Below, one piece after another: positions 1-64,000 of a stretch of DNA of 64,000 nucleotides (positions are counted from its first letter, which is position 1; each line of letters opens with the position of its first letter). The notes under the pieces were generated by a model, which saw only the letters and a list, made by a program, of their open reading frames with translations, ran no database searches and was not told where the DNA came from. Made by a program: the position numbers and the translations under genes. The DNA comes from Bacteroides faecis MAJ27 (GTDB taxonomy: Bacteria > Bacteroidota > Bacteroidia > Bacteroidales > Bacteroidaceae), in contig NZ_FNNN01000008.1 of the NCBI RefSeq assembly GCF_900106755.1, forward strand, positions 1 to 64,000. The letters are read 5' to 3'.

Positions 1-115
1 CGAACCGAAAGTTAATTAGTCATACTATCAAAGAACTCTTTGGCTGGCAGCGTAAAGCCGCTTAGCCGTTATCTCAAATTTTAACGAACCATTGTTAAAA
101 CTAGTTATATTACAA

Positions 116-1126
116 CTAATTTGAAGGTGTGTTCTCAGTATTATTCCATTCACTAGTAGAACCTTCATTGTCAGTACCCCATCCATTCTCATCAACACTT
201 GGAGATACTGTAATTTCTTCAGCACCAGATGGCAAAGTCAATGTATAAAGAATACTCTGACCAATTCCCCAACTACCACTTAGAACAACTTCTTTCGTAC
301 CAGTAAAGTATGTTTTACTATCCTTAGTCGTAGAGTATGCAACAAGGACCTTAACTGCAGCTACATTAGTGTTAGGCATCAATATCAACGCATTACCGTC
401 TTTGGCTATTACAACAGTTCCTGTTCCTGTAACACTGGTTGGATTTGTAAATACATAAGAATACTCTGCTGCTCCTTTCAAATCACTCCAAGCTCCTGTA
501 CTACTAGAATAAGTATAAGTACCTTCATTGGCTACATTTGTCAATTTTATACCCGTTACTGAATATGTAAAACCAGCATCTTTACCCACTAATTTGAAAT
601 TAATCTGAGTTAGTATATGTTTAAATATCAAATTTACAGAACCCATGGAAGTTACACCAGTCTTACACTTATCAGCTACAGCTACAGCTAACAAATCTTC
701 TTGTGTTGCCTCTGCTTGAACAGTATAAGAAAAACTAGGATACTTCCCTGTAGCATTCCAACTATCAGATCCAATATTAGCAGTAGTTGGAGAATATGCG
801 AAAAAATGTATCTTTTCATTTAATGGCCAATAATAACCACCAGTCTTAAGTTTCCAAGTAGAATTTTCGTACTTTCCTTCATCATTAATAAATGCTTCTC
901 CAAGGCTTGTTGCATCAGCTATATTCTTATCACCAGTGTTATAAGCATATAATTTATAACCATTATCTTGTAGAGTCTCAGTAACTGCTACTGTAGCCCT
1001 CGTGGCTTTTCCTACTACCGAAGTAAAATTAATCTCATTACTTTGTGCCGGATTCTCAAACTCTTCATTCTGTGAGCAGCTAGTAATCGTTGCAACTGCT
1101 GCAATTGCCAATAAAACCTTCTTCAT
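116..1126 (-). CDS. Fimbrillin family lipoprotein (major or minor pilin subunit)
   Basis: 336 aa. A lipoprotein signal peptide ends in a lipobox with Cys17 (ITSC), followed by the acidic/polar SQNEEFEN stretch usual for Bacteroides surface lipoproteins. The mature start carries a GKATRA segment, a common place for the Arg-directed processing of FimA/Mfa1-type pilins, and the rest is beta-rich with a terminal Trp-Gly (ENGWGTDNEG) motif typical of the fimbrillin fold. It is exported as a lipoprotein and would be assembled at the cell surface. It is the last gene of a three-gene minus-strand operon after the DUF5119 and DUF3575 genes, separated from DUF5119 by about 50 bp. The family is recognised from overall pattern; whether it is a stalk or a tip subunit cannot be decided from sequence. 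Confidence 0.8.
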   Translation of the reverse strand: MKKVLLAIAAVATITSCSQNEEFENPAQSNEINFTSVVGKATRATVAVTETLQDNGYKLYAYNTGDKNIADATSLGEAFINDEGKYENSTWKLKTGGYYWPLNEKIHFFAYSPTTANIGSDSWNATGKYPSFSYTVQAEATQEDLLAVAVADKCKTGVTSMGSVNLIFKHILTQINFKLVGKDAGFTYSVTGIKLTNVANEGTYTYSSSTGAWSDLKGAAEYSYVFTNPTSVTGTGTVVIAKDGNALILMPNTNVAAVKVLVAYSTTKDSKTYFTGTKEVVLSGSWGIGQSILYTLTLPSGAEEITVSPSVDENGWGTDNEGSTSEWNNTENTPSN

Positions 1127-1177
1127 AATCGTATTTTTTAAGTTTATAATATTGTTATATTTTGTTTATGCTCAAAT

Positions 1178-2140
1178 TTAATTTACGGGTAAAATCACTT
1201 CTTCATCATCTCCCCAGCCATCAACATTTCCATCGAAACCACCATCTCCGCCACCACTAGAATCCGGTTTATCAACCTTCACCTCGTCCTCAACCGGTAA
1301 CTCTATTTCTTTGAAAGGCTCATCACCGTCATCATCACCACCGCTGCCACCACTTTCCGAATTAGCAATCACCTCCGTTATATCAACTTCCATCTTTTGC
1401 ACTTTATTATCTGTTTTGACAAATGCCAGCGTCAACTTTATTGCGTTACCTGCCCGGCTTATTACACCTTCCGATGTTCCAAAAACAGTAAAACTACCCG
1501 TCACTTCGCCTGCACTTCCTCTAGCTGCAAAATAGATGGGTGAATCACCTGCTTTTCCACATCCCAACCCCAAATCGTAGCAACTTGACATACCCTCTAT
1601 ACTTCCAACGATTGAAGAAACATATTCGAGTCCTTGTACCTTCAATTTAAAAGAATAGGTCTTTACCACTAATTTTGGTTTCCAGTTCAATTGAAGCTCC
1701 TCTTCACTGTTTTCTATCTTTAAGTCATCTATCCGCACAACATACAACGGATCAGGTCCCCAGACCAGTTGCTCCGTTCCTGCAATGCCTAACCCATTGC
1801 AATGTCCCGTAAAGGCTTCAATCGTCTCATAGGCTTCTTCTCCCCGGATTTGTACCGTTTCAGTATCATAGTTGTAAACCACTACCGAGTAACGTCCCGG
1901 CGGCACTTTTACTTTTCCTCCTTTTACTGAAAGGTAGGTATCAATCTTTCTGCCTTCCGCATTCTTCGGATAAAAGATCACCCGAACCCCTTCCGGCAAT
2001 TTATTGGTAACACCGTTCCAATCCAGCGAAATTTCAACCCCACTTACGGGATAATCATCCAATATATCGCGACGGCTACATCCGGTTAGCATCAGCAGTG
2101 AGGACAGAAGCACAAGAAGCATATCTCTTGTATCTCGCAT
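1178..2140 (-). CDS. DUF5119-type lipoprotein of a fimbrial operon (FimB/Mfa2-like anchor candidate)
   Basis: 320 aa lipoprotein with lipobox LTGC (Cys21; Met7 is an alternative start that still keeps the signal peptide). The N-terminal 150 residues contain a VSGVEISLDW strand, a PPGRYSVVVYNYDTE segment and a conserved TGHCNGLG region, which resemble the DUF5119 family found beside fimbrillins. The last 60 residues are very rich in Gly and Asp and look disordered. It lies 8 bp after the DUF3575 gene, so the two are probably co-translated. An anchoring or capping role is inferred from position only. Confidence 0.7.
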   Translation of the reverse strand: MRDTRDMLLVLLSSLLMLTGCSRRDILDDYPVSGVEISLDWNGVTNKLPEGVRVIFYPKNAEGRKIDTYLSVKGGKVKVPPGRYSVVVYNYDTETVQIRGEEAYETIEAFTGHCNGLGIAGTEQLVWGPDPLYVVRIDDLKIENSEEELQLNWKPKLVVKTYSFKLKVQGLEYVSSIVGSIEGMSSCYDLGLGCGKAGDSPIYFAARGSAGEVTGSFTVFGTSEGVISRAGNAIKLTLAFVKTDNKVQKMEVDITEVIANSESGGSGGDDDGDEPFKEIELPVEDEVKVDKPDSSGGGDGGFDGNVDGWGDDEEVILPVN

Positions 2141-2147
2141 AACGGTC

Positions 2148-3428
2148 CTACCTCCTTCTCTTTGTTATCAGCCATACCAGAGAAACTTTCGCCTTGGTAG
2201 GACCTATAAAATTGTAACGTCCACTATTTGCCCATATTATATCTCCTTCGTATGGAGTATATTTCTTATATTCCGTTGTCAAATATCCGATGCCGAGACT
2301 AAACTCAATCGAAAAGTGTCGTGCCAGTTGCCGTGCATATCCGTAAACCACTCCCGCAGCTCCATAATATTTGCCCTGATAGCCATCGCTCTGCAACTGA
2401 AAGTCATATATTCCGCCTTCGGCATAAAGCCCGACAAAATGACCAGTCAATCGCTTGTGTTTCCGCCGGTCACCCAGCCAGCAACGTCCTTCCACACCTC
2501 CCGAAAGAAGCTGATAGCAGAAATTATGCTTACTGTTCAGCCACCACGGACATTTGTATTCAGTATTCAAAGACCATCTCCTGCCCATCGGAATTTCCAC
2601 CTCTATATTCGGTGCTAACGCCAAATCATACAGCAGGTTATTCTTCACCGCCAGTATCGTTTCATTTTTTGCCGGTCCCCCTGCCTCCGATATCGTTACC
2701 TCATAGACCTGTTTTTTCTTACTTTCTCCCACAGGCTTATCCGGTCGATGATTCGGAAGCGCCTCTTCCTGTTCTGAAACAAACAACCCGGAGGCAGAAG
2801 ATACCGGCTCAAAACTCTCCCTATCTATTTCCGGAATTTCCCGGACGATTGTGATTACCGATCTCCTTAACTGAGGAAGCACATTGCGAAGCATATACTG
2901 GTATGCCATTCCCTTATTGAGTTTACGCAACAATTGCTTTCTCTTCCCAATATCATTCCGATGATAGTCCATCAACATCATTACCTCTTCACGTTCCGGA
3001 AAGTCCGAATCTTCTTCCACTACCTTACGAAATTCAGACCAATCTTCTCCTCCTGAGAAAAGTTGAATCTTTTTCATATCAACAGCCGGATAACGTTGTT
3101 GTAAGAACTCTCTCACCGAATTGTTTCTCCTGGCAGATAAAACAGTATTATAAACCGAATCACCATCGGGCGAAACAAAAGTAATGACATTGACCGCTGT
3201 GATATATCGGATATTCTCTTTATTGCCGAGCAAAGAATCCAACACGTTAATATACTGATTATTATTCTTATAACTAAGATCAACTGTAGTATCCTCTCTA
3301 TCAAAATATACCACGACTTGTCTGGTCGTATCTTGCGTTACTGTGAAAGACGAAACCATCGCATATCCACTTTTCAATGAGGCAGAAAATGCCATGAAAA
3401 TAGCTAATATATAGATTCCATACTTCAT
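2148..3428 (-). CDS. DUF3575 outer-membrane protein of a fimbrial operon
   Basis: 426 aa with an N-terminal signal peptide (hydrophobic residues 5-23). Residues about 35-190 look like an OmpA-type periplasmic domain (VVYFDREDTTVDL, then VNVITFVSPDGD and a ...REFLQQRYP segment). The C-terminal third (from about residue 255, AVKNNLLYDLALAPNIEVEIP) is the DUF3575 outer-membrane barrel-like domain with alternating aromatic strands and a basic C-terminus. It is first in the operon with the DUF5119 lipoprotein and fimbrillin; DUF3575/DUF5119/fimbrillin clusters are recurrent in Bacteroides. A role in pilus assembly or anchoring is inferred from this context. Confidence 0.75.
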   Translation of the reverse strand: MKYGIYILAIFMAFSASLKSGYAMVSSFTVTQDTTRQVVVYFDREDTTVDLSYKNNNQYINVLDSLLGNKENIRYITAVNVITFVSPDGDSVYNTVLSARRNNSVREFLQQRYPAVDMKKIQLFSGGEDWSEFRKVVEEDSDFPEREEVMMLMDYHRNDIGKRKQLLRKLNKGMAYQYMLRNVLPQLRRSVITIVREIPEIDRESFEPVSSASGLFVSEQEEALPNHRPDKPVGESKKKQVYEVTISEAGGPAKNETILAVKNNLLYDLALAPNIEVEIPMGRRWSLNTEYKCPWWLNSKHNFCYQLLSGGVEGRCWLGDRRKHKRLTGHFVGLYAEGGIYDFQLQSDGYQGKYYGAAGVVYGYARQLARHFSIEFSLGIGYLTTEYKKYTPYEGDIIWANSGRYNFIGPTKAKVSLVWLITKRRR

Positions 3429-3447
3429 AGTTGTTCGTTTCTATGAA

Positions 3448-3455
3448 CAAATATA
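3448..3455 (-). promoter_or_regulatory. Promoter -7 box (TATATTTG) of the fimbrial operon
   Basis: On the minus strand TATATTTG matches the Bacteroides -7 consensus TAnnTTTG, 20 bp upstream of the DUF3575 start. TTTG-containing sequence lies about 16 nt further upstream as a -33 element. Confidence 0.55.
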
Positions 3456-3594
3456 GAAGTTAATATGCAAACAAAATCATACTTATGAAACAAAAAACAG
3501 GGCATGAAAGGTTATGTGAAACGATTGGAACGAATTTGCAAGTTTGAAGTTCAATAATCACGAAATTCCTAATAGACTAAGACGCCAACTACTG

Positions 3595-3639
3595 AAAAAA
3601 TGCACAGAAAATCGAGGTTCATCGATCATCTGTGCATTT
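3595..3639 (-). terminator. Intrinsic terminator of the HU-like gene
   Basis: On the minus strand a stem AAATGCACAG/CTGTGCATTT with an inner ATCGA/TCGAT pairing is followed by a run of T. It sits 38 bp after the stop codon of the HU-like gene and separates it from the fimbrial operon. Confidence 0.7.
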
Positions 3640-3676
3640 ACTACTACTCTTATGAGACAAGCATCACACTAGAGAT

Positions 3677-3991
3677 TTATACTGTAGAGTCCGGTACCGG
3701 TACCTCCTCTCCATCGTCTTTACCACCATCTCCGCCGGTAGCGGGCTTTCCACTGCCACCTCCATTCGTATAATCTGTTTCCAGTTCTGTATGGCGAGTG
3801 ATGCTCATATCGACCAACCCGCTGACGAACAAATCTACCACTTTACGATGAACTCCGCAAAGGTGGCTTACCTTACCACACATCTTGGAAGAACTTACTC
3901 TGCCGGAACAAACCGACTTTGCTACATACTTTTCGTTTTTGTCCTTGTCAAAACCGAACACTCCTTTTGTTACTACATACTCTAAAGCCAT
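3677..3991 (-). CDS. HU-like DNA-binding protein, internally shortened
   Basis: 104 aa. The first 60 residues match the start of Bacteroides HU-like proteins (MALEYVVTKGVFGFDKDKNEKYVAK, then a CGVHRKVVDLFVSGLVDM helix). The usual central part with the LGEFGTF-type strand and the DNA-binding beta arms is missing: the sequence jumps from LVDM to SITRHTELETDY and then a Gly/Asp/Lys-rich tail. Family members are normally near 150 aa, so an in-frame loss of about 60 residues is inferred. Three Cys in 20 residues (SVCSG, KMCG, HLCG) are unusual. It has its own promoter and terminator. It could be a degenerate paralog or a working dimerisation-only variant. Confidence 0.6.
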   Translation of the reverse strand: MALEYVVTKGVFGFDKDKNEKYVAKSVCSGRVSSSKMCGKVSHLCGVHRKVVDLFVSGLVDMSITRHTELETDYTNGGGSGKPATGGDGGKDDGEEVPVPDSTV

Positions 3992-4065
3992 AATTGTTAA
4001 GGTTTAAATGGTTAAAAAAATAAAGGTTATTTGTTTGCCATTCTCTTTGTCTCTGAATGACTCTG

Positions 4066-4073
4066 CAAAGATA
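4066..4073 (-). promoter_or_regulatory. Promoter -7 box (TATCTTTG) of the HU-like gene
   Basis: Minus-strand TATCTTTG matches TAnnTTTG and lies 75 bp before the start codon. The imperfect 10-bp inverted repeat at 4079-4120 covers the region where a -33 contact or a regulator would sit. Confidence 0.55.
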
Positions 4074-4420
4074 TCACAGGGCACAAAGCATCCAGTCCTC
4101 TCTTGTCTCCTTTGTGTCCCCTTTCAGTTGCTTTAGAGTGGTTGATATCTACAGATAGTACATTAATCTATAAAAAGTTATACACATTAATCTTTTTTCT
4201 TCATAAACGCGTTAATAATAAAAACGTTCGCGGTCATTTAAGCTGATCTTATATCCGCTATATAGAAGGTCTTTCGTGAATACCCTAAATATTCAGAGGT
4301 ATCATATTGAGGGGTTATACCTGGCGATATAAAGAGAATGCCCATTAGCTCTTCAATGATTTCTTGTATAAAACGGATACGTCATATCGTGTACAATCTA
4401 ATTACTAAATAAAAAGAAAT

Positions 4421-4443
4421 ATCGTGCTGATATAAAAAACAAA
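4421..4443 (-). terminator. Weak terminator-like hairpin after the Kelch regulator gene
   Basis: On the minus strand ATATC-agcac-GATAT is followed by TTTCTTTTT, 8 bp after the stop codon. The stem is only 5 bp, so this is tentative. Confidence 0.3.
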
Positions 4444-4450
4444 TGATTGA

Positions 4451-7045
4451 TTAACTCTCTTCCTGGAGCAAATCTTCTATCGTTTGGGTATAGTCTTCTC
4501 CCATACTTTTACGATATTCAATAATGAAAGCCGAATATATTTTGGAAAGATTCTCAAAGTCATTCATCTTTTTATAGCATCTGACACTATACATCAACGC
4601 TCTCTCATTCAACGGATCTCTATTCAGAATAATGAAACAGATGCGCAACACATAACGATACTCATTATGCTGATAATAAACCGGCAAATCCTTAGGAAGC
4701 AATGAAAGAATGGTGTCTTCCGAACGTTGCTTATACTTATCGAACAATGAATGCTCGATATTCTCCAGCAACTTTCCTCTTTCCCATATTGGCAGGAAGT
4801 ATTCACACGACTGAGGGTGCGTAGCTAAATGTATATGCAAATTGAAATAATCGCAAAAACAAAGAGTATCTTCTATTTCTATTTTAAAAATACCTTTGTC
4901 ATAGACCAATCTAATACCATCGAGTTCCAATAGTGTCTTACGCAAATTACTGATAGTAACTCCCTTCAGATTTTTGGCTTTATCTTCTTCCTTGTCCGGC
5001 CAGAATATCTCATTCAAAGAGGATGAACTTACCCCCTCCCTTTCTTTAATACTATTCAACAGAATATATAGAAAGATATACTTCAGCTTCTTACTGAATA
5101 AATGAGTTACATCACGCCCGTCCCGGTTATAAACAGTAAACATACCATATATATAGATCCGGTTGGCTTCTTTTTTATCATTCGTACGAATCTTCGTTTC
5201 CAAAGTGAGTAGTGAGTTCATAGGGCCCGTTGCAGAATAACCACCGGACGAAAATGTGACAGGACGACTTTGAACAACTTCCTTTTGAGTCTTCTTCCTC
5301 TTACGAAAGCCAAAAATCCAAATACTCAATGCCGCTATACACAGAACTGCAAATAGCAATATCAATTTTGACCATCCAATGCTTTTCTCACCCGAAACAT
5401 AATATTCCATCTCTGCCTTACTCACAGGAGGTGCAGATAAAGTATAAATGGTAGCTCTTACCTGTTTAGCCTGCTCATTGCATTCTTGCGCTACACAATA
5501 GTACTCTTTCAATGTCGGATTATAATATAAAGATACGGTAGAAATAATCGATCCGGAAACAAACGGAATAGAATCTCCCAATGCTTCCATACTGCCATCC
5601 TCTATGGATATTCTGTACAACTGCAAACTAGACGTTTTTATGTACTCTGCATAGCGAATCACATAAAGATACTTTCCGTCTTCGGATAAAACCATCTGCT
5701 CGGAAGGTACACGCTTCTCTTCCACAGGATGGCTCCAGTACCGTTTTATGGTACGACGTTCCAAATCAATACCATACAAATCATTATAATAATTATGCCC
5801 AATGCTCTGGTCGCCGGATTCATTGCCTACCCCTCCATATATATACAAATAGTTACCTTGTGCAGAAGAGGTCATTGAAGAGAAAAAGCGGGGAGTTATA
5901 TTGTCTCCTTTAAATTGCAAAGTATCCCACCGGTCTACTCCTTCATTGTAGACCAAAAACTTATTACTATATAATCTATTTCCGAATCCTCCAAATACTA
6001 TATAACGATGATTCTTATTGTCCCAAAAACCATTATGATGATGTAACTGGACTTTAGAATATGCTCTTCCTATAGGCTCCCATTGCAGCGTGGACAAATC
6101 CAGAGACGATATGGTGATACTGTCAACAGGCAGGTTGTTTATCTCATAAGCATACATTCGATTTGCCGATTCATTAATAAAATTAGTTCCCAAGAGCATT
6201 TTTACCGGCATCCTACTCGCATATGGTCTTCGCAGCATTCGCTTTTTTGCAGTCTGATAGGTAAATAACGAATCGGGACTGATAAATTGTATTTCCTGCT
6301 CTTTACAGTTAAACTTTGATCCCACACATTGAGAAACAATGAAAGAGATATCTTTCCTCCAATGATAAGAATCTCCTATTAACCAATAAGGGTTCTCTAC
6401 CCATCCCAGTATTTTACCGTCACTACTGTGCACCTCATGTCCTTGGCTCTCATTCAAATCAAAAGAATAGTTCTGCCTTTCACCGGATACTTTCAGATTA
6501 CGGATAGCAAATGCCGGCAAATCCACCAGATGTTCCCTACGTCCGAAAATAAGTACAGGAGACGTTTGATTGGACGGGGTAACAGAATTTGCTCCATATT
6601 CTCTCTTGCCGGCAATCATCAACAGACTTTCACCCTTCAGAAGATCAATTCTTAATTTTACAGGCAACCATTGTGAGATAACAGAGTCATTAGGCACAGT
6701 GACTGAAATATGATTGACCTTTCCTTCGGTATTAAATTTAAAAACACTATTCTTTTCACTTACATAGGTATATGTCAAACTGTATGCCTCATCACTTATC
6801 GGATTGAGCATATGAAACAGATACCCGAAAGTTTCACTCTGAGATATTCTTAGTTCAAACTCTATATCAATAAAATTAGAGAAAACCGGAGTTTGTTTTT
6901 TCGAGAAAATAGTATAGGAAGTCCGTTGTTCAATCGGTACTTTATTTCCAAAAAACTGCAGACCTTGAGCGCTTAAATGAGGTGTTGCAATTAGTATAGC
7001 TATCAATTCGATAATTAGATATTTATATTTTGCACTATCAATCAT
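4451..7045 (-). CDS. Membrane-spanning regulator: Kelch-type periplasmic sensor plus cytoplasmic winged-helix domain
   Basis: 864 aa from the Met at 7045, which gives a proper signal peptide (KYKYLIIELIAILIATPHLSAQ region). An ATG at 7093 would add 16 residues, but a -7 box lies inside that extension. The N-terminal region has a lectin-like beta domain, then Kelch/galactose-oxidase-like repeats (VFGGFGNRLYSN, YIYGGVGNESGD). A transmembrane helix spans about residues 558-580, followed by basic FRKRKK. The cytoplasmic part has an OmpR/SARP-like winged helix (FSKKLKYIFLYILLNS, then NLRKTLLELDG) and a helical BTAD-like tail. It faces the GH92 gene and is the obvious regulator of this locus, a one-protein alternative to hybrid two-component sensors. 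No kinase or receiver domain is seen. Confidence 0.75.
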   Translation of the reverse strand: MIDSAKYKYLIIELIAILIATPHLSAQGLQFFGNKVPIEQRTSYTIFSKKQTPVFSNFIDIEFELRISQSETFGYLFHMLNPISDEAYSLTYTYVSEKNSVFKFNTEGKVNHISVTVPNDSVISQWLPVKLRIDLLKGESLLMIAGKREYGANSVTPSNQTSPVLIFGRREHLVDLPAFAIRNLKVSGERQNYSFDLNESQGHEVHSSDGKILGWVENPYWLIGDSYHWRKDISFIVSQCVGSKFNCKEQEIQFISPDSLFTYQTAKKRMLRRPYASRMPVKMLLGTNFINESANRMYAYEINNLPVDSITISSLDLSTLQWEPIGRAYSKVQLHHHNGFWDNKNHRYIVFGGFGNRLYSNKFLVYNEGVDRWDTLQFKGDNITPRFFSSMTSSAQGNYLYIYGGVGNESGDQSIGHNYYNDLYGIDLERRTIKRYWSHPVEEKRVPSEQMVLSEDGKYLYVIRYAEYIKTSSLQLYRISIEDGSMEALGDSIPFVSGSIISTVSLYYNPTLKEYYCVAQECNEQAKQVRATIYTLSAPPVSKAEMEYYVSGEKSIGWSKLILLFAVLCIAALSIWIFGFRKRKKTQKEVVQSRPVTFSSGGYSATGPMNSLLTLETKIRTNDKKEANRIYIYGMFTVYNRDGRDVTHLFSKKLKYIFLYILLNSIKEREGVSSSSLNEIFWPDKEEDKAKNLKGVTISNLRKTLLELDGIRLVYDKGIFKIEIEDTLCFCDYFNLHIHLATHPQSCEYFLPIWERGKLLENIEHSLFDKYKQRSEDTILSLLPKDLPVYYQHNEYRYVLRICFIILNRDPLNERALMYSVRCYKKMNDFENLSKIYSAFIIEYRKSMGEDYTQTIEDLLQEES

Positions 7046-7071
7046 ACTATTAAGACTTACGTTCACGGTGG

Positions 7072-7079
7072 TAAAGATA
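7072..7079 (-). promoter_or_regulatory. Candidate -7 box (TATCTTTA) of the regulator gene
   Basis: Near-consensus TAnnTTTG on the minus strand, 27 bp upstream of the preferred start at 7045 and inside the longer reading frame. It therefore supports the shorter protein. Confidence 0.4.
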
Positions 7080-7142
7080 CTGCTTAAAATCATAATGCCA
7101 TCGTTTTGCCACCAGAAATAAATAGTAGGATTAAAAAAAAGG

Positions 7143-7178
7143 TCCGGTTAATTAACCCGATTTTAATTCTGCAATTAA
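7143..7178 (+). promoter_or_regulatory. 36-bp operator block, copy 1 (upstream of GH92)
   Basis: Begins TCCG, then TTAATTAACCC, an internal TTTAATT and a closing CAATTAA. It matches 9471-9506 at 32 or 31 of 36 positions by eye and has the same distance to the downstream -7 box (42 bp from TTAATTAACCC to the box). It probably binds the adjacent regulator. Confidence 0.6.
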
Positions 7179-7189
7179 TAATGCTTTAT

Positions 7190-7198
7190 TTAATTTGC
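7190..7198 (+). promoter_or_regulatory. -7 box (TTAATTTGC) of the GH92 gene
   Basis: One mismatch from TAnnTTTG; the counterpart at 9518 has TTATTTTGC at the same offset from the shared block. The predicted transcript start is about 25 bp before the ATG at 7230. The weak match fits an activator-dependent promoter. Confidence 0.5.
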
Positions 7199-7229
7199 AT
7201 GCAATTAATCTTAAAAGATAAAATACCTC

Positions 7230-9389
7230 ATGAAGACCAACAATCGTATAAAATGGATGATTAGTTTATCCTTCATTTTATTTATCCCAAGTACAAACAT
7301 TGCTCAAAATGCCGGGCAAGCCCCCCAAACGAACTATGCTCAAATGGTTGATACACGCATAGGAAGCAAAGGAAATGGATTAAGCTGCGGATTTACCTAT
7401 ATTGGTGCCAGCTATCCGTTTGGAATGATGCAATTCACACCTTCTTTCTTTTCACCGCAAAAAGGCATCGTAGTCAATCAGATGTCCGGTTCCGGATGTC
7501 CGCATATGGGCAATTTTCCGGTACTGCCCATCAGTGGGAAAGTGACAAAGTCTCCTAAAAATATGGAAGATTTTCCGACCTATAAAGGAATAAGAGAAGC
7601 AACAGCCGGATGTTTATCTCTACAAATGAAAGATGATGTTATCTGCGACGTTACTGTTTCAAAACGTAGCGGAATTGCCCGGTTCATATTTCCTGTTGAT
7701 AAAAAAGAAGGTACCATATTGATTGGTGCAGGAGTCAGTTCCACAACCCTTTCTAACGCCTATATCAAAATAACTTCACCTTCTTCCTGTGAAGGATATG
7801 CGGAAGGCGGAGATTTCTGCGGTTATAAAACTGATTACCGGATATTTTTTGCCGCTGAGTTTAATCACAAGGCAAAAGAATATGGAACCTGGAAAGGAAA
7901 TAGCATCAGAGAAGACAGAAAACAAATCGGAGGAGTCCAGTCCGGTGGATATTTTACCTTTGATACGGAACAGAGTGCTTCGGTTGAATATAAAATCGCC
8001 ATATCGTACGTTTCGGTTGAGAATGCCAAAGAAAATCTGCGGATGGATAACGAGAACCGTAATTACCAACAAGTACTTTCGGATACACGACACGAGTGGA
8101 ACAAGCAACTGGGAAAAATAGAAGTTCATTCGGATAATCCTGATAAGCTAACCCAATTCTACACTCACTGGTATCATACACTCATCCATCCCAATATATT
8201 CAATGATATAAATGGAGAATATATAGGAGCCGATTTTGCTGTTCATAAGGTGACATTCGGAAGAGAATACTATACTACTTTCAGCGGATGGGATACGTAT
8301 CGTACCCAATGTCAGCTGTTGGCCATGTTCTATCCTCAAGAAGCCTCCGACATGATGCAATCTGCCATAGATTTTGCCGAGCAAGCCGGAGGCTATGGAC
8401 GATGGATCGCCGCTAATATAGAAACCGGCGTAATGCATGGCGACCCGATGCCTATCATCATTGCCAATACGTATGCATTTGGCGCACAGAACTTCGATAT
8501 TCAAACGGCTTATAAGCACATGAAACGTGGCGCCTGTACTCCAGGGACTTACTCACAGAATGTAGAAGTACGTCCCGGACTATCTAATTATATAGAAAAG
8601 GGGATAGAGAACGCCTCCTTATGTCTTGAATATGTATCCTCAGACTATGCTATAGGGCAGTTTGCTCTTCAAGCCATGAAAAATAAAAAGGAGGCTTCTT
8701 TCTTTATGAAACGCTCATTAAATTGGAAGAATTTATATGATCCGTCCACCAGATGGCTACGCTCACGCCACAATCATGACTTAAACTGGAAACATCCCGA
8801 TCATGACTGGCGCGAAGCAACCAAAGAAAACTATTTTTGGATGGTACCCCATAACCTGGAAACACTGATTGATACCATCGGAGGTAAAAAAGCTGCATCT
8901 AATCGACTGGACAGTCTGTTTGTACGTCTGGATGCCGGCTACGATGATCATTACTTTGCTGCAGGTAATGAGCCTGACTTCCAGGTTCCTTGGATATATA
9001 ACTGGACAGACCGCCCTTATAAAACATCGGAAACAGTACACCGGATATTAAATGAGATGTACACTTCCAAAGCAGATGGTATGCCGGGAAATGATGATTG
9101 CGGTTCAATGGGATCATGGTATGTATTTGCTTCCATCGGGTTGTATCCTATGATTCCCGGAATAGCCGGATTTAGCGTTAGTCTGCCATATTTTAATGAC
9201 ATCACTTTACACTTTCCTAAAGGAAAGCTGAAAATAAAAGGAGGAGATTTTTCCAAATCTTATATCAATGGTATGAAAATAAACGAAGTAAAAAGCAATA
9301 AAACATGGATTGACTGGGCAGAAATAGTTAATGGTGGCTTTATTGAATATAAAGCGGATAATAAAGCTAATAAAAAATGGGGACTATAA
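7230..9389 (+). CDS. GH92 exo-alpha-mannosidase
   Basis: 719 aa with an N-terminal signal peptide (residues 8-25) and no lipobox, so probably periplasmic. The GH92 N-terminal beta-sandwich starts at VDTRIGSKGNGLSCGFTY. The (alpha/alpha)6 catalytic domain carries the signature TFSGWDTYRTQ, GNEPDFQVPWIYNW (from residue 579) and GMPGNDDCGSMGSWYVFASIG (from residue 617), whose paired Asp residues correspond to the base region of the Ca-dependent inverting mannosidases. The family removes terminal alpha-mannose (1,2; 1,3; 1,4 or 1,6). The linkage cannot be read from sequence alone. It is transcribed from its own promoter with operator copy 1, separately from the operon starting at 9663. Confidence 0.92.
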   Translation: MKTNNRIKWMISLSFILFIPSTNIAQNAGQAPQTNYAQMVDTRIGSKGNGLSCGFTYIGASYPFGMMQFTPSFFSPQKGIVVNQMSGSGCPHMGNFPVLPISGKVTKSPKNMEDFPTYKGIREATAGCLSLQMKDDVICDVTVSKRSGIARFIFPVDKKEGTILIGAGVSSTTLSNAYIKITSPSSCEGYAEGGDFCGYKTDYRIFFAAEFNHKAKEYGTWKGNSIREDRKQIGGVQSGGYFTFDTEQSASVEYKIAISYVSVENAKENLRMDNENRNYQQVLSDTRHEWNKQLGKIEVHSDNPDKLTQFYTHWYHTLIHPNIFNDINGEYIGADFAVHKVTFGREYYTTFSGWDTYRTQCQLLAMFYPQEASDMMQSAIDFAEQAGGYGRWIAANIETGVMHGDPMPIIIANTYAFGAQNFDIQTAYKHMKRGACTPGTYSQNVEVRPGLSNYIEKGIENASLCLEYVSSDYAIGQFALQAMKNKKEASFFMKRSLNWKNLYDPSTRWLRSRHNHDLNWKHPDHDWREATKENYFWMVPHNLETLIDTIGGKKAASNRLDSLFVRLDAGYDDHYFAAGNEPDFQVPWIYNWTDRPYKTSETVHRILNEMYTSKADGMPGNDDCGSMGSWYVFASIGLYPMIPGIAGFSVSLPYFNDITLHFPKGKLKIKGGDFSKSYINGMKINEVKSNKTWIDWAEIVNGGFIEYKADNKANKKWGL

Positions 9390-9470
9390 TTAATCACTTG
9401 TTATATAAACAATTAACATTTAATGAAAAGTAAAATAGATACATGATAATATCAGTAATTAATAAATTTA

Positions 9471-9506
9471 TCCGATTAATTAACCCCAATTTAATTATCC
9501 AATTAA
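9471..9506 (+). promoter_or_regulatory. 36-bp operator block, copy 2 (upstream of the SusCD operon)
   Basis: Second copy of the block at 7143-7178: TCCG, TTAATTAACCC, TTTAATT, CAATTAA, with the few differences in the spacer positions. It covers the -25 to -60 region of the promoter at 9518. Confidence 0.6.
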
Positions 9507-9517
9507 GACTAACTAGT

Positions 9518-9526
9518 TTATTTTGC
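9518..9526 (+). promoter_or_regulatory. -7 box (TTATTTTGC) of the SusCD operon
   Basis: Same offset (42 bp) from the shared block as the GH92 promoter. It predicts a leader RNA of about 130 nt before the ATG at 9663. Confidence 0.5.
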
Positions 9527-9545
9527 TCAAAATAATATTTAGAAT

Positions 9546-9596
9546 ATGAAAAAGCACAGTAAATCTCCACCAACTCTTAGAAGTGGTATCTTATAA
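9546..9596 (+). CDS. Possible 16-residue leader ORF in the SusCD operon leader
   Basis: ATG to TAA gives MKKHSKSPPTLRSGIL. It begins about 15 nt after the predicted transcript start. Its end overlaps a hairpin-forming segment (GTATC at 9586-9590 with GATAC at 9607-9611). A basic 16-mer can occur by chance in an AT-rich leader, so this is only a candidate. Confidence 0.2.
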   Translation: MKKHSKSPPTLRSGIL

Positions 9597-9662
9597 TTAT
9601 TATATAGATACAATCAGTTGAACCAGTATTAATCTCAATCATAATTTATAAATCTAAGAACC

Positions 9663-11027
9663 ATGAAAAATTTAAAAATCAAAAGTCGTAAGACGAGGCT
9701 AGTATTTCCGCTATGCGTTGTGCTACTATCGCTTCTTACTATTTGTTGTAATGATGATCTAAAGGTCGATAAAGAGACTTTTTTTCCTCCTAAAGCAGAT
9801 AAAGAATCCAGATTTGATATTTTTTATCCTGATAGTGGTGGCTTCGGTACGAAACTGATATTGAAAGGCTACAACTTTGGCACAGATACTAATTATATCA
9901 AAGTAACAGTCAACGATAAAAAAGCTAAGGTAATCAGAGCGAACGATAATATTATTTATGCGATAGTTCCTTCAAGAGCAGATACCGGCTATGTTCGCTT
10001 ATATCTTAAAAAAGGAGAAGAATTCGAAGAATTTACTTCTGAAACAGAATTCAGGTATCTATTCAAAAGTAATGTGAGCACTTTATTTGGTGTACCGGGA
10101 AAGGCTGCAGAAGATAATCGCCTAGACGGTCCATATGCAGAAGCTTTATTACGCCGACCATGGCAAATTGTTACTGATAATGATGGTACCATTTATTTTG
10201 TAGACGAAGGACGGGGTCAAAGCAAAAATGGTGCGCTCAGAAAAGCTTCCAATGGGAATGTGGAAACACTAGTTTATGATAATAACGGAGTATTCCAGTC
10301 ACCTAACGGAGTTGTTTTCAGTTTAAATGAGGATACCCTCTTTATACCCAACCGCTGGACAGGTAGTGATGTAAAGACTGATGTAAATATAGTATTCTCT
10401 ACACGTGATGCTAATTTTGTGAATACCAAAGCATTGGTTACTATCCCTAAAGCTGGAACCAATTCAGTCGCTGTACATCCTAAAACCGGAGAGGTCTTTT
10501 TTGACCACAATTCAGAAGGAGCCGTTTATCGTCATACCGGGAATGGTAATTATGAGAAAATGTTAGTTGTCCGTGAAGGTTATAACGATATGGAAATGCG
10601 CTTGCTTTTCAATAAGACAGGTGATATTCTTTATATTATAGCCCGTAAAAAGCACTGTATATATAAAGTTGCTTATAATGCGGCAACACATACATTTGGT
10701 ATTCCGGAGCTATTTGCCGGTGATTACGGAGAATCAGGATATGCTTCCGGTAAAGGAACAGGTGCGCGTTTTAACCAGCCAAGTACTCCTTGCCTGGATC
10801 CAGAAGGTAACCTGCTTATTCCCGATAAAATGAATCACTGTATTCGGAAAATAACACCGGAAGGTGAAGTAACCCTATACGCCGGACAACCTCAAACATC
10901 AGGTCATACAGACGGACTGCCCGATAAAGCTAAATTCTATGAACCTGAAGCCGTAACATTCTCAGGTAACGCTTTAATCGTTGCGGACAGAGGAAATCAT
11001 TGTGTCAGAAATGTAGTTATCGAATAA
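9663..11027 (+). CDS. IPT/TIG and NHL-repeat surface lipoprotein
   Basis: 454 aa. Signal peptide with a Cys pair (LTICCNDD) that provides a lipobox; acidic residues after Cys suggest surface export. An IPT/TIG Ig-like domain covers about residues 50-125 (DSGGFGTKLILKGYNFGTD). From about residue 150 come NHL-type propeller blades (RRPWQIVTDNDGTIYFVDEG, FNQPSTPCLDPEGNLLIPD, FYEPEAVTFSGNALIVADRGNHCVR). Such proteins stand in for SusE/SusF glycan-binding lipoproteins in many Bacteroides loci. It is first in the operon, 22 bp before susC. A glycan-binding role is inferred from position. Confidence 0.8.
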   Translation: MKNLKIKSRKTRLVFPLCVVLLSLLTICCNDDLKVDKETFFPPKADKESRFDIFYPDSGGFGTKLILKGYNFGTDTNYIKVTVNDKKAKVIRANDNIIYAIVPSRADTGYVRLYLKKGEEFEEFTSETEFRYLFKSNVSTLFGVPGKAAEDNRLDGPYAEALLRRPWQIVTDNDGTIYFVDEGRGQSKNGALRKASNGNVETLVYDNNGVFQSPNGVVFSLNEDTLFIPNRWTGSDVKTDVNIVFSTRDANFVNTKALVTIPKAGTNSVAVHPKTGEVFFDHNSEGAVYRHTGNGNYEKMLVVREGYNDMEMRLLFNKTGDILYIIARKKHCIYKVAYNAATHTFGIPELFAGDYGESGYASGKGTGARFNQPSTPCLDPEGNLLIPDKMNHCIRKITPEGEVTLYAGQPQTSGHTDGLPDKAKFYEPEAVTFSGNALIVADRGNHCVRNVVIE

Positions 11028-11049
11028 CATATAAATCTATAAATTATCC

Positions 11050-14000
11050 ATGAATAACATGAAACGAATATTCATTCTGCTCCTTATCACAACACTATGG
11101 GGAGTACAAGATAATATCTCCGCACAGCAATTACGAAAAGAGAATAATACACCAGAAGTGCAGGGAATCATAAAAGATATAACAGGTAATCCAATTATCG
11201 GAGCAACAGTTATAGCTAAAAACCAGCCGGGACTCGGTGTTACTTCAGATATGGACGGAAAGTTTAAAATCAAAGTAGGGGAATACGACATATTGGTTAT
11301 TTCTTATATTGGATATACTACTCAGGAAATTCCTGTTATAAGAATTAAAAATAAAAAGGAAGCAATAGTCACCCTGCAAGAAGATAATCAGACTATCGAT
11401 GAAGTAGTCGTAACAGCCAGTGGACATCAGCAAAAGAAGACTCTGACAGGAGCTTATACTACAGTAGATATAGCCCAATTAACAGCACCAAGTTCCAATA
11501 TCACCAACTCTCTGGCGGGAGTAGTACCGGGAATCATCGCAGTACAAAGTTCTGGCGAACCGGGTGAAGATATGTCCGAGTTCTGGATTCGTGGAATCAG
11601 CACATTCGGCGCAAATCAGGGAGCATTAGTTTTAGTAGACGGAGTAGAAAGAAGCTTTAATGAAATTCCAATTGAAGATATTGAAAGCTTTTCTGTACTG
11701 AAAGATGCTTCTGCGACAGCCATCTACGGGCAACGTGGTGCAAATGGTGTGGTATTGGTAACCACCAAACAGGGAGTTGCCGGAAAAGTAAAAATTAATG
11801 CAAAAGTATTAGCAGGATTAGACGCCAGAGGCCCGATGCCCGAATATGCTAATGCTTTTACTTATGCCAGCTTGGCAAATGAAGCCCGTATAGGCAGATA
11901 CGAATCTCCTCGCTATACTCGTGAAGAGTTAGATATTATACAGAATAATCTCGATCCGGATTTATTCCCAAATGTAAATTGGCGTGATCTGATGCTGAAA
12001 AAAGTATCTCCCAAATACATAGCAAACATTAACCTAAGTGGAGGTGGAACAAATGTAACATACTATGTTTCATTAGGATATAACAGTCAGGCAGGTATTT
12101 ATAAGAGTAAGAGTGTCGAAAATAAATACAATACCAACACAACTTACGAACGATTCAATTATCGTGCCAACGTAAATATGAATGTCACTAAAACAACACT
12201 TGTTAAAGTGGGAATCGGCGGCTACCTAATTAATCGCACTCAACCGGGTAGCAGCACAAATGATATCTGGGGATCTTTCTCCAGATTGACTCCACTGAGT
12301 ATTCCCCGTAAATACTCGACCGGTGAAGAACCATCCGTAGATGGAGTGAAAACACCAGAATATTATATGACCAAAACAGGCTATAAGACTATCTGGCAGA
12401 ATAAAATGGAAACTAATATCAGACTGGAACAAGACTTGGATTTCATTACTCAAGGATTGAAATTTGTAGGAACATTTGCATTTGATACATATAATGAGAA
12501 TGAAATTAAACGAATTAAAACTCCTGAATTATGGGAAGCAGAAAAATATCGTGATCCGGACGGAAATCTTATTTTAAAACGAGTGCAGACAGCACAGTTA
12601 ATGGGACAGGAATCGACTACGAAAGGAGATAAACGATATTATACGGAAGCCTCTCTCAGCTATTCCAGGCTATTTAATCAAAAGCACCGTTTTGGCGCAT
12701 TTGCTATGGTCTATTTACAAGAAAAATCTGATACTAATTTAGGCACAGACATTATCGAATCTATTCCGAAGCGGAATCTGGCGTATTCAGGCCGATTCAC
12801 TTACGCATACAAAGATCGTTATCTTGTAGAAACGAACTGGGGATACACCGGTTCGGAAAACTTTGAAAAAGGGAAGCAATTTGGCTTCTTTCCAGCTTTC
12901 TCTGCCGGTTGGGTTATTTCTGAGGAACCGTTTATGAAGAAGATTGCTCCATGGGTAGAAATGCTTAAAATCCGGGCTTCTTATGGTGAGGTAGGAAATG
13001 ATATTATCGGTGGACGTCGTTTTCCATACATTGGATTGGTAAATTCGCATCCGGATGGTGACTACTCATTTGGTGAATTTGGAACAAACAAAATACAAGG
13101 TTACAGAAATGGTACTATTGGCACTCCTAATCTGACTTGGGAGGTTGCTAAAAAATATAACTTGGGATTTGACTTAAGTTTATTCCACGGTAAATTCACA
13201 GGAGTCGCTGATATTTTCCTGGATAAACGAGATGATATTTTTATGACGCGCAGTCATATGCCTGAAACAACAGGACTGGCAGATAAAGCTCCAATGGCTA
13301 ATGTAGGTAAAATGAAGAGTTACGGATTCGACTGGAATGCAGCATATTCCGATCAAATTGGACAAGTAAAATTCACTATTCGTGCAAATATGACTTATCA
13401 GAACACTGAAATTCTGGATAAAGATGAGGCAGCCAACGAATTATGGTACAAAATGGAAAAAGGATTCCGAATGAATCAGACACGTGGCTTAATAGCTATG
13501 GGGTTATTCAAAGATGAGGAAGATGTTCGCAGTAGTCCAAGACAAGACTTCGGCGGGAAAGAAGTACTCCCCGGAGATATCAAATATAAAGACGTAAACG
13601 GTGATGGAGTGGTCAACAATGATGATATCGTTCCAATAGGCTATAGAACTGTTCCGGGAGTCCAGTATGGCATGGGATTAAGTACAAGCTGGAAGAATTT
13701 TGAATTCAATATCCTGTTCCAAGGTTCAGGAAAATGTGACTTCTTCATCGGTGGAAATGGGCCACACGCATTCCGAAATGGACAAACCGGTAATATTCTG
13801 CAGACTATGGTGGATGACAACCGATGGATCCCAAGTGAAATCTCCGGAGATATTTCTACCGAAAATCCGAATGCTAACTGGCCGCGTTTAACCTGGGGGA
13901 ATAATGACAACAACAATCAGAAATCAACTTTCTGGTTAAGGGACGGACGCTATATTCGCCTTAAAAACATTGAACTACGCTATAATGTTCCTACAACTTT

Positions 14001-14187
14001 TACTCGTAAGTTCTTTGTTAGCAATATGCAAATCGGATTTATTGGCGAAAATCTACATACTTGGAGCCCATTCAAACTATGGGATCCTGAGAATGCAACA
14101 ACTGATGAAAAAAATAGTGGAGTTCGAAGTGGAAATGCTTATCCTATAAACAGGACCTACTCTTGCTATATTAAATTAAGTTTCTAA
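11050..14187 (+). CDS. SusC/RagA TonB-dependent outer-membrane transporter (no STN domain)
   Basis: 1045 aa (a second Met at 11059 is equally plausible). A signal peptide is followed by a CarboxypepD_reg-like domain (VQGIIKDITGNPIIGATV ... SYIGYTTQEIPV), the TonB box region DEVVVTASG, a plug domain with the SusC signatures SEFWIRGISTFG and VLKDASATAIYGQRGANGVVLVTT, and a long 22-strand barrel ending NRTYSCYIKLSF with terminal aromatic Phe. It imports oligosaccharides with the SusD lipoprotein encoded 12 bp downstream. Lack of an N-terminal STN domain means no FecR-type signalling, consistent with control by the Kelch regulator instead. Confidence 0.95.
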   Translation: MNNMKRIFILLLITTLWGVQDNISAQQLRKENNTPEVQGIIKDITGNPIIGATVIAKNQPGLGVTSDMDGKFKIKVGEYDILVISYIGYTTQEIPVIRIKNKKEAIVTLQEDNQTIDEVVVTASGHQQKKTLTGAYTTVDIAQLTAPSSNITNSLAGVVPGIIAVQSSGEPGEDMSEFWIRGISTFGANQGALVLVDGVERSFNEIPIEDIESFSVLKDASATAIYGQRGANGVVLVTTKQGVAGKVKINAKVLAGLDARGPMPEYANAFTYASLANEARIGRYESPRYTREELDIIQNNLDPDLFPNVNWRDLMLKKVSPKYIANINLSGGGTNVTYYVSLGYNSQAGIYKSKSVENKYNTNTTYERFNYRANVNMNVTKTTLVKVGIGGYLINRTQPGSSTNDIWGSFSRLTPLSIPRKYSTGEEPSVDGVKTPEYYMTKTGYKTIWQNKMETNIRLEQDLDFITQGLKFVGTFAFDTYNENEIKRIKTPELWEAEKYRDPDGNLILKRVQTAQLMGQESTTKGDKRYYTEASLSYSRLFNQKHRFGAFAMVYLQEKSDTNLGTDIIESIPKRNLAYSGRFTYAYKDRYLVETNWGYTGSENFEKGKQFGFFPAFSAGWVISEEPFMKKIAPWVEMLKIRASYGEVGNDIIGGRRFPYIGLVNSHPDGDYSFGEFGTNKIQGYRNGTIGTPNLTWEVAKKYNLGFDLSLFHGKFTGVADIFLDKRDDIFMTRSHMPETTGLADKAPMANVGKMKSYGFDWNAAYSDQIGQVKFTIRANMTYQNTEILDKDEAANELWYKMEKGFRMNQTRGLIAMGLFKDEEDVRSSPRQDFGGKEVLPGDIKYKDVNGDGVVNNDDIVPIGYRTVPGVQYGMGLSTSWKNFEFNILFQGSGKCDFFIGGNGPHAFRNGQTGNILQTMVDDNRWIPSEISGDISTENPNANWPRLTWGNNDNNNQKSTFWLRDGRYIRLKNIELRYNVPTTFTRKFFVSNMQIGFIGENLHTWSPFKLWDPENATTDEKNSGVRSGNAYPINRTYSCYIKLSF

Positions 14188-14199
14188 ATAAAATACCAT

Positions 14200-16179
14200 A
14201 TGAAAAAGATAATATTATTCATTACTATTTTCTGCGCTTCATTATCCTTTCACTCATGTGCAGATTTCCTGGACGTAGATAAATATTTCTATGATATGCT
14301 ATCGGTAGATTCCGCTTTCTCCAAACGAGTATATGTAGAAGGATGGTTATCCAATACATACGACTATTTAAAACAAGACAATCTAACAGAGTTCGGTTCC
14401 AAATTGATGTGGGCTAGTGATGATTTAGTCCACCCGGACGGAAAAGCTCTGCAGAACTGTAATTATAGTGCCAGTAATTTCCCTATTTACGAAAACCATT
14501 TAAATAGAACCTATGAATGTATTCGTAAATCCTCTACATTTATTGACAAAGTAGTAGAGTGTCCGGAACTTACTTATGAGGACATTTCGGATATGCAGGG
14601 ACAAGCCCGTTTTTTACGAGCATTTGCCTATTGGAGTTTAATAAGAACTTTCGGTCCTGTGCCTTTAATTCCTGAACATGGATTAGATGTTAGTCTTTCA
14701 TATGAAGAATTATCTCTGCCCCGCGCTAAATTTGATGAAATCATCGATTTCATCGACAATGATCTAAAGCTCGCTGCTCGTGTTATGCCAAGAACACGTA
14801 CCATTAATAATTTAGGACGCCCTACCAAAGGTGCTGCTCTAGCATTAAGAGCTAGAATATTATTATATGCGGCCAGTCCTATGAATAATGGAAATACTGA
14901 TTTCTTTAATATTAAAAACCTGGACGGAACACAACTATATAATCAAGAATATGATGAATCAAAATGGGCACGGGCCGCTGCTGCCGCAGAAGATGTGATT
15001 AATCTACAGCAATACAGCTTATATACAGTAGAGCCCCAAAATAATGTGCCTGAATATGAACGCCCTCCCTATCATGAAACTTATTCTAATGAAGAATTTC
15101 CTAATGGATGGAGCAATATAGATCCTTATGCTTCCTATAAAGAAATGTTTGATGGAACAATTCGTGGCTCTAAAAATCCTGAATTAATATTCACTAAAAC
15201 CAAAGCAACAGGAAATTGTGGAATCGAAGATTTCTTTAATAAGAAAAGTATGCCCAGAACTGCCCATGGAGATAACAAAGTCGCTATTACTCAAAAAATG
15301 ATCGATACTTATTATATGAACAATGGACAAACTATAGAAGAGGCAGAGACAACAGGATATTATGTAAGAGAAGGATTCACAGAAACAGCTAATGACCCGC
15401 AAACCATGAATGGAGCTCCCTTCATGGGAGTAGGTGTATCACTGATGTATGCAAAACGTGAAGCACGTTTCTACGCTTGTGTTGGTTTTAATGGTGCTAC
15501 ATGGGAATGTGAAAGTTCCTCGCTGTCTAGCGAGAAAAATTTCCAGTGTTGGTATTACAGAGATGAAGTAAATGGTAAACAAGGATTTACAGAGAACTGT
15601 CCACTGACCGGTATAGGATTTAAAAAGTACTACAACAAAGAAGACTCTTATTCTGAGGGTGGATATCGAACAAATAAAACAGAGCCGACTATACGGTATG
15701 CAGAAGTTTTACTCATTTATGCAGAGGCTCTCAATGAGTTAACTAGTGGAAACACATATACTATGCAAACGTTCAATGACCAAGAAGTGGAAATCAAACG
15801 TGATCCCATCAAAATGAGGGAAGCGATGAAGCCCATAAGAATGCGTGCCGGCTTACCTGATTTTGATGATAATACTTACAATACTTATAGAAATTTTAAA
15901 GAAGTATTAAAAAGAGAACGTCACATAGAATTATTTGCAGAAAATTGTTTCCGCTATTTTGATTTAAGAAGATGGAAAGATGCAGAAGAAGAGGAAAATC
16001 AGGCATTAATGGGATGTAACATCAATATTACAAAGGACGACGAGTCAAGGCAGGGATTCTATATTACAACTGCAGTGACTGCTATTCCCAAAGTCTTTTT
16101 GAAGAAAATGTACCTTTGGCCTTTTCCGACTGCTGAATTAAAACGTAACGTCAATCTGACACAAAACCCAGAATGGTAA
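14200..16179 (+). CDS. SusD/RagB glycan-binding lipoprotein
   Basis: 659 aa. Lipobox SFHSC with Cys20, then ADFLDVDKYFYD as in SusD-family N-termini. The TPR-rich alpha-helical body has the RFLRAFAYWSLIRTFGPVPL helix pair and ALRARILLYAASP. The C-terminal family signature is RHIELFAENCFRYFDLRRWKDAE, and the end, PKVFLKKMYLWPFPTAELKRN, is the usual SusD finish. It caps the SusC barrel and delivers glycan at the cell surface. It is at the long end of the family range, with an insert around residues 290-330. Confidence 0.95.
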   Translation: MKKIILFITIFCASLSFHSCADFLDVDKYFYDMLSVDSAFSKRVYVEGWLSNTYDYLKQDNLTEFGSKLMWASDDLVHPDGKALQNCNYSASNFPIYENHLNRTYECIRKSSTFIDKVVECPELTYEDISDMQGQARFLRAFAYWSLIRTFGPVPLIPEHGLDVSLSYEELSLPRAKFDEIIDFIDNDLKLAARVMPRTRTINNLGRPTKGAALALRARILLYAASPMNNGNTDFFNIKNLDGTQLYNQEYDESKWARAAAAAEDVINLQQYSLYTVEPQNNVPEYERPPYHETYSNEEFPNGWSNIDPYASYKEMFDGTIRGSKNPELIFTKTKATGNCGIEDFFNKKSMPRTAHGDNKVAITQKMIDTYYMNNGQTIEEAETTGYYVREGFTETANDPQTMNGAPFMGVGVSLMYAKREARFYACVGFNGATWECESSSLSSEKNFQCWYYRDEVNGKQGFTENCPLTGIGFKKYYNKEDSYSEGGYRTNKTEPTIRYAEVLLIYAEALNELTSGNTYTMQTFNDQEVEIKRDPIKMREAMKPIRMRAGLPDFDDNTYNTYRNFKEVLKRERHIELFAENCFRYFDLRRWKDAEEEENQALMGCNINITKDDESRQGFYITTAVTAIPKVFLKKMYLWPFPTAELKRNVNLTQNPEW

Positions 16180-16196
16180 TTAAAACAAAGAAGAAT

Positions 16197-17147
16197 ATGA
16201 AAAGAATAATAAACATAATATCCATTACTTTAGGAATATTCATCTTCACAGCTTGTCAAGATGAACTAAACAACGAACTGTTCCACAAATTTTCCTATTT
16301 GGTAGAAAATGGATGGCAAACCTGTGAAGTGGAGATTAAAGATGGAAATATTACCGAATTATTAATTGACTTCGGTATTAACGGAACTTCTGAGAATGAT
16401 AAAGATATAACTCTTAAGATTACTAATGACCCAGATACCTTAGCCGATTATAACTTCGACAAATTTAAAAATCAAATAAGTTCCTATTATATAGAACTTC
16501 CAACCAATTGTTATAGCTTCGACCAGGAAGTATATACCATTCCTAAAGGAAAATACAAAACGACAGCCAAAATTCAGATAGAATTGGATAAGATTCAAAA
16601 TATCTACAACGACTATGTATTACCCTTGAAAATAGAATCTTCCACCGGAGAATCGGTTGGACCAAGCAAATATAGCAAATTATTAGCTTACATTTTACCT
16701 ACGAACAGGTTTTCCGGAACATTCTCAGGGTCTGGTAAGATTACAATTGACGGAACAAGTCAGAGTACTTCTGTTGGCAGTGCCAAATTATATGCCTCAT
16801 CAATTAATACGTGCTATATGTATGCCGGTAATACCAATCAGGACACAGATCCTAATTATAAAGATTATGCTATTAATCTTAGCTTTGATGAAAAAGAACA
16901 TATAACTCTAACTGCCAGAAATGTTGAATTAGAGCTAGAACCAATTACTAATACTCTTACAAGAAAGTATGTATTACACGATACTGATACCCGATATTAT
17001 GTACAGACCAGTGTTTTGTATTTAAAATATAAATACAAAGATTTGACAGAAGGAGAACGACGCACAATCGTGTATGAAGGCACACATACTCAAATAAAAA
17101 ATGTATTAATAAGTGACTATCCTAATGTTAAAGTAGAAGAAGAGTAA
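16197..17147 (+). CDS. SusE-position lipoprotein (DUF1735/DUF4361-like)
   Basis: 316 aa from the ATG at 16197, which gives a clean lipoprotein signal (lipobox FTAC, Cys20). The ATG at 16173 overlaps susD and only adds a polar extension. The N-terminal half contains an Ig-like DUF1735 pattern (ITLKITNDPDTLADYN, YTIPKGKYKTTAKIQIEL, YVLPLKIESSTG). The C-terminal half is beta-rich and resembles the DUF4361 lipocalin-like domain found in SusE-position proteins. It follows susD by 17 bp. It most likely binds glycan at the surface, inferred from position. Domain names are from pattern recognition and not verified. Confidence 0.65.
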   Translation: MKRIINIISITLGIFIFTACQDELNNELFHKFSYLVENGWQTCEVEIKDGNITELLIDFGINGTSENDKDITLKITNDPDTLADYNFDKFKNQISSYYIELPTNCYSFDQEVYTIPKGKYKTTAKIQIELDKIQNIYNDYVLPLKIESSTGESVGPSKYSKLLAYILPTNRFSGTFSGSGKITIDGTSQSTSVGSAKLYASSINTCYMYAGNTNQDTDPNYKDYAINLSFDEKEHITLTARNVELELEPITNTLTRKYVLHDTDTRYYVQTSVLYLKYKYKDLTEGERRTIVYEGTHTQIKNVLISDYPNVKVEEE

Positions 17148-17184
17148 CTGGAACAATAACTATACAATATATAAAACCTTTTAG

Positions 17185-19557
17185 ATGAAAAAACAACTAA
17201 AACTAACATTGCTAAGCTGCTTGTTGTCTATCCCGGCAATCACTCAGGCAGGTCCTAAAGACGATATCTATCGAAAAGGATGGATTGATTTCAATAAAAA
17301 TGGCAAGATGGACATATATGAAGACCCATCTGCCCCGATAGAGGAGCGCGTCAAAGACCTGTTAAGTCAAATGAACATGGATGAAAAGACTTGTCAAATG
17401 GCGACTCTCTACGGTTCCGGTCGTGTTCTAGCCGACGCATTACCGACTGAAAAATGGAAGTCGGAAATATGGAAAGACGGTATAGGAAACATTGACGAAG
17501 AGCATAACGGACTGGGGAAATTCGGCTCTGAGTATGCATTTCCTTATGCTAAACACGTTAAAGCTATACACGATATCCAACGCTGGTTTGTTGAAGAAAC
17601 ACGATTAGGAATTCCGGTAGACTTTACCAATGAGGGAATTCGTGGGGTTTGTCATGAGAAGGCTACTTTTTTCCCTGCCCAATGCGGGCAGGGAAGTACC
17701 TGGAACAAAGAGCTGATTGCCCGGATTGGTGAAGTAGAAGCTAAAGAAGCTGTTGCTTTGGGATATACAAATATCTACTCTCCTATTCTGGACATAGCAC
17801 AGGACCCTCGTTGGGGACGTGCGGTAGAATGCTATGGCGAAGATCCATACCTAGTAGGACAGTTAGGAAAGCAGATGATTCAAAGTTTGCAGAAACACAA
17901 GCTGGTAGCCACTCCGAAGCATTTTGCCGTATATAGCATTCCAGTAGGCGGACGTGACGGAGGTACGCGTACAGACCCGCACGTAGCTCCGCGTGAAATG
18001 CGTACTCTCTACCTCGAGCCCTTCCGCGTTGCATTTCAGGAAGCGGGAGCATTGGGAGTTATGAGCTCATACAATGATTATGACGGTGAACCTATTACCG
18101 GAAGCTATCGGTTCCTCACCCAGATTTTACGTCAGGAATGGGGATTTAAAGGATACGTTGTATCAGACAGCGATGCTGTCGAATTCATCTCAAGCAAACA
18201 CAAAGTTGCTGATAATAATGAAGAAGCAGTAGTACAATCGGTCAATGCAGGCCTAAATGTACGCACTAACTTCAGCTCTCCGGCAGGCTTTATAAAGCCG
18301 TTACGAAGTGCCATTGCCAAAGGCAAGGTATCACAAGCTACTATCGACCAACGCGTAAGTGAGATTTTGTATGTCAAATTTTGGTTAGGTTTATTTGATA
18401 ATCCTTACCGTGGTGACGGAAAATTAGCGGATAAAATAGTGCACTGCAAAGAACATCAGGCAGTAGCATTGGAGGCCGCCCGTCAGTCAATTGTTCTTTT
18501 GAAGAATCAAGATAACCTATTGCCCCTTCAAAAGACATTGAAGTCTGTAGCTGTAATAGGTCCGAACGCAGATGAGCAAAAAGAACTCATCTGCCGTTAC
18601 GGTCCTTCCAATGCCCCAATAAAGACTGTGTACAAAGGTATTAAAGAAGCCCTGCCGGGAGCTAAGGTGGTATATAAAAAGGGATGTGAAATAGTGGATC
18701 CACATTTTCCTGAAAGTGAAGTTCTACCTTTTGATATAACGCCCAAAGAGCAGCAGATAATGGATGAAGCAATTGAAGCTGCAAAATCTGCCGAAGTTGT
18801 AATTATGGTATTAGGAGGTAGTGAAGTTACTGTACGTGAAGAGCGTTCACGCACAAGTCTTGACTTACCGGGCAGACAGGAAGAATTACTGAAAGCTGTA
18901 TGCAAGCTGGGGAAACCCACCATTCTGGTAATGATTGACGGTCGTGCTTCCAGCATTAATTATGCAAAAAAATATGTACCTGCTATTCTCCATGCATGGT
19001 TCCCGGGAGAGTTTTGCGGACAGGCAGTTGCAGAAACAATCTTTGGAGATAATAATCCCGGGGGTAAGTTAGCAGTCACTTTTCCAAAGTCTGTAGGACA
19101 AATACCTTTTGCCTTTCCATTCAAACCAGGGTCTGACAGCGGCTGCGGCACTTCAGTTACCGGCGCTCTTTTCCCTTTTGGACATGGATTGAGCTACACG
19201 ACATTCGAATACAATAATCTGAAAATATCTCCTGAACAACAAGGAGTACTAGGGGAAGTGAAAGTGAGCTGTACGGTTAAAAATACAGGTAAAAGACCCG
19301 GTGATGAAGTAGTACAACTTTATCTCAGAGATGAAATCAGTAGCGTCACAACATACGTAAAAATACTACGCGGCTTTGAACGAATTACCTTACAACCGAA
19401 CGAAGAAAAAAAAGTGACCTTTACACTGAGCCCACAAGACCTTGCCATCTGGGACAAAAATATGAAATTTCAAGTAGAACCGGGTACATTCAAAGTAATG
19501 ATCGGAGCTTCTTCAAAGGATATCAGGCTTGAAGGTAAGTTCATAATCAATAAATAG
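17185..19557 (+). CDS. GH3 beta-glycosidase
   Basis: 790 aa with a signal peptide (cleavage near QAGPKDD). An EF-hand-like DFNKNGKMDIYEDP stretch lies just before the GH3 TIM barrel, as in several Bacteroides GH3 enzymes. The barrel shows NEGIRGV, PILDIAQDPRWGR, ATPKHFAVY and the nucleophile motif VVSDSDAVE (Asp328). The alpha/beta sandwich and a C-terminal fibronectin-III-like domain (EVVQLYLRDEISS ... LRGFERITL) complete the standard three-domain layout. Activity is probably beta-glucosidase or beta-xylosidase, with specificity unresolved. It sits between SusE-position and GH38 genes and is likely periplasmic. Confidence 0.92.
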   Translation: MKKQLKLTLLSCLLSIPAITQAGPKDDIYRKGWIDFNKNGKMDIYEDPSAPIEERVKDLLSQMNMDEKTCQMATLYGSGRVLADALPTEKWKSEIWKDGIGNIDEEHNGLGKFGSEYAFPYAKHVKAIHDIQRWFVEETRLGIPVDFTNEGIRGVCHEKATFFPAQCGQGSTWNKELIARIGEVEAKEAVALGYTNIYSPILDIAQDPRWGRAVECYGEDPYLVGQLGKQMIQSLQKHKLVATPKHFAVYSIPVGGRDGGTRTDPHVAPREMRTLYLEPFRVAFQEAGALGVMSSYNDYDGEPITGSYRFLTQILRQEWGFKGYVVSDSDAVEFISSKHKVADNNEEAVVQSVNAGLNVRTNFSSPAGFIKPLRSAIAKGKVSQATIDQRVSEILYVKFWLGLFDNPYRGDGKLADKIVHCKEHQAVALEAARQSIVLLKNQDNLLPLQKTLKSVAVIGPNADEQKELICRYGPSNAPIKTVYKGIKEALPGAKVVYKKGCEIVDPHFPESEVLPFDITPKEQQIMDEAIEAAKSAEVVIMVLGGSEVTVREERSRTSLDLPGRQEELLKAVCKLGKPTILVMIDGRASSINYAKKYVPAILHAWFPGEFCGQAVAETIFGDNNPGGKLAVTFPKSVGQIPFAFPFKPGSDSGCGTSVTGALFPFGHGLSYTTFEYNNLKISPEQQGVLGEVKVSCTVKNTGKRPGDEVVQLYLRDEISSVTTYVKILRGFERITLQPNEEKKVTFTLSPQDLAIWDKNMKFQVEPGTFKVMIGASSKDIRLEGKFIINK

Positions 19558-19589
19558 GTATTAATATAGAAATAAAGGAATTATCAAGA

Positions 19590-22500
19590 ATGAAAAAAAG
19601 AACCATTTTATTAGCCTTACTATTTGCTACAACAGGACTCAGTCCGCTGCAAGCACAAAAGAAGTACAAAGCTTATATAGTCTCGAACTCGCATTTGGAT
19701 ACTCAGTGGAACTGGGATGTACAGACAACCATTGACGAATACCTCAAGCATACGCTGGTCAGAAACTTCTATCTGTTTCAGCATTATCCCAATTATGTAT
19801 TTAACTTTGAAGGTGGAGTAAAATATAACTGGATAAAAGAGTATTACCCGCTTGAGTATGAACTGGTGAAAAAATATATCAAAGAAGGTCGTTGGCATAT
19901 CTCAGGCAGCTCGTGGGATGCCAATGATACTAACGTACCTTCACCCGAATCTTTCTTCCGCAATATTCTGTTGGGACAACAATTCTATAAACAAGAGTTT
20001 GGAGTTAAATCTACAGATATCTTCTTGCCGGACTGTTTTGGATTCAGTTATACATTGCCCACTATTGCAGCACATTGTGGCTTAATTGGTTTCTCAACGC
20101 AAAAATTACAATGGAGACACCATAATATGCACGGAAAATCCAAGATGCCATTCAATATCGGTCTATGGCAAGGGGTAGACGGCTCACGCATCATGGCAGC
20201 TTTAAATGGCAAAAACTATGTTCACGAATGGAATGGTGGAGATATCAGCCAAGATAACGACCTAAAAAATACGGCAAAAAATGGAGCCAATAACACTGCA
20301 TACCGTTACTATGGTGCAGGAGACCGAGGTGGTTCTGCTAATATAAATTCGGTTGTTTCCATAGAAAAAGGTGTTAAAGGCAGTGGAGAAGTTGAAATTA
20401 TCAGTGCTACTTCCGATCAGTTATACAAAGACTATCTGCCATTCGATAATCATCCTGAACTTCCTGTATACGATGGCGAGTTACTGATGGACATCCATGC
20501 TACCGGCTGTTATACTTCGCAGGCAGCCATGAAATTATATAATCGTCGGAACGAACAATTAGGCGATGCAGCCGAACGAATTTCAGTAATGGCTGATTAT
20601 ATTGACGGAGCAAGCTATCCGGCAAATACGCTGACAGATGCGTGGCGTCGGTTTATCTGGCATCAATTCCACGATGACCTCACAGGGACGAGTCTTCCTC
20701 AGGCCTATACCTATTCCTGGAATGATGAACTGATCTCTCAAACGCAGTTTAATGATATCATCCGTACCGGAGTCGGTTCTCTCGCTTCTTGCTTGGATAC
20801 AAGAGTAAAAGGAACTGCACTCATCGTTTATAATGCAATGGCCGCCCAACGGAAAGAACTAGCAGAAGCCTATATAAATATCTCAAAGGAGCCTGCTGGA
20901 GTGCAAGTATTTGACGCTAACGATAAAGAAATTCCGGCACAATTACTTAATTGGGAAAACGGGAAAGCACACATTGCCTTTAGTGCTTCTGTAGCTCCAT
21001 TAAGCTGCTCCGTATATGATGTCCGTTTTGGAAAAAACAATAAGAGTTCCTTCTTGAAAGCAACTCAGAATTCTTTGGAAAATAGCATCTATAAACTGAC
21101 TTTAGATACTAATGGCGATATTGTTTCTATTATTGACAAGCGTAGTAATAAGGAACTGGTAGAACAGGGCAAGGCATTCCGTCTGGTTTTACTCCTAGGC
21201 AATGAATCGAAAGAATGGCCTGCATGGGAGATTCAAAAAAAGACTATAGATAAGCCCGGAACTCCAATCTCAGAAAATGTTCGTATCAGTATCGAAGAAC
21301 AAGGTCCCTGTTATGCAGCTCTTCGCATTGAACGCACCTATAAATCTTCTAAATTCATACAATACATCCGCATGAGTGAAGGGGCAAACGATGAACGAAT
21401 CGATATCATTAATGAAATAGACTGGTCAACAAAAGACGCCGTATTAAAAGCAGAGTTTCCAATGAATGTAAAAAATCGGGAAGCTGTTTATGATCTGGGT
21501 ATCGGAACTGTAAAGCGTAAGAACAATACAGATACTGCTTATGAAGTATATGCACAACAATGGGCAGACATTACGTCTTCCGATAAAAGTTACGGAATCT
21601 CAATCCTGAATGATTGTAAGTATGGATGGGATAAACCCAATGATAACACTTTGCGACTGACACTACTCCATGCTCCCAGTACCAAAGACAGATATAAATA
21701 TCAGGAACAGCAAGACTTCGGACATCACACCTTCACTTATTCAATCGTGGGCCATCAGGACGGAGCATTACAAGCCGGAATCAGCCATTTGGCCGAATCC
21801 CTGAATAGTCAGCTGGCTGTATTCAACACGCCCAAACATAAAGGTGCATTAGGACGTGAATATTCTTTCGTAAAAGTAAATACCCCGCAAGTGGCTATTC
21901 GTTCCTTAAAAAAAGCGGAAGAAAGTGATTTATACATCATCCGTTTATACGAGATGCAAGGTAAATCTGCACAAAATGTAGAAATTACATTCCCTGCTCC
22001 CATAGAATCGGGCTATGAGGCCAATGGCATCGAAGAGAAAATAGGCGAAGCTACTATACAGGACAATAAATTATGTTTCGACATGGCATCTTATCAACCA
22101 AGAACCTTCGCTATCCGATTGAAAAAAGGAAAAGTAAAAGCAGATCCAATAAAGAACATACCACTTCAATTACCATTTAACAGTAAGGCTTTCACTCCTG
22201 AAAACTTTGGCTATACTGTTTCTTTCGATAAAAAAGGAAATAGTTTCGCAGCTGAACTAATTGGTGATAAAGTTACTTGTGATGATATCACTTTCAGCAT
22301 AGCTAACTATGAAAATAAAAATGTTATCAAATGTAAGGGAGATACAATCCAACTACCCAAGGAAGCAGCGGGCAAGAAACTATATATCCTCGCAACTTCT
22401 ACAGACAAGGATCGCAAAGCAAAATTCATTGTTAATAGTAAATCACACGAATTTGAAATACCTTATTACTCCGGCTTCTATGGACAGTGGGGGCATAAGG

Positions 22501-22757
22501 GTGTCAGTGACGGTTATATTCGCAATGCTTCGCTTGCATACATCGGTTCTCATCGTCATACAAAAAAAGGGAATGACACGTATATCTACACATATATGTA
22601 TAAATTCGGCATCGAACTTCCCAAAGAAGCACATACACTGGTACTTCCTAAAGACGAGAATATTGCTGTATTCGCTATCACTTTATCCGACAACTACATC
22701 GACAATATTAGTGCGGCTAATGAAATGCGGACATTGCCATTAGAAGTCTCTAAATAA
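19590..22757 (+). CDS. GH38 alpha-mannosidase
   Basis: 1055 aa with a signal peptide (cleavage after LQAQ). Zinc ligands lie in SHLDTQWNWD (His35 and Asp37). The retaining nucleophile is Asp148 in LPDCFGFS. A conserved HQFHDDLTGTS motif provides another metal ligand. The C-terminal half holds the usual beta-domains plus an extra C-terminal sandwich of about 200 residues. The enzyme hydrolyses alpha-mannosidic linkages. Together with the GH92 enzyme it makes an alpha-mannose-rich glycan (N-glycan or mannan type) the most likely target of this locus. Confidence 0.92.
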   Translation: MKKRTILLALLFATTGLSPLQAQKKYKAYIVSNSHLDTQWNWDVQTTIDEYLKHTLVRNFYLFQHYPNYVFNFEGGVKYNWIKEYYPLEYELVKKYIKEGRWHISGSSWDANDTNVPSPESFFRNILLGQQFYKQEFGVKSTDIFLPDCFGFSYTLPTIAAHCGLIGFSTQKLQWRHHNMHGKSKMPFNIGLWQGVDGSRIMAALNGKNYVHEWNGGDISQDNDLKNTAKNGANNTAYRYYGAGDRGGSANINSVVSIEKGVKGSGEVEIISATSDQLYKDYLPFDNHPELPVYDGELLMDIHATGCYTSQAAMKLYNRRNEQLGDAAERISVMADYIDGASYPANTLTDAWRRFIWHQFHDDLTGTSLPQAYTYSWNDELISQTQFNDIIRTGVGSLASCLDTRVKGTALIVYNAMAAQRKELAEAYINISKEPAGVQVFDANDKEIPAQLLNWENGKAHIAFSASVAPLSCSVYDVRFGKNNKSSFLKATQNSLENSIYKLTLDTNGDIVSIIDKRSNKELVEQGKAFRLVLLLGNESKEWPAWEIQKKTIDKPGTPISENVRISIEEQGPCYAALRIERTYKSSKFIQYIRMSEGANDERIDIINEIDWSTKDAVLKAEFPMNVKNREAVYDLGIGTVKRKNNTDTAYEVYAQQWADITSSDKSYGISILNDCKYGWDKPNDNTLRLTLLHAPSTKDRYKYQEQQDFGHHTFTYSIVGHQDGALQAGISHLAESLNSQLAVFNTPKHKGALGREYSFVKVNTPQVAIRSLKKAEESDLYIIRLYEMQGKSAQNVEITFPAPIESGYEANGIEEKIGEATIQDNKLCFDMASYQPRTFAIRLKKGKVKADPIKNIPLQLPFNSKAFTPENFGYTVSFDKKGNSFAAELIGDKVTCDDITFSIANYENKNVIKCKGDTIQLPKEAAGKKLYILATSTDKDRKAKFIVNSKSHEFEIPYYSGFYGQWGHKGVSDGYIRNASLAYIGSHRHTKKGNDTYIYTYMYKFGIELPKEAHTLVLPKDENIAVFAITLSDNYIDNISAANEMRTLPLEVSK

Positions 22758-22788
22758 TAGGATAACAACACTATAAAACTTCAACATT

Positions 22789-22832
22789 AAAAAGAGCTTT
22801 TCCCGAAATAGATTGGGGAAAAAGCTCTTTTT
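22789..22832 (+). terminator. Hairpin with T-run inside the operon (partial terminator)
   Basis: Arms AAAAAGAGCTTTTCCC (22789) and GGGGAAAAAGCTCTTTTT (22815) pair over about 16 bp with one bulged A, ending in a T-run. It lies between GH38 and the GxGYxYP gene, which share strand and orientation, so it may lower expression of the last two genes. Confidence 0.75.
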
Positions 22833-22851
22833 AACCCTAAACATTACAATC

Positions 22852-24567
22852 ATGAAAATCAAGTTATTATCTACGCTCATCATTTGTTTATTGCCTCCCA
22901 TTATAGCATCCGCTTACGATGGTAGGCATGGTTGGTTTATACAAAAAGCACCTCAACAACTAATTTTATGTAACGGTGAAGGACTCAGTAGGGCAGAAAG
23001 TATGCTTTTAGAGTCATTATCCGGCTTATGTGGACAAGCAGTAAACGAAGACTCTTTTGATGAAATGGTCTGGATAGAAATAGATAACAGTTCCTATCGT
23101 GAAATTTTAAGAAGCTCACAGGAAAACCTAAATATCACCAAAACAACCCGAATGGATGTATGGGATCTCTTAGAGCATCTCAAGAAAAAAAAGATCATAG
23201 AAGGCTATATACTCTATAAAAACGACAACTCAATAGGAGAAAATTACTCACGAAGAGAAGGAATCAATTATTCAGCTAATGTAGCAACGGTATATGCCAG
23301 CCTCCTGAAAGGTATACTGGTAGAGGAATCTTTAGAGAAACGAATCAAACAATCCGGATTAAAGAAACTAAAAGATGCACGTAACGAATCACCGGAAACG
23401 TGTTTCGAACGCTGCAAAAACCAACTTAATAGAGGGGCAGCACTTAGCATTGATCCCAAAGTTAGCAACTGCAGAGATATTGCTATAGCTCAGAAACTTA
23501 TGCTATATTATGGAACAGGGCATTTTTCGGAGCAAATACTGGAATGGGTTACTCCACTTTCACCTATATTGGGTTGGAATTATGGAAATGAAGACGAATA
23601 TACAGGAGCTATCACAAGATGGGGACACTACAATACGGCTTCAAACTGGTGTCGTAACCTTCCTATCATTATGGCAGCTTCCGATAAAATGCCCCCATTA
23701 CCTATACATGAAGTAAAAAAAGAAGATATAGATTTCAATGATAATTCTGCATTCCATTCTTTCGTTATCAGTGACGGTGACAATATGCAATGGACAATGG
23801 GAGAATTTCTTGATAGTCCACTATACTATGGCAATAAAGACGAAAATCGCTCTCCGGTTTCATGGACTCTCTGCCCAATTAACCTATCAGTAGTAAGCAC
23901 TTCCACCTGGAATCGTTTTGTTACTATGAAAAAAGACAACTCAAGTGTGATTGAATATGGAGGAGGATATCAATATCCCGATGAATTTGCAAAAAACCGT
24001 CCTAACCGGGAGGAACTTCTCATTGAATTTGCACGACGTATGAACTGGCATTTCAAAAAATTAAATATTAAGATATTCGGGTTTATCTGCAAAGATGTAT
24101 TTAGTAAAGAGGCCCGGCAAGCCTATGAAATCTATGCCCGCGAGATAGAAGGATTAACGGGAATGGTGGCTATTCAATACAGTCCATATAATATGGGAGG
24201 AGACATTATATGGGTGAAGAACAATAAAAATATTGAGATTCCAATAGTGACCGCCAAATTTTCTATTTGGTCCGGATTATTCGATAATCCATTGTGTGGT
24301 GGTCCAGACTATATCGCAGCTCTCATTAACCGGGATGCGGCAAAAGCGGCCAAATTAAAAGAAAAAAAGAATCCATTGTCTTGGACAATCATACATGCCT
24401 GGTCGGATTTCAGTAAAACAGCACATTCTACTGATTTGCCCATAAAAGGTTATAATGCAAGCAAAATCTCAGATCAACTATTATCACCGCAAGTGAAAAA
24501 CATCTCTCTGCATGAACTATTATGGCGGATAAGGGAACGGCATTATGAGCATTCTACAATACACTAA
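22852..24567 (+). CDS. GxGYxYP-family secreted protein, function unknown
   Basis: 571 aa from the ATG at 22852 (signal peptide cleaving after IASA). A TTG at 22813 would begin inside the terminator hairpin and is rejected. The eponymous motif is present as EYGGGYQYPDEF (Gly370 onward), within the FVISDGDNMQWTMGEF ... PVSWTLCPIN domain typical of this family, and is followed by HAWSDF. The family's activity is not known to me; its conserved acidic and aromatic residues and its recurring place in glycan loci suggest an enzyme acting on glycans. The stop codon is 2 bp before the next ATG (14 bp before the preferred start), so the two are translationally coupled. Confidence 0.75.
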   Translation: MKIKLLSTLIICLLPPIIASAYDGRHGWFIQKAPQQLILCNGEGLSRAESMLLESLSGLCGQAVNEDSFDEMVWIEIDNSSYREILRSSQENLNITKTTRMDVWDLLEHLKKKKIIEGYILYKNDNSIGENYSRREGINYSANVATVYASLLKGILVEESLEKRIKQSGLKKLKDARNESPETCFERCKNQLNRGAALSIDPKVSNCRDIAIAQKLMLYYGTGHFSEQILEWVTPLSPILGWNYGNEDEYTGAITRWGHYNTASNWCRNLPIIMAASDKMPPLPIHEVKKEDIDFNDNSAFHSFVISDGDNMQWTMGEFLDSPLYYGNKDENRSPVSWTLCPINLSVVSTSTWNRFVTMKKDNSSVIEYGGGYQYPDEFAKNRPNREELLIEFARRMNWHFKKLNIKIFGFICKDVFSKEARQAYEIYAREIEGLTGMVAIQYSPYNMGGDIIWVKNNKNIEIPIVTAKFSIWSGLFDNPLCGGPDYIAALINRDAAKAAKLKEKKNPLSWTIIHAWSDFSKTAHSTDLPIKGYNASKISDQLLSPQVKNISLHELLWRIRERHYEHSTIH

Positions 24568-24581
24568 ATATGAATTCGCTT

Positions 24582-27191
24582 ATGAAATTCACAACCTTAT
24601 CCTTATTGATAATTATTGCCTCTGCCATAAGTGCACAGCAATCATCTCCAAATGCAGAAGATATTTTTCAGAGATATTTTCAACAGGCAAAAATCTTCTC
24701 CTCTGCTTATCCGCAAGAGAAAGTGCATCTTCATTTTGATAATACCAGTTATTATGCAGGAGATACTATCTGGTTCAAAGCATATGTAACTCAAGGGACA
24801 GAAAATCGACCGACTACTCTTAGTCAACCACTTTATGTGGAGTTACTTGATCAGTTAGGACATATTATCGACAAACAAATCATAAAAACACAAAAAGGAG
24901 AGGGACAAGGACAATTCATTTTAGAAAAATCCGGTTTATCCGGCTATTATGAGATCCGGGCATTTACAAAATGGATGCTGGCTTTCGGAGACGAATACTA
25001 TTTTTCACGTACATTTCCTGTCTACCGTCCCCGAATAGGCATTAATGATGAAGAACGTTTCATAGCTACATATGATATGAGCCCGTCTATGAAACAACGA
25101 CCAAAAAGTAACGTTAAAAAATTGTCAGTACGTTTCTTCCCTGAAGGAGGGCAGCTAATAGAGGGTGTCACTTCTATAGTAGCTTTCAAAGCTGAAAGTA
25201 AAAAAGAGGGAGCAGTTAATGTATCCGGCATACTACGTACTAAAAAAGGTGAAAAGCTAACAGAATTTAGGACAGTCCATGATGGCATGGGATGCTTGTC
25301 TTACACTCCACAAACGGGCATAGAAGTAGAAGCAGAAGTGGAATACAACGGCGAGAAATACAAATACTCGTTGCCTAAGGCCCTGCCACAAGGTTATGTA
25401 TTAAACGTAACCAATCGTGAGAAAACTTTTGATATCCGGATACTATGCAATGGAATTACGGATTCTGATACTTTAGCTCTATTTATATCTCATCAAAATA
25501 TACCTCTGGTCTGGCATGCTCTCACTTTCGAAAAGAAACAGGCTGAACTTATTCGTATTCCAACAGATAAACTGCCTGCCGGAATTATTCAATTTTCGTT
25601 AATGAACCGGAAGGCCAATGTATTAGCAGAACGATATTGCTACATTATGCCTAACAGTTTCCTACAATTAACAGCCCAGACTAATAATTCATATTATTAT
25701 CCCTTCACTCCTATCCATTGCAAAATAGAAGCGAAAGATTCAAATGGACAACCAATAGAAACTAATCTTTCCGTTTCTGTCCGGAGCACCTTACAATCTG
25801 ATTACCTAGAATATGATAACACCATATTTACTGATTTACTTTTAACTTCCGAATTAAAAGGTTATATACATCAACCTGGTTATTATTTTGCTGAAAATAG
25901 CAGGCAACGGAAACAAGAACTAGATATACTAATGCTAGTACACGGATGGAAAAAGTATAATTTGGAAGATATGATCAGTAATCCACCCATACAGCCGCGT
26001 TATCTCCCAGAAGACAAGCTTACTATACACGGACAGCTGAAATCATATATACTCAAGAAAAATAAAGAGAATCTTGAAGTCTCCATTCTATCCAAAAAAG
26101 AAGGTATATTCATGGCAGGAAAATCAATCTCCGATTCTCTGGGACGTTTCCAAATACCTGTAGAAGACTTTGAAGGAATTATACCTACTAACATACAAAC
26201 ACGTAAACTCAACAGCGATCGAAAGCAACTCTGCTCAGTCTTACTATTTCGAAATTTCTCTCCAAAACTTCGCAAATACAGTTTTTATGAGATACATCCA
26301 GATTGGAAAGACATCAATGAGTTAAGAAAAACCACAAAACATAAAGATTCAGTCTATATGGATTCCATTCGTAAAACTAATCCATATTTTTTAGCAGAAG
26401 TAACAATCAAAGCACGTTATCCTCAAAAGCGTACATTATTATTTGAACAAAGTATAGATGCCTATTACGATGTTCAAGCAATGATAGACCAGATGCGAGA
26501 TGAAGGTAAAGAAATATTCACTTTATATGATTTCCTCAATAAAGTAAACCCCGAAATACGGCTTCAAGAAGGAAAACAGATAATATATCGTGGAAAGTCA
26601 CTCCCATTAGCAGTCGATGGCAAAATTATGAGAAATCATCAGCGCTTTCTCATTGAAGAAGACATTGACGCTATTAAAACATTAGTAATCAGTAGCGGAA
26701 GCGGAGCTAAAGACGAAATAGGAAAATTAGACTTTGAGGAAGCCCTTACACCAATCAAAGAAGATTTTGAAGAATTAGAGGAAGAGATGGAGATTACAAA
26801 AGCAAGCGAGAAAAAAGCAACTGATAAACAGTATGGTAAAAGCCTAACAGAAGAACCTACAGCTATTGCTTATATCGTCTCTGCTGACGGCTGGAATGCA
26901 AACAGAGACTTTCGTTCGGCTCGTGGAATCCGTACAACCCGTATACAAGGCTATACTCGTCCATTAGAATTTTACTCACCAGCCTATACGGACGGAGCTT
27001 TACCTAAAAACAATGATCATCGCCGCACTTTATATTGGAACCCAAATGTACAAACCGACAAAAATGGATGTGTTGTAATAGAATGCTATAATGCAGATAA
27101 AACCACACCTATCACTATCAGTATAGAAACTATTTATGATGGAAAACCAGGATCTATATTGAAACATTCAATTGAACAGTCAACCCATTGA
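24582..27191 (+). CDS. MG2-domain secreted protein with plug-like C-terminal domain
   Basis: 869 aa from the second Met (24570 would add 4 residues). The signal peptide ends ISAQQ. An alpha-2-macroglobulin-type MG2 domain is seen at about residues 45-150 (EKVHLHFDNTSYYAGDTIWFKAYV, GQFILEKSGLSGYYEIRAFT) and a following MG-like domain (SVRFFPEGGQLIEG). Further beta-domains lie in the centre. Near residues 630-720, YDFLNKVNPEIRLQEG ... PLAVDGK ... IDAIKTLVISSG resembles a TonB-receptor plug without any barrel. No thioester motif is seen. Proteins of this type are common in Bacteroidota but have no assigned function that I know. It is the last gene of the operon. Confidence 0.65.
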   Translation: MKFTTLSLLIIIASAISAQQSSPNAEDIFQRYFQQAKIFSSAYPQEKVHLHFDNTSYYAGDTIWFKAYVTQGTENRPTTLSQPLYVELLDQLGHIIDKQIIKTQKGEGQGQFILEKSGLSGYYEIRAFTKWMLAFGDEYYFSRTFPVYRPRIGINDEERFIATYDMSPSMKQRPKSNVKKLSVRFFPEGGQLIEGVTSIVAFKAESKKEGAVNVSGILRTKKGEKLTEFRTVHDGMGCLSYTPQTGIEVEAEVEYNGEKYKYSLPKALPQGYVLNVTNREKTFDIRILCNGITDSDTLALFISHQNIPLVWHALTFEKKQAELIRIPTDKLPAGIIQFSLMNRKANVLAERYCYIMPNSFLQLTAQTNNSYYYPFTPIHCKIEAKDSNGQPIETNLSVSVRSTLQSDYLEYDNTIFTDLLLTSELKGYIHQPGYYFAENSRQRKQELDILMLVHGWKKYNLEDMISNPPIQPRYLPEDKLTIHGQLKSYILKKNKENLEVSILSKKEGIFMAGKSISDSLGRFQIPVEDFEGIIPTNIQTRKLNSDRKQLCSVLLFRNFSPKLRKYSFYEIHPDWKDINELRKTTKHKDSVYMDSIRKTNPYFLAEVTIKARYPQKRTLLFEQSIDAYYDVQAMIDQMRDEGKEIFTLYDFLNKVNPEIRLQEGKQIIYRGKSLPLAVDGKIMRNHQRFLIEEDIDAIKTLVISSGSGAKDEIGKLDFEEALTPIKEDFEELEEEMEITKASEKKATDKQYGKSLTEEPTAIAYIVSADGWNANRDFRSARGIRTTRIQGYTRPLEFYSPAYTDGALPKNNDHRRTLYWNPNVQTDKNGCVVIECYNADKTTPITISIETIYDGKPGSILKHSIEQSTH

Positions 27192-27219
27192 TCATAATAA
27201 AAGCAAATAAGTTTGTTTA

Positions 27220-27266
27220 GATGTGCAGTTTACTTTTTTTTCATCAGAAAAGTAAACTGCACATCT
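27220..27266 (+). terminator. Perfect 19-bp hairpin after the mannoside operon
   Basis: Arms AGATGTGCAGTTTACTTTT (27220-27238) and its exact reverse complement (27248-27266) with a 9-nt loop, 28 bp after the last stop codon. There is no strong T-run after the stem; T-runs lie in the arm and loop. It is the likely end of the operon transcript or a 3-prime protective hairpin. Confidence 0.65.
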
Positions 27267-27345
27267 CTCTTTCAAGAGCATTGTGTGCGATAACAGTGAA
27301 AATCCGTGAAAGAAATCAAAAGAGACCCAAATACAAGAAACTTAA

Positions 27346-27377
27346 TTTGGAAGAAATGGCAAGAAGGCTTACATTTG
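27346..27377 (+). promoter_or_regulatory. Orphan promoter TTTG-N20-TACATTTG
   Basis: A -33 TTTG (27346-27349) and a full-consensus -7 box TACATTTG (27370-27377), 20 nt apart, with no gene downstream on this strand before a strong terminator. Confidence 0.55.
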
Positions 27378-27382
27378 TCATG

Positions 27383-27448
27383 TGATTTTTTTCATAGTAT
27401 TAGATTTAAGGTTAACAAAGGTTGGAGCAAGGCGTTGCTCCTTTTTTT
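27383..27448 (+). ncRNA. Candidate small RNA of about 66 nt
   Basis: Bounded by a consensus Bacteroides promoter (predicted start near 27383) and a strong intrinsic terminator ending at 27448. There is no credible ORF inside. It is transcribed toward the 3-prime end of the convergent GH27 gene and stops 24 bp short of it. Small RNAs next to Bacteroides glycan loci are known; this one is inferred from the signals alone. Confidence 0.45.
27424..27448 (+). terminator. Intrinsic terminator of the candidate small RNA
   Basis: GGAGCAA-ggcg-TTGCTCC followed by seven T. It is plus-strand only: on the other strand the stem is followed by AACCTTTG, so it does not serve the convergent GH27 gene well. 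Confidence 0.85.
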
Positions 27449-27471
27449 ATGCCCCAACCTCATCCCTGTTC

Positions 27472-28983
27472 CTATTTCGGCTTACCACAAATATAAACTT
27501 TGCATTGATAAGGAGCCAGCTTTACAATCATACCATCCGCAGCATTTTCCGTAGAACGGCTATCGAGACTATATACCTGTTCCAAAGATAAACCTTCCAC
27601 CGTTTTCGCGTTCAGTTCTATATTTTGCGGAGTATCCATCCGGTTGAAACAAGCGACAGCTTTACGACCATCAGCCAACGGTTTCACCCAAATATCATAA
27701 TAATCCGCACGAATGCTGCGTTCTGCCTGCTTACCGAGCACATCCTGATTGATAGCAATCAAATCCTTGTCCAACAAAACCTGTAAAGTGCTATCATCCA
27801 TGTTCCGTACATCATTTCCACAAAGCAAAGGAGAAGCCATCATACACCATAAGGCAAAATGAGACTTATATTGCTCCTGAGTACATCCTTTCGATTCCGA
27901 GCCGATGCTCATGCTCTTCCCGCCAATACCGACAACCAGCATATCCGGATCATTCCACCCGGAAGGTCCGGCATATTCATTCAAAGGAGCGTTGATTTCC
28001 AGAATATTCAGAATACCGCGCAGTCCACCCATCCGATTGGCCTCACGGTCCCATACATCTCCTATATCTCCCGAAACCCGCCACAAATGTCCTCCTACTT
28101 GCTTTGCCCATTTCCAAGGTTCACGCTGTCCCCACTCGCAAACAGAGAACACAATAGAACGACCGGTAGCACGCAAAGCCTTACCCATCTTAGCATATCG
28201 CTCCATAGCCTCCACCCTGCCGGCAGGAGCATTGCAATAATCATACTTCAACAAATCGACTCCCCAGGAAGCAAAATCTTTCGCATCCATTTCTTCGTAC
28301 CCATAACTGCCACAAACACCGCCACAGGTTTTATCGGCTGCGTCAGAATAGATCCCGAGTTTAAAGCCCCGTTCATGCAGATAGTCAGCAACATATTTTA
28401 TTCCACGAGGAAACTTCGCTTTATCAATCTGTATATGTCCGTCAGCCCCTCGCTCCGGCAGCTGCCAGAAGTCATCGATATTAATATAGGAATAACCCAG
28501 ATCACGCATTCCGTTTGCCACCAGTGCATCCGCAGTCTGCAATACCAGTTCTTCCGTGAGATGTTGCCCGAAAGTATTCCAGCTGTTCCACCCCATAGGA
28601 GGAGTCAGCAGCAAATCGTCACCGATATGAATCTCGAGCTTTTGCGTACAGGTTCCCTGCGAATTCTTAGCTTTGAGAGTGACTATATATTCACCTTCCG
28701 AAGCGACTGTTCCTGTGATAATTCCTGTTTTCGAATCCAGTTTCAAGCCTTTCGGCAACTTCTCAGCACTCCATTCCATCGGTCGCTGGCCGGTAGTAGG
28801 AATATAAAACATGAAAGGAGTTGCCGTATAATTGGCTATCACCCGGGGAGGATGAATGCTCGGTGCTCCTTCAAAAAAAATTTGATTGATGTTTGTTTGA
28901 GGTTTATCTCCGGCAAACAAAGATACGTTTACTACAAAAAAAGAAAGAATAGATAAGATGAAGAAAGAATGTGTTTTGCTCAT
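27472..28983 (-). CDS. GH27 alpha-galactosidase
   Basis: 503 aa from the Met at 28983 (MSKTHSFF, giving a signal peptide); the frame stays open up to the dprA stop, but that extension has no signal character. An N-terminal Ig-like putative sugar-binding domain (LPKGLKLDSKTGIITGTV) precedes the GH27 TIM barrel, which begins LTPPMGWNSWNTFG. The nucleophile is Asp248 in LLKYDYCN and the acid/base is Asp345 in GWNDPDML. The C-terminal beta-domain is present. It removes terminal alpha-galactose from galacto-oligosaccharides or galactomannan. It is convergent to the mannoside locus and lacks the shared operator, so co-regulation is not indicated. Confidence 0.93.
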   Translation of the reverse strand: MSKTHSFFILSILSFFVVNVSLFAGDKPQTNINQIFFEGAPSIHPPRVIANYTATPFMFYIPTTGQRPMEWSAEKLPKGLKLDSKTGIITGTVASEGEYIVTLKAKNSQGTCTQKLEIHIGDDLLLTPPMGWNSWNTFGQHLTEELVLQTADALVANGMRDLGYSYINIDDFWQLPERGADGHIQIDKAKFPRGIKYVADYLHERGFKLGIYSDAADKTCGGVCGSYGYEEMDAKDFASWGVDLLKYDYCNAPAGRVEAMERYAKMGKALRATGRSIVFSVCEWGQREPWKWAKQVGGHLWRVSGDIGDVWDREANRMGGLRGILNILEINAPLNEYAGPSGWNDPDMLVVGIGGKSMSIGSESKGCTQEQYKSHFALWCMMASPLLCGNDVRNMDDSTLQVLLDKDLIAINQDVLGKQAERSIRADYYDIWVKPLADGRKAVACFNRMDTPQNIELNAKTVEGLSLEQVYSLDSRSTENAADGMIVKLAPYQCKVYICGKPK

Positions 28984-29043
28984 GGGGGTATTATTTTTAA
29001 TTAGGCTGCTAATATAATGAAAAAACAAACAATATCCAGACAA

Positions 29044-30168
29044 TTAAATCAGTAATTGATACATTCCTCCGGCCAATACCCGTACAACTCCTTTCATTTC
29101 AAGTTCAAAAAGAATAGCATTCATTTTATGAACGGGAATGTCAGTTTCCACCACCAGCGTGTTAATCTGCAGATTTCCGCGTTGTGCCAGAATATCAACG
29201 ATCCGTTGTTCTTCTCCGGACAAATCGGGAAACAGGTCACGCTGTACATTGGCTGTTTTTTCCACGCAGGAAGCAGCACTCCAGCCCATTGCCTGCACAA
29301 AGTCTTCGGCAGATAAAAGCAGAGAAGCTTTATTGTCGCGGATCAGTTGATTGCATCCCTTGGAATATTCGTCAGTAGCGCGACCGGGAAAAGCGAAACA
29401 GTCACGGTGATAACTCTCCGCAAGTTCGGCAGTAATCAGGGAACCGCCTTTTGCGGCAGATTCTATCACAATCGTAGCGTCGCACATACCTGCTACAATG
29501 CGGTTTCGGCTAACAAAATTATGCTTGTCCGGTGTTGTGCCGACAAGAAATTCAGTCAGCAGACCACCTCTGTCGAGCATATCAACAGCCGTTTTACGAT
29601 GGAGAGAGGGATAGATACGGTCTAATCCATGAGCCAATACGCCTACCGTAGCCAGTCCATTATTCAAAGCGCTCCGGTGGGCATTGATATCAATGCCATA
29701 GGCAAGGCCGCTGACCACTAACACATCAGGACATAACGCTTTCAAGTCACGAAGGAAAGTAGCGCAAAGTTGCGTTCCATAATCGGTAGCGTGGCGGGTA
29801 CCCACCATATTTAGAATATGGAGAGCATTCAAATCCGCATTTCCCTTGAAGAAAAGCACGACAGGAGCATCCTCACACTCCCGCAAGCGGGAAGGATAAG
29901 CTTCATCATAATAAGTCAGGCATTGAATGCGGTTCTTCTGCAGAAATCCGAGTTCCTGCTCTGCACGGGCAATGAGTGACGGACAATCCAGTGCGGCAGA
30001 TATCCGTTCGTTAACTCCGGGAATACGTTCGGAAAGCTCTTTCCGGTAGCGGAAGACATCAGTGGCACTTTTCATGCCCTCTACCAGACGCTTCGCTCCA
30101 ATGTGCCCGATACCGGGCACCATGGTCAGAGCGATGCTATAAATCTGTTCTTCTTCGTTATCGGTCAT
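29044..30168 (-). CDS. dprA: DNA-processing protein DprA
   Basis: 374 aa. An N-terminal helix-hairpin-helix/SAM-like segment (VPGIGHIGAKRLVEGM) is followed by the DprA Rossmann-like domain with MVGTRHATDYG, VVSGLAYGIDINAH, GLDRIYPSLH and NFVSRNRIVAGM. A C-terminal winged-helix domain (about residues 315-374) matches the DprA WH extension. DprA loads RecA on single-stranded DNA during transformation; in Bacteroides its physiological role is less clear. It overlaps the thioesterase gene by 4 bp (ATGA), showing translational coupling. Confidence 0.95.
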   Translation of the reverse strand: MTDNEEEQIYSIALTMVPGIGHIGAKRLVEGMKSATDVFRYRKELSERIPGVNERISAALDCPSLIARAEQELGFLQKNRIQCLTYYDEAYPSRLRECEDAPVVLFFKGNADLNALHILNMVGTRHATDYGTQLCATFLRDLKALCPDVLVVSGLAYGIDINAHRSALNNGLATVGVLAHGLDRIYPSLHRKTAVDMLDRGGLLTEFLVGTTPDKHNFVSRNRIVAGMCDATIVIESAAKGGSLITAELAESYHRDCFAFPGRATDEYSKGCNQLIRDNKASLLLSAEDFVQAMGWSAASCVEKTANVQRDLFPDLSGEEQRIVDILAQRGNLQINTLVVETDIPVHKMNAILFELEMKGVVRVLAGGMYQLLI

Positions 30169-30569
30169 TTCAGGTATGGAGCAAAGACGTTGTCGAATAA
30201 TTCGCTGCTACTCAAACGTCCGTTTACCACACATACCGTTTCAACAGTGGATTTCACTACTACTTTTTGATCACTTTTGCGGAAGATATCCTGATAGAAT
30301 ACATACTTGATACCCTCTTTTTTCATATATAGCTTGGAGACAAATTCATCTCCACTCTTCAACGGAGTCTTGAAAGCCATATTGATGCGCGCCACTACCG
30401 GATCGACTCCCTGCTCATGAAGCGCTGCAAAGCTAATACCTACCGAGATCAGAAACTCATGGCGGGTATGCTCCAGATAATGTTGATAATTGGCATTGTT
30501 GACAATACCTTGCAGGTCGCATTCATAATCGCGTACCTTCATCTCCAGCTCGTAAATGTACTGACTCAT
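30165..30569 (-). CDS. Acyl-CoA thioesterase (YbgC/4HBT hot-dog family)
   Basis: 134 aa, the usual single hot-dog domain length. The motif DLQGIVNNANYQHYLEHTRHEFL corresponds to the DxxGVVxHxxY catalytic region, with the Asp of DLQG as the expected catalytic residue. It is cytoplasmic, with no signal peptide. It lies between the U32 peptidase (4 bp gap) and dprA (4 bp overlap) in one operon. Its substrate is a short-chain or aromatic acyl-CoA in relatives; here it is undetermined. Confidence 0.85.
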   Translation of the reverse strand: MSQYIYELEMKVRDYECDLQGIVNNANYQHYLEHTRHEFLISVGISFAALHEQGVDPVVARINMAFKTPLKSGDEFVSKLYMKKEGIKYVFYQDIFRKSDQKVVVKSTVETVCVVNGRLSSSELFDNVFAPYLK

Positions 30570-30573
30570 CTGT

Positions 30574-31857
30574 TTATCCTCTTTTCTGTTCTACATCAAG
30601 TCCTTTGAACTTCTTCAGTTCTTCGGTAGATACCAATTTATATAATTTGTCGCTGGGACGTATCTTGTCTGATTTCATCGAGAAGCGCTGTCCCTTCTTG
30701 ACTGTTTCTACCGGTTTCAGATCGACGCGGGCTTCGTCCAGCGTCATGAAGACTGCACCGGTGGTTGGTCCCGTAATCAGCAATTTATCGCCTACACTGA
30801 CTTCGGACGCCTCCACCAGAAATTCGGAAACGCCGATATTGGAGAAGTATTTGATACCTTTACCCACATAGATTTTACGCTCCGTAGCTGCCGAACCGTA
30901 ATTCCGTGTCCATTCGCCAAGCCGTTGTCCGAGGTAATAGCCATCCCAGAATCCACGGTTGAAAACAGCTTTCAGACGTTCGTCCCAAGCTGCGATTTTT
31001 TCGTCTGTAAAGGTATCGTCCAAATAAGACTGAATCGCCTCTTTATAACATTCTACCACTGTACGCACATACTCAGGGCCACGGGCACGACCTTCGATTT
31101 TGAATACACGCACACCTGCATCCATCATCTTATTCATAAAATGAATAGTCTTCAGGTCTTTCGGCGACATGATATATTCGTTGTCGATATCCAGTTCCAC
31201 ATCTGTCTCCTTATCACGAACGGTATAAGAACGACGGCATACTTGCATACAAGCCCCCCGGTTGGCGGAGTGATTCATTTCATGCAAAGAGAGGTAGCAC
31301 TTTCCGGAGACTGCCATACACAGAGCACCGTGACAGAACATCTCAATACGAATCTGTTCACCACTCGGTCCACAGATATTTTCTTCCCGGATCTGACGAT
31401 AAATCTCTGCAACCTGCTCCAGATTCAGTTCGCGTGCAAGCACCACAACATCGGCAAACTGGGCATAAAATTTCAAGGCTTCCGCATTCGATATATTAAG
31501 CTGAGTAGACAAATGCACTTCCTGCCCGATCCGGTGGGCATAATTCATCACTGCCACGTCAGCAGCAATCACTGCAGATATTCCGGCTGCTTTGGCCGCA
31601 TCGACAATAGTACGCATCAAAGGAATATCCTTATCATAGATAATCGTATTGACTGTCAGATAGCTTTTCATCCCGTGTTCGTCGCACGTCCGGGCTATCT
31701 CACGCAAATCATCAACGGTAAACGTATTGGCAGAACGGGCACGCATGTTAAGGTTTTCTATACCAAAATAGATAGAATCGGCTCCAGCCTGAATGGCTGC
31801 CGCAAGAGATTCGCGCGAACCGACAGGCGCCATTATTTCAAAGTCTTTTATATTCAT
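30574..31857 (-). CDS. U32-family peptidase-like protein (TrhP/RlhA type)
   Basis: 427 aa. It starts MNIKDFEIMAPVGSRESLAAAIQAGADSIYFG, the TIM-barrel-like N-terminus of U32 proteins. Four Cys in FCHGALCMAVSGKCYLS and GACMQVCRRSY match the conserved U32 cluster. Characterised relatives do tRNA or rRNA hydroxylation (TrhP/RlhA) more convincingly than collagen cleavage, so an RNA-modifying role is the better guess. It is first gene of the U32-thioesterase-dprA operon with its own consensus promoter. Confidence 0.9.
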   Translation of the reverse strand: MNIKDFEIMAPVGSRESLAAAIQAGADSIYFGIENLNMRARSANTFTVDDLREIARTCDEHGMKSYLTVNTIIYDKDIPLMRTIVDAAKAAGISAVIAADVAVMNYAHRIGQEVHLSTQLNISNAEALKFYAQFADVVVLARELNLEQVAEIYRQIREENICGPSGEQIRIEMFCHGALCMAVSGKCYLSLHEMNHSANRGACMQVCRRSYTVRDKETDVELDIDNEYIMSPKDLKTIHFMNKMMDAGVRVFKIEGRARGPEYVRTVVECYKEAIQSYLDDTFTDEKIAAWDERLKAVFNRGFWDGYYLGQRLGEWTRNYGSAATERKIYVGKGIKYFSNIGVSEFLVEASEVSVGDKLLITGPTTGAVFMTLDEARVDLKPVETVKKGQRFSMKSDKIRPSDKLYKLVSTEELKKFKGLDVEQKRG

Positions 31858-31896
31858 TTTACTGTTCGATAATCATTAAAATGTGATAGGAGTATG

Positions 31897-31904
31897 CAAA
31901 GGTA
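31897..31904 (-). promoter_or_regulatory. Promoter -7 box (TACCTTTG) of the U32 operon
   Basis: Exact TAnnTTTG on the minus strand, 40 bp upstream of the start codon. It forms one arm of an 11-bp inverted repeat (GCAAAGGTACG) with the divergent dusB promoter. Confidence 0.7.
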
Positions 31905-31963
31905 CGAATTAATCCGCATCCGTGAAACTTACCTCAACAAATAGTTCTTTCAGTTTTTATCCG

Positions 31964-31971
31964 TACCTTTG
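31964..31971 (+). promoter_or_regulatory. Promoter -7 box (TACCTTTG) of dusB
   Basis: Exact TAnnTTTG, 25 bp before the ATG at 31996. It lies inside the longer reading frame from a TTG at 31969, which supports the ATG start. Confidence 0.7.
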
Positions 31972-31995
31972 CACGGCAAAAAAGAAGTATCAATT

Positions 31996-32988
31996 ATGAA
32001 GATAAACCATATAGACCTGGGAGAACATCCTATACTACTCGCCCCCATGGAGGACGTGACAGACCCGGCTTTCCGCCTGATGTGCAAAAAGTTCGGTGCC
32101 GACATGGTATATACTGAATTTGTATCGAGTGATGCATTGATACGTGCCGTCAACAAGACCGCGCAGAAGTTGAGCATCAGTGACGAAGAGCGTCCTGTTG
32201 CCATTCAGATTTATGGGAAGGATACGGAAACAATGGTGGAAGCCGCCAAAATAGTGGAACAGGCACAGCCTGATATTCTCGATATCAACTTCGGTTGCCC
32301 GGTGAAAAGAGTAGCGGGAAAAGGTGCCGGAGCAGGAATGTTACAGAATATTCCGAAGATGCTGGAGATTACCCGTGCGGTAGTAGATGCCGTGAAAATA
32401 CCGGTAACTGTAAAAACTCGTCTGGGATGGGATGCCAATAATAAAATCATTGTAGATTTGGCAGAACAATTGCAGGATTGCGGTATTGCCGCATTGACTA
32501 TCCACGGTAGGACCCGTGCGCAAATGTACACCGGAGAAGCAGACTGGACACTGATAGGGGAAGTAAAAAACAATCCCCGCATGCATATTCCTATCATCGG
32601 CAACGGAGATGTGACTACGCCTCAACGCTGTAAGGAGTGTTTCGACCGTTATGGAGTAGACGCTGTCATGATCGGTCGTGCAAGCTTCGGACGCCCCTGG
32701 ATATTCAAGGAAGTGAAGCATTATCTGGAAACAGGAGAAGCGCTTCCCCCACTCAGTTTTGAATGGTGCATGGAGGTATTACGACAGGAGGTAGTAGACA
32801 GTGTGAATCTGCTTGACGAACGCAGAGGTATTCTGCATGTACGCCGTCATCTGGCTGCCAGTCCGTTGTTCAAAGGCATTCCTAATTTTCGTAATACCCG
32901 TATCGCTATGCTTCGGGCGGAAACAAAGGAAGAATTGTTCCGGATATTTGATGAGATAACTGCCAATCTAGCATCTGTAGATCGATGA
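31996..32988 (+). CDS. dusB: tRNA-dihydrouridine synthase DusB
   Basis: 330 aa from the ATG at 31996 (MKINHIDLGEHPILLAPMEDVTDPAFR). FMN-binding TIM barrel with the family signature PMEDVTDPAF, the catalytic Cys in INFGCPVKRVAGKGAGAGML, VKTRLGWD and ALTIHGRTRAQMY, and the GNGDV phosphate-binding segment. A C-terminal helical tRNA-binding domain follows. It reduces uridine to dihydrouridine in tRNA. It is a single-gene unit, convergent with the PAP2 gene only 14 bp away. Confidence 0.95.
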   Translation: MKINHIDLGEHPILLAPMEDVTDPAFRLMCKKFGADMVYTEFVSSDALIRAVNKTAQKLSISDEERPVAIQIYGKDTETMVEAAKIVEQAQPDILDINFGCPVKRVAGKGAGAGMLQNIPKMLEITRAVVDAVKIPVTVKTRLGWDANNKIIVDLAEQLQDCGIAALTIHGRTRAQMYTGEADWTLIGEVKNNPRMHIPIIGNGDVTTPQRCKECFDRYGVDAVMIGRASFGRPWIFKEVKHYLETGEALPPLSFEWCMEVLRQEVVDSVNLLDERRGILHVRRHLAASPLFKGIPNFRNTRIAMLRAETKEELFRIFDEITANLASVDR

Positions 32989-33002
32989 TATACCAGATTG
33001 GT

Positions 33003-33968
33003 TTACTTAAACATCGGCTGCGCAAACCACTTCTTGAACATCCACGTTGCTACAACATATAAAACGAACGCTGAGAAGAAGCCTACAATAGCGTCAATAA
33101 CATAATGCGCCTGAATATACACGGTAGCACCACAAAGTAGCATATAGAAAGGAATCAGGCAGGCAAAGAGCTTTTTGCTGCCACGCCACGCCATAATCAT
33201 CAAGATAGTGGAAATGCCGACATGAGAACTGGGGAATGCCGCAGTAGGTCGTTCGCCTACCTGCTGCGAGCCCTCTACCAGATTATAGAAGAACCCATGC
33301 TGATAGCCGGGACCGGGCAATAGTTCCTGATGATGATTGAAATAATCGCCAATAGCCGGGAAGATACCTTTCGACACATTATCGAACCCGATAGCCGGAA
33401 AATAGAATTGCGGTCCCGCCACCGGAACAAAGATATAAATGAGATAATAAATAAAGAAAGAAGTTACCAGTACAAATGACATCTTCTCAAACCATTCAAA
33501 CTTATAGATAAAGTAGAATAACGTCACAATCAGCATCATCGGATAATAGAAGAAATATCCCAAATTGAATGCTTCGCTGACTATCAGATGCGGAAATGTG
33601 TGGCAGAACCAGATAGCAGGCTGCCCATTGAAGATAAATTGTTCGGCAACAGCAAATACATGATCAAGATTGGGGAAGAACCGGTTAAACTCAAACGTAT
33701 CGGGATACCAGTACGAAAGCAGGCTCATCTGAATGACAACCCGCACAAATGCCGAGAACTTACAAGGTGCCAGCCGATAAAGATACATCAACAGGAAAGT
33801 CATTGCAGCAATCATCGCCCTATCCAGCAACATGTGCCATGGATGATCCATTCGCTGAAACAGGAACAGTATCAAGATGGAGGTCAACAGATTATAAATC
33901 AATGTAATCTTCTCCACAGCAAACAACCCCTTCCGGGTTTCCACTCGCTTAAATAAGTCTAAAGCCAT
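33003..33968 (-). CDS. PAP2-superfamily membrane phosphatase/phosphotransferase
   Basis: 321 aa polytopic membrane protein with about seven hydrophobic segments. The PAP2 catalytic motifs are PTAAFPSSHVG and AHYVIDAIVGF in the C-terminal half. Its aromatic-rich N-terminal helices and a GPQFYFP loop resemble the AUR1/IPT1-like subgroup (PAP2_3) rather than PgpB-type phosphatases, so a phospho-head-group transfer such as inositol-phosphoryl transfer to lipids is possible, but not shown. Its start overlaps the end of the epimerase gene by 10 bp, implying co-translation. Confidence 0.8.
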   Translation of the reverse strand: MALDLFKRVETRKGLFAVEKITLIYNLLTSILILFLFQRMDHPWHMLLDRAMIAAMTFLLMYLYRLAPCKFSAFVRVVIQMSLLSYWYPDTFEFNRFFPNLDHVFAVAEQFIFNGQPAIWFCHTFPHLIVSEAFNLGYFFYYPMMLIVTLFYFIYKFEWFEKMSFVLVTSFFIYYLIYIFVPVAGPQFYFPAIGFDNVSKGIFPAIGDYFNHHQELLPGPGYQHGFFYNLVEGSQQVGERPTAAFPSSHVGISTILMIMAWRGSKKLFACLIPFYMLLCGATVYIQAHYVIDAIVGFFSAFVLYVVATWMFKKWFAQPMFK

Positions 33969-34966
33969 CCTTCGTTTTTATACCAGGCAATCGTTTCACG
34001 AACTCCCTTCTCCAGATCATATTCGGGAGCATACCCTAACTCTGTCATTGCAGGGGTTATATCACATTGCCAGTTACGTTGTTTCATTATTTTATACTTG
34101 TCAGAATTCAGCGTACTGCTCTTCCCGGAACGCGTAGCAATAAATTCAGCGAGCAAAGATATAACTTTTAGCACAATTAATGGACATTTCATATGAATAA
34201 CAAACGGATTGCCCAGTTCTTTTTGTATTAAGTCCGAAAATGTGCGGCTTTTATATACGTTTCCATCCGACAGGAAATACGCTTTTCTCGCTACTCTTTT
34301 CTCTATTCCAAGGAAGATGGCCTGCACAATATCCTTTACATAAATAAAAGTCAGATCCTGTCTCCGGAAACCCACCGAGAAGTCCACATGCTGACGGATG
34401 GACTTTGCCATCAGGAAATAATCCATTTCACGGGGACCGTAAACTCCTGTAGGACGATAAATGACATAAGGGAAACCGGGAATGCTCTGTATATAAAGTT
34501 CGGCTTTGAGTTTACTAAATCCATAAGCCGTATTAGGCATCGGAGAATCATCTGCCGAAATGGGCGAGTAATCTTTTTCATGCACCGGTCCGAATACGCT
34601 CAATGTGCTGATATAGATAAACTGCTTCGGAACCATATTGAGTGCCTTCAACGTATCAACAAAATATTTAGTCTGAAGATAATTTACATAATCAAATGTT
34701 TTCTTGTCCGAACACTTGGTGACTCCCGCACAATGAATAATGTAATCAAATTTGTTATACGTCCCTTTATGCCCGGAGAGTTGGGCACGCAATTCGTTGG
34801 GATGAGCAAAGTCCAGTTCCAGAAAATGAATCTTCCGGTTCTTCAAATACTGCTTGCTGCTGCTAGAACGGATTCCCGCCCACACACCAAACTTTCGTTT
34901 CAGTGCCTCTTCGACAATAAAACTTCCAATGAATCCACTTGCACCTGTAATTAGAATACTCTCCAT
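33959..34966 (-). CDS. NAD-dependent epimerase/dehydratase (extended SDR)
   Basis: 335 aa from the Met at 34966 (MESILITGASGFIGSF). An upstream Met in the same frame is excluded because a -7 box lies inside that extension. The Rossmann motif TGASGFIG, a catalytic Ser in ISTLSVFG and YxxxK in YGFSKLKAEL are all present, with a RPTGVYGP substrate-loop motif. It acts on a nucleotide-sugar or a related hydroxyl substrate in the cytoplasm. Coupling to the PAP2 gene suggests an envelope lipid or glycan pathway; the substrate is unknown. Confidence 0.88.
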   Translation of the reverse strand: MESILITGASGFIGSFIVEEALKRKFGVWAGIRSSSSKQYLKNRKIHFLELDFAHPNELRAQLSGHKGTYNKFDYIIHCAGVTKCSDKKTFDYVNYLQTKYFVDTLKALNMVPKQFIYISTLSVFGPVHEKDYSPISADDSPMPNTAYGFSKLKAELYIQSIPGFPYVIYRPTGVYGPREMDYFLMAKSIRQHVDFSVGFRRQDLTFIYVKDIVQAIFLGIEKRVARKAYFLSDGNVYKSRTFSDLIQKELGNPFVIHMKCPLIVLKVISLLAEFIATRSGKSSTLNSDKYKIMKQRNWQCDITPAMTELGYAPEYDLEKGVRETIAWYKNEGWL

Positions 34967-35003
34967 TAATATAGTCCTAATATATAAGAAAAGAATGACG
35001 CTA

Positions 35004-35011
35004 CAAAGATA
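35004..35011 (-). promoter_or_regulatory. Promoter -7 box (TATCTTTG) of the epimerase-PAP2 operon
   Basis: Exact TAnnTTTG on the minus strand, 38 bp before the start at 34966, preceded by TTTTG about 14-18 nt upstream. Confidence 0.65.
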
Positions 35012-35104
35012 CAATAAATATAAAACAAAAGCCATTTTGCTTTTCTCAATTATTATTTGTTTATTTGCAACGCAATTTATTTACTATTCAACACTTTAAA
35101 GCAC

Positions 35105-35599
35105 GTGGAAGACAAAGCAGATTTCGACTATCTTTTTAAAGAGTACTACCCCCAACTTTATTATTATGCATTCCATCTGATCAATAATATGGAGGCTAGT
35201 AAAGATATCGCAAGTGATGCTTTCGAATTTATTTGGACTAACTATGCCAAGATTGATAAAACCACAGCCAAATCTTATCTCTATGTTTACGTCCGTAACA
35301 AATGCATCGATTACTTGCGTCATCAGAACGTACACGAACAATATGTTCAATTATATATAAAACTGACCGAATCATACACAGAAACAGAATACAAAGAATA
35401 TGACGAAAGGATGATGCGCATCCACAAAGCTATTTCAACGCTTACTGCCCACACCCGGCATATCCTTGAAGAATGTTATGTACGAAGAAAAAAATATCAG
35501 GAAGTGGCTGATGAACTGAATATAAGCGTAAGCGCTGTCCGAAAACACATTGTAAAAGCACTCTCTGTACTCCGTAAAGAGTTTGCTAAAAAAGAATAA
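35105..35599 (+). CDS. ECF RNA polymerase sigma factor (FecI-like)
   Basis: 164 aa from GTG 35105; no ATG is available and a TTG at 35057 would add 16 non-family residues. Region 2 is DFDYLFKEYYPQLYYYAFHLI ... DIASDAFEFIW and region 4 is LTAHTRHILEECYVRRKKYQEVADELNISVSAVRKHIVKAL. It is followed by a fecR anti-sigma gene and an STN-type SusC, the arrangement by which substrate binding at the outer membrane activates the sigma factor. Its own promoter lacks the motif found before fecR and susC, so the sigma gene itself seems to be expressed independently. Confidence 0.88.
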   Translation: MEDKADFDYLFKEYYPQLYYYAFHLINNMEASKDIASDAFEFIWTNYAKIDKTTAKSYLYVYVRNKCIDYLRHQNVHEQYVQLYIKLTESYTETEYKEYDERMMRIHKAISTLTAHTRHILEECYVRRKKYQEVADELNISVSAVRKHIVKALSVLRKEFAKKE

Positions 35600-35602
35600 A
35601 GA

Positions 35603-35630
35603 GGGTATCTAACTATCTTAAACAAACGTA
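35603..35630 (+). promoter_or_regulatory. Candidate ECF-dependent promoter upstream of fecR
   Basis: GGGTATCTAA, 13 nt, then ACGTA and TTAAAA. It has the same layout as 36931-36958 before susC, at a similar distance (about 50 bp) from the start codon. Confidence 0.45.
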
Positions 35631-35679
35631 TTAAAATAAGTAATAGAAATAAAAACAACCAAGAACTGAAAAGTTATTT

Positions 35680-36852
35680 ATGGATAAGGACAAAGGTTAC
35701 AACGATATAAATGATTCCATCAAAAAAGCATTAGATATCATGGAATCCCCCTCAGAGCTCAATGAGAAAGAAACGTCCGGCGCTCTTGAAGATGATGAAT
35801 GCCTGCAAACATGCCGTGACATCATGGATATGAATGTAGCGTTACAACAACAGCAAACTCCCGGATCGATAGACGTAGAAGCTGAATTAGTTCGTTTCAA
35901 AGCGAAACACACTAAGCGAAAACCTTTTGCCGGACTGAAACTCGCCATCAGTCTGGTCTCAGCGGCGGCTATCCTCACAGGTCTTGTATTCATCATATCC
36001 AATACTCTGGATATATTCCCGACTCCTGACCCAATCACCGTCTTTACAGCAGATAATACTCCCCAAGAAATTACCCTGCAAGCTGAAGACGGAGAGAAAA
36101 TGATATTAGGTGAATCACAAAAAGATCCGAAAGTAGCTGCCAAAACCAAAGAATATCTGGATTACAGCCGTACTAAAAAGACAGTAGCCAATGTCCCTAA
36201 TGCACAAAATACGATTCAAACTCATACACTGACCATCCCCAGAGGGCAGAACTTTAAAGTGATCCTTTGTGACGGAACAGAAGTATGGCTCAATGCAAAT
36301 ACCCGATTAATTTATCCCACGGCATTTGTAGAAAAAGAACGTACCGTATATCTGGAAGGTGAAGCATACTTCAAAGTAACCCCTAATAAACAGCAACCAT
36401 TTATTGTAAAGACTCCAAGTATACAAACACGTGTACTAGGTACAGAATTCAATATACGCAGCTACAACCCGGAAGACTCTCACGTAGTACTTATCAATGG
36501 AAAGGTAGAAGTCAGTAACACCCAAGGGGGCGCCTACACTGCCATTACTCCGGGAGAAGATGCACATCTGCAAGCTGACGGCAATTTTATCCTGACGGAA
36601 GTAGATTTGGACTCTTACATTTACTGGAAAGACGGCTACTTCTACTTTGACGATGTCACTCTTCGGGAAATTATGCAAAATCTCGGACGCTGGTACAATG
36701 TAAGTATAGAATTCCGCAATAAAGAAGCTATGAACTACAAAATGCACTTTGTAGCTGATCGCCGGCTTGGGCTTGAACACACCATTCAATTACTTAATCG
36801 GATGAAAAAAGTAACCGTAACTTTAAACGGCAATACTCTTACTATCGATTAG
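35680..36852 (+). CDS. FecR-family anti-sigma factor
   Basis: 390 aa. A cytoplasmic N-terminal segment of about 85 residues precedes one transmembrane helix (about 88-110, LAISLVSAAAILTGLVFII). The periplasmic FecR domain is LTIPRGQNFKVILCDGTEVWLNANTRLIYPTAF ... VYLEGEAYFKV, and a C-terminal DUF4974 domain (YFYFDDVTLREIMQNLGRWYNV) interacts with the transporter's STN domain in this family. It holds the upstream ECF sigma factor inactive until signalled by the downstream SusC protein. Confidence 0.93.
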   Translation: MDKDKGYNDINDSIKKALDIMESPSELNEKETSGALEDDECLQTCRDIMDMNVALQQQQTPGSIDVEAELVRFKAKHTKRKPFAGLKLAISLVSAAAILTGLVFIISNTLDIFPTPDPITVFTADNTPQEITLQAEDGEKMILGESQKDPKVAAKTKEYLDYSRTKKTVANVPNAQNTIQTHTLTIPRGQNFKVILCDGTEVWLNANTRLIYPTAFVEKERTVYLEGEAYFKVTPNKQQPFIVKTPSIQTRVLGTEFNIRSYNPEDSHVVLINGKVEVSNTQGGAYTAITPGEDAHLQADGNFILTEVDLDSYIYWKDGYFYFDDVTLREIMQNLGRWYNVSIEFRNKEAMNYKMHFVADRRLGLEHTIQLLNRMKKVTVTLNGNTLTID

Positions 36853-36930
36853 TATTTTCATACAAAAAGTATACAAAAGCACAAAGAAAACAACAAAATA
36901 TTATCTTTTAAAGAAAATAATTCGCAAAAG

Positions 36931-36958
36931 GGGTGTCTTAAATTTCCTTTCATACGCA
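36931..36958 (+). promoter_or_regulatory. Candidate ECF-dependent promoter upstream of susC
   Basis: GGGTGTCTTA, 13 nt, then ACGCA and CTATTAA, 48 bp before the ATG at 37007. It matches the element at 35603-35630 in both boxes and spacing. Confidence 0.5.
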
Positions 36959-37006
36959 CTATTAATATAAAACAAGTTCAAAATAGTGTTATTTAAAATC
37001 AAACGT

Positions 37007-40000
37007 ATGAAAAGAAACTGGTATTTATTTATCGTGTGCCTCCTATGCGTATGCTTACTGCCACGACCGGCAGAAGCTCAGACACAAAACGAAAAGAAAA
37101 TCACGTTGGAATTCAACAATGAACGCTTGCCTTCTGTGTTGAAACGTCTGGAGAAAGTATCAGGATACAAAATCCTGTTTACGTATGATGATGTCAAGAA
37201 ATTCACAGTCTCGGGGTCCGTAAAAGACAAGAGCATAAAGCAAGCACTAGACATCATACTCATCGACAAGCCATTAGAATACCATATAGATGGCCAGTTT
37301 ATCACAATCACTCCTACCGGCCCATCCAAACAGGCTAAAATATTCGATGTTAACGGAGTAGTCATATCCGGAGATGACGGGCAACCGCTCATCGGAGCCA
37401 CCGTACAGATTAAAGGCAGCAAATCCGGAGTACTGACAGACCTGAATGGTAAATTCTTTATCGAGAAAGTAGCCAGCAACTCTATTTTACAGTTCTCTTA
37501 TATTGGCATGCATCCACAGGAGCTAACTGCCACTCCAACGATGAGTGTTACACTAAATACCGATGTGCAAACGCTGTCGGAAGTCGTAGTCACAGGTATG
37601 CAGAAAATGGATAAACGATTGTTTACCGGTGCTACTGCACAGCTATCCGCTGAAGAAGTAAAACTCGACGGTATGCCCGAAATCAGTCGTGCGCTGGAAG
37701 GACGTGCCGCCGGTGTATCAGTTCAAAATGTATCGGGAACATTTGGTACTGCTCCTAAAATCCGGGTTCGTGGTGCTACCTCTATATATGGTAGTTCCAA
37801 ACCTCTGTGGGTGGTGGATGGAGTTATTATGGAAGACGCAATTGAAGTCGGTGCAGACGATCTCTCTTCGGGAGACGCAGAAACATTGATCAGTTCTGCT
37901 ATTGCCGGTCTGAATGCGGACGACATTGAAAGCTTTCAGATATTGAAAGATGGCTCTGCAACTTCTATTTATGGAGCACGTGCTATGGCAGGTGTAATTG
38001 TCGTTACCACCAAAAAAGGAAAAGCCGGTATTAACAAGATTAGTTATACAGGTGAATTTACCACTCGTATGATCCCCACCTATAACGAATTCAACATTAT
38101 GAATTCACAGGAGCAAATGGGAGTTTATAAAGAAATGGAACAAAAAGGATGGTTAAATTACAGTGACATCTATCGCGCTGCCAATAGTGGTGTATATGGT
38201 CGTATGTATAAGCTTATCAATACTTTCGACCCTGTCACCGGACAATATGCCATATCCAGTACTGAAGAAATGAACGCTTATCTACGCGAAGCAGAAATGA
38301 GAAATACCGATTGGTTTGATGCTTTATTCTCTAATAATATTTCACAGAACCACTCGGTCAGCATTACTTCCGGAACTGAAAAGTCTTCTTTCTATGCATC
38401 ATTGAGTGCAATGCTCGATCCGGGATGGTACAAACAAAGTGAAGTGAAACGCTATACAGCAAATGTAAACACAACTTATAACGTACTCAAAAATCTATCC
38501 GTCAACCTGATTTCAAGCGCATCCTACCGTAAGCAAAAAGCACCCGGAACCATTAGCTCTACCGTCAACGCCGCAAATGGAGAAGTCAGTCGCAGTTTTG
38601 ATATCAACCCATATTCTTATGCCATCAACACTTCTCGAGCAATGGACCCGAACGCTTATTATACTTCCAATTATGCTCCATTCAATATTTTACATGAACT
38701 AGACAATAACTACATTGAACTGAATGTAGTAGATGTGAAATTTCAGGGAGAGATAAAATGGAAAGCCCTTCCCGAACTGGAGTTTAGCGCATTAGGATCA
38801 TTAAAATATCAGGCCAGTTCTCAAGAGCACAATATCCTGGATAACTCTAATCAGGCAACAGCATATCGCACAGGTATGGATGACGCAACCATTCGTAACA
38901 ACAATGGGCTGCTTTACAGCGATCCGGATGATATTTACTCATTACCTATCAGCATTCTGCCACGAGGAGGCATCTATCAACGTAAAGATTACAAAATGTT
39001 AGGATTGGATTTCCGTGCGACCGCTTCATGGAATCATCTATTTGCCGAGAAGCATATCACCAATGCTTTCGGAGGAATGGAAGTCAATGATCTCCGCCGT
39101 TCATACACCATGTTCAATGGTTGGGGGATGCAATACTCAATGGGTGAAACTCCATCCTATGTATATCAGTTTTTCAAGAAAGGATTGGAAGCAGACGATA
39201 AATATTATGCGCTGGAACACAGTTTGGCACGCAGTGTGGCCACATTTGCCAACGTGACCTATTCGTACGACGGGCGTTATACCATGAACGGGACATTCCG
39301 TTATGAAGGAACCAACCGCATGGGCAGAAGTCACTCTGCACGTTGGCTCCCCACCTGGAACCTGTCAGGAGCATGGAATGCTCATGAAGAAAACTTTTTC
39401 AAAAAGCTGGAACCAACTCTTTCACACCTCACTCTGAAAGTTTCTTATTCACTGACAGCCGACCGCGGTCCCGCCAATGTAACAAACTCACAGGCTATTT
39501 TCAGAGCTTATTCTCCCTACCGCCCTTTTACAGATATCCAAGAACCGGGAATCTTTATGGCAGACAGTGAGAACAGCGAACTGACCTATGAAAAGAAACA
39601 TGAATTGAATATCGGTGGGGATATTGGTTTCCTTGATAACCGGATCAATCTGGCACTCGATTGGTATAAACGTAACAATTATGACCTCATCGGAGCGGCA
39701 ATCACCCCGGGAGTTGGCGGAGGAGGAACTTATACGTATGCTAATGTAGCTTCAATGGAAAGTCACGGTATCGAGTTCACTCTTTCTACACAGAATATAA
39801 AGAAAAAGAACTTCAGCTGGAGCACAGACTTTATCTTCTCACATACCAAAAATAAAGTTACCGACCTTAAATCACTGGCAAATGTGATGGATTTAATTTC
39901 CGGTAACGGATTTGCCCGTGAAGGCTATCCGGTTCGTGGTTTGTTCTCTATCCCATTTGTAGGCCTGGACAAGAATGGTCTTCCCCTATTCGATATCAAT

Positions 40001-40594
40001 GGTAAAATTACAAGCACAGAGATTGAATTCCAGGCACGTGACAATATCGATTATCTGAAATATGAAGGACCGACAGACCCGACTATCACCGGTAGTCTTG
40101 GAAACGTCTTCACATATAAAGGCTTCAAGCTAAATGTTTTCCTTACTTATTCATTCGGCAATGTAGTCCGTCTGGACCCGGTATTCAAAGCCAGCTACTC
40201 CGACCTGACAGCTATGCCGCGTGAATTTAAGAACCGATGGACACTACCCGGCGATGAAAGCCAAACAGATATTCCGGCAATAATCAGCTATCCGCAGTAT
40301 AGCCATAATCTGAATCTGTCTTATGCCTACAATGCTTATAATTACTCAACGGCCCGCATCGCGAAGGGAGACTTCATCCGAATGAAAGAAATATCACTCG
40401 CCTATGAGTTTCCACGCACTTGGTTGAACCCGTTAAAGATATCCAACTTATCACTCAAATTACAAGCTACTAACCTCTTCCTGCTTTATGCAGATAAGAA
40501 ATTGAACGGACAAGACCCGGAGTTCTTTAACACCGGAGGCGTAGCCTCTCCGGTACCCCGTCAGTTTACTTTGACATTGAGATTAGGATTATAA
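37007..40594 (+). CDS. SusC/RagA TonB-dependent transporter with STN signalling domain
   Basis: 1195 aa from ATG 37007 (a GTG at 36986 only adds a polar extension before the signal peptide). After the signal peptide (ends AEAQT) comes an STN domain (about residues 28-100: ITLEFNNERLPSVLKRLEKVSGYKILF), which contacts FecR. Then follow a CarboxypepD_reg-like domain (GQPLIGATVQIKGSKSGVLTD), TonB-box region LSEVVVTGMQ, a plug with PKIRVRGATSIYGS and QILKDGSATSIYGARAMAGVIVVTT, and the barrel ending in QFTLTLRLGL. It imports the locus substrate and signals its presence. Confidence 0.95.
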   Translation: MKRNWYLFIVCLLCVCLLPRPAEAQTQNEKKITLEFNNERLPSVLKRLEKVSGYKILFTYDDVKKFTVSGSVKDKSIKQALDIILIDKPLEYHIDGQFITITPTGPSKQAKIFDVNGVVISGDDGQPLIGATVQIKGSKSGVLTDLNGKFFIEKVASNSILQFSYIGMHPQELTATPTMSVTLNTDVQTLSEVVVTGMQKMDKRLFTGATAQLSAEEVKLDGMPEISRALEGRAAGVSVQNVSGTFGTAPKIRVRGATSIYGSSKPLWVVDGVIMEDAIEVGADDLSSGDAETLISSAIAGLNADDIESFQILKDGSATSIYGARAMAGVIVVTTKKGKAGINKISYTGEFTTRMIPTYNEFNIMNSQEQMGVYKEMEQKGWLNYSDIYRAANSGVYGRMYKLINTFDPVTGQYAISSTEEMNAYLREAEMRNTDWFDALFSNNISQNHSVSITSGTEKSSFYASLSAMLDPGWYKQSEVKRYTANVNTTYNVLKNLSVNLISSASYRKQKAPGTISSTVNAANGEVSRSFDINPYSYAINTSRAMDPNAYYTSNYAPFNILHELDNNYIELNVVDVKFQGEIKWKALPELEFSALGSLKYQASSQEHNILDNSNQATAYRTGMDDATIRNNNGLLYSDPDDIYSLPISILPRGGIYQRKDYKMLGLDFRATASWNHLFAEKHITNAFGGMEVNDLRRSYTMFNGWGMQYSMGETPSYVYQFFKKGLEADDKYYALEHSLARSVATFANVTYSYDGRYTMNGTFRYEGTNRMGRSHSARWLPTWNLSGAWNAHEENFFKKLEPTLSHLTLKVSYSLTADRGPANVTNSQAIFRAYSPYRPFTDIQEPGIFMADSENSELTYEKKHELNIGGDIGFLDNRINLALDWYKRNNYDLIGAAITPGVGGGGTYTYANVASMESHGIEFTLSTQNIKKKNFSWSTDFIFSHTKNKVTDLKSLANVMDLISGNGFAREGYPVRGLFSIPFVGLDKNGLPLFDINGKITSTEIEFQARDNIDYLKYEGPTDPTITGSLGNVFTYKGFKLNVFLTYSFGNVVRLDPVFKASYSDLTAMPREFKNRWTLPGDESQTDIPAIISYPQYSHNLNLSYAYNAYNYSTARIAKGDFIRMKEISLAYEFPRTWLNPLKISNLSLKLQATNLFLLYADKKLNGQDPEFFNTGGVASPVPRQFTLTLRLGL

Positions 40595-40626
40595 ATTAAC
40601 TAATAAGTTTATAAATAAAATTAGAT

Positions 40627-42198
40627 ATGAGAAAAAATATAATACATATAGGACTGATATTGCTACTAGCTCCATGCTATACAGCTTGCAGCAGTTTTCT
40701 GGATGAACTTCCGGACAACCGGACAGAGTTGGATACCGAACAAAGTATCGCCAATATCCTGGTATCTGCCTATCCGCAAAGTACAAATTGCGAAATAGGG
40801 GAATTATACAGCGATAACACAGACGAGAATAGTCGTGCATATGGTTACTGGCAAAAGGTAGAAGAGGACTTGTACAACTGGAAAGATACCTACGAAGAAG
40901 GACAAGATACTCCACAAGCCTTATGGGATGCCTGCTATGCGGCAATCGCCTCATCCAACCATGCACTGCAAGGAATCAAGAACCTGGGAAATCCGACATC
41001 GTTAAATCCCCAGAAAGGGGAAGCTCTGGTATGCCGTGCCTATGCTCATTTTATGCTGGCAACTACATTTTGCCAAGCATATAACAGTAATACAGCCGAA
41101 CAGGAATTAGGCATTCCCTACATGGAAACACTTCAGACTACTGTAGCCCCCCATTACGAACGTGGTACGCTCGCCAGTGTATATCGAAAAATTGCAGCTG
41201 ATCTAGAAGAAGGCATCCCTCTAATTAACGATGATGCCTATTCTATTCCCAAATATCATTTCAACAAGAAAGCGGCATATGCTTTTGCCGCACGTTTCTA
41301 CCTCTATTATATGCAACCGGATTTCTCTAATTGCAAAAAAGTAGTAGAATACGCTAATCTTGTATTAGGAGCAAATGCCGATGAAGTACTGCGGGACTGG
41401 AAATATCTCGGGACCCTCAGCCCCAATGGAGACGTCCAGCCTAATGCTTATATCGATGCAAGTGAGCCCGCCAACCTACTCCTTCTCAGTACCAGCTCTA
41501 CGCTTGGCGGAGTAATAGATGCCGGTTACGGACTCTGCATGCGCTACTCACACAATGCTGTAACCGGGCTGGAAGATTGTTATTCAACCGGACTATGGGG
41601 TGCCTACACCAGATTCCGCCAACAACCATTTGAACCTTCGCGATCACCTAAAATCTCTTTCCGCCGGATCACTCTAATGGCAAAAATAGCCGTATCAGGC
41701 GGTGGGTTTTATCCTTACGCCATGGTTCCTGCATTCACTACTGATGAAACTCTGATCACTCGTGCAGAAGCATACACCTATCTGAAACAATATGATAAAG
41801 CTGCCGCCGACATCACTTCCTGGCAGAAGTCCTTTACTACCCATACGCAAACGATAACTCCGGAAATGGTTGACCAGTTTTACGGAAGTATGAAATACTA
41901 TAATCTTAATGAAGGAGTTATCACTCCTAAAAAGACCTTGTCTCCGGACTTTACGCTTGAACCCGGCAGACAGACTAACTTCATTCATTGTATCCTGCAT
42001 CTGCGCAGAATCACCACACTGGGAGAAGGCCTACGCTGGCAAGATATAAGACGATACGGCATTACTGTACAACGCCGTTACTTTGAAAACGAAGAATTAA
42101 TGGACATTACTGATACCATGGACAAAAACGACTTGCGCAGGGTCGTCCAGATTCCGGCAAATGTAATAGCAGCAGGTATAGAAGCAAATCCAAGATAA
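40627..42198 (+). CDS. SusD/RagB substrate-binding lipoprotein
   Basis: 523 aa. Lipobox YTAC (Cys21), then SSFLDELPDNRTELDTEQS. TPR-like helices include ALVCRAYAHFMLATTFCQAY and NKKAAYAFAARFYLYYM. The C-terminal family segment LRRITTLGEGLRWQDIRRYG and a terminal PANVIAAGIEANPR replace the usual PIP finish. It pairs with the STN-type SusC encoded 32 bp upstream. Confidence 0.93.
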   Translation: MRKNIIHIGLILLLAPCYTACSSFLDELPDNRTELDTEQSIANILVSAYPQSTNCEIGELYSDNTDENSRAYGYWQKVEEDLYNWKDTYEEGQDTPQALWDACYAAIASSNHALQGIKNLGNPTSLNPQKGEALVCRAYAHFMLATTFCQAYNSNTAEQELGIPYMETLQTTVAPHYERGTLASVYRKIAADLEEGIPLINDDAYSIPKYHFNKKAAYAFAARFYLYYMQPDFSNCKKVVEYANLVLGANADEVLRDWKYLGTLSPNGDVQPNAYIDASEPANLLLLSTSSTLGGVIDAGYGLCMRYSHNAVTGLEDCYSTGLWGAYTRFRQQPFEPSRSPKISFRRITLMAKIAVSGGGFYPYAMVPAFTTDETLITRAEAYTYLKQYDKAAADITSWQKSFTTHTQTITPEMVDQFYGSMKYYNLNEGVITPKKTLSPDFTLEPGRQTNFIHCILHLRRITTLGEGLRWQDIRRYGITVQRRYFENEELMDITDTMDKNDLRRVVQIPANVIAAGIEANPR

Positions 42199-42219
42199 AA
42201 AGAGAAAGGAGAAAAGAAT

Positions 42220-43170
42220 ATGAAACAATACATCTTATTATACGCATTATTCATCGCCACAGCAATCTGCTTGGGCGCATGTAACAATGATGAGGATATC
42301 GATACTGCAAACAGCATCTTCCCGATGGAAGAAACTACCGGCAATGCATTCGATCATTGGTTATTCAGAAATTACATGAATACCTACAACGTCACCTTCA
42401 AATACCGTATGGAAGATATCGAAAGCGATCAATCCAAGAATTTGATCCCTGCCGATTATAATAAGTCGGTGGTATTAGCCAAAATTGTAAAGCATGTCTG
42501 GATGGAAGCATATGATGAGCTGTGCGGCATTAACTTCCTGCGGGTTTACATTCCCAAAACGATACATCTGATAGGTTCTCCGGCTTACGATAAAAGCGGG
42601 ACAATGGTACTTGGAACAGCAGAAGGGGGAATGAAAATTACCCTTTACAATGTAAATAGCCTGAATGTGGAAAACATTAATATAGAACAATTAAACAAAT
42701 TCTATTTCAAAACAATGCATCATGAGTTCGCTCATATTCTGCATCAGACAAAAAATTACGATCCTGCCTTCGACCGCATCACCGAAAATGCATATATCGG
42801 AAGCAACTGGTATGTGTATACCGATCCGGAAACCGGAAAACAAAGTTCACGCACCGACCAGCAAGCCTGGCAAGCAGGTTTTGTCAGCCCCTATGCAATG
42901 AGCGAGGCCCGAGAAGATTTTGTTGAAAACATCGCTATATATGTCACCCACGATGAGTATTATTGGAAATCCATGTTAGCTGCCGCAGGAGAAAGCGGTG
43001 AAGCAATAATCAACAAAAAATTCAATATTGTCTATAATTATATGAGAGATACCTGGGGAATAGATTTAGATGATCTGCGTTCTGTCGTACTACGGCGTCA
43101 GGATGAAATTTATTCTTTAGATCTGAACACTATCGATATTGAAGACGACATCAACTCTACCAACAACTAA
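42220..43170 (+). CDS. Substrate import-associated zinc metallohydrolase lipoprotein
   Basis: 316 aa. Lipobox LGAC followed by NNDEDID (surface-export-like acidic stretch). The zinc motif is HHEFAHILHQ, an HExxH with His168, Glu169 and His172; the family's third ligand probably lies in the AREDFVEN segment. The family (TIGR04549-type) is defined by its presence beside SusC/SusD pairs. It may trim a peptide or amide substrate at the cell surface before import; the reaction is not established. It lies 21 bp after susD. Confidence 0.85.
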   Translation: MKQYILLYALFIATAICLGACNNDEDIDTANSIFPMEETTGNAFDHWLFRNYMNTYNVTFKYRMEDIESDQSKNLIPADYNKSVVLAKIVKHVWMEAYDELCGINFLRVYIPKTIHLIGSPAYDKSGTMVLGTAEGGMKITLYNVNSLNVENINIEQLNKFYFKTMHHEFAHILHQTKNYDPAFDRITENAYIGSNWYVYTDPETGKQSSRTDQQAWQAGFVSPYAMSEAREDFVENIAIYVTHDEYYWKSMLAAAGESGEAIINKKFNIVYNYMRDTWGIDLDDLRSVVLRRQDEIYSLDLNTIDIEDDINSTNN

Positions 43171-43183
43171 AAAGACACTGATT

Positions 43184-44530
43184 ATGAAGCAAAAAATATT
43201 AACCTACTTTATATTGGTTACAGCCTGCATCGGTCTTCATTCCTGTTTATTTCAACAGGATGATTATTTCGATAAGTCCTCTGCCGAACGTGCCGCTGCA
43301 GATGTTATTAAATGTAGCGAACTATTAAAAAGCTCTCCAAACGGTTGGCTGCTGGAATATTATATTGGCTCCGGCTATGCTATGGGAGGTATCACTCTCC
43401 TTTGTAAGTTTGATGACAAAAAAGTGACGATGGCTTCTACACTAAGTACCCCTAATGTACCATCAGGAGTTTTTATAGAATCTCTCTATCAGGTGGTTTC
43501 CGAACAATCCACCATGCTCACATTTGACAGCTATAATGAGCTGATTCATGCTTTTGCAGCTCCGGCAGGCAGTGGAAACGATGCAAATGCCAACATGGGG
43601 GGAGACTATGAGTTTATTATCATGGATGCTTCGGATAACCAGATCACTCTACTAGGAAAGAAATATGGTAATACAATGACCATGACACGAATGCCGGTAA
43701 CAACTAAATGGAAAGAGTATATCAGGGGAGTGAATGAAATAGAAGAGAATGCTTATTTATATCAATTCGATATAATGGCAGGAGGAGAAAAAATCGGTTA
43801 TTTAAAACGTGATAACTATACGCTGTCATTTAGTGGAAAAACAGAGACCTCTTCCACAACGATCCCCTTTGTCTTTACTCCCAACGGACTTCACTTCCGC
43901 GAACCTGTTATTATCAATGGCAAAAAAATGCAATATTTTGCCTGGGACAATGCGTTCATGACATTCACTTGTACGGATGAAAGTGCTCAAGGAGTAAAAT
44001 TAGTATCCCTTTATCCGGAAGGTTATCTTTATTATCATGATCTTCTTGGTAGTTACAAGTTCAAATGTAAAGCATTGACACAGCCGGAAAGTGGTAAAGA
44101 GCAGACGTTCGAAAGTAAAGAGTTCGACATCACCATTTCACAAAATGTAGAGAACAAAAGCTTTAACTTATCAGGTCTCAATGTACCTATCAGCATCACC
44201 TATGACCGTTCCAGTGGCAAGATGATTATACCGGTTCAGGCATTAGGCTCAATAAACGGCTATTACGGTGCATTGTCATTTGGCAACGGCATGTCGTACA
44301 TTCCTTATTTCATGAGTACGGAAACAGGCTATTACTTCTCTGTGGTAAGCAAGACAGAAAGCACTTCTCCACTAACAATAAGTTTCAAAGACGAAGGAAC
44401 TTTTAGCCAGTTGACCGGAGCGGAACCTACTGCACTTGTATTCCAAGGTTATACTTCACCCGCATATAGCCAAAGTACTCTTGGCGGATGGGTAGGCTGG
44501 TATGACGACTATACAATTGAAAAGCAATAA
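43184..44530 (+). CDS. DUF4302-type lipoprotein
   Basis: 448 aa from the ATG at 43184 (an upstream ATG at 43139 overlaps the metallohydrolase gene and lacks signal character). Lipobox LHSC (Cys21). Early sequence FDKSSAERAAADVIKCSELLKSSPNGWLLEYY matches the start of DUF4302 lipoproteins. The rest is beta-rich with FVFTPNGLHFREPV and a terminal GGWVGWYDDYTIEKQ. Members occur with SusCD and metallohydrolase lipoproteins; a surface binding role is inferred from that. Confidence 0.75.
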   Translation: MKQKILTYFILVTACIGLHSCLFQQDDYFDKSSAERAAADVIKCSELLKSSPNGWLLEYYIGSGYAMGGITLLCKFDDKKVTMASTLSTPNVPSGVFIESLYQVVSEQSTMLTFDSYNELIHAFAAPAGSGNDANANMGGDYEFIIMDASDNQITLLGKKYGNTMTMTRMPVTTKWKEYIRGVNEIEENAYLYQFDIMAGGEKIGYLKRDNYTLSFSGKTETSSTTIPFVFTPNGLHFREPVIINGKKMQYFAWDNAFMTFTCTDESAQGVKLVSLYPEGYLYYHDLLGSYKFKCKALTQPESGKEQTFESKEFDITISQNVENKSFNLSGLNVPISITYDRSSGKMIIPVQALGSINGYYGALSFGNGMSYIPYFMSTETGYYFSVVSKTESTSPLTISFKDEGTFSQLTGAEPTALVFQGYTSPAYSQSTLGGWVGWYDDYTIEKQ

Positions 44531-44566
44531 TAACCTGAATGCTGAACATTTTAAAAAGTATCAAGA

Positions 44567-45646
44567 ATGAAAAAGTTACTAAATATATTCATACTGACGT
44601 TATGTATGTTGATTGCAGGATGCGACAATGATGACTCAAGCGTATCCGTATTGAAGGTCATCCAATCAGACGTAACGTTCAAAGCCGCTGGTGGAACAGG
44701 TTCTATCCGCATAGAAGCAACCGGTGACGTGACGGCAGTTGCAGACGCAGACTGGTGTACAATAAAAGAAACAAGCCATGAGATGGTTACATTTGACGTA
44801 AAGGAGAATTACGACTTTCCGGGACGATCTGCACAAATTATCATTCGTAATGAAGCAAATACACAGAGAGTAACCGTTACACAGCAAGGCGCCATCATCA
44901 TTTATAACGAAAATGATTTGCAACAGGCTACAGGAAACGAAAAGAGTTCGTTGATTATTGCGCTGAAAGGTTCATTTCCATTTAAAATAAACATTCCCGA
45001 AGATGCCAAAGAATGGTTATCTTACGAATTAGTAGATGAGGGTATCCAATTTAACTTCGAGAAAAACACCACCAATACTGTACGCGGAACATCTGTAGAA
45101 ATTACAAATGGGGTACGTACTGCCGTATATGTGCTTATGCAATATGATGCCGAAAACTTACTGGGAAGCTGGGTAGCTAGTTTCAATCGTATCTGGCAAA
45201 AAGATTCGGCTACAGGTAAAGGTCCGGCCAGTATAAAAGAAAGCGAAGAGAATGGAACTTATGTTATTTCTCTTCCTAATTCCAGCCTCTTCCCGATGAC
45301 TCTGGAAGCAACCTATACCGACCATGGTTTCAAGATTGCATCCGGACAATACCAAGGAGAAACAAAGGTAGAAAATGAAGACGGTACAATGACAACTACG
45401 TTATATATTTATTCGGGAATAGCCTCCGGTTATTATAGTTATTGGTTTCCTGAGCAAAGCGTCAACCTTGCTCCGACTATGATAAACGGAGAAATTGTAT
45501 TGACTTTACAAGATAATGGAAGTGCCGAAGGAGATACTATTGCCGACTTACTGCTAGGATTCTTCCTGGAAAAAGACAATATATCACAAAATACTTTTGT
45601 GCCATCCCTTACCATGGACATTTACAATCTTAAATTATTCAGATAA
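44567..45646 (+). CDS. BACON-domain lipoprotein
   Basis: 359 aa. Lipobox LIAGC (Cys19) followed by DNDDSS. A BACON beta-sandwich at about residues 30-105 shows the family pattern: VTFKAAGGTGSIRIEATGDVTAVADADWCTI and QIIIRNEANTQRVTVTQQG. A second, weaker BACON-like repeat may follow (to about 195), then a lipocalin-like C-terminal half (LLGSWVASFNRIW ... ). BACON domains are proposed to bind carbohydrate or mucin; in this locus it is one of three successive putative surface binders. Confidence 0.8.
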   Translation: MKKLLNIFILTLCMLIAGCDNDDSSVSVLKVIQSDVTFKAAGGTGSIRIEATGDVTAVADADWCTIKETSHEMVTFDVKENYDFPGRSAQIIIRNEANTQRVTVTQQGAIIIYNENDLQQATGNEKSSLIIALKGSFPFKINIPEDAKEWLSYELVDEGIQFNFEKNTTNTVRGTSVEITNGVRTAVYVLMQYDAENLLGSWVASFNRIWQKDSATGKGPASIKESEENGTYVISLPNSSLFPMTLEATYTDHGFKIASGQYQGETKVENEDGTMTTTLYIYSGIASGYYSYWFPEQSVNLAPTMINGEIVLTLQDNGSAEGDTIADLLLGFFLEKDNISQNTFVPSLTMDIYNLKLFR

Positions 45647-45685
45647 TTAGTTCATATTACCCAGATACATTAAAATATCAATTAT

Positions 45686-47914
45686 ATGAAAACAATATTC
45701 TATTGGGTTATTCTTAGTATCATATGCGGTTTCACACTTACTATCGCATCATGCTCAGACGATGATGACGTAACTTCGTTATCAGCCCCAGGAGATATCA
45801 AATACAGCGATATATCCAGCAACTCATTTAAAGTAACATGGACAGCTGATCCCAATGCTACAAGTTACATTGTAAAAATCAAAGACGAATGGAGAGAATT
45901 GACAGACAAAACTCAGACCGTATCCGAACCCAGCGCTACTTTCACCGGATTGGAATCAGAAAATAAATATTGGGTAGCAGTCTGTTCAACAACAGCAAAT
46001 GCTTCCTCAGCCTCTCCTTTCAGCAAATGGATAGCCGTCAAAATGCCGGAAGGTTCTGTTGCCAGAACTTTTGCCTCCGGTGAGGGAACCGAACAATATC
46101 CATTTATCATCAAAACTGCAGGACAGTTAAAACTGATGGCTTATCTAGTTAACAAAACCAATGAAATTAAAAACACTCAGGCAATACTTGCTACAGATCA
46201 GGATGAGATTGAAATAGAAATGGACCCAACTATTGACTATACAAAAGCTTATTATGAACTGGGAAACGATATCGATATGAGTGGAGTAAACGACTGGACT
46301 CCGATAGGTACAGGACTTGACAACGAAAACATTGCTATGCCCGAAAAGAATATGTTCAGTGGTAGTTTTGATGGAAAAAACCATACTATACACAACTTTA
46401 CCATCAATTACTCCAGCAATAATACAAGTGCCATGTGTGGTTTGTTCGGTTTGTCCAAATCCGGTTGCACCATCTCTAACTTAAACGTAGAAGGGGATAT
46501 CACAGCTGTGCATACAGGAACCCAAGAAACAGCCAATTATTTAGTTATAGGAGGCATATTGGCTTACGGTTATCAGGCAGTCATTACTAATTGTACCTTT
46601 AAAGGTAGTATCCGTGCTTCATTCACCACCGATACAGACGGCACATCCATCGTTGGAGGGATATGCGGTACGATACTAGGTACAATCAATCAATGTACGG
46701 TGAATATTCCGGCTTCGTCGGAATTTATAGTCAACGGGGCCACTCCTCAAGTAGGTGCCATTGCCGGATATGGAAACAGCGGTTATATTACGTATTGTAA
46801 GGCAGTAGTTGACGGTTCGATCCTGGCAGAATCTAAACCAATTGATGACTCACGTGAATATGGAAGTGCAAGAGCACATGCCGGAGGTATATGTGGTGCT
46901 TCAAGCGGCTCAAGCATAGGTGCCTGCGATGTCACAATCAACGGAAGTATACATGCCAAAAGTAAAAAGTCATCCGAAGAAGGCTCCATCAGTACATCGG
47001 CTGCTGTGGGAGGAGTTTCCGGTAGTTATGCAGCCGATATGTTCGGCAATTGCAACATTCTCATTAAAGGAAGCTTAAAAGCAGAAGCCGACAATTCGGT
47101 AGATGTCGGCGGGGCCATTGGTTCACAAGTCAGAGCAGGCTACGGATGCAGTGCATTACATGTAACTATTTTGGGTGAAATAGCAGGAACATGTAGCAGC
47201 AGCGGATCTAGTTCGGATGCAACGTATGTAGGAGGTGTATATGGTACGGGGAGTTTCCAAATGGGAGGAATCTCAGACTCTGACGTAACTCTCAAAGGTA
47301 AAATTACGGCAGAACATCCCCAAATAGCGATGGCAGGTGGCATTGCAGGCAGTACATCCACCTTAACCCGTTGCTGGACAAACATTGACACGAATGCCCT
47401 CTTATCAGTAAAAGGAGGTACAGCAGGAGCTTCTTGTGGAGGTATAACGGCAAATTTACTGAGCGGAGGTATTTATGGCTGCTACACAGTCTGCAGAGGA
47501 ACAATGCAGGCAACATCCGAAACGGCAAGTGGAAGAAACAGCATAAATATAGGTGGTATTGCCGGAGCTGCCAGTGGTACTATGAGGGCACGTAAAATAC
47601 TAACCGGATGCTACTCTCTCATTGAAGGCAGTCTGACCGGTAATGGAGAAACAGTATTTGCCGGAGGCATTGTTGGTATGAGTAATGCCTATACAAACAT
47701 GAACTCCACGTACTGGTGGAGTGCTTCCGATGCAATAAAAGGACATTCCGGCGTAATAGGAGAATCGGATGTATTTAAGATGCAGGATTCCAGTCAAGCC
47801 AGCCTTGAGGAAGCAGCCCAAGAAATGAATATCGCATTAAAAGACTCCGGATACGGATACTTCTTCTACCGCGAAAAAGACAAGTGTCTGAACATTACGA
47901 CAACACTACCATAA
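45686..47914 (+). CDS. Fn3 plus GLUG-like beta-helix surface lipoprotein
   Basis: 742 aa. Lipobox ASC (about Cys23) then SDDDDVTS. A fibronectin type III domain is at about residues 30-125 (APGDIKYSDISSNSFKVTW). After an all-beta segment (FSGSFDGKNHTIHNFTI) at least eight repeats of a GGI.G motif follow, each with a nearby Cys (GGICGTILGTINQC, GGICGASSGSSIGAC, GGVSGSYAADMFGNC, GGIAGSTSTLTRC), a GLUG-like right-handed beta-helix. This fold suits adhesion or substrate binding. It is the last gene of the ECF-controlled operon, followed by a strong terminator. Confidence 0.8.
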   Translation: MKTIFYWVILSIICGFTLTIASCSDDDDVTSLSAPGDIKYSDISSNSFKVTWTADPNATSYIVKIKDEWRELTDKTQTVSEPSATFTGLESENKYWVAVCSTTANASSASPFSKWIAVKMPEGSVARTFASGEGTEQYPFIIKTAGQLKLMAYLVNKTNEIKNTQAILATDQDEIEIEMDPTIDYTKAYYELGNDIDMSGVNDWTPIGTGLDNENIAMPEKNMFSGSFDGKNHTIHNFTINYSSNNTSAMCGLFGLSKSGCTISNLNVEGDITAVHTGTQETANYLVIGGILAYGYQAVITNCTFKGSIRASFTTDTDGTSIVGGICGTILGTINQCTVNIPASSEFIVNGATPQVGAIAGYGNSGYITYCKAVVDGSILAESKPIDDSREYGSARAHAGGICGASSGSSIGACDVTINGSIHAKSKKSSEEGSISTSAAVGGVSGSYAADMFGNCNILIKGSLKAEADNSVDVGGAIGSQVRAGYGCSALHVTILGEIAGTCSSSGSSSDATYVGGVYGTGSFQMGGISDSDVTLKGKITAEHPQIAMAGGIAGSTSTLTRCWTNIDTNALLSVKGGTAGASCGGITANLLSGGIYGCYTVCRGTMQATSETASGRNSINIGGIAGAASGTMRARKILTGCYSLIEGSLTGNGETVFAGGIVGMSNAYTNMNSTYWWSASDAIKGHSGVIGESDVFKMQDSSQASLEEAAQEMNIALKDSGYGYFFYREKDKCLNITTTLP

Positions 47915-47939
47915 TCATCTCTCTTTTAAGTTACCCCTG

Positions 47940-47992
47940 CCACCCTTGACCTCCTTTATAGAGATAAAGTATCAAGGGTGGTTTATTTTTTC
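47940..47992 (+). terminator. Intrinsic terminator of the ECF-controlled operon
   Basis: Outer stem CCACCCTTGA/TCAAGGGTGG with inner CTTTAT/ATAAAG, followed by TTTATTTTTT, 25 bp after the last stop codon. Confidence 0.85.
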
Positions 47993-48026
47993 TCGCCTCA
48001 AAGTTTCTACAAGGAAAATAATCTTA

Positions 48027-48034
48027 TATCTTTG
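48027..48034 (+). promoter_or_regulatory. Promoter -7 box (TATCTTTG) of rnr
   Basis: Exact TAnnTTTG, 28 bp before the ATG at 48062. It lies inside the longer open frame and therefore supports the shorter protein. Confidence 0.65.
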
Positions 48035-48061
48035 TATCAACATATTTTAAATGACTACATT

Positions 48062-50218
48062 ATGGCGAAAAAGAAAGAAAAGAAAGAGAAAAAGGCCGGC
48101 AAAAGAATGAATAAGAAAGAGCTGGCAGCGTTATTGATTAACTTTTTCCATGCCAAACCAAGCGAGACGCTTAGTATGAAATACATTTTCTCGGAATTGC
48201 ATCTCACTACTCATCCGCAGAAAATGCTATGCGTTGATATATTACATGACCTTTTAGATGACGACTATATTTCTGAAATTGAAAAAGGAAAGTTCCGGCT
48301 GAACAATCACGGAACGGAAATGACGGGTACTTTCCAGCGCAAGAGCAATGGGAAGAACTCCTTCATTCCCGAAGGTGGAGGCGAGCCGATCTTTGTTGCC
48401 GAACGAAATTCGGCACATGCGATGAACAATGACAAAGTAAAAATCACCTTCTATGCCAAAAGAAAAAATAAAGACGCAGAAGGAGAAGTAATAGAAATAC
48501 TGGAACGTGCCAATGATACATTTGTCGGTACTCTGGAAGTAGCCAAATCATACGCCTTCTTAGTCACAGAGAACCGTACGCTTGCCAACGACATCTTCAT
48601 CCCGAAAGAAAAGCTGAAAGGCGGAAAAACCGGAGACAAGGCAATCGTAAAAGTGACCGAATGGCCGGATAAGGCAAAGAATCCTATCGGACAAGTGATC
48701 GATATTCTGGGTAAAGCAGGAGATAATACGACAGAGATGCACGCTATCCTTGCCGAATTCGGCTTGCCCTATGTATACCCGAAAGCGGTAGAGACTGCCG
48801 CCGATAAAATTCCTGCAGAAATTACTCCGGAAGAAATAGCCAGACGCGAAGACTTCCGTAAGGTAACGACTTTCACCATTGACCCGAAAGATGCCAAAGA
48901 TTTTGATGACGCACTTTCTATCCGCCCCATAAAAGACGGTTTGTGGGAAGTGGGTGTACACATCGCCGACGTGACACATTACGTAAAAGAAGGAGGCATC
49001 ATCGACAAGGAAGCAGAGAAGCGGGCGACTTCCGTTTATCTGGTAGACCGGACCATCCCCATGCTTCCCGAACGGCTATGTAACTTCATCTGTTCCTTGC
49101 GTCCGAATGAAGAAAAACTGGCATTCTCCGTCATCTTCGACATCACGGAGAAAGGAGAAGTCAGAGATTCACGTATCGTACACACTGTCATCAACTCCGA
49201 CCGCCGTTTCACCTACGAAGAAGCGCAACAGATTATCGAAACCAAAGCCGGTGACTTCAAGGAAGAAGTACTGATGCTGGATACGATAGCCAAAGCACTG
49301 CGTGAGAAACGTTTTGCAGCAGGAGCCATCAACTTCGACCGCTATGAAGTGAAGTTTGAAATTGACGAGAAGGGAAAACCTATCAGCGTTTACTTTAAAG
49401 AGTCCAAAGACGCCAATAAGCTGGTAGAAGAATTCATGCTGCTCGCTAACAGGACGGTGGCGGAAAAGGTGGGACGCGTACCTAAGAATAAGAAACCGAA
49501 AGTACTTCCTTACCGTATCCACGATCTGCCCGATCCGGAGAAACTGGAGAACTTGTCACAGTTCATCGCCCGCTTCGGCTACAAAGTGCGTACAAGCGGA
49601 ACAAAAACAGACATATCAAAGTCTATCAACCATTTGCTGGATGATATTCACGGAAAGAAGGAAGAGAATCTCATTGAAACCGTATCCATCCGTGCCATGC
49701 AGAAAGCGCGTTATTCTACGCACAACATCGGACACTACGGACTGGCATTCGATTATTATACCCACTTTACTTCACCGATCCGTCGTTTTCCGGATATGAT
49801 GGTACATCGTCTGGTAACGAAGTACATGGACGGAGGGCGAAGCGTATCCGAAACAAAATATGAGGATCTCTGCGACCACAGTTCGAACATGGAGCAAATT
49901 GCCGCCAATGCCGAACGTGCTTCCATCAAATACAAACAGGTAGAATTCATGAGCGAGCGACTCGGACAGATTTATGACGGAGTAATCTCGGGTGTGACGG
50001 AATGGGGGCTTTACGTTGAACTCAATGAAAACAAATGCGAAGGTATGGTTCCGATCCGTGACCTGGATGACGACTATTATGAATTTGACGAAAAGAACTA
50101 TTGTCTCCGCGGACGCCGCAAAAACAAGATATACAGTTTAGGAGATGCTATCACGATCCGTGTGGCACGTGCCAATCTGGAAAAGAAGCAGTTAGACTTT
50201 GCGCTTATTGAGAAATAG
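48062..50218 (+). CDS. rnr: Ribonuclease R
   Basis: 718 aa from MAKKKEKKEKKAGKR. A Lys-rich N-terminus is followed by a winged-helix segment, two cold-shock-like OB domains, the RNB catalytic domain with FTIDPKDAKDFDDALSIR (metal-binding Asp cluster) and HYGLAFDYYTHFTSPIRRFPDM, and a C-terminal S1 domain (GVISGVTEWGLYVELNENKCEGMV). It is a 3-prime to 5-prime exoribonuclease that degrades structured RNA in the cytoplasm. Length and domain order are standard for the family. It is a single-gene unit with its own promoter; no simple terminator follows, but the 22-bp-period palindromic array begins 55 bp after the stop. Confidence 0.95.
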   Translation: MAKKKEKKEKKAGKRMNKKELAALLINFFHAKPSETLSMKYIFSELHLTTHPQKMLCVDILHDLLDDDYISEIEKGKFRLNNHGTEMTGTFQRKSNGKNSFIPEGGGEPIFVAERNSAHAMNNDKVKITFYAKRKNKDAEGEVIEILERANDTFVGTLEVAKSYAFLVTENRTLANDIFIPKEKLKGGKTGDKAIVKVTEWPDKAKNPIGQVIDILGKAGDNTTEMHAILAEFGLPYVYPKAVETAADKIPAEITPEEIARREDFRKVTTFTIDPKDAKDFDDALSIRPIKDGLWEVGVHIADVTHYVKEGGIIDKEAEKRATSVYLVDRTIPMLPERLCNFICSLRPNEEKLAFSVIFDITEKGEVRDSRIVHTVINSDRRFTYEEAQQIIETKAGDFKEEVLMLDTIAKALREKRFAAGAINFDRYEVKFEIDEKGKPISVYFKESKDANKLVEEFMLLANRTVAEKVGRVPKNKKPKVLPYRIHDLPDPEKLENLSQFIARFGYKVRTSGTKTDISKSINHLLDDIHGKKEENLIETVSIRAMQKARYSTHNIGHYGLAFDYYTHFTSPIRRFPDMMVHRLVTKYMDGGRSVSETKYEDLCDHSSNMEQIAANAERASIKYKQVEFMSERLGQIYDGVISGVTEWGLYVELNENKCEGMVPIRDLDDDYYEFDEKNYCLRGRRKNKIYSLGDAITIRVARANLEKKQLDFALIEK

Positions 50219-50272
50219 AAGTAAATGCAATAAGTATATACTTAAAACTGATTGATAGTATTACTCATCTTA

Positions 50273-50354
50273 TGCCACCCTATTGGCACGGTTGTGCCAC
50301 CGCATTGGCACAACTGTGCCATGCCTTTGGCACAACCGTGCCAGTAGGGTGGCA
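50273..50354. repeat. Palindromic array A, 22-bp period
   Basis: Three 17-nt units (50283, 50305, 50327; TTGGCACGGTTGTGCCA, TTGGCACAACTGTGCCA, TTGGCACAACCGTGCCA) are separated by 5-nt spacers, with half-units on both flanks (TGCCA at 50273, GTGGCAC at 50349). Each unit is a GGCAC/GTGCC dyad. The whole 82 bp is also a near-perfect palindrome bounded by TGCCACCCTA/TAGGGTGGCA. It can fold as one long hairpin or as three short ones. Confidence 0.9.
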
Positions 50355-50372
50355 CAAACAAAGAACTGATTC

Positions 50373-50411
50373 TCTCCCTATCATCCCATTATAGTGCTAT
50401 AAATCAGGGAG
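50373..50411. other. Hairpin-forming segment before the PNPOx-family gene
   Basis: Nested inverted repeats TCTCCCT/AGGGAGA and TTATAG/CTATAA. No T-run follows, and a near-consensus -7 box (TAACTTTA, 50419-50426) is just downstream, so it may be an operator. Confidence 0.35.
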
Positions 50412-50443
50412 ACACACTTAACTTTAGAAAACCGACATTGAAA

Positions 50444-50923
50444 ATGAAAACAATCGTTATCGAAGACAAGCAACGAATCGAATCCATTATTCTTCAGGCG
50501 GATGCCTGCTTTGTAGGCATGGTAGACTTAGAAGGCAATCCATACGTAGTTCCCATGAACTTCGGCTATGAAAACGATATCCTTTACCTCCATTCCGGTC
50601 CCGAAGGCGGGAAAATAGAAATGCTGCAACGCAATAACAACGTGTGTATCACGTTCAGCCTCGGCCATAAACTCGTTTATCAGCATAAACAAGTAGCCTG
50701 CAGCTATAGCATGCGCTCTGAAAGTGCCATGTGTCGTGGCAAAGTAGAATTCATAGAGGATATGGAAGAGAAACGCCGTGCACTGGACATTATCATGCGC
50801 CATTACACGAAGGATCAGTTCGGCTACTCCGATCCTGCCGTACGGAATGTCAAAGTATGGAAAGTACCTGTAGACCAGATGACAGGAAAAGTTTTCGGTC
50901 TGCGGGCAGATGAAAAACCATAA
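50444..50923 (+). CDS. Pyridoxamine 5-phosphate oxidase-family FMN-binding protein
   Basis: 159 aa from the ATG at 50444 (a TTG two codons upstream is less likely). Single split-barrel flavin domain: ACFVGMVDLEGNPYVVPMNFGYENDILYLHSGPEGGKIEML is the typical first half, with a KVEFIEDMEEKRRALDIIMRHYT second half. The subgroup contains NimA-like nitroimidazole reductases and many uncharacterised proteins, so drug resistance must not be assumed. The protein is cytoplasmic. The 5-prime region carries the 22-bp-period palindromic array and a hairpin. Confidence 0.85.
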   Translation: MKTIVIEDKQRIESIILQADACFVGMVDLEGNPYVVPMNFGYENDILYLHSGPEGGKIEMLQRNNNVCITFSLGHKLVYQHKQVACSYSMRSESAMCRGKVEFIEDMEEKRRALDIIMRHYTKDQFGYSDPAVRNVKVWKVPVDQMTGKVFGLRADEKP

Positions 50924-51003
50924 GAAGAAATGGTAGCGTAAAGAACAGCCATGAGCAGTGATAATGGTTTGTGAAGCAAACATGACCGAGCATCTCTATA
51001 AAT

Positions 51004-51063
51004 TTTTATCCGCAGATTATGCCGCTCCCTATATTAGGAAGATAGTATAACCTGCGGATAAAA
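51004..51063. terminator. Bidirectional terminator between convergent genes
   Basis: Arms TTTTATCCGCAG (51004) and CTGCGGATAAAA (51052) form a 12-bp stem over a 36-nt loop, between the PNPOx-family gene and the convergent DUF4252 gene. Confidence 0.65.
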
Positions 51064-51065
51064 TA

Positions 51066-51524
51066 TTATTCCTTGTTTACAATACCTTGTATCTCCTTCA
51101 GAGTAAGATTTCCGGTAATGATAATTACTGTAAATTCATTCTTCTCACCAGTCATCAGAACAAATTCTTTCTTCTTGTTTTTATCCTGCTTCAGATAAAT
51201 CGTAGTCTTTTCTCCTTTATCTTTGATACGCATCAGTTCTTCATAACCGTTCTTAGAATTAATAAATGCGAACTCTTTCTTCATCTTGTCAATGATAGCA
51301 GGCTTGTCACAACTCAGAATTCGTATGTTATCCAGTTTTGAAGCTATACTGCCAATATTCACGCCTTCCGTCTGCATATCGGGCATCAGGCTGAGCATCG
51401 CTTTGGAGATATAAACTGAAGTAACTTCTTCCATGTCTGCAAACTTATCAAAGCGACTGTCCTGCGCATACATAAATAGTGAGCACAAAGAAAATAACAG
51501 GGTAATAATATACGTACGTTTCAT
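51066..51524 (-). CDS. DUF4252 protein (distal copy)
   Basis: 152 aa with a signal peptide (cleavage near MYAQ). The DUF4252 core shows RFDKFADMEEVTSVYISKAMLSLMP and GYEELMRIKDKGEKTTIYLKQD with LTLKEIQGIVNK at the end. No lipobox, so periplasmic. It is the last gene of the DUF4252-sigma-antisigma-DUF4252 operon and overlaps the anti-sigma gene by 4 bp. Function is unknown; two paralogs flanking a sigma/anti-sigma pair suggest they are part of the signal circuit or its output. Confidence 0.8.
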   Translation of the reverse strand: MKRTYIITLLFSLCSLFMYAQDSRFDKFADMEEVTSVYISKAMLSLMPDMQTEGVNIGSIASKLDNIRILSCDKPAIIDKMKKEFAFINSKNGYEELMRIKDKGEKTTIYLKQDKNKKKEFVLMTGEKNEFTVIIITGNLTLKEIQGIVNKE

Positions 51525-52054
51525 TGTTTTGTATTATTTATTCGGTTTAATTGTTCATAAACATTCTCTCTGATCTTGCCAGTGGCTTCCTGTACCGTTT
51601 CCACTTCCTCCATCCCTTTGTTCAACCGTGAAGACAACATAACCAACGCCTTTTGTGCCTGCATATAGGCTTCTTCGGGAGTAGCGCACGTATCCTTCGG
51701 AGCAGAAGGCTTGTACAGATACATTCCTACTGAAAACAAAAGAAGCAGACTGGCAGCTATGCTTCCTAACCATTGCAGGCGGATGATACGTGTACGCTTT
51801 TTTACTTTCAACGCTCGCTTCTCACTCATATCCCACGCATCTATCATGTCATTCAGCCTTTCTTCCAGCCCGACAGGAATTTCGGGTTCAGGACAGGCAG
51901 CCAACTGCAGGAAAAGTTCCTTCTCGGCAAGCAAATCTTCAGAAACTTCCTCTTCCATAAAGAAACGTTTGAGTTCCTTTTCTTCAGCCTCACTAGTTAC
52001 ACCCTCGTAATACCGTGTCAGCAAATCTTCTATATCATCTGGTTTCATACTCAA
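51521..52054 (-). CDS. Single-pass membrane protein, probable anti-sigma factor
   Basis: 177 aa (Met3 at 52048 is an alternative start). The cytoplasmic N-terminal 95 residues include DDIEDLLTRYYEGVTSEAEEKELKRFF, a zinc-free ASD-like helical region. One transmembrane helix lies at about 98-115 (SIAASLLLLFSVGMYLY). The short periplasmic tail is helical. It directly follows and overlaps the sigma gene by about 20 bp, the standard sigma/anti-sigma order. No enzyme motif is visible. Confidence 0.75.
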   Translation of the reverse strand: MSMKPDDIEDLLTRYYEGVTSEAEEKELKRFFMEEEVSEDLLAEKELFLQLAACPEPEIPVGLEERLNDMIDAWDMSEKRALKVKKRTRIIRLQWLGSIAASLLLLFSVGMYLYKPSAPKDTCATPEEAYMQAQKALVMLSSRLNKGMEEVETVQEATGKIRENVYEQLNRINNTKQ

Positions 52055-52547
52055 CTATTGCGTTAAATTGTTCACGTATCTTTTTGCGGGCCCGACTCAA
52101 CAATACTCGTATATTGACAGCATTCAGTCCCGTGGCTTGTTCTATTTCTTCGAAGGAACAGTCATTCACATCCCGCAGTATCATCACATGCTTTTGCTGC
52201 CGGGGGAGCTGACTGATAAGACGCTGTACCTGATTTACTTCATCCCGCCATTCCATTTCGCTGATAATATTGAAGTCTGCCGAGATATTCAGTTCTTCGG
52301 GGGCACGTCCGTCCTCATCCAGCTGGTTACGACGCAGTGCATCGTAGCACAAATTCTTGATAAGAGTAACGCTGTAAGCTTCGGCATTCAGGACACCGTT
52401 CAGTTGACCGCGCTTATTCCACAATTTCAGATATGCTTCCTGCACCATATCCTCAGCATCCTGGGCGTTCCCCATTAGCTGAAAAGCTACCCGAAAGAGC
52501 TTCCGGTGGCAGGGCAGAAATTGTTGTTTAAAATCAGTGACGTCCAT
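52035..52547 (-). CDS. ECF RNA polymerase sigma factor
   Basis: 170 aa. Region 2: FRVAFQLMGNAQDAEDMVQEAYLKLWNKRGQL. Region 4: LISQLPRQQKHVMILRDVNDCSFEEIEQATGLNAVNIRVLLSRARKKIREQF. It overlaps both neighbours in a tight four-gene operon. The operon promoter carries TGTAAC-N17-CGTCTA, so the factor very likely activates its own operon. Confidence 0.92.
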   Translation of the reverse strand: MDVTDFKQQFLPCHRKLFRVAFQLMGNAQDAEDMVQEAYLKLWNKRGQLNGVLNAEAYSVTLIKNLCYDALRRNQLDEDGRAPEELNISADFNIISEMEWRDEVNQVQRLISQLPRQQKHVMILRDVNDCSFEEIEQATGLNAVNIRVLLSRARKKIREQFNAIVEYETR

Positions 52548-53019
52548 TCTTCTTTCCAGTTTCCATACTTACCAGTTTATCAATATCATCTTTGACAAAT
52601 TTACCATTTATCTGTATCAATGTACAACTATCGTTTCCGGAGCAGACAACTAATAATTCGCGAATAGCATCCTTCCTGATTTTCATCAGTATGTGCACCT
52701 TCTCTCCTCCATCGTTGATGCGCATCAGTTCTTCATAGCCTTTCCGGTTCAGCTTGCTTACTTTACTGCTGAAACGCTTTTTCACGCTTGCCGAACAATC
52801 TCCCAAGTCCATGACTTTCATCGATTTCACTTTTCTTATGATTTCACTTCCCTCTTCATGTTTGCAGAACATCTTTCCGAGAGACATCATAAAAGGAGAT
52901 ACTTTCACATAGTCGACATTCTGTTCGCATTCAAACTCATCGAAAAGACTGTCTATGCTTTGCCCATATCCAATATGGCAAACTAAAAGCAGCAATAGGG
53001 TAAATAAAAACTTTCTCAT
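52534..53019 (-). CDS. DUF4252 protein (proximal copy)
   Basis: 161 aa from the Met at 53019 (MRKFLFTLLLLLVC), which gives a signal peptide; the longer frame from 53067 covers the palindrome at the predicted transcript start and is rejected. The core pattern matches the distal copy: VDYVKVSPFMMSLGKMF and KGYEELMRINDGGEKVHILMKI. It is periplasmic and first gene of the operon, overlapping the sigma gene by 14 bp. Confidence 0.8.
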   Translation of the reverse strand: MRKFLFTLLLLLVCHIGYGQSIDSLFDEFECEQNVDYVKVSPFMMSLGKMFCKHEEGSEIIRKVKSMKVMDLGDCSASVKKRFSSKVSKLNRKGYEELMRINDGGEKVHILMKIRKDAIRELLVVCSGNDSCTLIQINGKFVKDDIDKLVSMETGKKNGRH

Positions 53020-53052
53020 TGTTCCTTCTTTATTATTTAAATTAAAGTCGTT

Positions 53053-53068
53053 ATTGAAGCGCTTCAAT
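53053..53068. promoter_or_regulatory. 16-bp perfect palindrome at the ECF operon transcript start
   Basis: ATTGAAGCGCTTCAAT, centred about 15 bp downstream of the -10 element. Its CG-centred symmetry resembles LacI-family operators; its position would suit a repressor. Confidence 0.4.
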
Positions 53069-53072
53069 TAAA

Positions 53073-53101
53073 TAGACGGGAACAACGAGAAAGTTGTTAC
53101 A
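53073..53101 (-). promoter_or_regulatory. ECF-type promoter TGTAAC-N17-CGTCTA
   Basis: On the minus strand -35 TGTAAC (53101-53096), 17-nt spacer, -10 CGTCTA (53078-53073). This matches the general ECF layout of a GTAAC -35 and CGTC-type -10. Confidence 0.65.
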
Positions 53102-53124
53102 ACAAAAATAAAAAAATCTTTTTA

Positions 53125-54072
53125 TTACAGAGGATACTCCTCGAAAGCGTACAGGATAGTAGATAAATAGCGTTCGCCTGTATCGGGCAGCAATACTACA
53201 ATCATCTTCCCCTCATTCTCCGGACGCTTCGCCACCTGAGTAGCGGCATATACGGCGGCTCCCGAAGATATTCCGACCAGTAAGCCTTCTTTCTTTGCCA
53301 GTTCGCGGCTGGTACGAATGGCATCGTCATTCTGTATCTGGATAATTTCATCTACTACAGAAGCCTTGTACGTCTTCGGGACGAATCCGGCTCCGATACC
53401 CTGAATCTTATGAGGACCGGGCTTCCCACCGGACAGTACCGGAGAGTCTGCAGGCTCAACGGCTACAATCTTCACACTGGGATCACGCATCTTCAATGCT
53501 TCACCCACACCACTAACGGTCCCGCCTGTACCTACACCGGCTACGAAGATATCGACTTTCCCCTCGGTATCTCTCCATATTTCCAGTCCGGTAGTGCGTA
53601 GATGCATAGCGGGGTTAGCGGGATTCTCAAATTGTTGCAGGATGACAGATCCGGAGGTGGCAGCTTTCAATTCCTCAGCTTTGGCAATCGCCCCCTTCAT
53701 GCCGTCGGCACCGGGAGTAAGAACCAGTTCCGCTCCCAGAGCTTTCAAAAGGTTACGACGCTCCACACTCATGGTATCGGGCATAGTCAAGATCAGCTTA
53801 TACCCTTTTACGGCTGCAACAAATGCCAATCCCACTCCGGTATTTCCACTTGTCGGCTCGATAATGGTAGATCCCGGCTGCAATACTCCTTTGGTTTCCG
53901 CATCCTCTACCATAGCCAGGGCGATACGGTCTTTCACGCTTCCCGCAGGGTTGAATGATTCAATCTTCACTATCAGGCGAGCTTTCAGATCATTACTCTT
54001 ATTATAATTACTTAGTTCCAGCAACGGAGTGTTACCTACTAAATCCGTCAATTTCTTTGCAATCTTTTCCAT
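53125..54072 (-). CDS. cysK: Cysteine synthase A
   Basis: 315 aa. Lys47 in NPAGSVKDR binds pyridoxal phosphate; [11 protein letters not shown] is the substrate loop, [13 protein letters not shown] the phosphate-binding loop, and [12 protein letters not shown] the C-terminal signature. It converts O-acetylserine and sulfide to cysteine in the cytoplasm. Its promoter carries two copies of a 16-bp palindrome-type site, suggesting sulfur-responsive control. It is transcribed alone. Confidence 0.95.
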
Positions 54073-54110
54073 ATATATCTGCTTTTAAATTCCTTTGTTT
54101 TAAGATATTA

Positions 54111-54118
54111 CAAAGATA
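54111..54118 (-). promoter_or_regulatory. Promoter -7 box (TATCTTTG) of cysK
   Basis: Exact TAnnTTTG on the minus strand, 39 bp before the start codon, directly downstream of the palindromic site pair. Confidence 0.65.
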
Positions 54119-54141
54119 AGGGAGATTCTGTTCAGAGAAAA

Positions 54142-54179
54142 TACCACATATGTGGTAATTTCGTACCACACATGTCTGA
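54142..54179. promoter_or_regulatory. Tandem palindromic operator upstream of cysK
   Basis: TACCACATATGTGGTA (54142-54157) is a perfect 16-bp palindrome. A second, half-degenerate copy TACCACACATGTCTGA starts at 54164, exactly 22 bp further. The pair sits just upstream of the -33 region of cysK. Confidence 0.6.
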
Positions 54180-54194
54180 CTCTCTGCCAAGATA

Positions 54195-54536
54195 TCAGGA
54201 TAAGAAATCGGATCTCATAGGGCTGAATGTATCAATCAGCACACCTGCTTCCAAGCAGACGCATCCATGAGGCTGGTCGGGTTCCACATAATAGCCATCG
54301 CCTGTGGAGAGAATTTCTTTCCGGTCGCCAATGGTCAGTTCGAACTTGCCGCTTGCCACATAAGTAGCCTGACTATGATAATGTTGGTGCATAGCGCCAA
54401 CGGCACCTTTCTCAAACTCCACCTTCACCATCATCAACTGTCCGTCATATCCCATCATCTGGCGGCGGATGCCCGGAGCCGGATTTTCCCATTCCAGTTC
54501 TTTCTCAAACTGGAAAGCTTCGCTACGTGTTCTCAT
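54195..54536 (-). CDS. Cupin-domain protein
   Basis: 113 aa single cupin. Metal-binding motif GAVGAMHQHYHSQATYVASGKFEL matches cupin motif 1 (two His and a later Glu) and GYYVEPDQPHGCVCLE motif 2. Cytoplasmic. The N-terminal FQFEKELEWENPAPGIRRQMMGYDGQLM is typical of small KdgF-like cupins acting on uronic-acid-derived products, but the family is too broad for a substrate call. Single-gene unit with its own promoter. Confidence 0.85.
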   Translation of the reverse strand: MRTRSEAFQFEKELEWENPAPGIRRQMMGYDGQLMMVKVEFEKGAVGAMHQHYHSQATYVASGKFELTIGDRKEILSTGDGYYVEPDQPHGCVCLEAGVLIDTFSPMRSDFLS

Positions 54537-54568
54537 GTTCCAATCTATTATTGTTTATTACTGAGAAG

Positions 54569-54576
54569 CAAAGATA
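54569..54576 (-). promoter_or_regulatory. Promoter -7 box (TATCTTTG) of the cupin gene
   Basis: Exact TAnnTTTG on the minus strand with CTTG about 19 nt upstream as the -33 element. Confidence 0.6.
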
Positions 54577-54616
54577 GCTTTTGTCTCTTTAATTACAAGC
54601 TTTGCCCGTTCACTAT

Positions 54617-56266
54617 TTACCAGATAGATTTCACCGAGAATACTTCGAGGTTCTTGACTTCGATACGATTTCCCCAGAAATGGAAACCTTCTTTATTGTT
54701 CCTGTCCGGACGGCGTTCCATAGAATAAGAATACAGTCCGCCGTCTATAAAGACTTCGATTGTGGTACGGTCTATGTAAATATCGGCAGTCAGTTCCATG
54801 CTGGTCGGGTCTTGCGGAGAGTAGAAATGGCCGTTCAGCGTATTGGAGTTCATGTCGTAGCCAATCATTCGCTGTCCGAACAAGTTAAAGCCCGCATCGG
54901 TGGCGTGAGACAGCTTGATAGTTGTCTTGATGCGAAGACAATCGGCATCATAAAATTCTTTCAGGTTGCGGTTTGCCTCGTCCGAAGTCAGAGATTTCCA
55001 TGAATGGACAGGAGTGAATAAAGATTCGGTTTCTCTTACCGGCACACTGACAAGGCGGATACCGTCTTTAGTGGTACGTAAAGTCAATTCCGTGGGAAGC
55101 ATCATCATTCCATTGAAAGGCATTCCCGGATGAGAAACTCTTCCCCAGCCTATCTGAATGCGTCTGCCGTCGCTTGCCGGAATATTGTTATAGGTTTGGG
55201 CTGCATAGATGCTTCCGGTGGTATAGCAGTATTTTCCTGCTTCGGGCGTAAATACTTTACCGTCGAAAGAACCCAGCATATAAGTACCGGTGGCACCGTA
55301 CATCACCCACTTCGTGTGGTTCTTGTCACCATCAACCGGCAATTCGAACAACTCGGGGCATTCCCAGAAACCTGTAACATGACTTTCATATTTCCAGTCT
55401 TTAAGATTGGCAGATGTATAAATAGAGTGTCCGTCACGTTCGTTCAGCACCATCACCCAATGTTTGGAAGGAGCATACCAGAACACTTTAGGGTCACGTG
55501 TATCCTGAGAGTTCCATTTCTCCTTGGAGTTAATTACCGGATTCTTATCGTACTTCGTGAATGTACGTCCTTTGTCCAGACTGTATGCTATTCCCTGCAC
55601 TTGTCTGTCACTGCTGGCAGCCGTGAAGGCAGCAACCATGGCGGGAGTCTTGCCTTTATTGAATCCTGCGGTATTATCATAGTCGATTACTGCCGAACCG
55701 GAGAACATTGTTCCCAAATGGTCGGGATACAAAGCGTCCGGCAATTCGGTCCAATGTATCAGGTCCTTGCTGACTGCATGGCCCCAGTGCATGTTCTCCC
55801 AGTCTCTTTCGAAAGGATTATGCTGGTAGAACAAGTGATACTCACCTTCATAATAAATCAGTCCATTAGGGTCATTGATCCAACCTCTCCGGGTAGTAAA
55901 GTGGAACTGCGGACGATTCTTTTCCTTATACAGACTATCCTGTCCTGCGATTTCATCCGACTGGTATATCTGGCTGAGTCCTTTTTCATTGCCCTCGTAG
56001 GTTATCTTGATTGTTTTTCCTTTGAAGGCCGATACATCTTTGAATACCCAATACTCGGCTTTATCCGGCGCCAGACGAATAACGACGGACAAATCCGGCT
56101 TGCCGTTTACTTCAAAAATCATTTTCGCCCTATTTTCGGCATGAGAAACAGGGAAGTTCAGATACTTCTTCGTTACTTTAAAAGATACATCTCCTGCCAT
56201 TGCCAGCAGATGAGAAGAAACAAGAATAAAAAGAGTCAGTGTGATTCTGCTGTTTAATGTCTTCAT
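54617..56266 (-). CDS. GH32 fructan hydrolase (levanase/inulinase type)
   Basis: 549 aa from the Met at 56266 (MKTLNSRITLTLFIL) with a signal peptide. An N-terminal beta-domain of about 100 residues (DUF4980-like) precedes the five-bladed propeller: WINDPNG (nucleophile Asp132), the TRDPKVFW transition-state stabiliser and WECPELFELP (acid/base Glu302). A C-terminal beta-sandwich follows (IYIDRTTIEVFIDGG). It hydrolyses beta-fructosides. It recalls the B. thetaiotaomicron GH32 gene that lies outside the main fructan locus, and no SusCD pair for fructan is present in this window. It could be under remote control by a fructose-sensing regulator (inference). Confidence 0.93.
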   Translation of the reverse strand: MKTLNSRITLTLFILVSSHLLAMAGDVSFKVTKKYLNFPVSHAENRAKMIFEVNGKPDLSVVIRLAPDKAEYWVFKDVSAFKGKTIKITYEGNEKGLSQIYQSDEIAGQDSLYKEKNRPQFHFTTRRGWINDPNGLIYYEGEYHLFYQHNPFERDWENMHWGHAVSKDLIHWTELPDALYPDHLGTMFSGSAVIDYDNTAGFNKGKTPAMVAAFTAASSDRQVQGIAYSLDKGRTFTKYDKNPVINSKEKWNSQDTRDPKVFWYAPSKHWVMVLNERDGHSIYTSANLKDWKYESHVTGFWECPELFELPVDGDKNHTKWVMYGATGTYMLGSFDGKVFTPEAGKYCYTTGSIYAAQTYNNIPASDGRRIQIGWGRVSHPGMPFNGMMMLPTELTLRTTKDGIRLVSVPVRETESLFTPVHSWKSLTSDEANRNLKEFYDADCLRIKTTIKLSHATDAGFNLFGQRMIGYDMNSNTLNGHFYSPQDPTSMELTADIYIDRTTIEVFIDGGLYSYSMERRPDRNNKEGFHFWGNRIEVKNLEVFSVKSIW

Positions 56267-56272
56267 AGCAAT

Positions 56273-56356
56273 AATCATTTATTATTAGTAGTTAGTAGTT
56301 TATAAAATCGGAGTAAATGTAGGCAATCCCTCCTATTCTGAATATAATAAATGATT
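56273..56356. promoter_or_regulatory. 13-bp inverted repeat bracketing the GH32 promoter
   Basis: AATCATTTATTAT (56273-56285) and ATAATAAATGATT (56344-56356) are exact reverse complements with 58 bp between. A near-consensus -7 box (TACATTTA, minus strand, 56321-56314) lies inside. Regulator half-sites or an invertible segment are both possible. Confidence 0.4.
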
Positions 56357-56431
56357 CATAGCCTATGAAAAATGTAACATGTACCGGATATTTTCCTTCT
56401 ATGACCTGCTCTTTGCATAACCGGAGGCATC

Positions 56432-57235
56432 TTATTTAAACCTCTTCACATAATTAACGATCAGATAGCAGGCAGGGCCGAGTACCTGTCCGTGGTCGAA
56501 TCCCTGAAGCTCGTACAGGGTGACTTTCTGATTGCCTATATTCTTCAGTACGGATGCCAGCAGTGCATTCTCTTCGTACCGGTCTGCCATTTCCAGATTC
56601 TTGTCTCCCGTTATCAGCACAACCGGAGCCGTATCTTTACGGGCTTTATTTACCGGTGCAAATTCATCAATAATCGGGATTCCATTCGGCAGTCCGCGCT
56701 CTTTACGGATTGTAAAATGAGTGACTGTCTGCCCGCTCACCGGAAGATAAGCGGCTACACTGTCCGCATCTGCTCCGTATGCAGCCATATATTTCTTATC
56801 CATTGCCAGAATCAGCGTAAGATAACCTCCCGCCGAATGACCGGAAACAAAGATACGGTCCTTGCGGCCTCCGTACTTCTCGATATTCTTAAATGTCCAC
56901 GCCACAGCTTCGGCAGCATCTTCTATATAAGCCGGATTCTTAGCTCTCGGACTCAGACGATAATTGACCGCTACTACCGCGAAGCCCTGATCTGTCAATT
57001 CTTTGGGCACAAACTTGCTTCCGCCTTCCATACCACCACCGTGAAACCATACGATGGTTGAAAAATCCTTCTTATTTTCGGGATAATAGATGTCCAGTTT
57101 GCAACGTTCCAGACGGTAAGCATCCGTTTCGGAACCAGATACATAAGCAATGTCCTTGTCGGTACGATAAGTATTCTGCGCCTGAACAAAGCAAGCACAA
57201 AGTAAGAAGAGAAGGAGAAAACAATTCTTTTTCAT
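56432..57235 (-). CDS. Secreted alpha/beta-hydrolase (BD-FAE-like carbohydrate esterase candidate)
   Basis: 267 aa with a signal peptide (cleavage after VQAQ). The oxyanion motif HGGGMEGG, nucleophile Ser134 in GHSAGG, and His248 in GFDHGQ form the catalytic set; the expected Asp lies near ITGDKN. The short acetyl- or feruloyl-esterase-like fold acts on small ester-linked substituents in relatives. It is divergent from the GH31 gene and upstream of GH32 on the same strand with a 165-bp gap, so it is probably expressed separately. The substrate is not determined. Confidence 0.82.
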   Translation of the reverse strand: MKKNCFLLLFLLCACFVQAQNTYRTDKDIAYVSGSETDAYRLERCKLDIYYPENKKDFSTIVWFHGGGMEGGSKFVPKELTDQGFAVVAVNYRLSPRAKNPAYIEDAAEAVAWTFKNIEKYGGRKDRIFVSGHSAGGYLTLILAMDKKYMAAYGADADSVAAYLPVSGQTVTHFTIRKERGLPNGIPIIDEFAPVNKARKDTAPVVLITGDKNLEMADRYEENALLASVLKNIGNQKVTLYELQGFDHGQVLGPACYLIVNYVKRFK

Positions 57236-57433
57236 GGTTTTATTTATTTCAGTGTTTCAGTATTCTTTTCCAATAGGTGATATCCGGCAAATGCACTGCA
57301 CCAGATGTTCCTTTATGGAATGCAATATTACGAATTTTTGATAAGAATAGAAAAAGAAATACTCACTTCAAACGGAAACAGATCTCGCCCCAAATATACG
57401 TAACTGATTCTCAATACATTAACAACGGTAATT

Positions 57434-57540
57434 TGAGGCATTAATATCCGTCGTCTCAGGTATTAATGTTTGTCGCTTCAGATATTAATACCTGTCATGT
57501 CAGACGTTAACAGCTGACAACATCAAGTATTAACGCCTGA
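57434..57540. repeat. Palindromic array B, 22-bp period
   Basis: Five 18-nt units around a central (A/G)TTAA(T/C): starts 57434, 57456, 57478, 57500, 57523, so steps of 22, 22, 22 and 23. Examples: TCAGATATTAATACCTGT and TCAGACGTTAACAGCTGA. Each unit is an interrupted dyad TCAG...CTGA, degenerate at the edges. Sequence is unrelated to arrays A and C. Confidence 0.8.
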
Positions 57541-57590
57541 CAACCCGTCTATTGCAGATGAAAAACGCAGGTTCAAAGATACTTTATTCT

Positions 57591-57598
57591 TATATTTG
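57591..57598 (+). promoter_or_regulatory. Promoter -7 box (TATATTTG) of the first GH31 gene
   Basis: Exact TAnnTTTG, 83 bp before the ATG at 57681. It overlaps the upstream region of the divergent minus-strand box. Confidence 0.55.
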
Positions 57599-57680
57599 CA
57601 ATATTTCCACATAGCTTTTTAGTGGTAAAGAATCTCTTGAGAGTCTTATATAAATGTAACCATGATAAAAATAAACTGCA

Positions 57681-59819
57681 ATGAAAAAACTATTACTTTA
57701 CCTTTTCCTGATTACAGCAGGGCTCATCTCCACCGTACAAGTGTCCGCCCAGAAAGAGATTGCTCCGGGAGTTATCAAACTGCAAAAGGGAGAGATTGAT
57801 ACTTTCACCCCCTATTCCCTGTTTGGTGGCAAGCCTGTCATAGAAGCAATGAAGGCACTTCCTGCAGCCAAGTTGCCTTTTGATGCCGAAGACGTGCAGA
57901 TAAAGATAACCGACCGGGGATGCCTGATTGAAGTTCCCCTGGAAGACAATGAACAAATCTACGGTTTCGGACTTCAATTCGAAACTTTCGGTCAGCGCGG
58001 TCTGCGCAAACGTCCGATAGTAAATGACAATCCACTGAACGGACTCGGATACACGCATGCCCCGCAGACATTTTATGTCTCTACCAAAGGATACGGCATT
58101 CTGGTCAACACAGCACGGTATACTACTTTTCTGTGCGGTTCCAACCAGAAAACCGAACACAGTCGTCAGCAAAGAATAGAAGAAAGAAAGCATATCGCTA
58201 CCACTACGGAAGACCTGTATAAGAACAGGAGCAACGGAAACAAAATATTTATCGATGTCCCCGGTGCAAAAGGTATCGAAGTATTCGTCATCACCGGACC
58301 GGAAGTGCTGGACGTAGTGAAGAGATACAATCTTCTCTCCGGCGGAGGATGTCTCCCTCCGATGTGGGGACTCGGATTCAAATACCGTGTGAAAGGAGAT
58401 GCTACGCAGGACTCCGTGATGCGTTTTGCCGATTACTTCCGCAACAACAATATCCCGTGTGACGTATTAGGACTCGAACCGGGATGGCAGACAGCCACTT
58501 ATTCCTGCTCTTACATCTGGAGCAAAGACCGATTCCCGCAGCACAAAGAAATGCTGACCCGGCTCCAAGAGAAAGGATACAAGGTCAACCTGTGGGAACA
58601 CGCCTACGTACACCCCAGCTCCCCCATCCGGAAGGCACTGGAACCTTACTCAGGCGACTTCCTCGTATGGAACGGACTGGTACCTGACTTTATCAAACCG
58701 GAGGCACACAAGATATTCACCGACTACCACCGCACACTGATAGATGAAGGTATCTCCGGCTTCAAACTGGACGAATGTGACAACTCGAATATCTCATTCG
58801 CCTCTGCCACATGGTGCTTCCCGGATTTGGCGCAATTCCCTTCGGGTATCGACGGTGAACAGATGCACCAGGTATTCGGTTCTCTCTACGTAAACGCGAT
58901 GGACAGCATCTACCGTGCCAAGAACACCCGTACTTATCAGGATTACCGTTCGTCCGGCATGTTTATGTCTTCACGCAGCGCCGTGCTCTACAGTGACACA
59001 TACGATCCCAAAGAATACATTCAGGCACTCTGCAACTCCGCATTCGGAGGGCTGTTGTGGTGTCCCGAAGTACGCGAAGCTCACTCTGCCGAAGATTTCT
59101 TCCATCGCCTGCAAACGGTGATTCTTTCTCCACAAGCAATGGTGAACGCATGGTATCTGCAATATGCCCCCTGGCTGCAATTCGACCGTGGAAAGAACGA
59201 ACGGGGCGAGTTCCTGCCGGAAGCAAAGCAATATGAGGAATATGCCCGCACGCTGATCAACCTGCGCATGGAGTTGATTCCTTATCTTTATGCAGCTTTC
59301 CACACATACCAGCAAGAAGGAACGCCTCCTTTCCGCCCGCTGCTGATGGATTTCCCGAAGGATGAACGCCTGCGCACGATCAGCGACCAATACATGATCG
59401 GCGACGGACTGATGGCGGCTCCCCTGTATGAGAATAAGAAAGCACGGAAAGTCTACTTCCCGGAAGGAACCTGGTATAACTTCAATACCAACGAAAAGTA
59501 TGAAGGCAACCGTGAATATGAGATTACAACCGAACTCAATCAATTGCCACTCTACGTACGTCAGGGAACACTGTTGCCTCTTGCCGAGCCTGTTCCCTAT
59601 GTAGATGCACAAACCGTATTCAACCTGAACTGCAAAGTGTATGGTACTCCGACCGCTACCTGCCAGCTTTTCGAGGATGACGGTATAAGCTATGATTTCC
59701 AAAAAGGACAGTTCAATCAAGTCACCTTGAATGCGGCTAAAGGAAAGGTAAAGCTGACGAGAACGAAAGGTTGCAAGATCAAGAGATACCAACTCAAAGG
59801 CTACGAATTTATCAACTAA
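57681..59819 (+). CDS. GH31 glycosidase, divergent subgroup
   Basis: 712 aa with a signal peptide (cleavage near VSAQ). The N-terminal GH31 beta-sandwich includes YGFGLQFETFGQRGLRK. The catalytic barrel has the nucleophile Asp364 in GFKLDECDNS instead of the usual WxDMNE. The standard acid/base motif WTGD is absent; MFMSSRSAVLYSDTYDP occupies that region, with its Asp as the candidate acid/base. C-terminal beta-domains are complete (FPEGTWYNFNTNEKY). This departs from alpha-glucosidase and alpha-xylosidase signatures; a GH31 alpha-galactosidase or another specificity is possible. Confidence 0.85.
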   Translation: MKKLLLYLFLITAGLISTVQVSAQKEIAPGVIKLQKGEIDTFTPYSLFGGKPVIEAMKALPAAKLPFDAEDVQIKITDRGCLIEVPLEDNEQIYGFGLQFETFGQRGLRKRPIVNDNPLNGLGYTHAPQTFYVSTKGYGILVNTARYTTFLCGSNQKTEHSRQQRIEERKHIATTTEDLYKNRSNGNKIFIDVPGAKGIEVFVITGPEVLDVVKRYNLLSGGGCLPPMWGLGFKYRVKGDATQDSVMRFADYFRNNNIPCDVLGLEPGWQTATYSCSYIWSKDRFPQHKEMLTRLQEKGYKVNLWEHAYVHPSSPIRKALEPYSGDFLVWNGLVPDFIKPEAHKIFTDYHRTLIDEGISGFKLDECDNSNISFASATWCFPDLAQFPSGIDGEQMHQVFGSLYVNAMDSIYRAKNTRTYQDYRSSGMFMSSRSAVLYSDTYDPKEYIQALCNSAFGGLLWCPEVREAHSAEDFFHRLQTVILSPQAMVNAWYLQYAPWLQFDRGKNERGEFLPEAKQYEEYARTLINLRMELIPYLYAAFHTYQQEGTPPFRPLLMDFPKDERLRTISDQYMIGDGLMAAPLYENKKARKVYFPEGTWYNFNTNEKYEGNREYEITTELNQLPLYVRQGTLLPLAEPVPYVDAQTVFNLNCKVYGTPTATCQLFEDDGISYDFQKGQFNQVTLNAAKGKVKLTRTKGCKIKRYQLKGYEFIN

Positions 59820-59898
59820 GATAAAAGCTACGGTCTACTGAAGTCAGGTCCACTGAAGCAAACTATCGCAAAGAAACAAGCTAGTAATTTCATGATTA

Positions 59899-59981
59899 GT
59901 TTCAACCGTTGAAACACTTAGTTTCATTGCTTGGAACAAAGTGTTTCAAGCAATGAAACTAAATGTTTCAAGCCGGGAAAC
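59899..59981. repeat. Palindromic array C, 22-bp period
   Basis: Four 17-nt units start at 59899, 59921, 59943 and 59965 with 5-nt spacers: GTTTCAACCGTTGAAAC, GTTTCATTGCTTGGAAC, GTTTCAAGCAATGAAAC, GTTTCAAGCCGGGAAAC. Each is a GTTTC/GAAAC dyad. Centrally TTAGTTTCATTGCTTG pairs with its exact complement at 59947-59962, so the array is also a global palindrome. It lies between convergent GH31 genes. Confidence 0.9.
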
Positions 59982-59990
59982 AAAAACAAG

Positions 59991-60067
59991 AGTATCTGCC
60001 GTCCTGCAACCAATCACTATAAGCTAACTACTTATGAGCGTTCTGGTACAGACAGCAGATACTTTTT
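59991..60067 (+). terminator. Long-loop terminator after the first GH31 gene
   Basis: AGTATCTGC (59991) pairs with GCAGATACT (60055) followed by TTTTT; an inner ATAAG/CTTAT helix reduces the loop. It lies between array C and the convergent GH31 gene. Confidence 0.5.
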
Positions 60068-60102
60068 ACTTTTACACTTACAAGAAGTGAGCCGAATCCA
60101 GA

Positions 60103-62607
60103 CTATATATGCAGGGAAATCTGACTCTCTTCCCCCCGATCCGGCATGCGAAGACTGCAAATGCCGGTCTCCTTATCCCAGCTCCACACTAAGCTTTCGG
60201 TATCACTATCCATATTCTCTTCCAAACGTTCCGGCTTCACTTTCTTTACTTTCGTACCCTGAACAGTCACTCCTTTGGGAGCTGTCTTCAGATAGATGCG
60301 GAAAACAAAGTTCCGGGGACCGGGCACTGTATATCCTTTCCCTTCACGGGCACCAACCGAAAGATGATAACCGTCCTCATCCGTCCGGAAGCGAACGGGA
60401 GTTTTGGCAAACTCATCCCGCTGGTAACCGAGATTCTCTCCTTCATCTTCGTACAAAGTAAACGAAGCCTCTTCTCCCTTTGCCGCCGGAAAAACTTCAA
60501 AGATTAAAGGATAGACAGGCTTCTCATGCGTATAGTTCATCACCGGCATAGTCGGGATAACAGAACCTTGCTTTACAAACATCGGAATGCTGGACAACGG
60601 AGCCTCTACGGTAGTCCACTGCTCTCCGATGTAAGTCGTCTTCCGGTTGTTATAATCAATCCAGGTACCTTCGGGCAAGTAGACGTTCTTTGTACGCGCC
60701 CCTTTCTTCACTACGGGAGCCACCAGCAGTTCCTGTCCAAAAAGGAACTGGGCATCGGTAGAGAAAGTCTCCATGTCCATCGGATACTCCATGAAGAGCG
60801 GACGCATGATCGGTAAACCTGTGTCGTGAGCTTCGCGGGCATACGTATAAATATAAGGCAGCAAGCGGTATTTCAGTTCGATGGCTGCCTTTGCGTTCTT
60901 TTCCGCTTCCGGTCCGAAGAGCCAGGGTTCTACCGGGTTGTCGCCCTCATGATGAATGCGGCTCAGAGGATTGAATGCGCCGAACTGTATCCAGCGGGTA
61001 TAAAGTTCCGCCATAGCGGGATAGTCTTCAATGTCTCCGCAATACCCGGTAATGTCACAGGTGGTAAACGGAATTAATCCCAGTCCGGCAGAAAGAATCA
61101 CCGGAATCTGATTGGCCAGTTGCCCCCATCCCTGCGAAACATCGTCACCATTGCCGCAATCGCCTGTCCAGCCAAACGTATAGCGCTGCAAGCCCGCATA
61201 AGCGGCACGGGTCATCTGAAAAACACGACGGTCGGGGTTACGCTTTTCAAATTGTTCTTTCACTACCTTGTCCCAGGTCAGTCCGTAGACGTTATGGATT
61301 TCATCGTGCATGCCCAGATGATGTTTCATCACAAGGCGTTCGGTCTGCTCCTCATTGCTCCATGCCGGTTCGCCCATATCCGTCCAGAAGCCGGAGATGC
61401 CGTCATCAATAGGCTTCTGCTGATATGCTCCCCACCAGTCGGCTACGGCGGGCAAGGTAAAGTCCACTACTCCGCAGTTGCCTCCCCAGGGCCAGGGCAT
61501 GTCGTAACTCTTGCCGTCGGTACTGTCTTTCACAAAGTAACCCAGACGGTCGGCTTCTTCCCACTGCTTCTTGTTGGCTTGTGAAATGACCGGGTCTTGT
61601 GATACCACGACTTTAAATCCCATTTCTTTCAGGTCGGACAGCATTTTCTTCGGGTCCGTGTAGTTTCCTTTCCGCCACTCGAAGTCCTGCAGATGTTCTG
61701 TCCAGCCGATGTCCTGATAGATGATATCGCAAGGGATTCCGCGCTGACGGTATCCTTCGGCTATCTCACGGCTCAGTTTCTCGCTGGTAAGCAGTCCCCG
61801 GCACTGAGCAAAGCCCAGTGCCCATTTCGGAGGCATAATGGGTTTGCCCGTCAAGCCGGCATACTGACCGATGATTTCTTTATAATCTTTTCCGAAGATG
61901 AAATAATAAATCATTTCGCCATCCGGTGCTTCGAAGCTATAGTAGTCACGGCTCTCGGTACCGAACTTGAACTCTGTCTTATACGTATTATCCAGAAAAA
62001 TACCATACCGGTAGCTACTCATAAAGAAAGGAATACTTTTGTAGAGCGGGTCTTCCACTACACTGTAGCAGGGCTTGTCGCTGTTCCACATCTTATAAGA
62101 CTCACCTCTGCGGTCCATCTTCCCCGTTTTCTCTCCGAGTCCGAAGAAGTGCTCGTCTCGGCGGAGTACCTTATATTCCACTTTCTTTGTCCCCTCGTTC
62201 ACGTGTCCTTTGTCAGCATAGTCGCTGAACAAAAGCTTCTGATACTTATCGAATATCTGCAAACTCAACGGAGACTTATTCACGCGGATACGCAATTTCG
62301 CCGTGAAAATCTCGTAGCAGGCTGCCTGCTCATCCACATGTACTGTTCCCACGTCTTCCAGCTCTTCGTTGATCACTGCGAAGGAAGCATTTTTCCGTTG
62401 CAGTGTTCCGTCCGGCGAAAACCAGACCTTGACTACCGAAGGGCTGCAAAGCTGCAACTGCAACGCAGCGCTGTCCGCCAGGTGAAAAGTCACCCGGCGC
62501 CCTTGCTGTGTAAAAGAGGTGCATGTACGTACCGCATTTTCCGCCCATACCAGCGTTGGAAACATCAGGCACAGTGCCCACACCCAAAACCTGTATCTAA
62601 TCTTCAT
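60103..62607 (-). CDS. GH31 alpha-glucosidase/alpha-xylosidase type
   Basis: 834 aa from the third Met (62607, MKIRYRFWVWALCLM), which gives a signal peptide ending VWAE; Met at 62625 and 62616 are alternatives. Standard GH31: FFGLGEKTGKMDRRG, PPKWALGFAQCR, nucleophile Asp410 in GFWTDMGEPAW, acid/base Asp483 in RYTFGWTGDCGNGDD, and ITGYCGD. The signatures fit exo-acting alpha-glucosidase activity. Directly downstream (33 bp) of the GH66 gene on the same strand, it suits trimming of alpha-1,6-gluco-oligosaccharides released from dextran. Confidence 0.93.
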   Translation of the reverse strand: MKIRYRFWVWALCLMFPTLVWAENAVRTCTSFTQQGRRVTFHLADSAALQLQLCSPSVVKVWFSPDGTLQRKNASFAVINEELEDVGTVHVDEQAACYEIFTAKLRIRVNKSPLSLQIFDKYQKLLFSDYADKGHVNEGTKKVEYKVLRRDEHFFGLGEKTGKMDRRGESYKMWNSDKPCYSVVEDPLYKSIPFFMSSYRYGIFLDNTYKTEFKFGTESRDYYSFEAPDGEMIYYFIFGKDYKEIIGQYAGLTGKPIMPPKWALGFAQCRGLLTSEKLSREIAEGYRQRGIPCDIIYQDIGWTEHLQDFEWRKGNYTDPKKMLSDLKEMGFKVVVSQDPVISQANKKQWEEADRLGYFVKDSTDGKSYDMPWPWGGNCGVVDFTLPAVADWWGAYQQKPIDDGISGFWTDMGEPAWSNEEQTERLVMKHHLGMHDEIHNVYGLTWDKVVKEQFEKRNPDRRVFQMTRAAYAGLQRYTFGWTGDCGNGDDVSQGWGQLANQIPVILSAGLGLIPFTTCDITGYCGDIEDYPAMAELYTRWIQFGAFNPLSRIHHEGDNPVEPWLFGPEAEKNAKAAIELKYRLLPYIYTYAREAHDTGLPIMRPLFMEYPMDMETFSTDAQFLFGQELLVAPVVKKGARTKNVYLPEGTWIDYNNRKTTYIGEQWTTVEAPLSSIPMFVKQGSVIPTMPVMNYTHEKPVYPLIFEVFPAAKGEEASFTLYEDEGENLGYQRDEFAKTPVRFRTDEDGYHLSVGAREGKGYTVPGPRNFVFRIYLKTAPKGVTVQGTKVKKVKPERLEENMDSDTESLVWSWDKETGICSLRMPDRGEESQISLHI

Positions 62608-62640
62608 ACCTGTCATTTTATTCATTCTGTCTCAGCCACC

Positions 62641-64000
62641 TTATTCAGCTACAATCATGGTCCAATATTTCAGAGAAGGCAAAGTGAAAGAAACGACTCC
62701 GTTCTCTTGTGTAAAAGCCAGCTCCTGCAAAGCTCCCCCGTGTACATCCGGCGATGCTACCCACAGCTTGTTCACCTTTGCCGGCAGATTCATCTGCAAA
62801 GCCGCTTTCGTAATCAAAGCCGGTTCCGGCATAGTGCCGTCCACGTCTCTCCAGCTCAGGCTGTTCGCTTGCGAGAAGTTAAGGAGATGTATCACCTGCT
62901 TGTCGCCCACCTGTTTGGCATAGGTAGTGACCGACCCTTGTTGGGGAGGCCATACATTCAACTTCATTTCGCCGTTGGTACAGTTCATGGTGATGCTGTT
63001 CTCTGTTCCTCCGTCGCGAAGCAGATTCTGATACGACGTCAGGAAGTCGTAGTAATGAACCATCGCCGTTTTCAGCTCTTCGCTCATGGTCAGGTTCTCA
63101 TTCGGGAAATATTCCTTGCACAGCATATGATCGCCTCCTAGTTCGAGGTGCGAACCACCCAAAGCAAACATTACGGCATCCGTCAGCAAGATACCCGGCG
63201 TATTAAACTCTCCCCGGTTATCTGCCTTGTTATAATTCATGTAGGCTGCAAAAACCGTATTCAACCGGTAGTTACCATATACTCCATTCTCATAAAGAAT
63301 AGCTTTCAGATTGGTAAAGTCGGCCTCATCCGCCCATACTTCATTATAGAAGAAATCGACTTTGCCGCTCTCCCCTATCTGGCGGGCACCGTAACGGCTG
63401 ACTGCGTTCATCACCAGACTCTTGTCCGGATGAACCTGCTTCATCGCTTCTATAAAAGAGGCGTATCCCTCGCGCAGGTTGACAGGAGTACCGCTGTAAT
63501 CGTAAAGAGTACCGCGTCTTCCCAACTGGTCTATCTGATAACCGTCGAAGGCGAAATTAGCATACACATCGTCATTCCTTTCGGCAAGATATTCCTGCCA
63601 TTCCTTGTTGGAAGGGTCTACCAGATAGATATTACTTTTCCATCCGCCCGGCAGGTCGTGACTGTCCTTAGTGGTATGAGAAGCATCCTTAAACAAGTAC
63701 CATTCTTCCTTTACTCCATCCGCGGCAGCATCTTTCAAGGCTCCGAAACAAAGATTGTAGAACATGGATTTCATACCGAAACGGTGTTGTGCTTCAATGT
63801 AGTTCTTCACCGAACTTGTATAAACCTCACGGTTAGCAATGTCCATATATACCTCGTCCAACTGCGTGCGTGTGCCGCCCAACGGCCAGTGGTGCTTATT
63901 GTGCCAGTCCTGAAACTGCACCCAGTTGATATGGTGACGGTTCAGATATGCCATCTCTTCCTGCGTCTTCGCAGTTGTCTTCTCCTGACTGAAATCAGCG
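62641..64000 (-). CDS. GH66 dextranase/cycloisomalto-oligosaccharide-type enzyme (5-prime truncated by window)
   Basis: About 452 residues are visible; the frame runs on past 64000 without a start (the last codons read ADFSQEKTTAKTQEEMAYLN), so an internal Met is not the true start. GH66 features: VQFQDWHNKHHWPLGG, FDGYQIDQLGRRGTLYDY (nucleophile Asp region), FFYNEVW (acid/base Glu) and a beta-rich C-terminal domain. The family cleaves alpha-1,6-glucan. Together with the GH31 downstream it suggests dextran use; the SusCD and regulator for such a locus would lie to the right of this window. Confidence 0.9.
   Translation of the reverse strand, partial: ADFSQEKTTAKTQEEMAYLNRHHINWVQFQDWHNKHHWPLGGTRTQLDEVYMDIANREVYTSSVKNYIEAQHRFGMKSMFYNLCFGALKDAAADGVKEEWYLFKDASHTTKDSHDLPGGWKSNIYLVDPSNKEWQEYLAERNDDVYANFAFDGYQIDQLGRRGTLYDYSGTPVNLREGYASFIEAMKQVHPDKSLVMNAVSRYGARQIGESGKVDFFYNEVWADEADFTNLKAILYENGVYGNYRLNTVFAAYMNYNKADNRGEFNTPGILLTDAVMFALGGSHLELGGDHMLCKEYFPNENLTMSEELKTAMVHYYDFLTSYQNLLRDGGTENSITMNCTNGEMKLNVWPPQQGSVTTYAKQVGDKQVIHLLNFSQANSLSWRDVDGTMPEPALITKAALQMNLPAKVNKLWVASPDVHGGALQELAFTQENGVVSFTLPSLKYWTMIVAE

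Follow-up and report, generated by a model that had tools for sequence, protein, structure and literature searches.

The DNA analysed here, referred to as the window, is a stretch of 64,000 nucleotides from Bacteroides faecis MAJ27. It carries on the reverse strand a gene for a predicted Kelch-SARP regulator (4451–7093), so described from Pfam Kelch matches, hydropathy and AlphaFold2 models. Divergently oriented from it is a GH92 alpha-mannosidase gene (7230–9389, forward strand; Pfam GH92 and GH92N), which is the first presumed target. The second is a presumed operon (9663–27191, forward strand) which, according to open reading frames and Pfam, encodes TIG/NHL, SusC, SusD, BT_3044-like, GH3, GH38, GxGYxYP and MG2 proteins. 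Co-transcription of these genes is inferred from their spacing and strand. A 16-codon open reading frame, MKKHSKSPPTLRSGIL (9546–9596), lies between the promoter of this SusCD operon and the TIG/NHL gene; a leader peptide is possible.

Two 36-bp blocks on the forward strand, operator 1 (7143–7178) before the GH92 gene and operator 2 (9471–9506) before the SusCD operon, share the same letter at 31 of 36 positions. They were delimited in a preliminary description of the window, which had claimed agreement at 31–32 positions and a common distance of 42 bp to a similar weak −7 box. Both claims held. The observed identity exceeds the best 36-mer match in each of 1000 dinucleotide shuffles of the upstream regions (mean 22.3, maximum 28). 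TTAATTAACCC begins at 7148 in the first block and at 9476 in the second, and is 42 bp away from the −7 box in both cases, these boxes being TTAATTTG (7190–7197) and TTATTTTG (9518–9525), again on the forward strand. Each box deviates by one letter from the consensus TAnnTTTG (PMC7366714, PMC12632263), and the sequence has no TTTG near −33 at either promoter. The flanks of the two blocks are dissimilar. A comparison of the 136-bp region 7094–7229 with a plasmid collection revealed no match.

Each block contains three repeats on the forward strand: R1, TTAACC (7152–7157 and 9480–9485); R2, TTAATT, at +11 from R1 (7163–7168 and 9491–9496), one letter away from TTAAyC; and R3, TTAA, at +23 from R1 (7175–7178 and 9503–9506). 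The array ends 11 bp before the −7 box. TTTG follows 15–16 bp past the last TTAA, and the value of 15 nt found at operator 1 is the commonest distance among related sites. A possible outlying half-site, R0 (TTAA, forward strand), is located 21 bp before R1 of each operator (7131–7134 and 9459–9462). Judged from sequence alone, the 36-bp block is best read as three direct repeats, TTAAyC-N5-TTAAyC-N6-TTAA, with spacings of 11 and 12 bp. The block of the preliminary description is thereby refined to a threefold repeat array followed at constant spacing by a −7 box.

A degenerate form of the 36-mer with up to three mismatches occurs in the 5.96-Mb genome of this strain at these two places only, and its reversed pattern does not occur at all. 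The claim that the blocks precede the GH92 gene and the SusCD operon only was upheld, and the check for the block at unrelated genes by this search revealed only the two window places. There is one caveat to ‘only’: the looser architecture TTAAYY-N5-TTAAYY-N6-TTAA-N15-TTTG has one extra exact match in the genome besides the window sites. At up to three mismatches this architecture is at background (31 places versus 33 for the reversed pattern). Among 149 genomes of the genus, three have a match to the degenerate block and none to the reversed one; both genomes other than that of the window also encode the regulator.

Relatives of the regulator at E ≤ 1e-80 were found in 33 of 111 genus genomes, and eight of the relatives are 58–65% identical to the window regulator. 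Two blocks are present in all eight close orthologous loci, one divergent from the regulator gene and one 2.4–4.5 kb further on. In G059 the second block missed the initial threshold and was recovered later; in G144 and G094 the contig ends before the gene following the second block. With nine loci aligned by position, mean column identity of the repeats and the −7 box is 0.86–1.00 at promoter 1 and 0.79–1.00 at promoter 2; that of spacers and flanks is 0.36–0.73. As the sites had been picked by their likeness to the 36-mer, only the conservation of the −7 box is independent, because the box lies outside the 36-mer used for site finding. By column conservation the block reduces to TTAAyC, a second TTAAyC at +11, TTAA at +23 and, 15 bp beyond it, TTTG. 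Another TTAA, two turns upstream of the array, is partly conserved: the stretch around R0 (7131–7134) has a mean column identity of 0.63, compared with 0.41 further out. The term ‘duplicated’ in the preliminary description has to be corrected, as the unlike flanks and the presence of both blocks in 8/8 close loci point to two copies of a conserved operator with no visible recent duplication. In Bacteroides reticulotermitis (L042/L080), the regulator match has an internal stop codon and the GH92 region consists of two open reading frames; both operators are kept.

A search with the 36-mers of the window in 28 distant genus loci revealed no match of 26/36 or better, and a half-site pattern was therefore required. 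It was applied to 102 regulator loci (1.68 Mb), comprising the window, 21 genus loci (one of them a paralogue in the same genome, with 24% identity) and the top 80 among 134 named loci from a genome collection. The set is partly redundant, with near-copies included, such as four from the Bacteroides fragilis group. The core TTAAyC-N5-TTAAyC-N6-TTAA had 29 exact and 29 one-mismatch occurrences, its reversed form none; the counts were 42 versus 6 reversed with two mismatches and 146 versus 99 with three. Without the nine close loci, the remaining 93 contained 15 exact and 25 one-mismatch cores versus 0 and 0 reversed, and 30 of these 40 cores had TTTG at 15 or 16 bp past the core. When exact cores in the 93 loci were sorted by gap pair, 15 had the gaps (5,6), and each other pair tested accounted for 0–4. 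The nine close loci by themselves yield the same gaps. This test on 93 loci was not blind, since the results of earlier searches were already known when the pattern was settled.

A model trained on 51 sites scored above every reversed control in 62 of the 102 loci. This is an undercount, because for some of the genus loci the first set had been trimmed close to the 3′ end of the regulator. Upon addition of the missing flank, all 14 re-examined genus loci gained a site, raising the number of loci with a site to 76. Both counts are subject to the reservation that the model was trained on part of the loci scored, and two loci (L056 and L141) pass narrowly (18.0 versus a control maximum of 16.8). 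All but one of 87 model sites lie outside open reading frames of 150 amino acids or more, and the median distance from TTTG to the chosen next start is 84 nt (85 sites). The element is common to much of the regulator family and not private to the window locus. No site was found for 26 loci in the flanks examined, wider flanks having been added only for the 14 genus loci. Among these 26 are a mostly Cytophagales group of 14 and four Flavobacteriaceae; several others are on short contigs. In the 40 loci that lacked a site at that stage, generic searches for triple repeats and for dimers gave no convincing hit other than truncated arrays at the ends of loci. A truncated regulator outside the set (G152:C147) had no site within 18 kb. 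Label-change counts on the regulator tree were set aside, the labels predating the flank correction. Five loci (L030–L034, in G056, G041, G072, G103 and G046) have sites on the 3′ side of the regulator gene with four consecutive TTAACC/GTAACC-like repeats.

Specificity was analysed in the 111 genus genomes. A core search with nine gap pairs gave 85 places versus 19 for the reversed patterns (summed from the table), and we read most of the 85 as background. With the 11/12 spacing (5/6 gaps), 22 of 27 cores have a listed regulator gene within 20 kb. For the other spacings this applies to one of 58, and that one overlaps a true array. The stretches within 20 kb of regulators total only 1.6 Mb. 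Five of the 27 cores with 5/6 gaps are away from a regulator, one of them being a relic copy of a GH92 promoter. The full architecture, with any fifth letter and TTTG at exactly 15, has 18 sites in 14 of the 111 genomes and none in the control. Fifteen of these sites are close to a regulator; the others are the relic and two sites of a TTAAGC type. Their R2, TTAATT, keeps the window sites out of the 18; they do match once TTAAYY is allowed. In a sample of 296 genomes across the phylum, in which regulators were not sought, there was no excess of cores (11 versus 16 reversed, summed).

Some individual sites deserve description. The relic (G035:C12, L193, approximately 7470–7850) comprises the GH92 promoter and a 5′ part of GH92, is broken, and adjoins genes for DUF5128 beta-propellers. 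The third exact match to the looser architecture in the genome of the window (G000:C45:95771–95816, reverse strand; L219) has TTAATT repeats and TTTG at 15. It precedes an operon with a heparinase II/III-like gene; its model score is 20.9 versus 41.6 and 39.2 for the window sites. The TTAAGC version of the array, with the same −7 spacing, was found at G000:C52:156716–156761 (forward strand; L218) and at G071:C14:36537–36582. The former is 12 kb from the paralogous Kelch-SARP gene of the same genome (C52:141950–144472). The gene after it looks by eye like that of a GH2-type glycosidase, Pfam being silent on the first 115 residues. In G071, the TTAAGC site and the closest relative of the paralogue lie on different contigs.

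The first genes after 73 of 85 sites were scanned; 12 near-duplicate or paralogue rows were left out, and the close orthologous loci are included. Twenty of these genes encode GH92 and 26 have CarbopepD_reg_2 (SusC type), with Plug in 12. The rest comprise GH125 (4), GH76 (4), TIG (4), GxGYxYP (2) and fucosidase (2). GH92, GH125 and GH76 enzymes act on alpha-mannosides; mannosides are therefore likely to be the main signal, though not the sole one.

The regulator is predicted to consist of an N-terminal hydrophobic segment, a beta-sandwich (LamG-like by eye), a Kelch propeller, a single transmembrane helix (approximately residues 574–600) and a cytoplasmic part with a winged helix and a BTAD-like TPR region (approximately residues 644–880). 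Its true start may be an internal Met, residue 17 (7045). Hydropathy analysis places a membrane helix at the equivalent position in 101 of the 102 regulators. Pfam detected only Kelch-type families at E ≤ 0.001, without kinase or receiver; BTAD was not found by Pfam in the window regulator, and was found in 4 of 35 relatives. An NCBIfam search returned nothing useful, and a PDB sequence search mostly TPR designs. The full-length AlphaFold2 model (pLDDT 80.8, pTM 0.57) shows the beta-sandwich, the propeller, the helix 574–600, a linker of low confidence and the C-terminal domain, and the best fold matches of the whole model are Kelch domains. The C-terminal domain modelled alone (pLDDT 93.7, pTM 0.86) gave AfsR (8k60/8hvr) and EmbR (2fez/2ff4) as top Foldseek matches for residues 642–880, with Z 14.9–13.3 and rmsd 5.2–5.7 over 226–230 residues; the next row has Z 9.5, and the winged helix of TcpP also matches, at Z 8.2. 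For the cytoplasmic part, modelling thus predicts a fold like that of two SARP activators, AfsR and EmbR.

Taken together, the two blocks are likely to be operators of the divergently encoded, membrane-tethered Kelch-SARP, acting as an activator of alpha-mannoside loci. Binding and the direction of control are inferred, as there are no binding or expression data. A small regulon of this regulator had been proposed in the preliminary description. Comparative evidence supports the proposal, since sites of the same spacing cluster beside genes of the regulator family, often before mannosidase and SusC genes. We envisage that the periplasmic ectodomain senses a mannoside ligand. The tethered SARP domains would then be arranged side by side on the repeats, covering the place of the missing −33 element, and may contact the primary sigma factor, so that the GH92 gene and the SusCD operon would be switched on from weak promoters having a −7 element only. 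If the box is placed at about −10 to −3, R2 would fall at around −37 and R3 at around −25, positions close to those of the AfsR repeat pair (−40 to −19), and R1 may be the site of an extra protomer. The ligand and the number of protomers in the oligomer are, like the direction of control, inferred.

Three other explanations were considered. The regulator might bind the blocks as a repressor, blocking the promoters until mannoside releases the tethered protein. Only 11 bp separate the end of the array from the −7 box, and a bound protein could exclude RNA polymerase. This is nevertheless unlikely: the SARP fold and the SARP-like geometry favour activation, the boxes are one letter off the consensus and TTTG near −33 is lacking. 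Alternatively, the sites could serve another transcription factor or a sigma factor at the same loci. Data on binding by the regulator are lacking, and TTAA-rich promoters are common in AT-rich genomes. We consider this very improbable, because in the 111 genomes such 11/12-spaced sites hardly occur outside the surroundings of regulator-family genes, the association holds whichever side of the regulator the targets occupy, and the phylum-wide sample, with the restriction given above, has no core excess. A recent DNA duplication that copied a promoter block without regulatory meaning could account for the 31/36 identity within 2.3 kb; it is all but excluded by the unlike flanks and already contradicted by the eight loci with 58–65% identical regulators, which have separately conserved both copies.

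The reading as operators of an activator can be extended. Membrane-tethered Kelch-SARPs may form a class of PUL regulators that spans the phylum and shares one operator code: three, sometimes four, SARP domains side by side on an asymmetric array of 11 + 12 bp, set at constant spacing from the Bacteroidota −7 box and serving largely alpha-mannoside loci, with paralogues using shifted half-sites such as TTAAGC. We regard this bolder reading as about as likely as not. If true, the operator code could be read genome by genome. The operator reading itself provides an uncharacterised family of glycan regulators with a predicted binding site, a promoter geometry and a target list, extending from Bacteroides to Mucilaginibacter, and makes many mannoside loci predictable from their sequence. 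It also suggests that SARP activation, a mechanism familiar from Streptomyces, operates in Bacteroidota as well, there from the membrane and on promoters with a −7 box.

The literature searched (titles and beginnings of abstracts, with few subscription papers) contained nothing relevant on Kelch or SARP regulators of PULs, which is not proof of novelty. The word ‘kelch’ is absent from the main text of a regulon study in Bacteroides (PMC3878776), which names three HTCS for alpha-mannans. The system described here shares with HTCS the PUL targets and direct-repeat operators. HTCS combine a histidine kinase, a receiver and an AraC-like output domain, and their sites are two repeats approximately 21 bp apart (PMC3878776). 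The window regulator does not conform to this type, having neither kinase nor receiver by Pfam and a predicted SARP-like output fold. SusR-like proteins are likewise PUL regulators with direct-repeat sites, but the centres of their repeats are separated by 67 or 77 bp (PMC3878776), a tandem spacing unlike that of the repeats at +11 and +23.

Regulators of the ToxR/CadC/TcpP type resemble the Kelch-SARP in being one-component proteins with a single membrane helix and an OmpR-type DNA-binding domain. ToxR and CadC have an N-terminal cytoplasmic winged helix, a transmembrane segment and a C-terminal periplasmic sensor, and are not known to have a BTAD part. The order is different in the window regulator, in which the ectodomain is followed by the membrane helix and the winged helix.

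SARP activators, to which ActII-ORF4 and RedD also belong, bind direct repeats 11 or 22 bp apart, with the 3′ repeat 8 bp from −10. They form a side-by-side dimer on a box overlapping −35, and sigma region 4 is held there (PMC10936776). AfsR and EmbR have an OmpR-type winged helix followed by a BTAD-type TPR domain, and the predicted model of residues 642–880 has this arrangement. Direct repeats 11 bp apart just upstream of the −10/−7 element are likewise found: in the 93 distant loci the prevailing spacing is +11 followed by +12, although binding data are not available. The distance of the 3′ repeat also conforms, as TTAA of R3 is mostly 15 or 16 bp from TTTG, so that the −7 octamer starts 11–12 bp after TTAA, or 7–8 bp after an eight-letter repeat. 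What differs is the setting: here, in a member of the Bacteroidota, the predicted SARP part is membrane-tethered and C-terminal, behind a Kelch ectodomain, and its presumed sites have three repeats, at +11 and +12.
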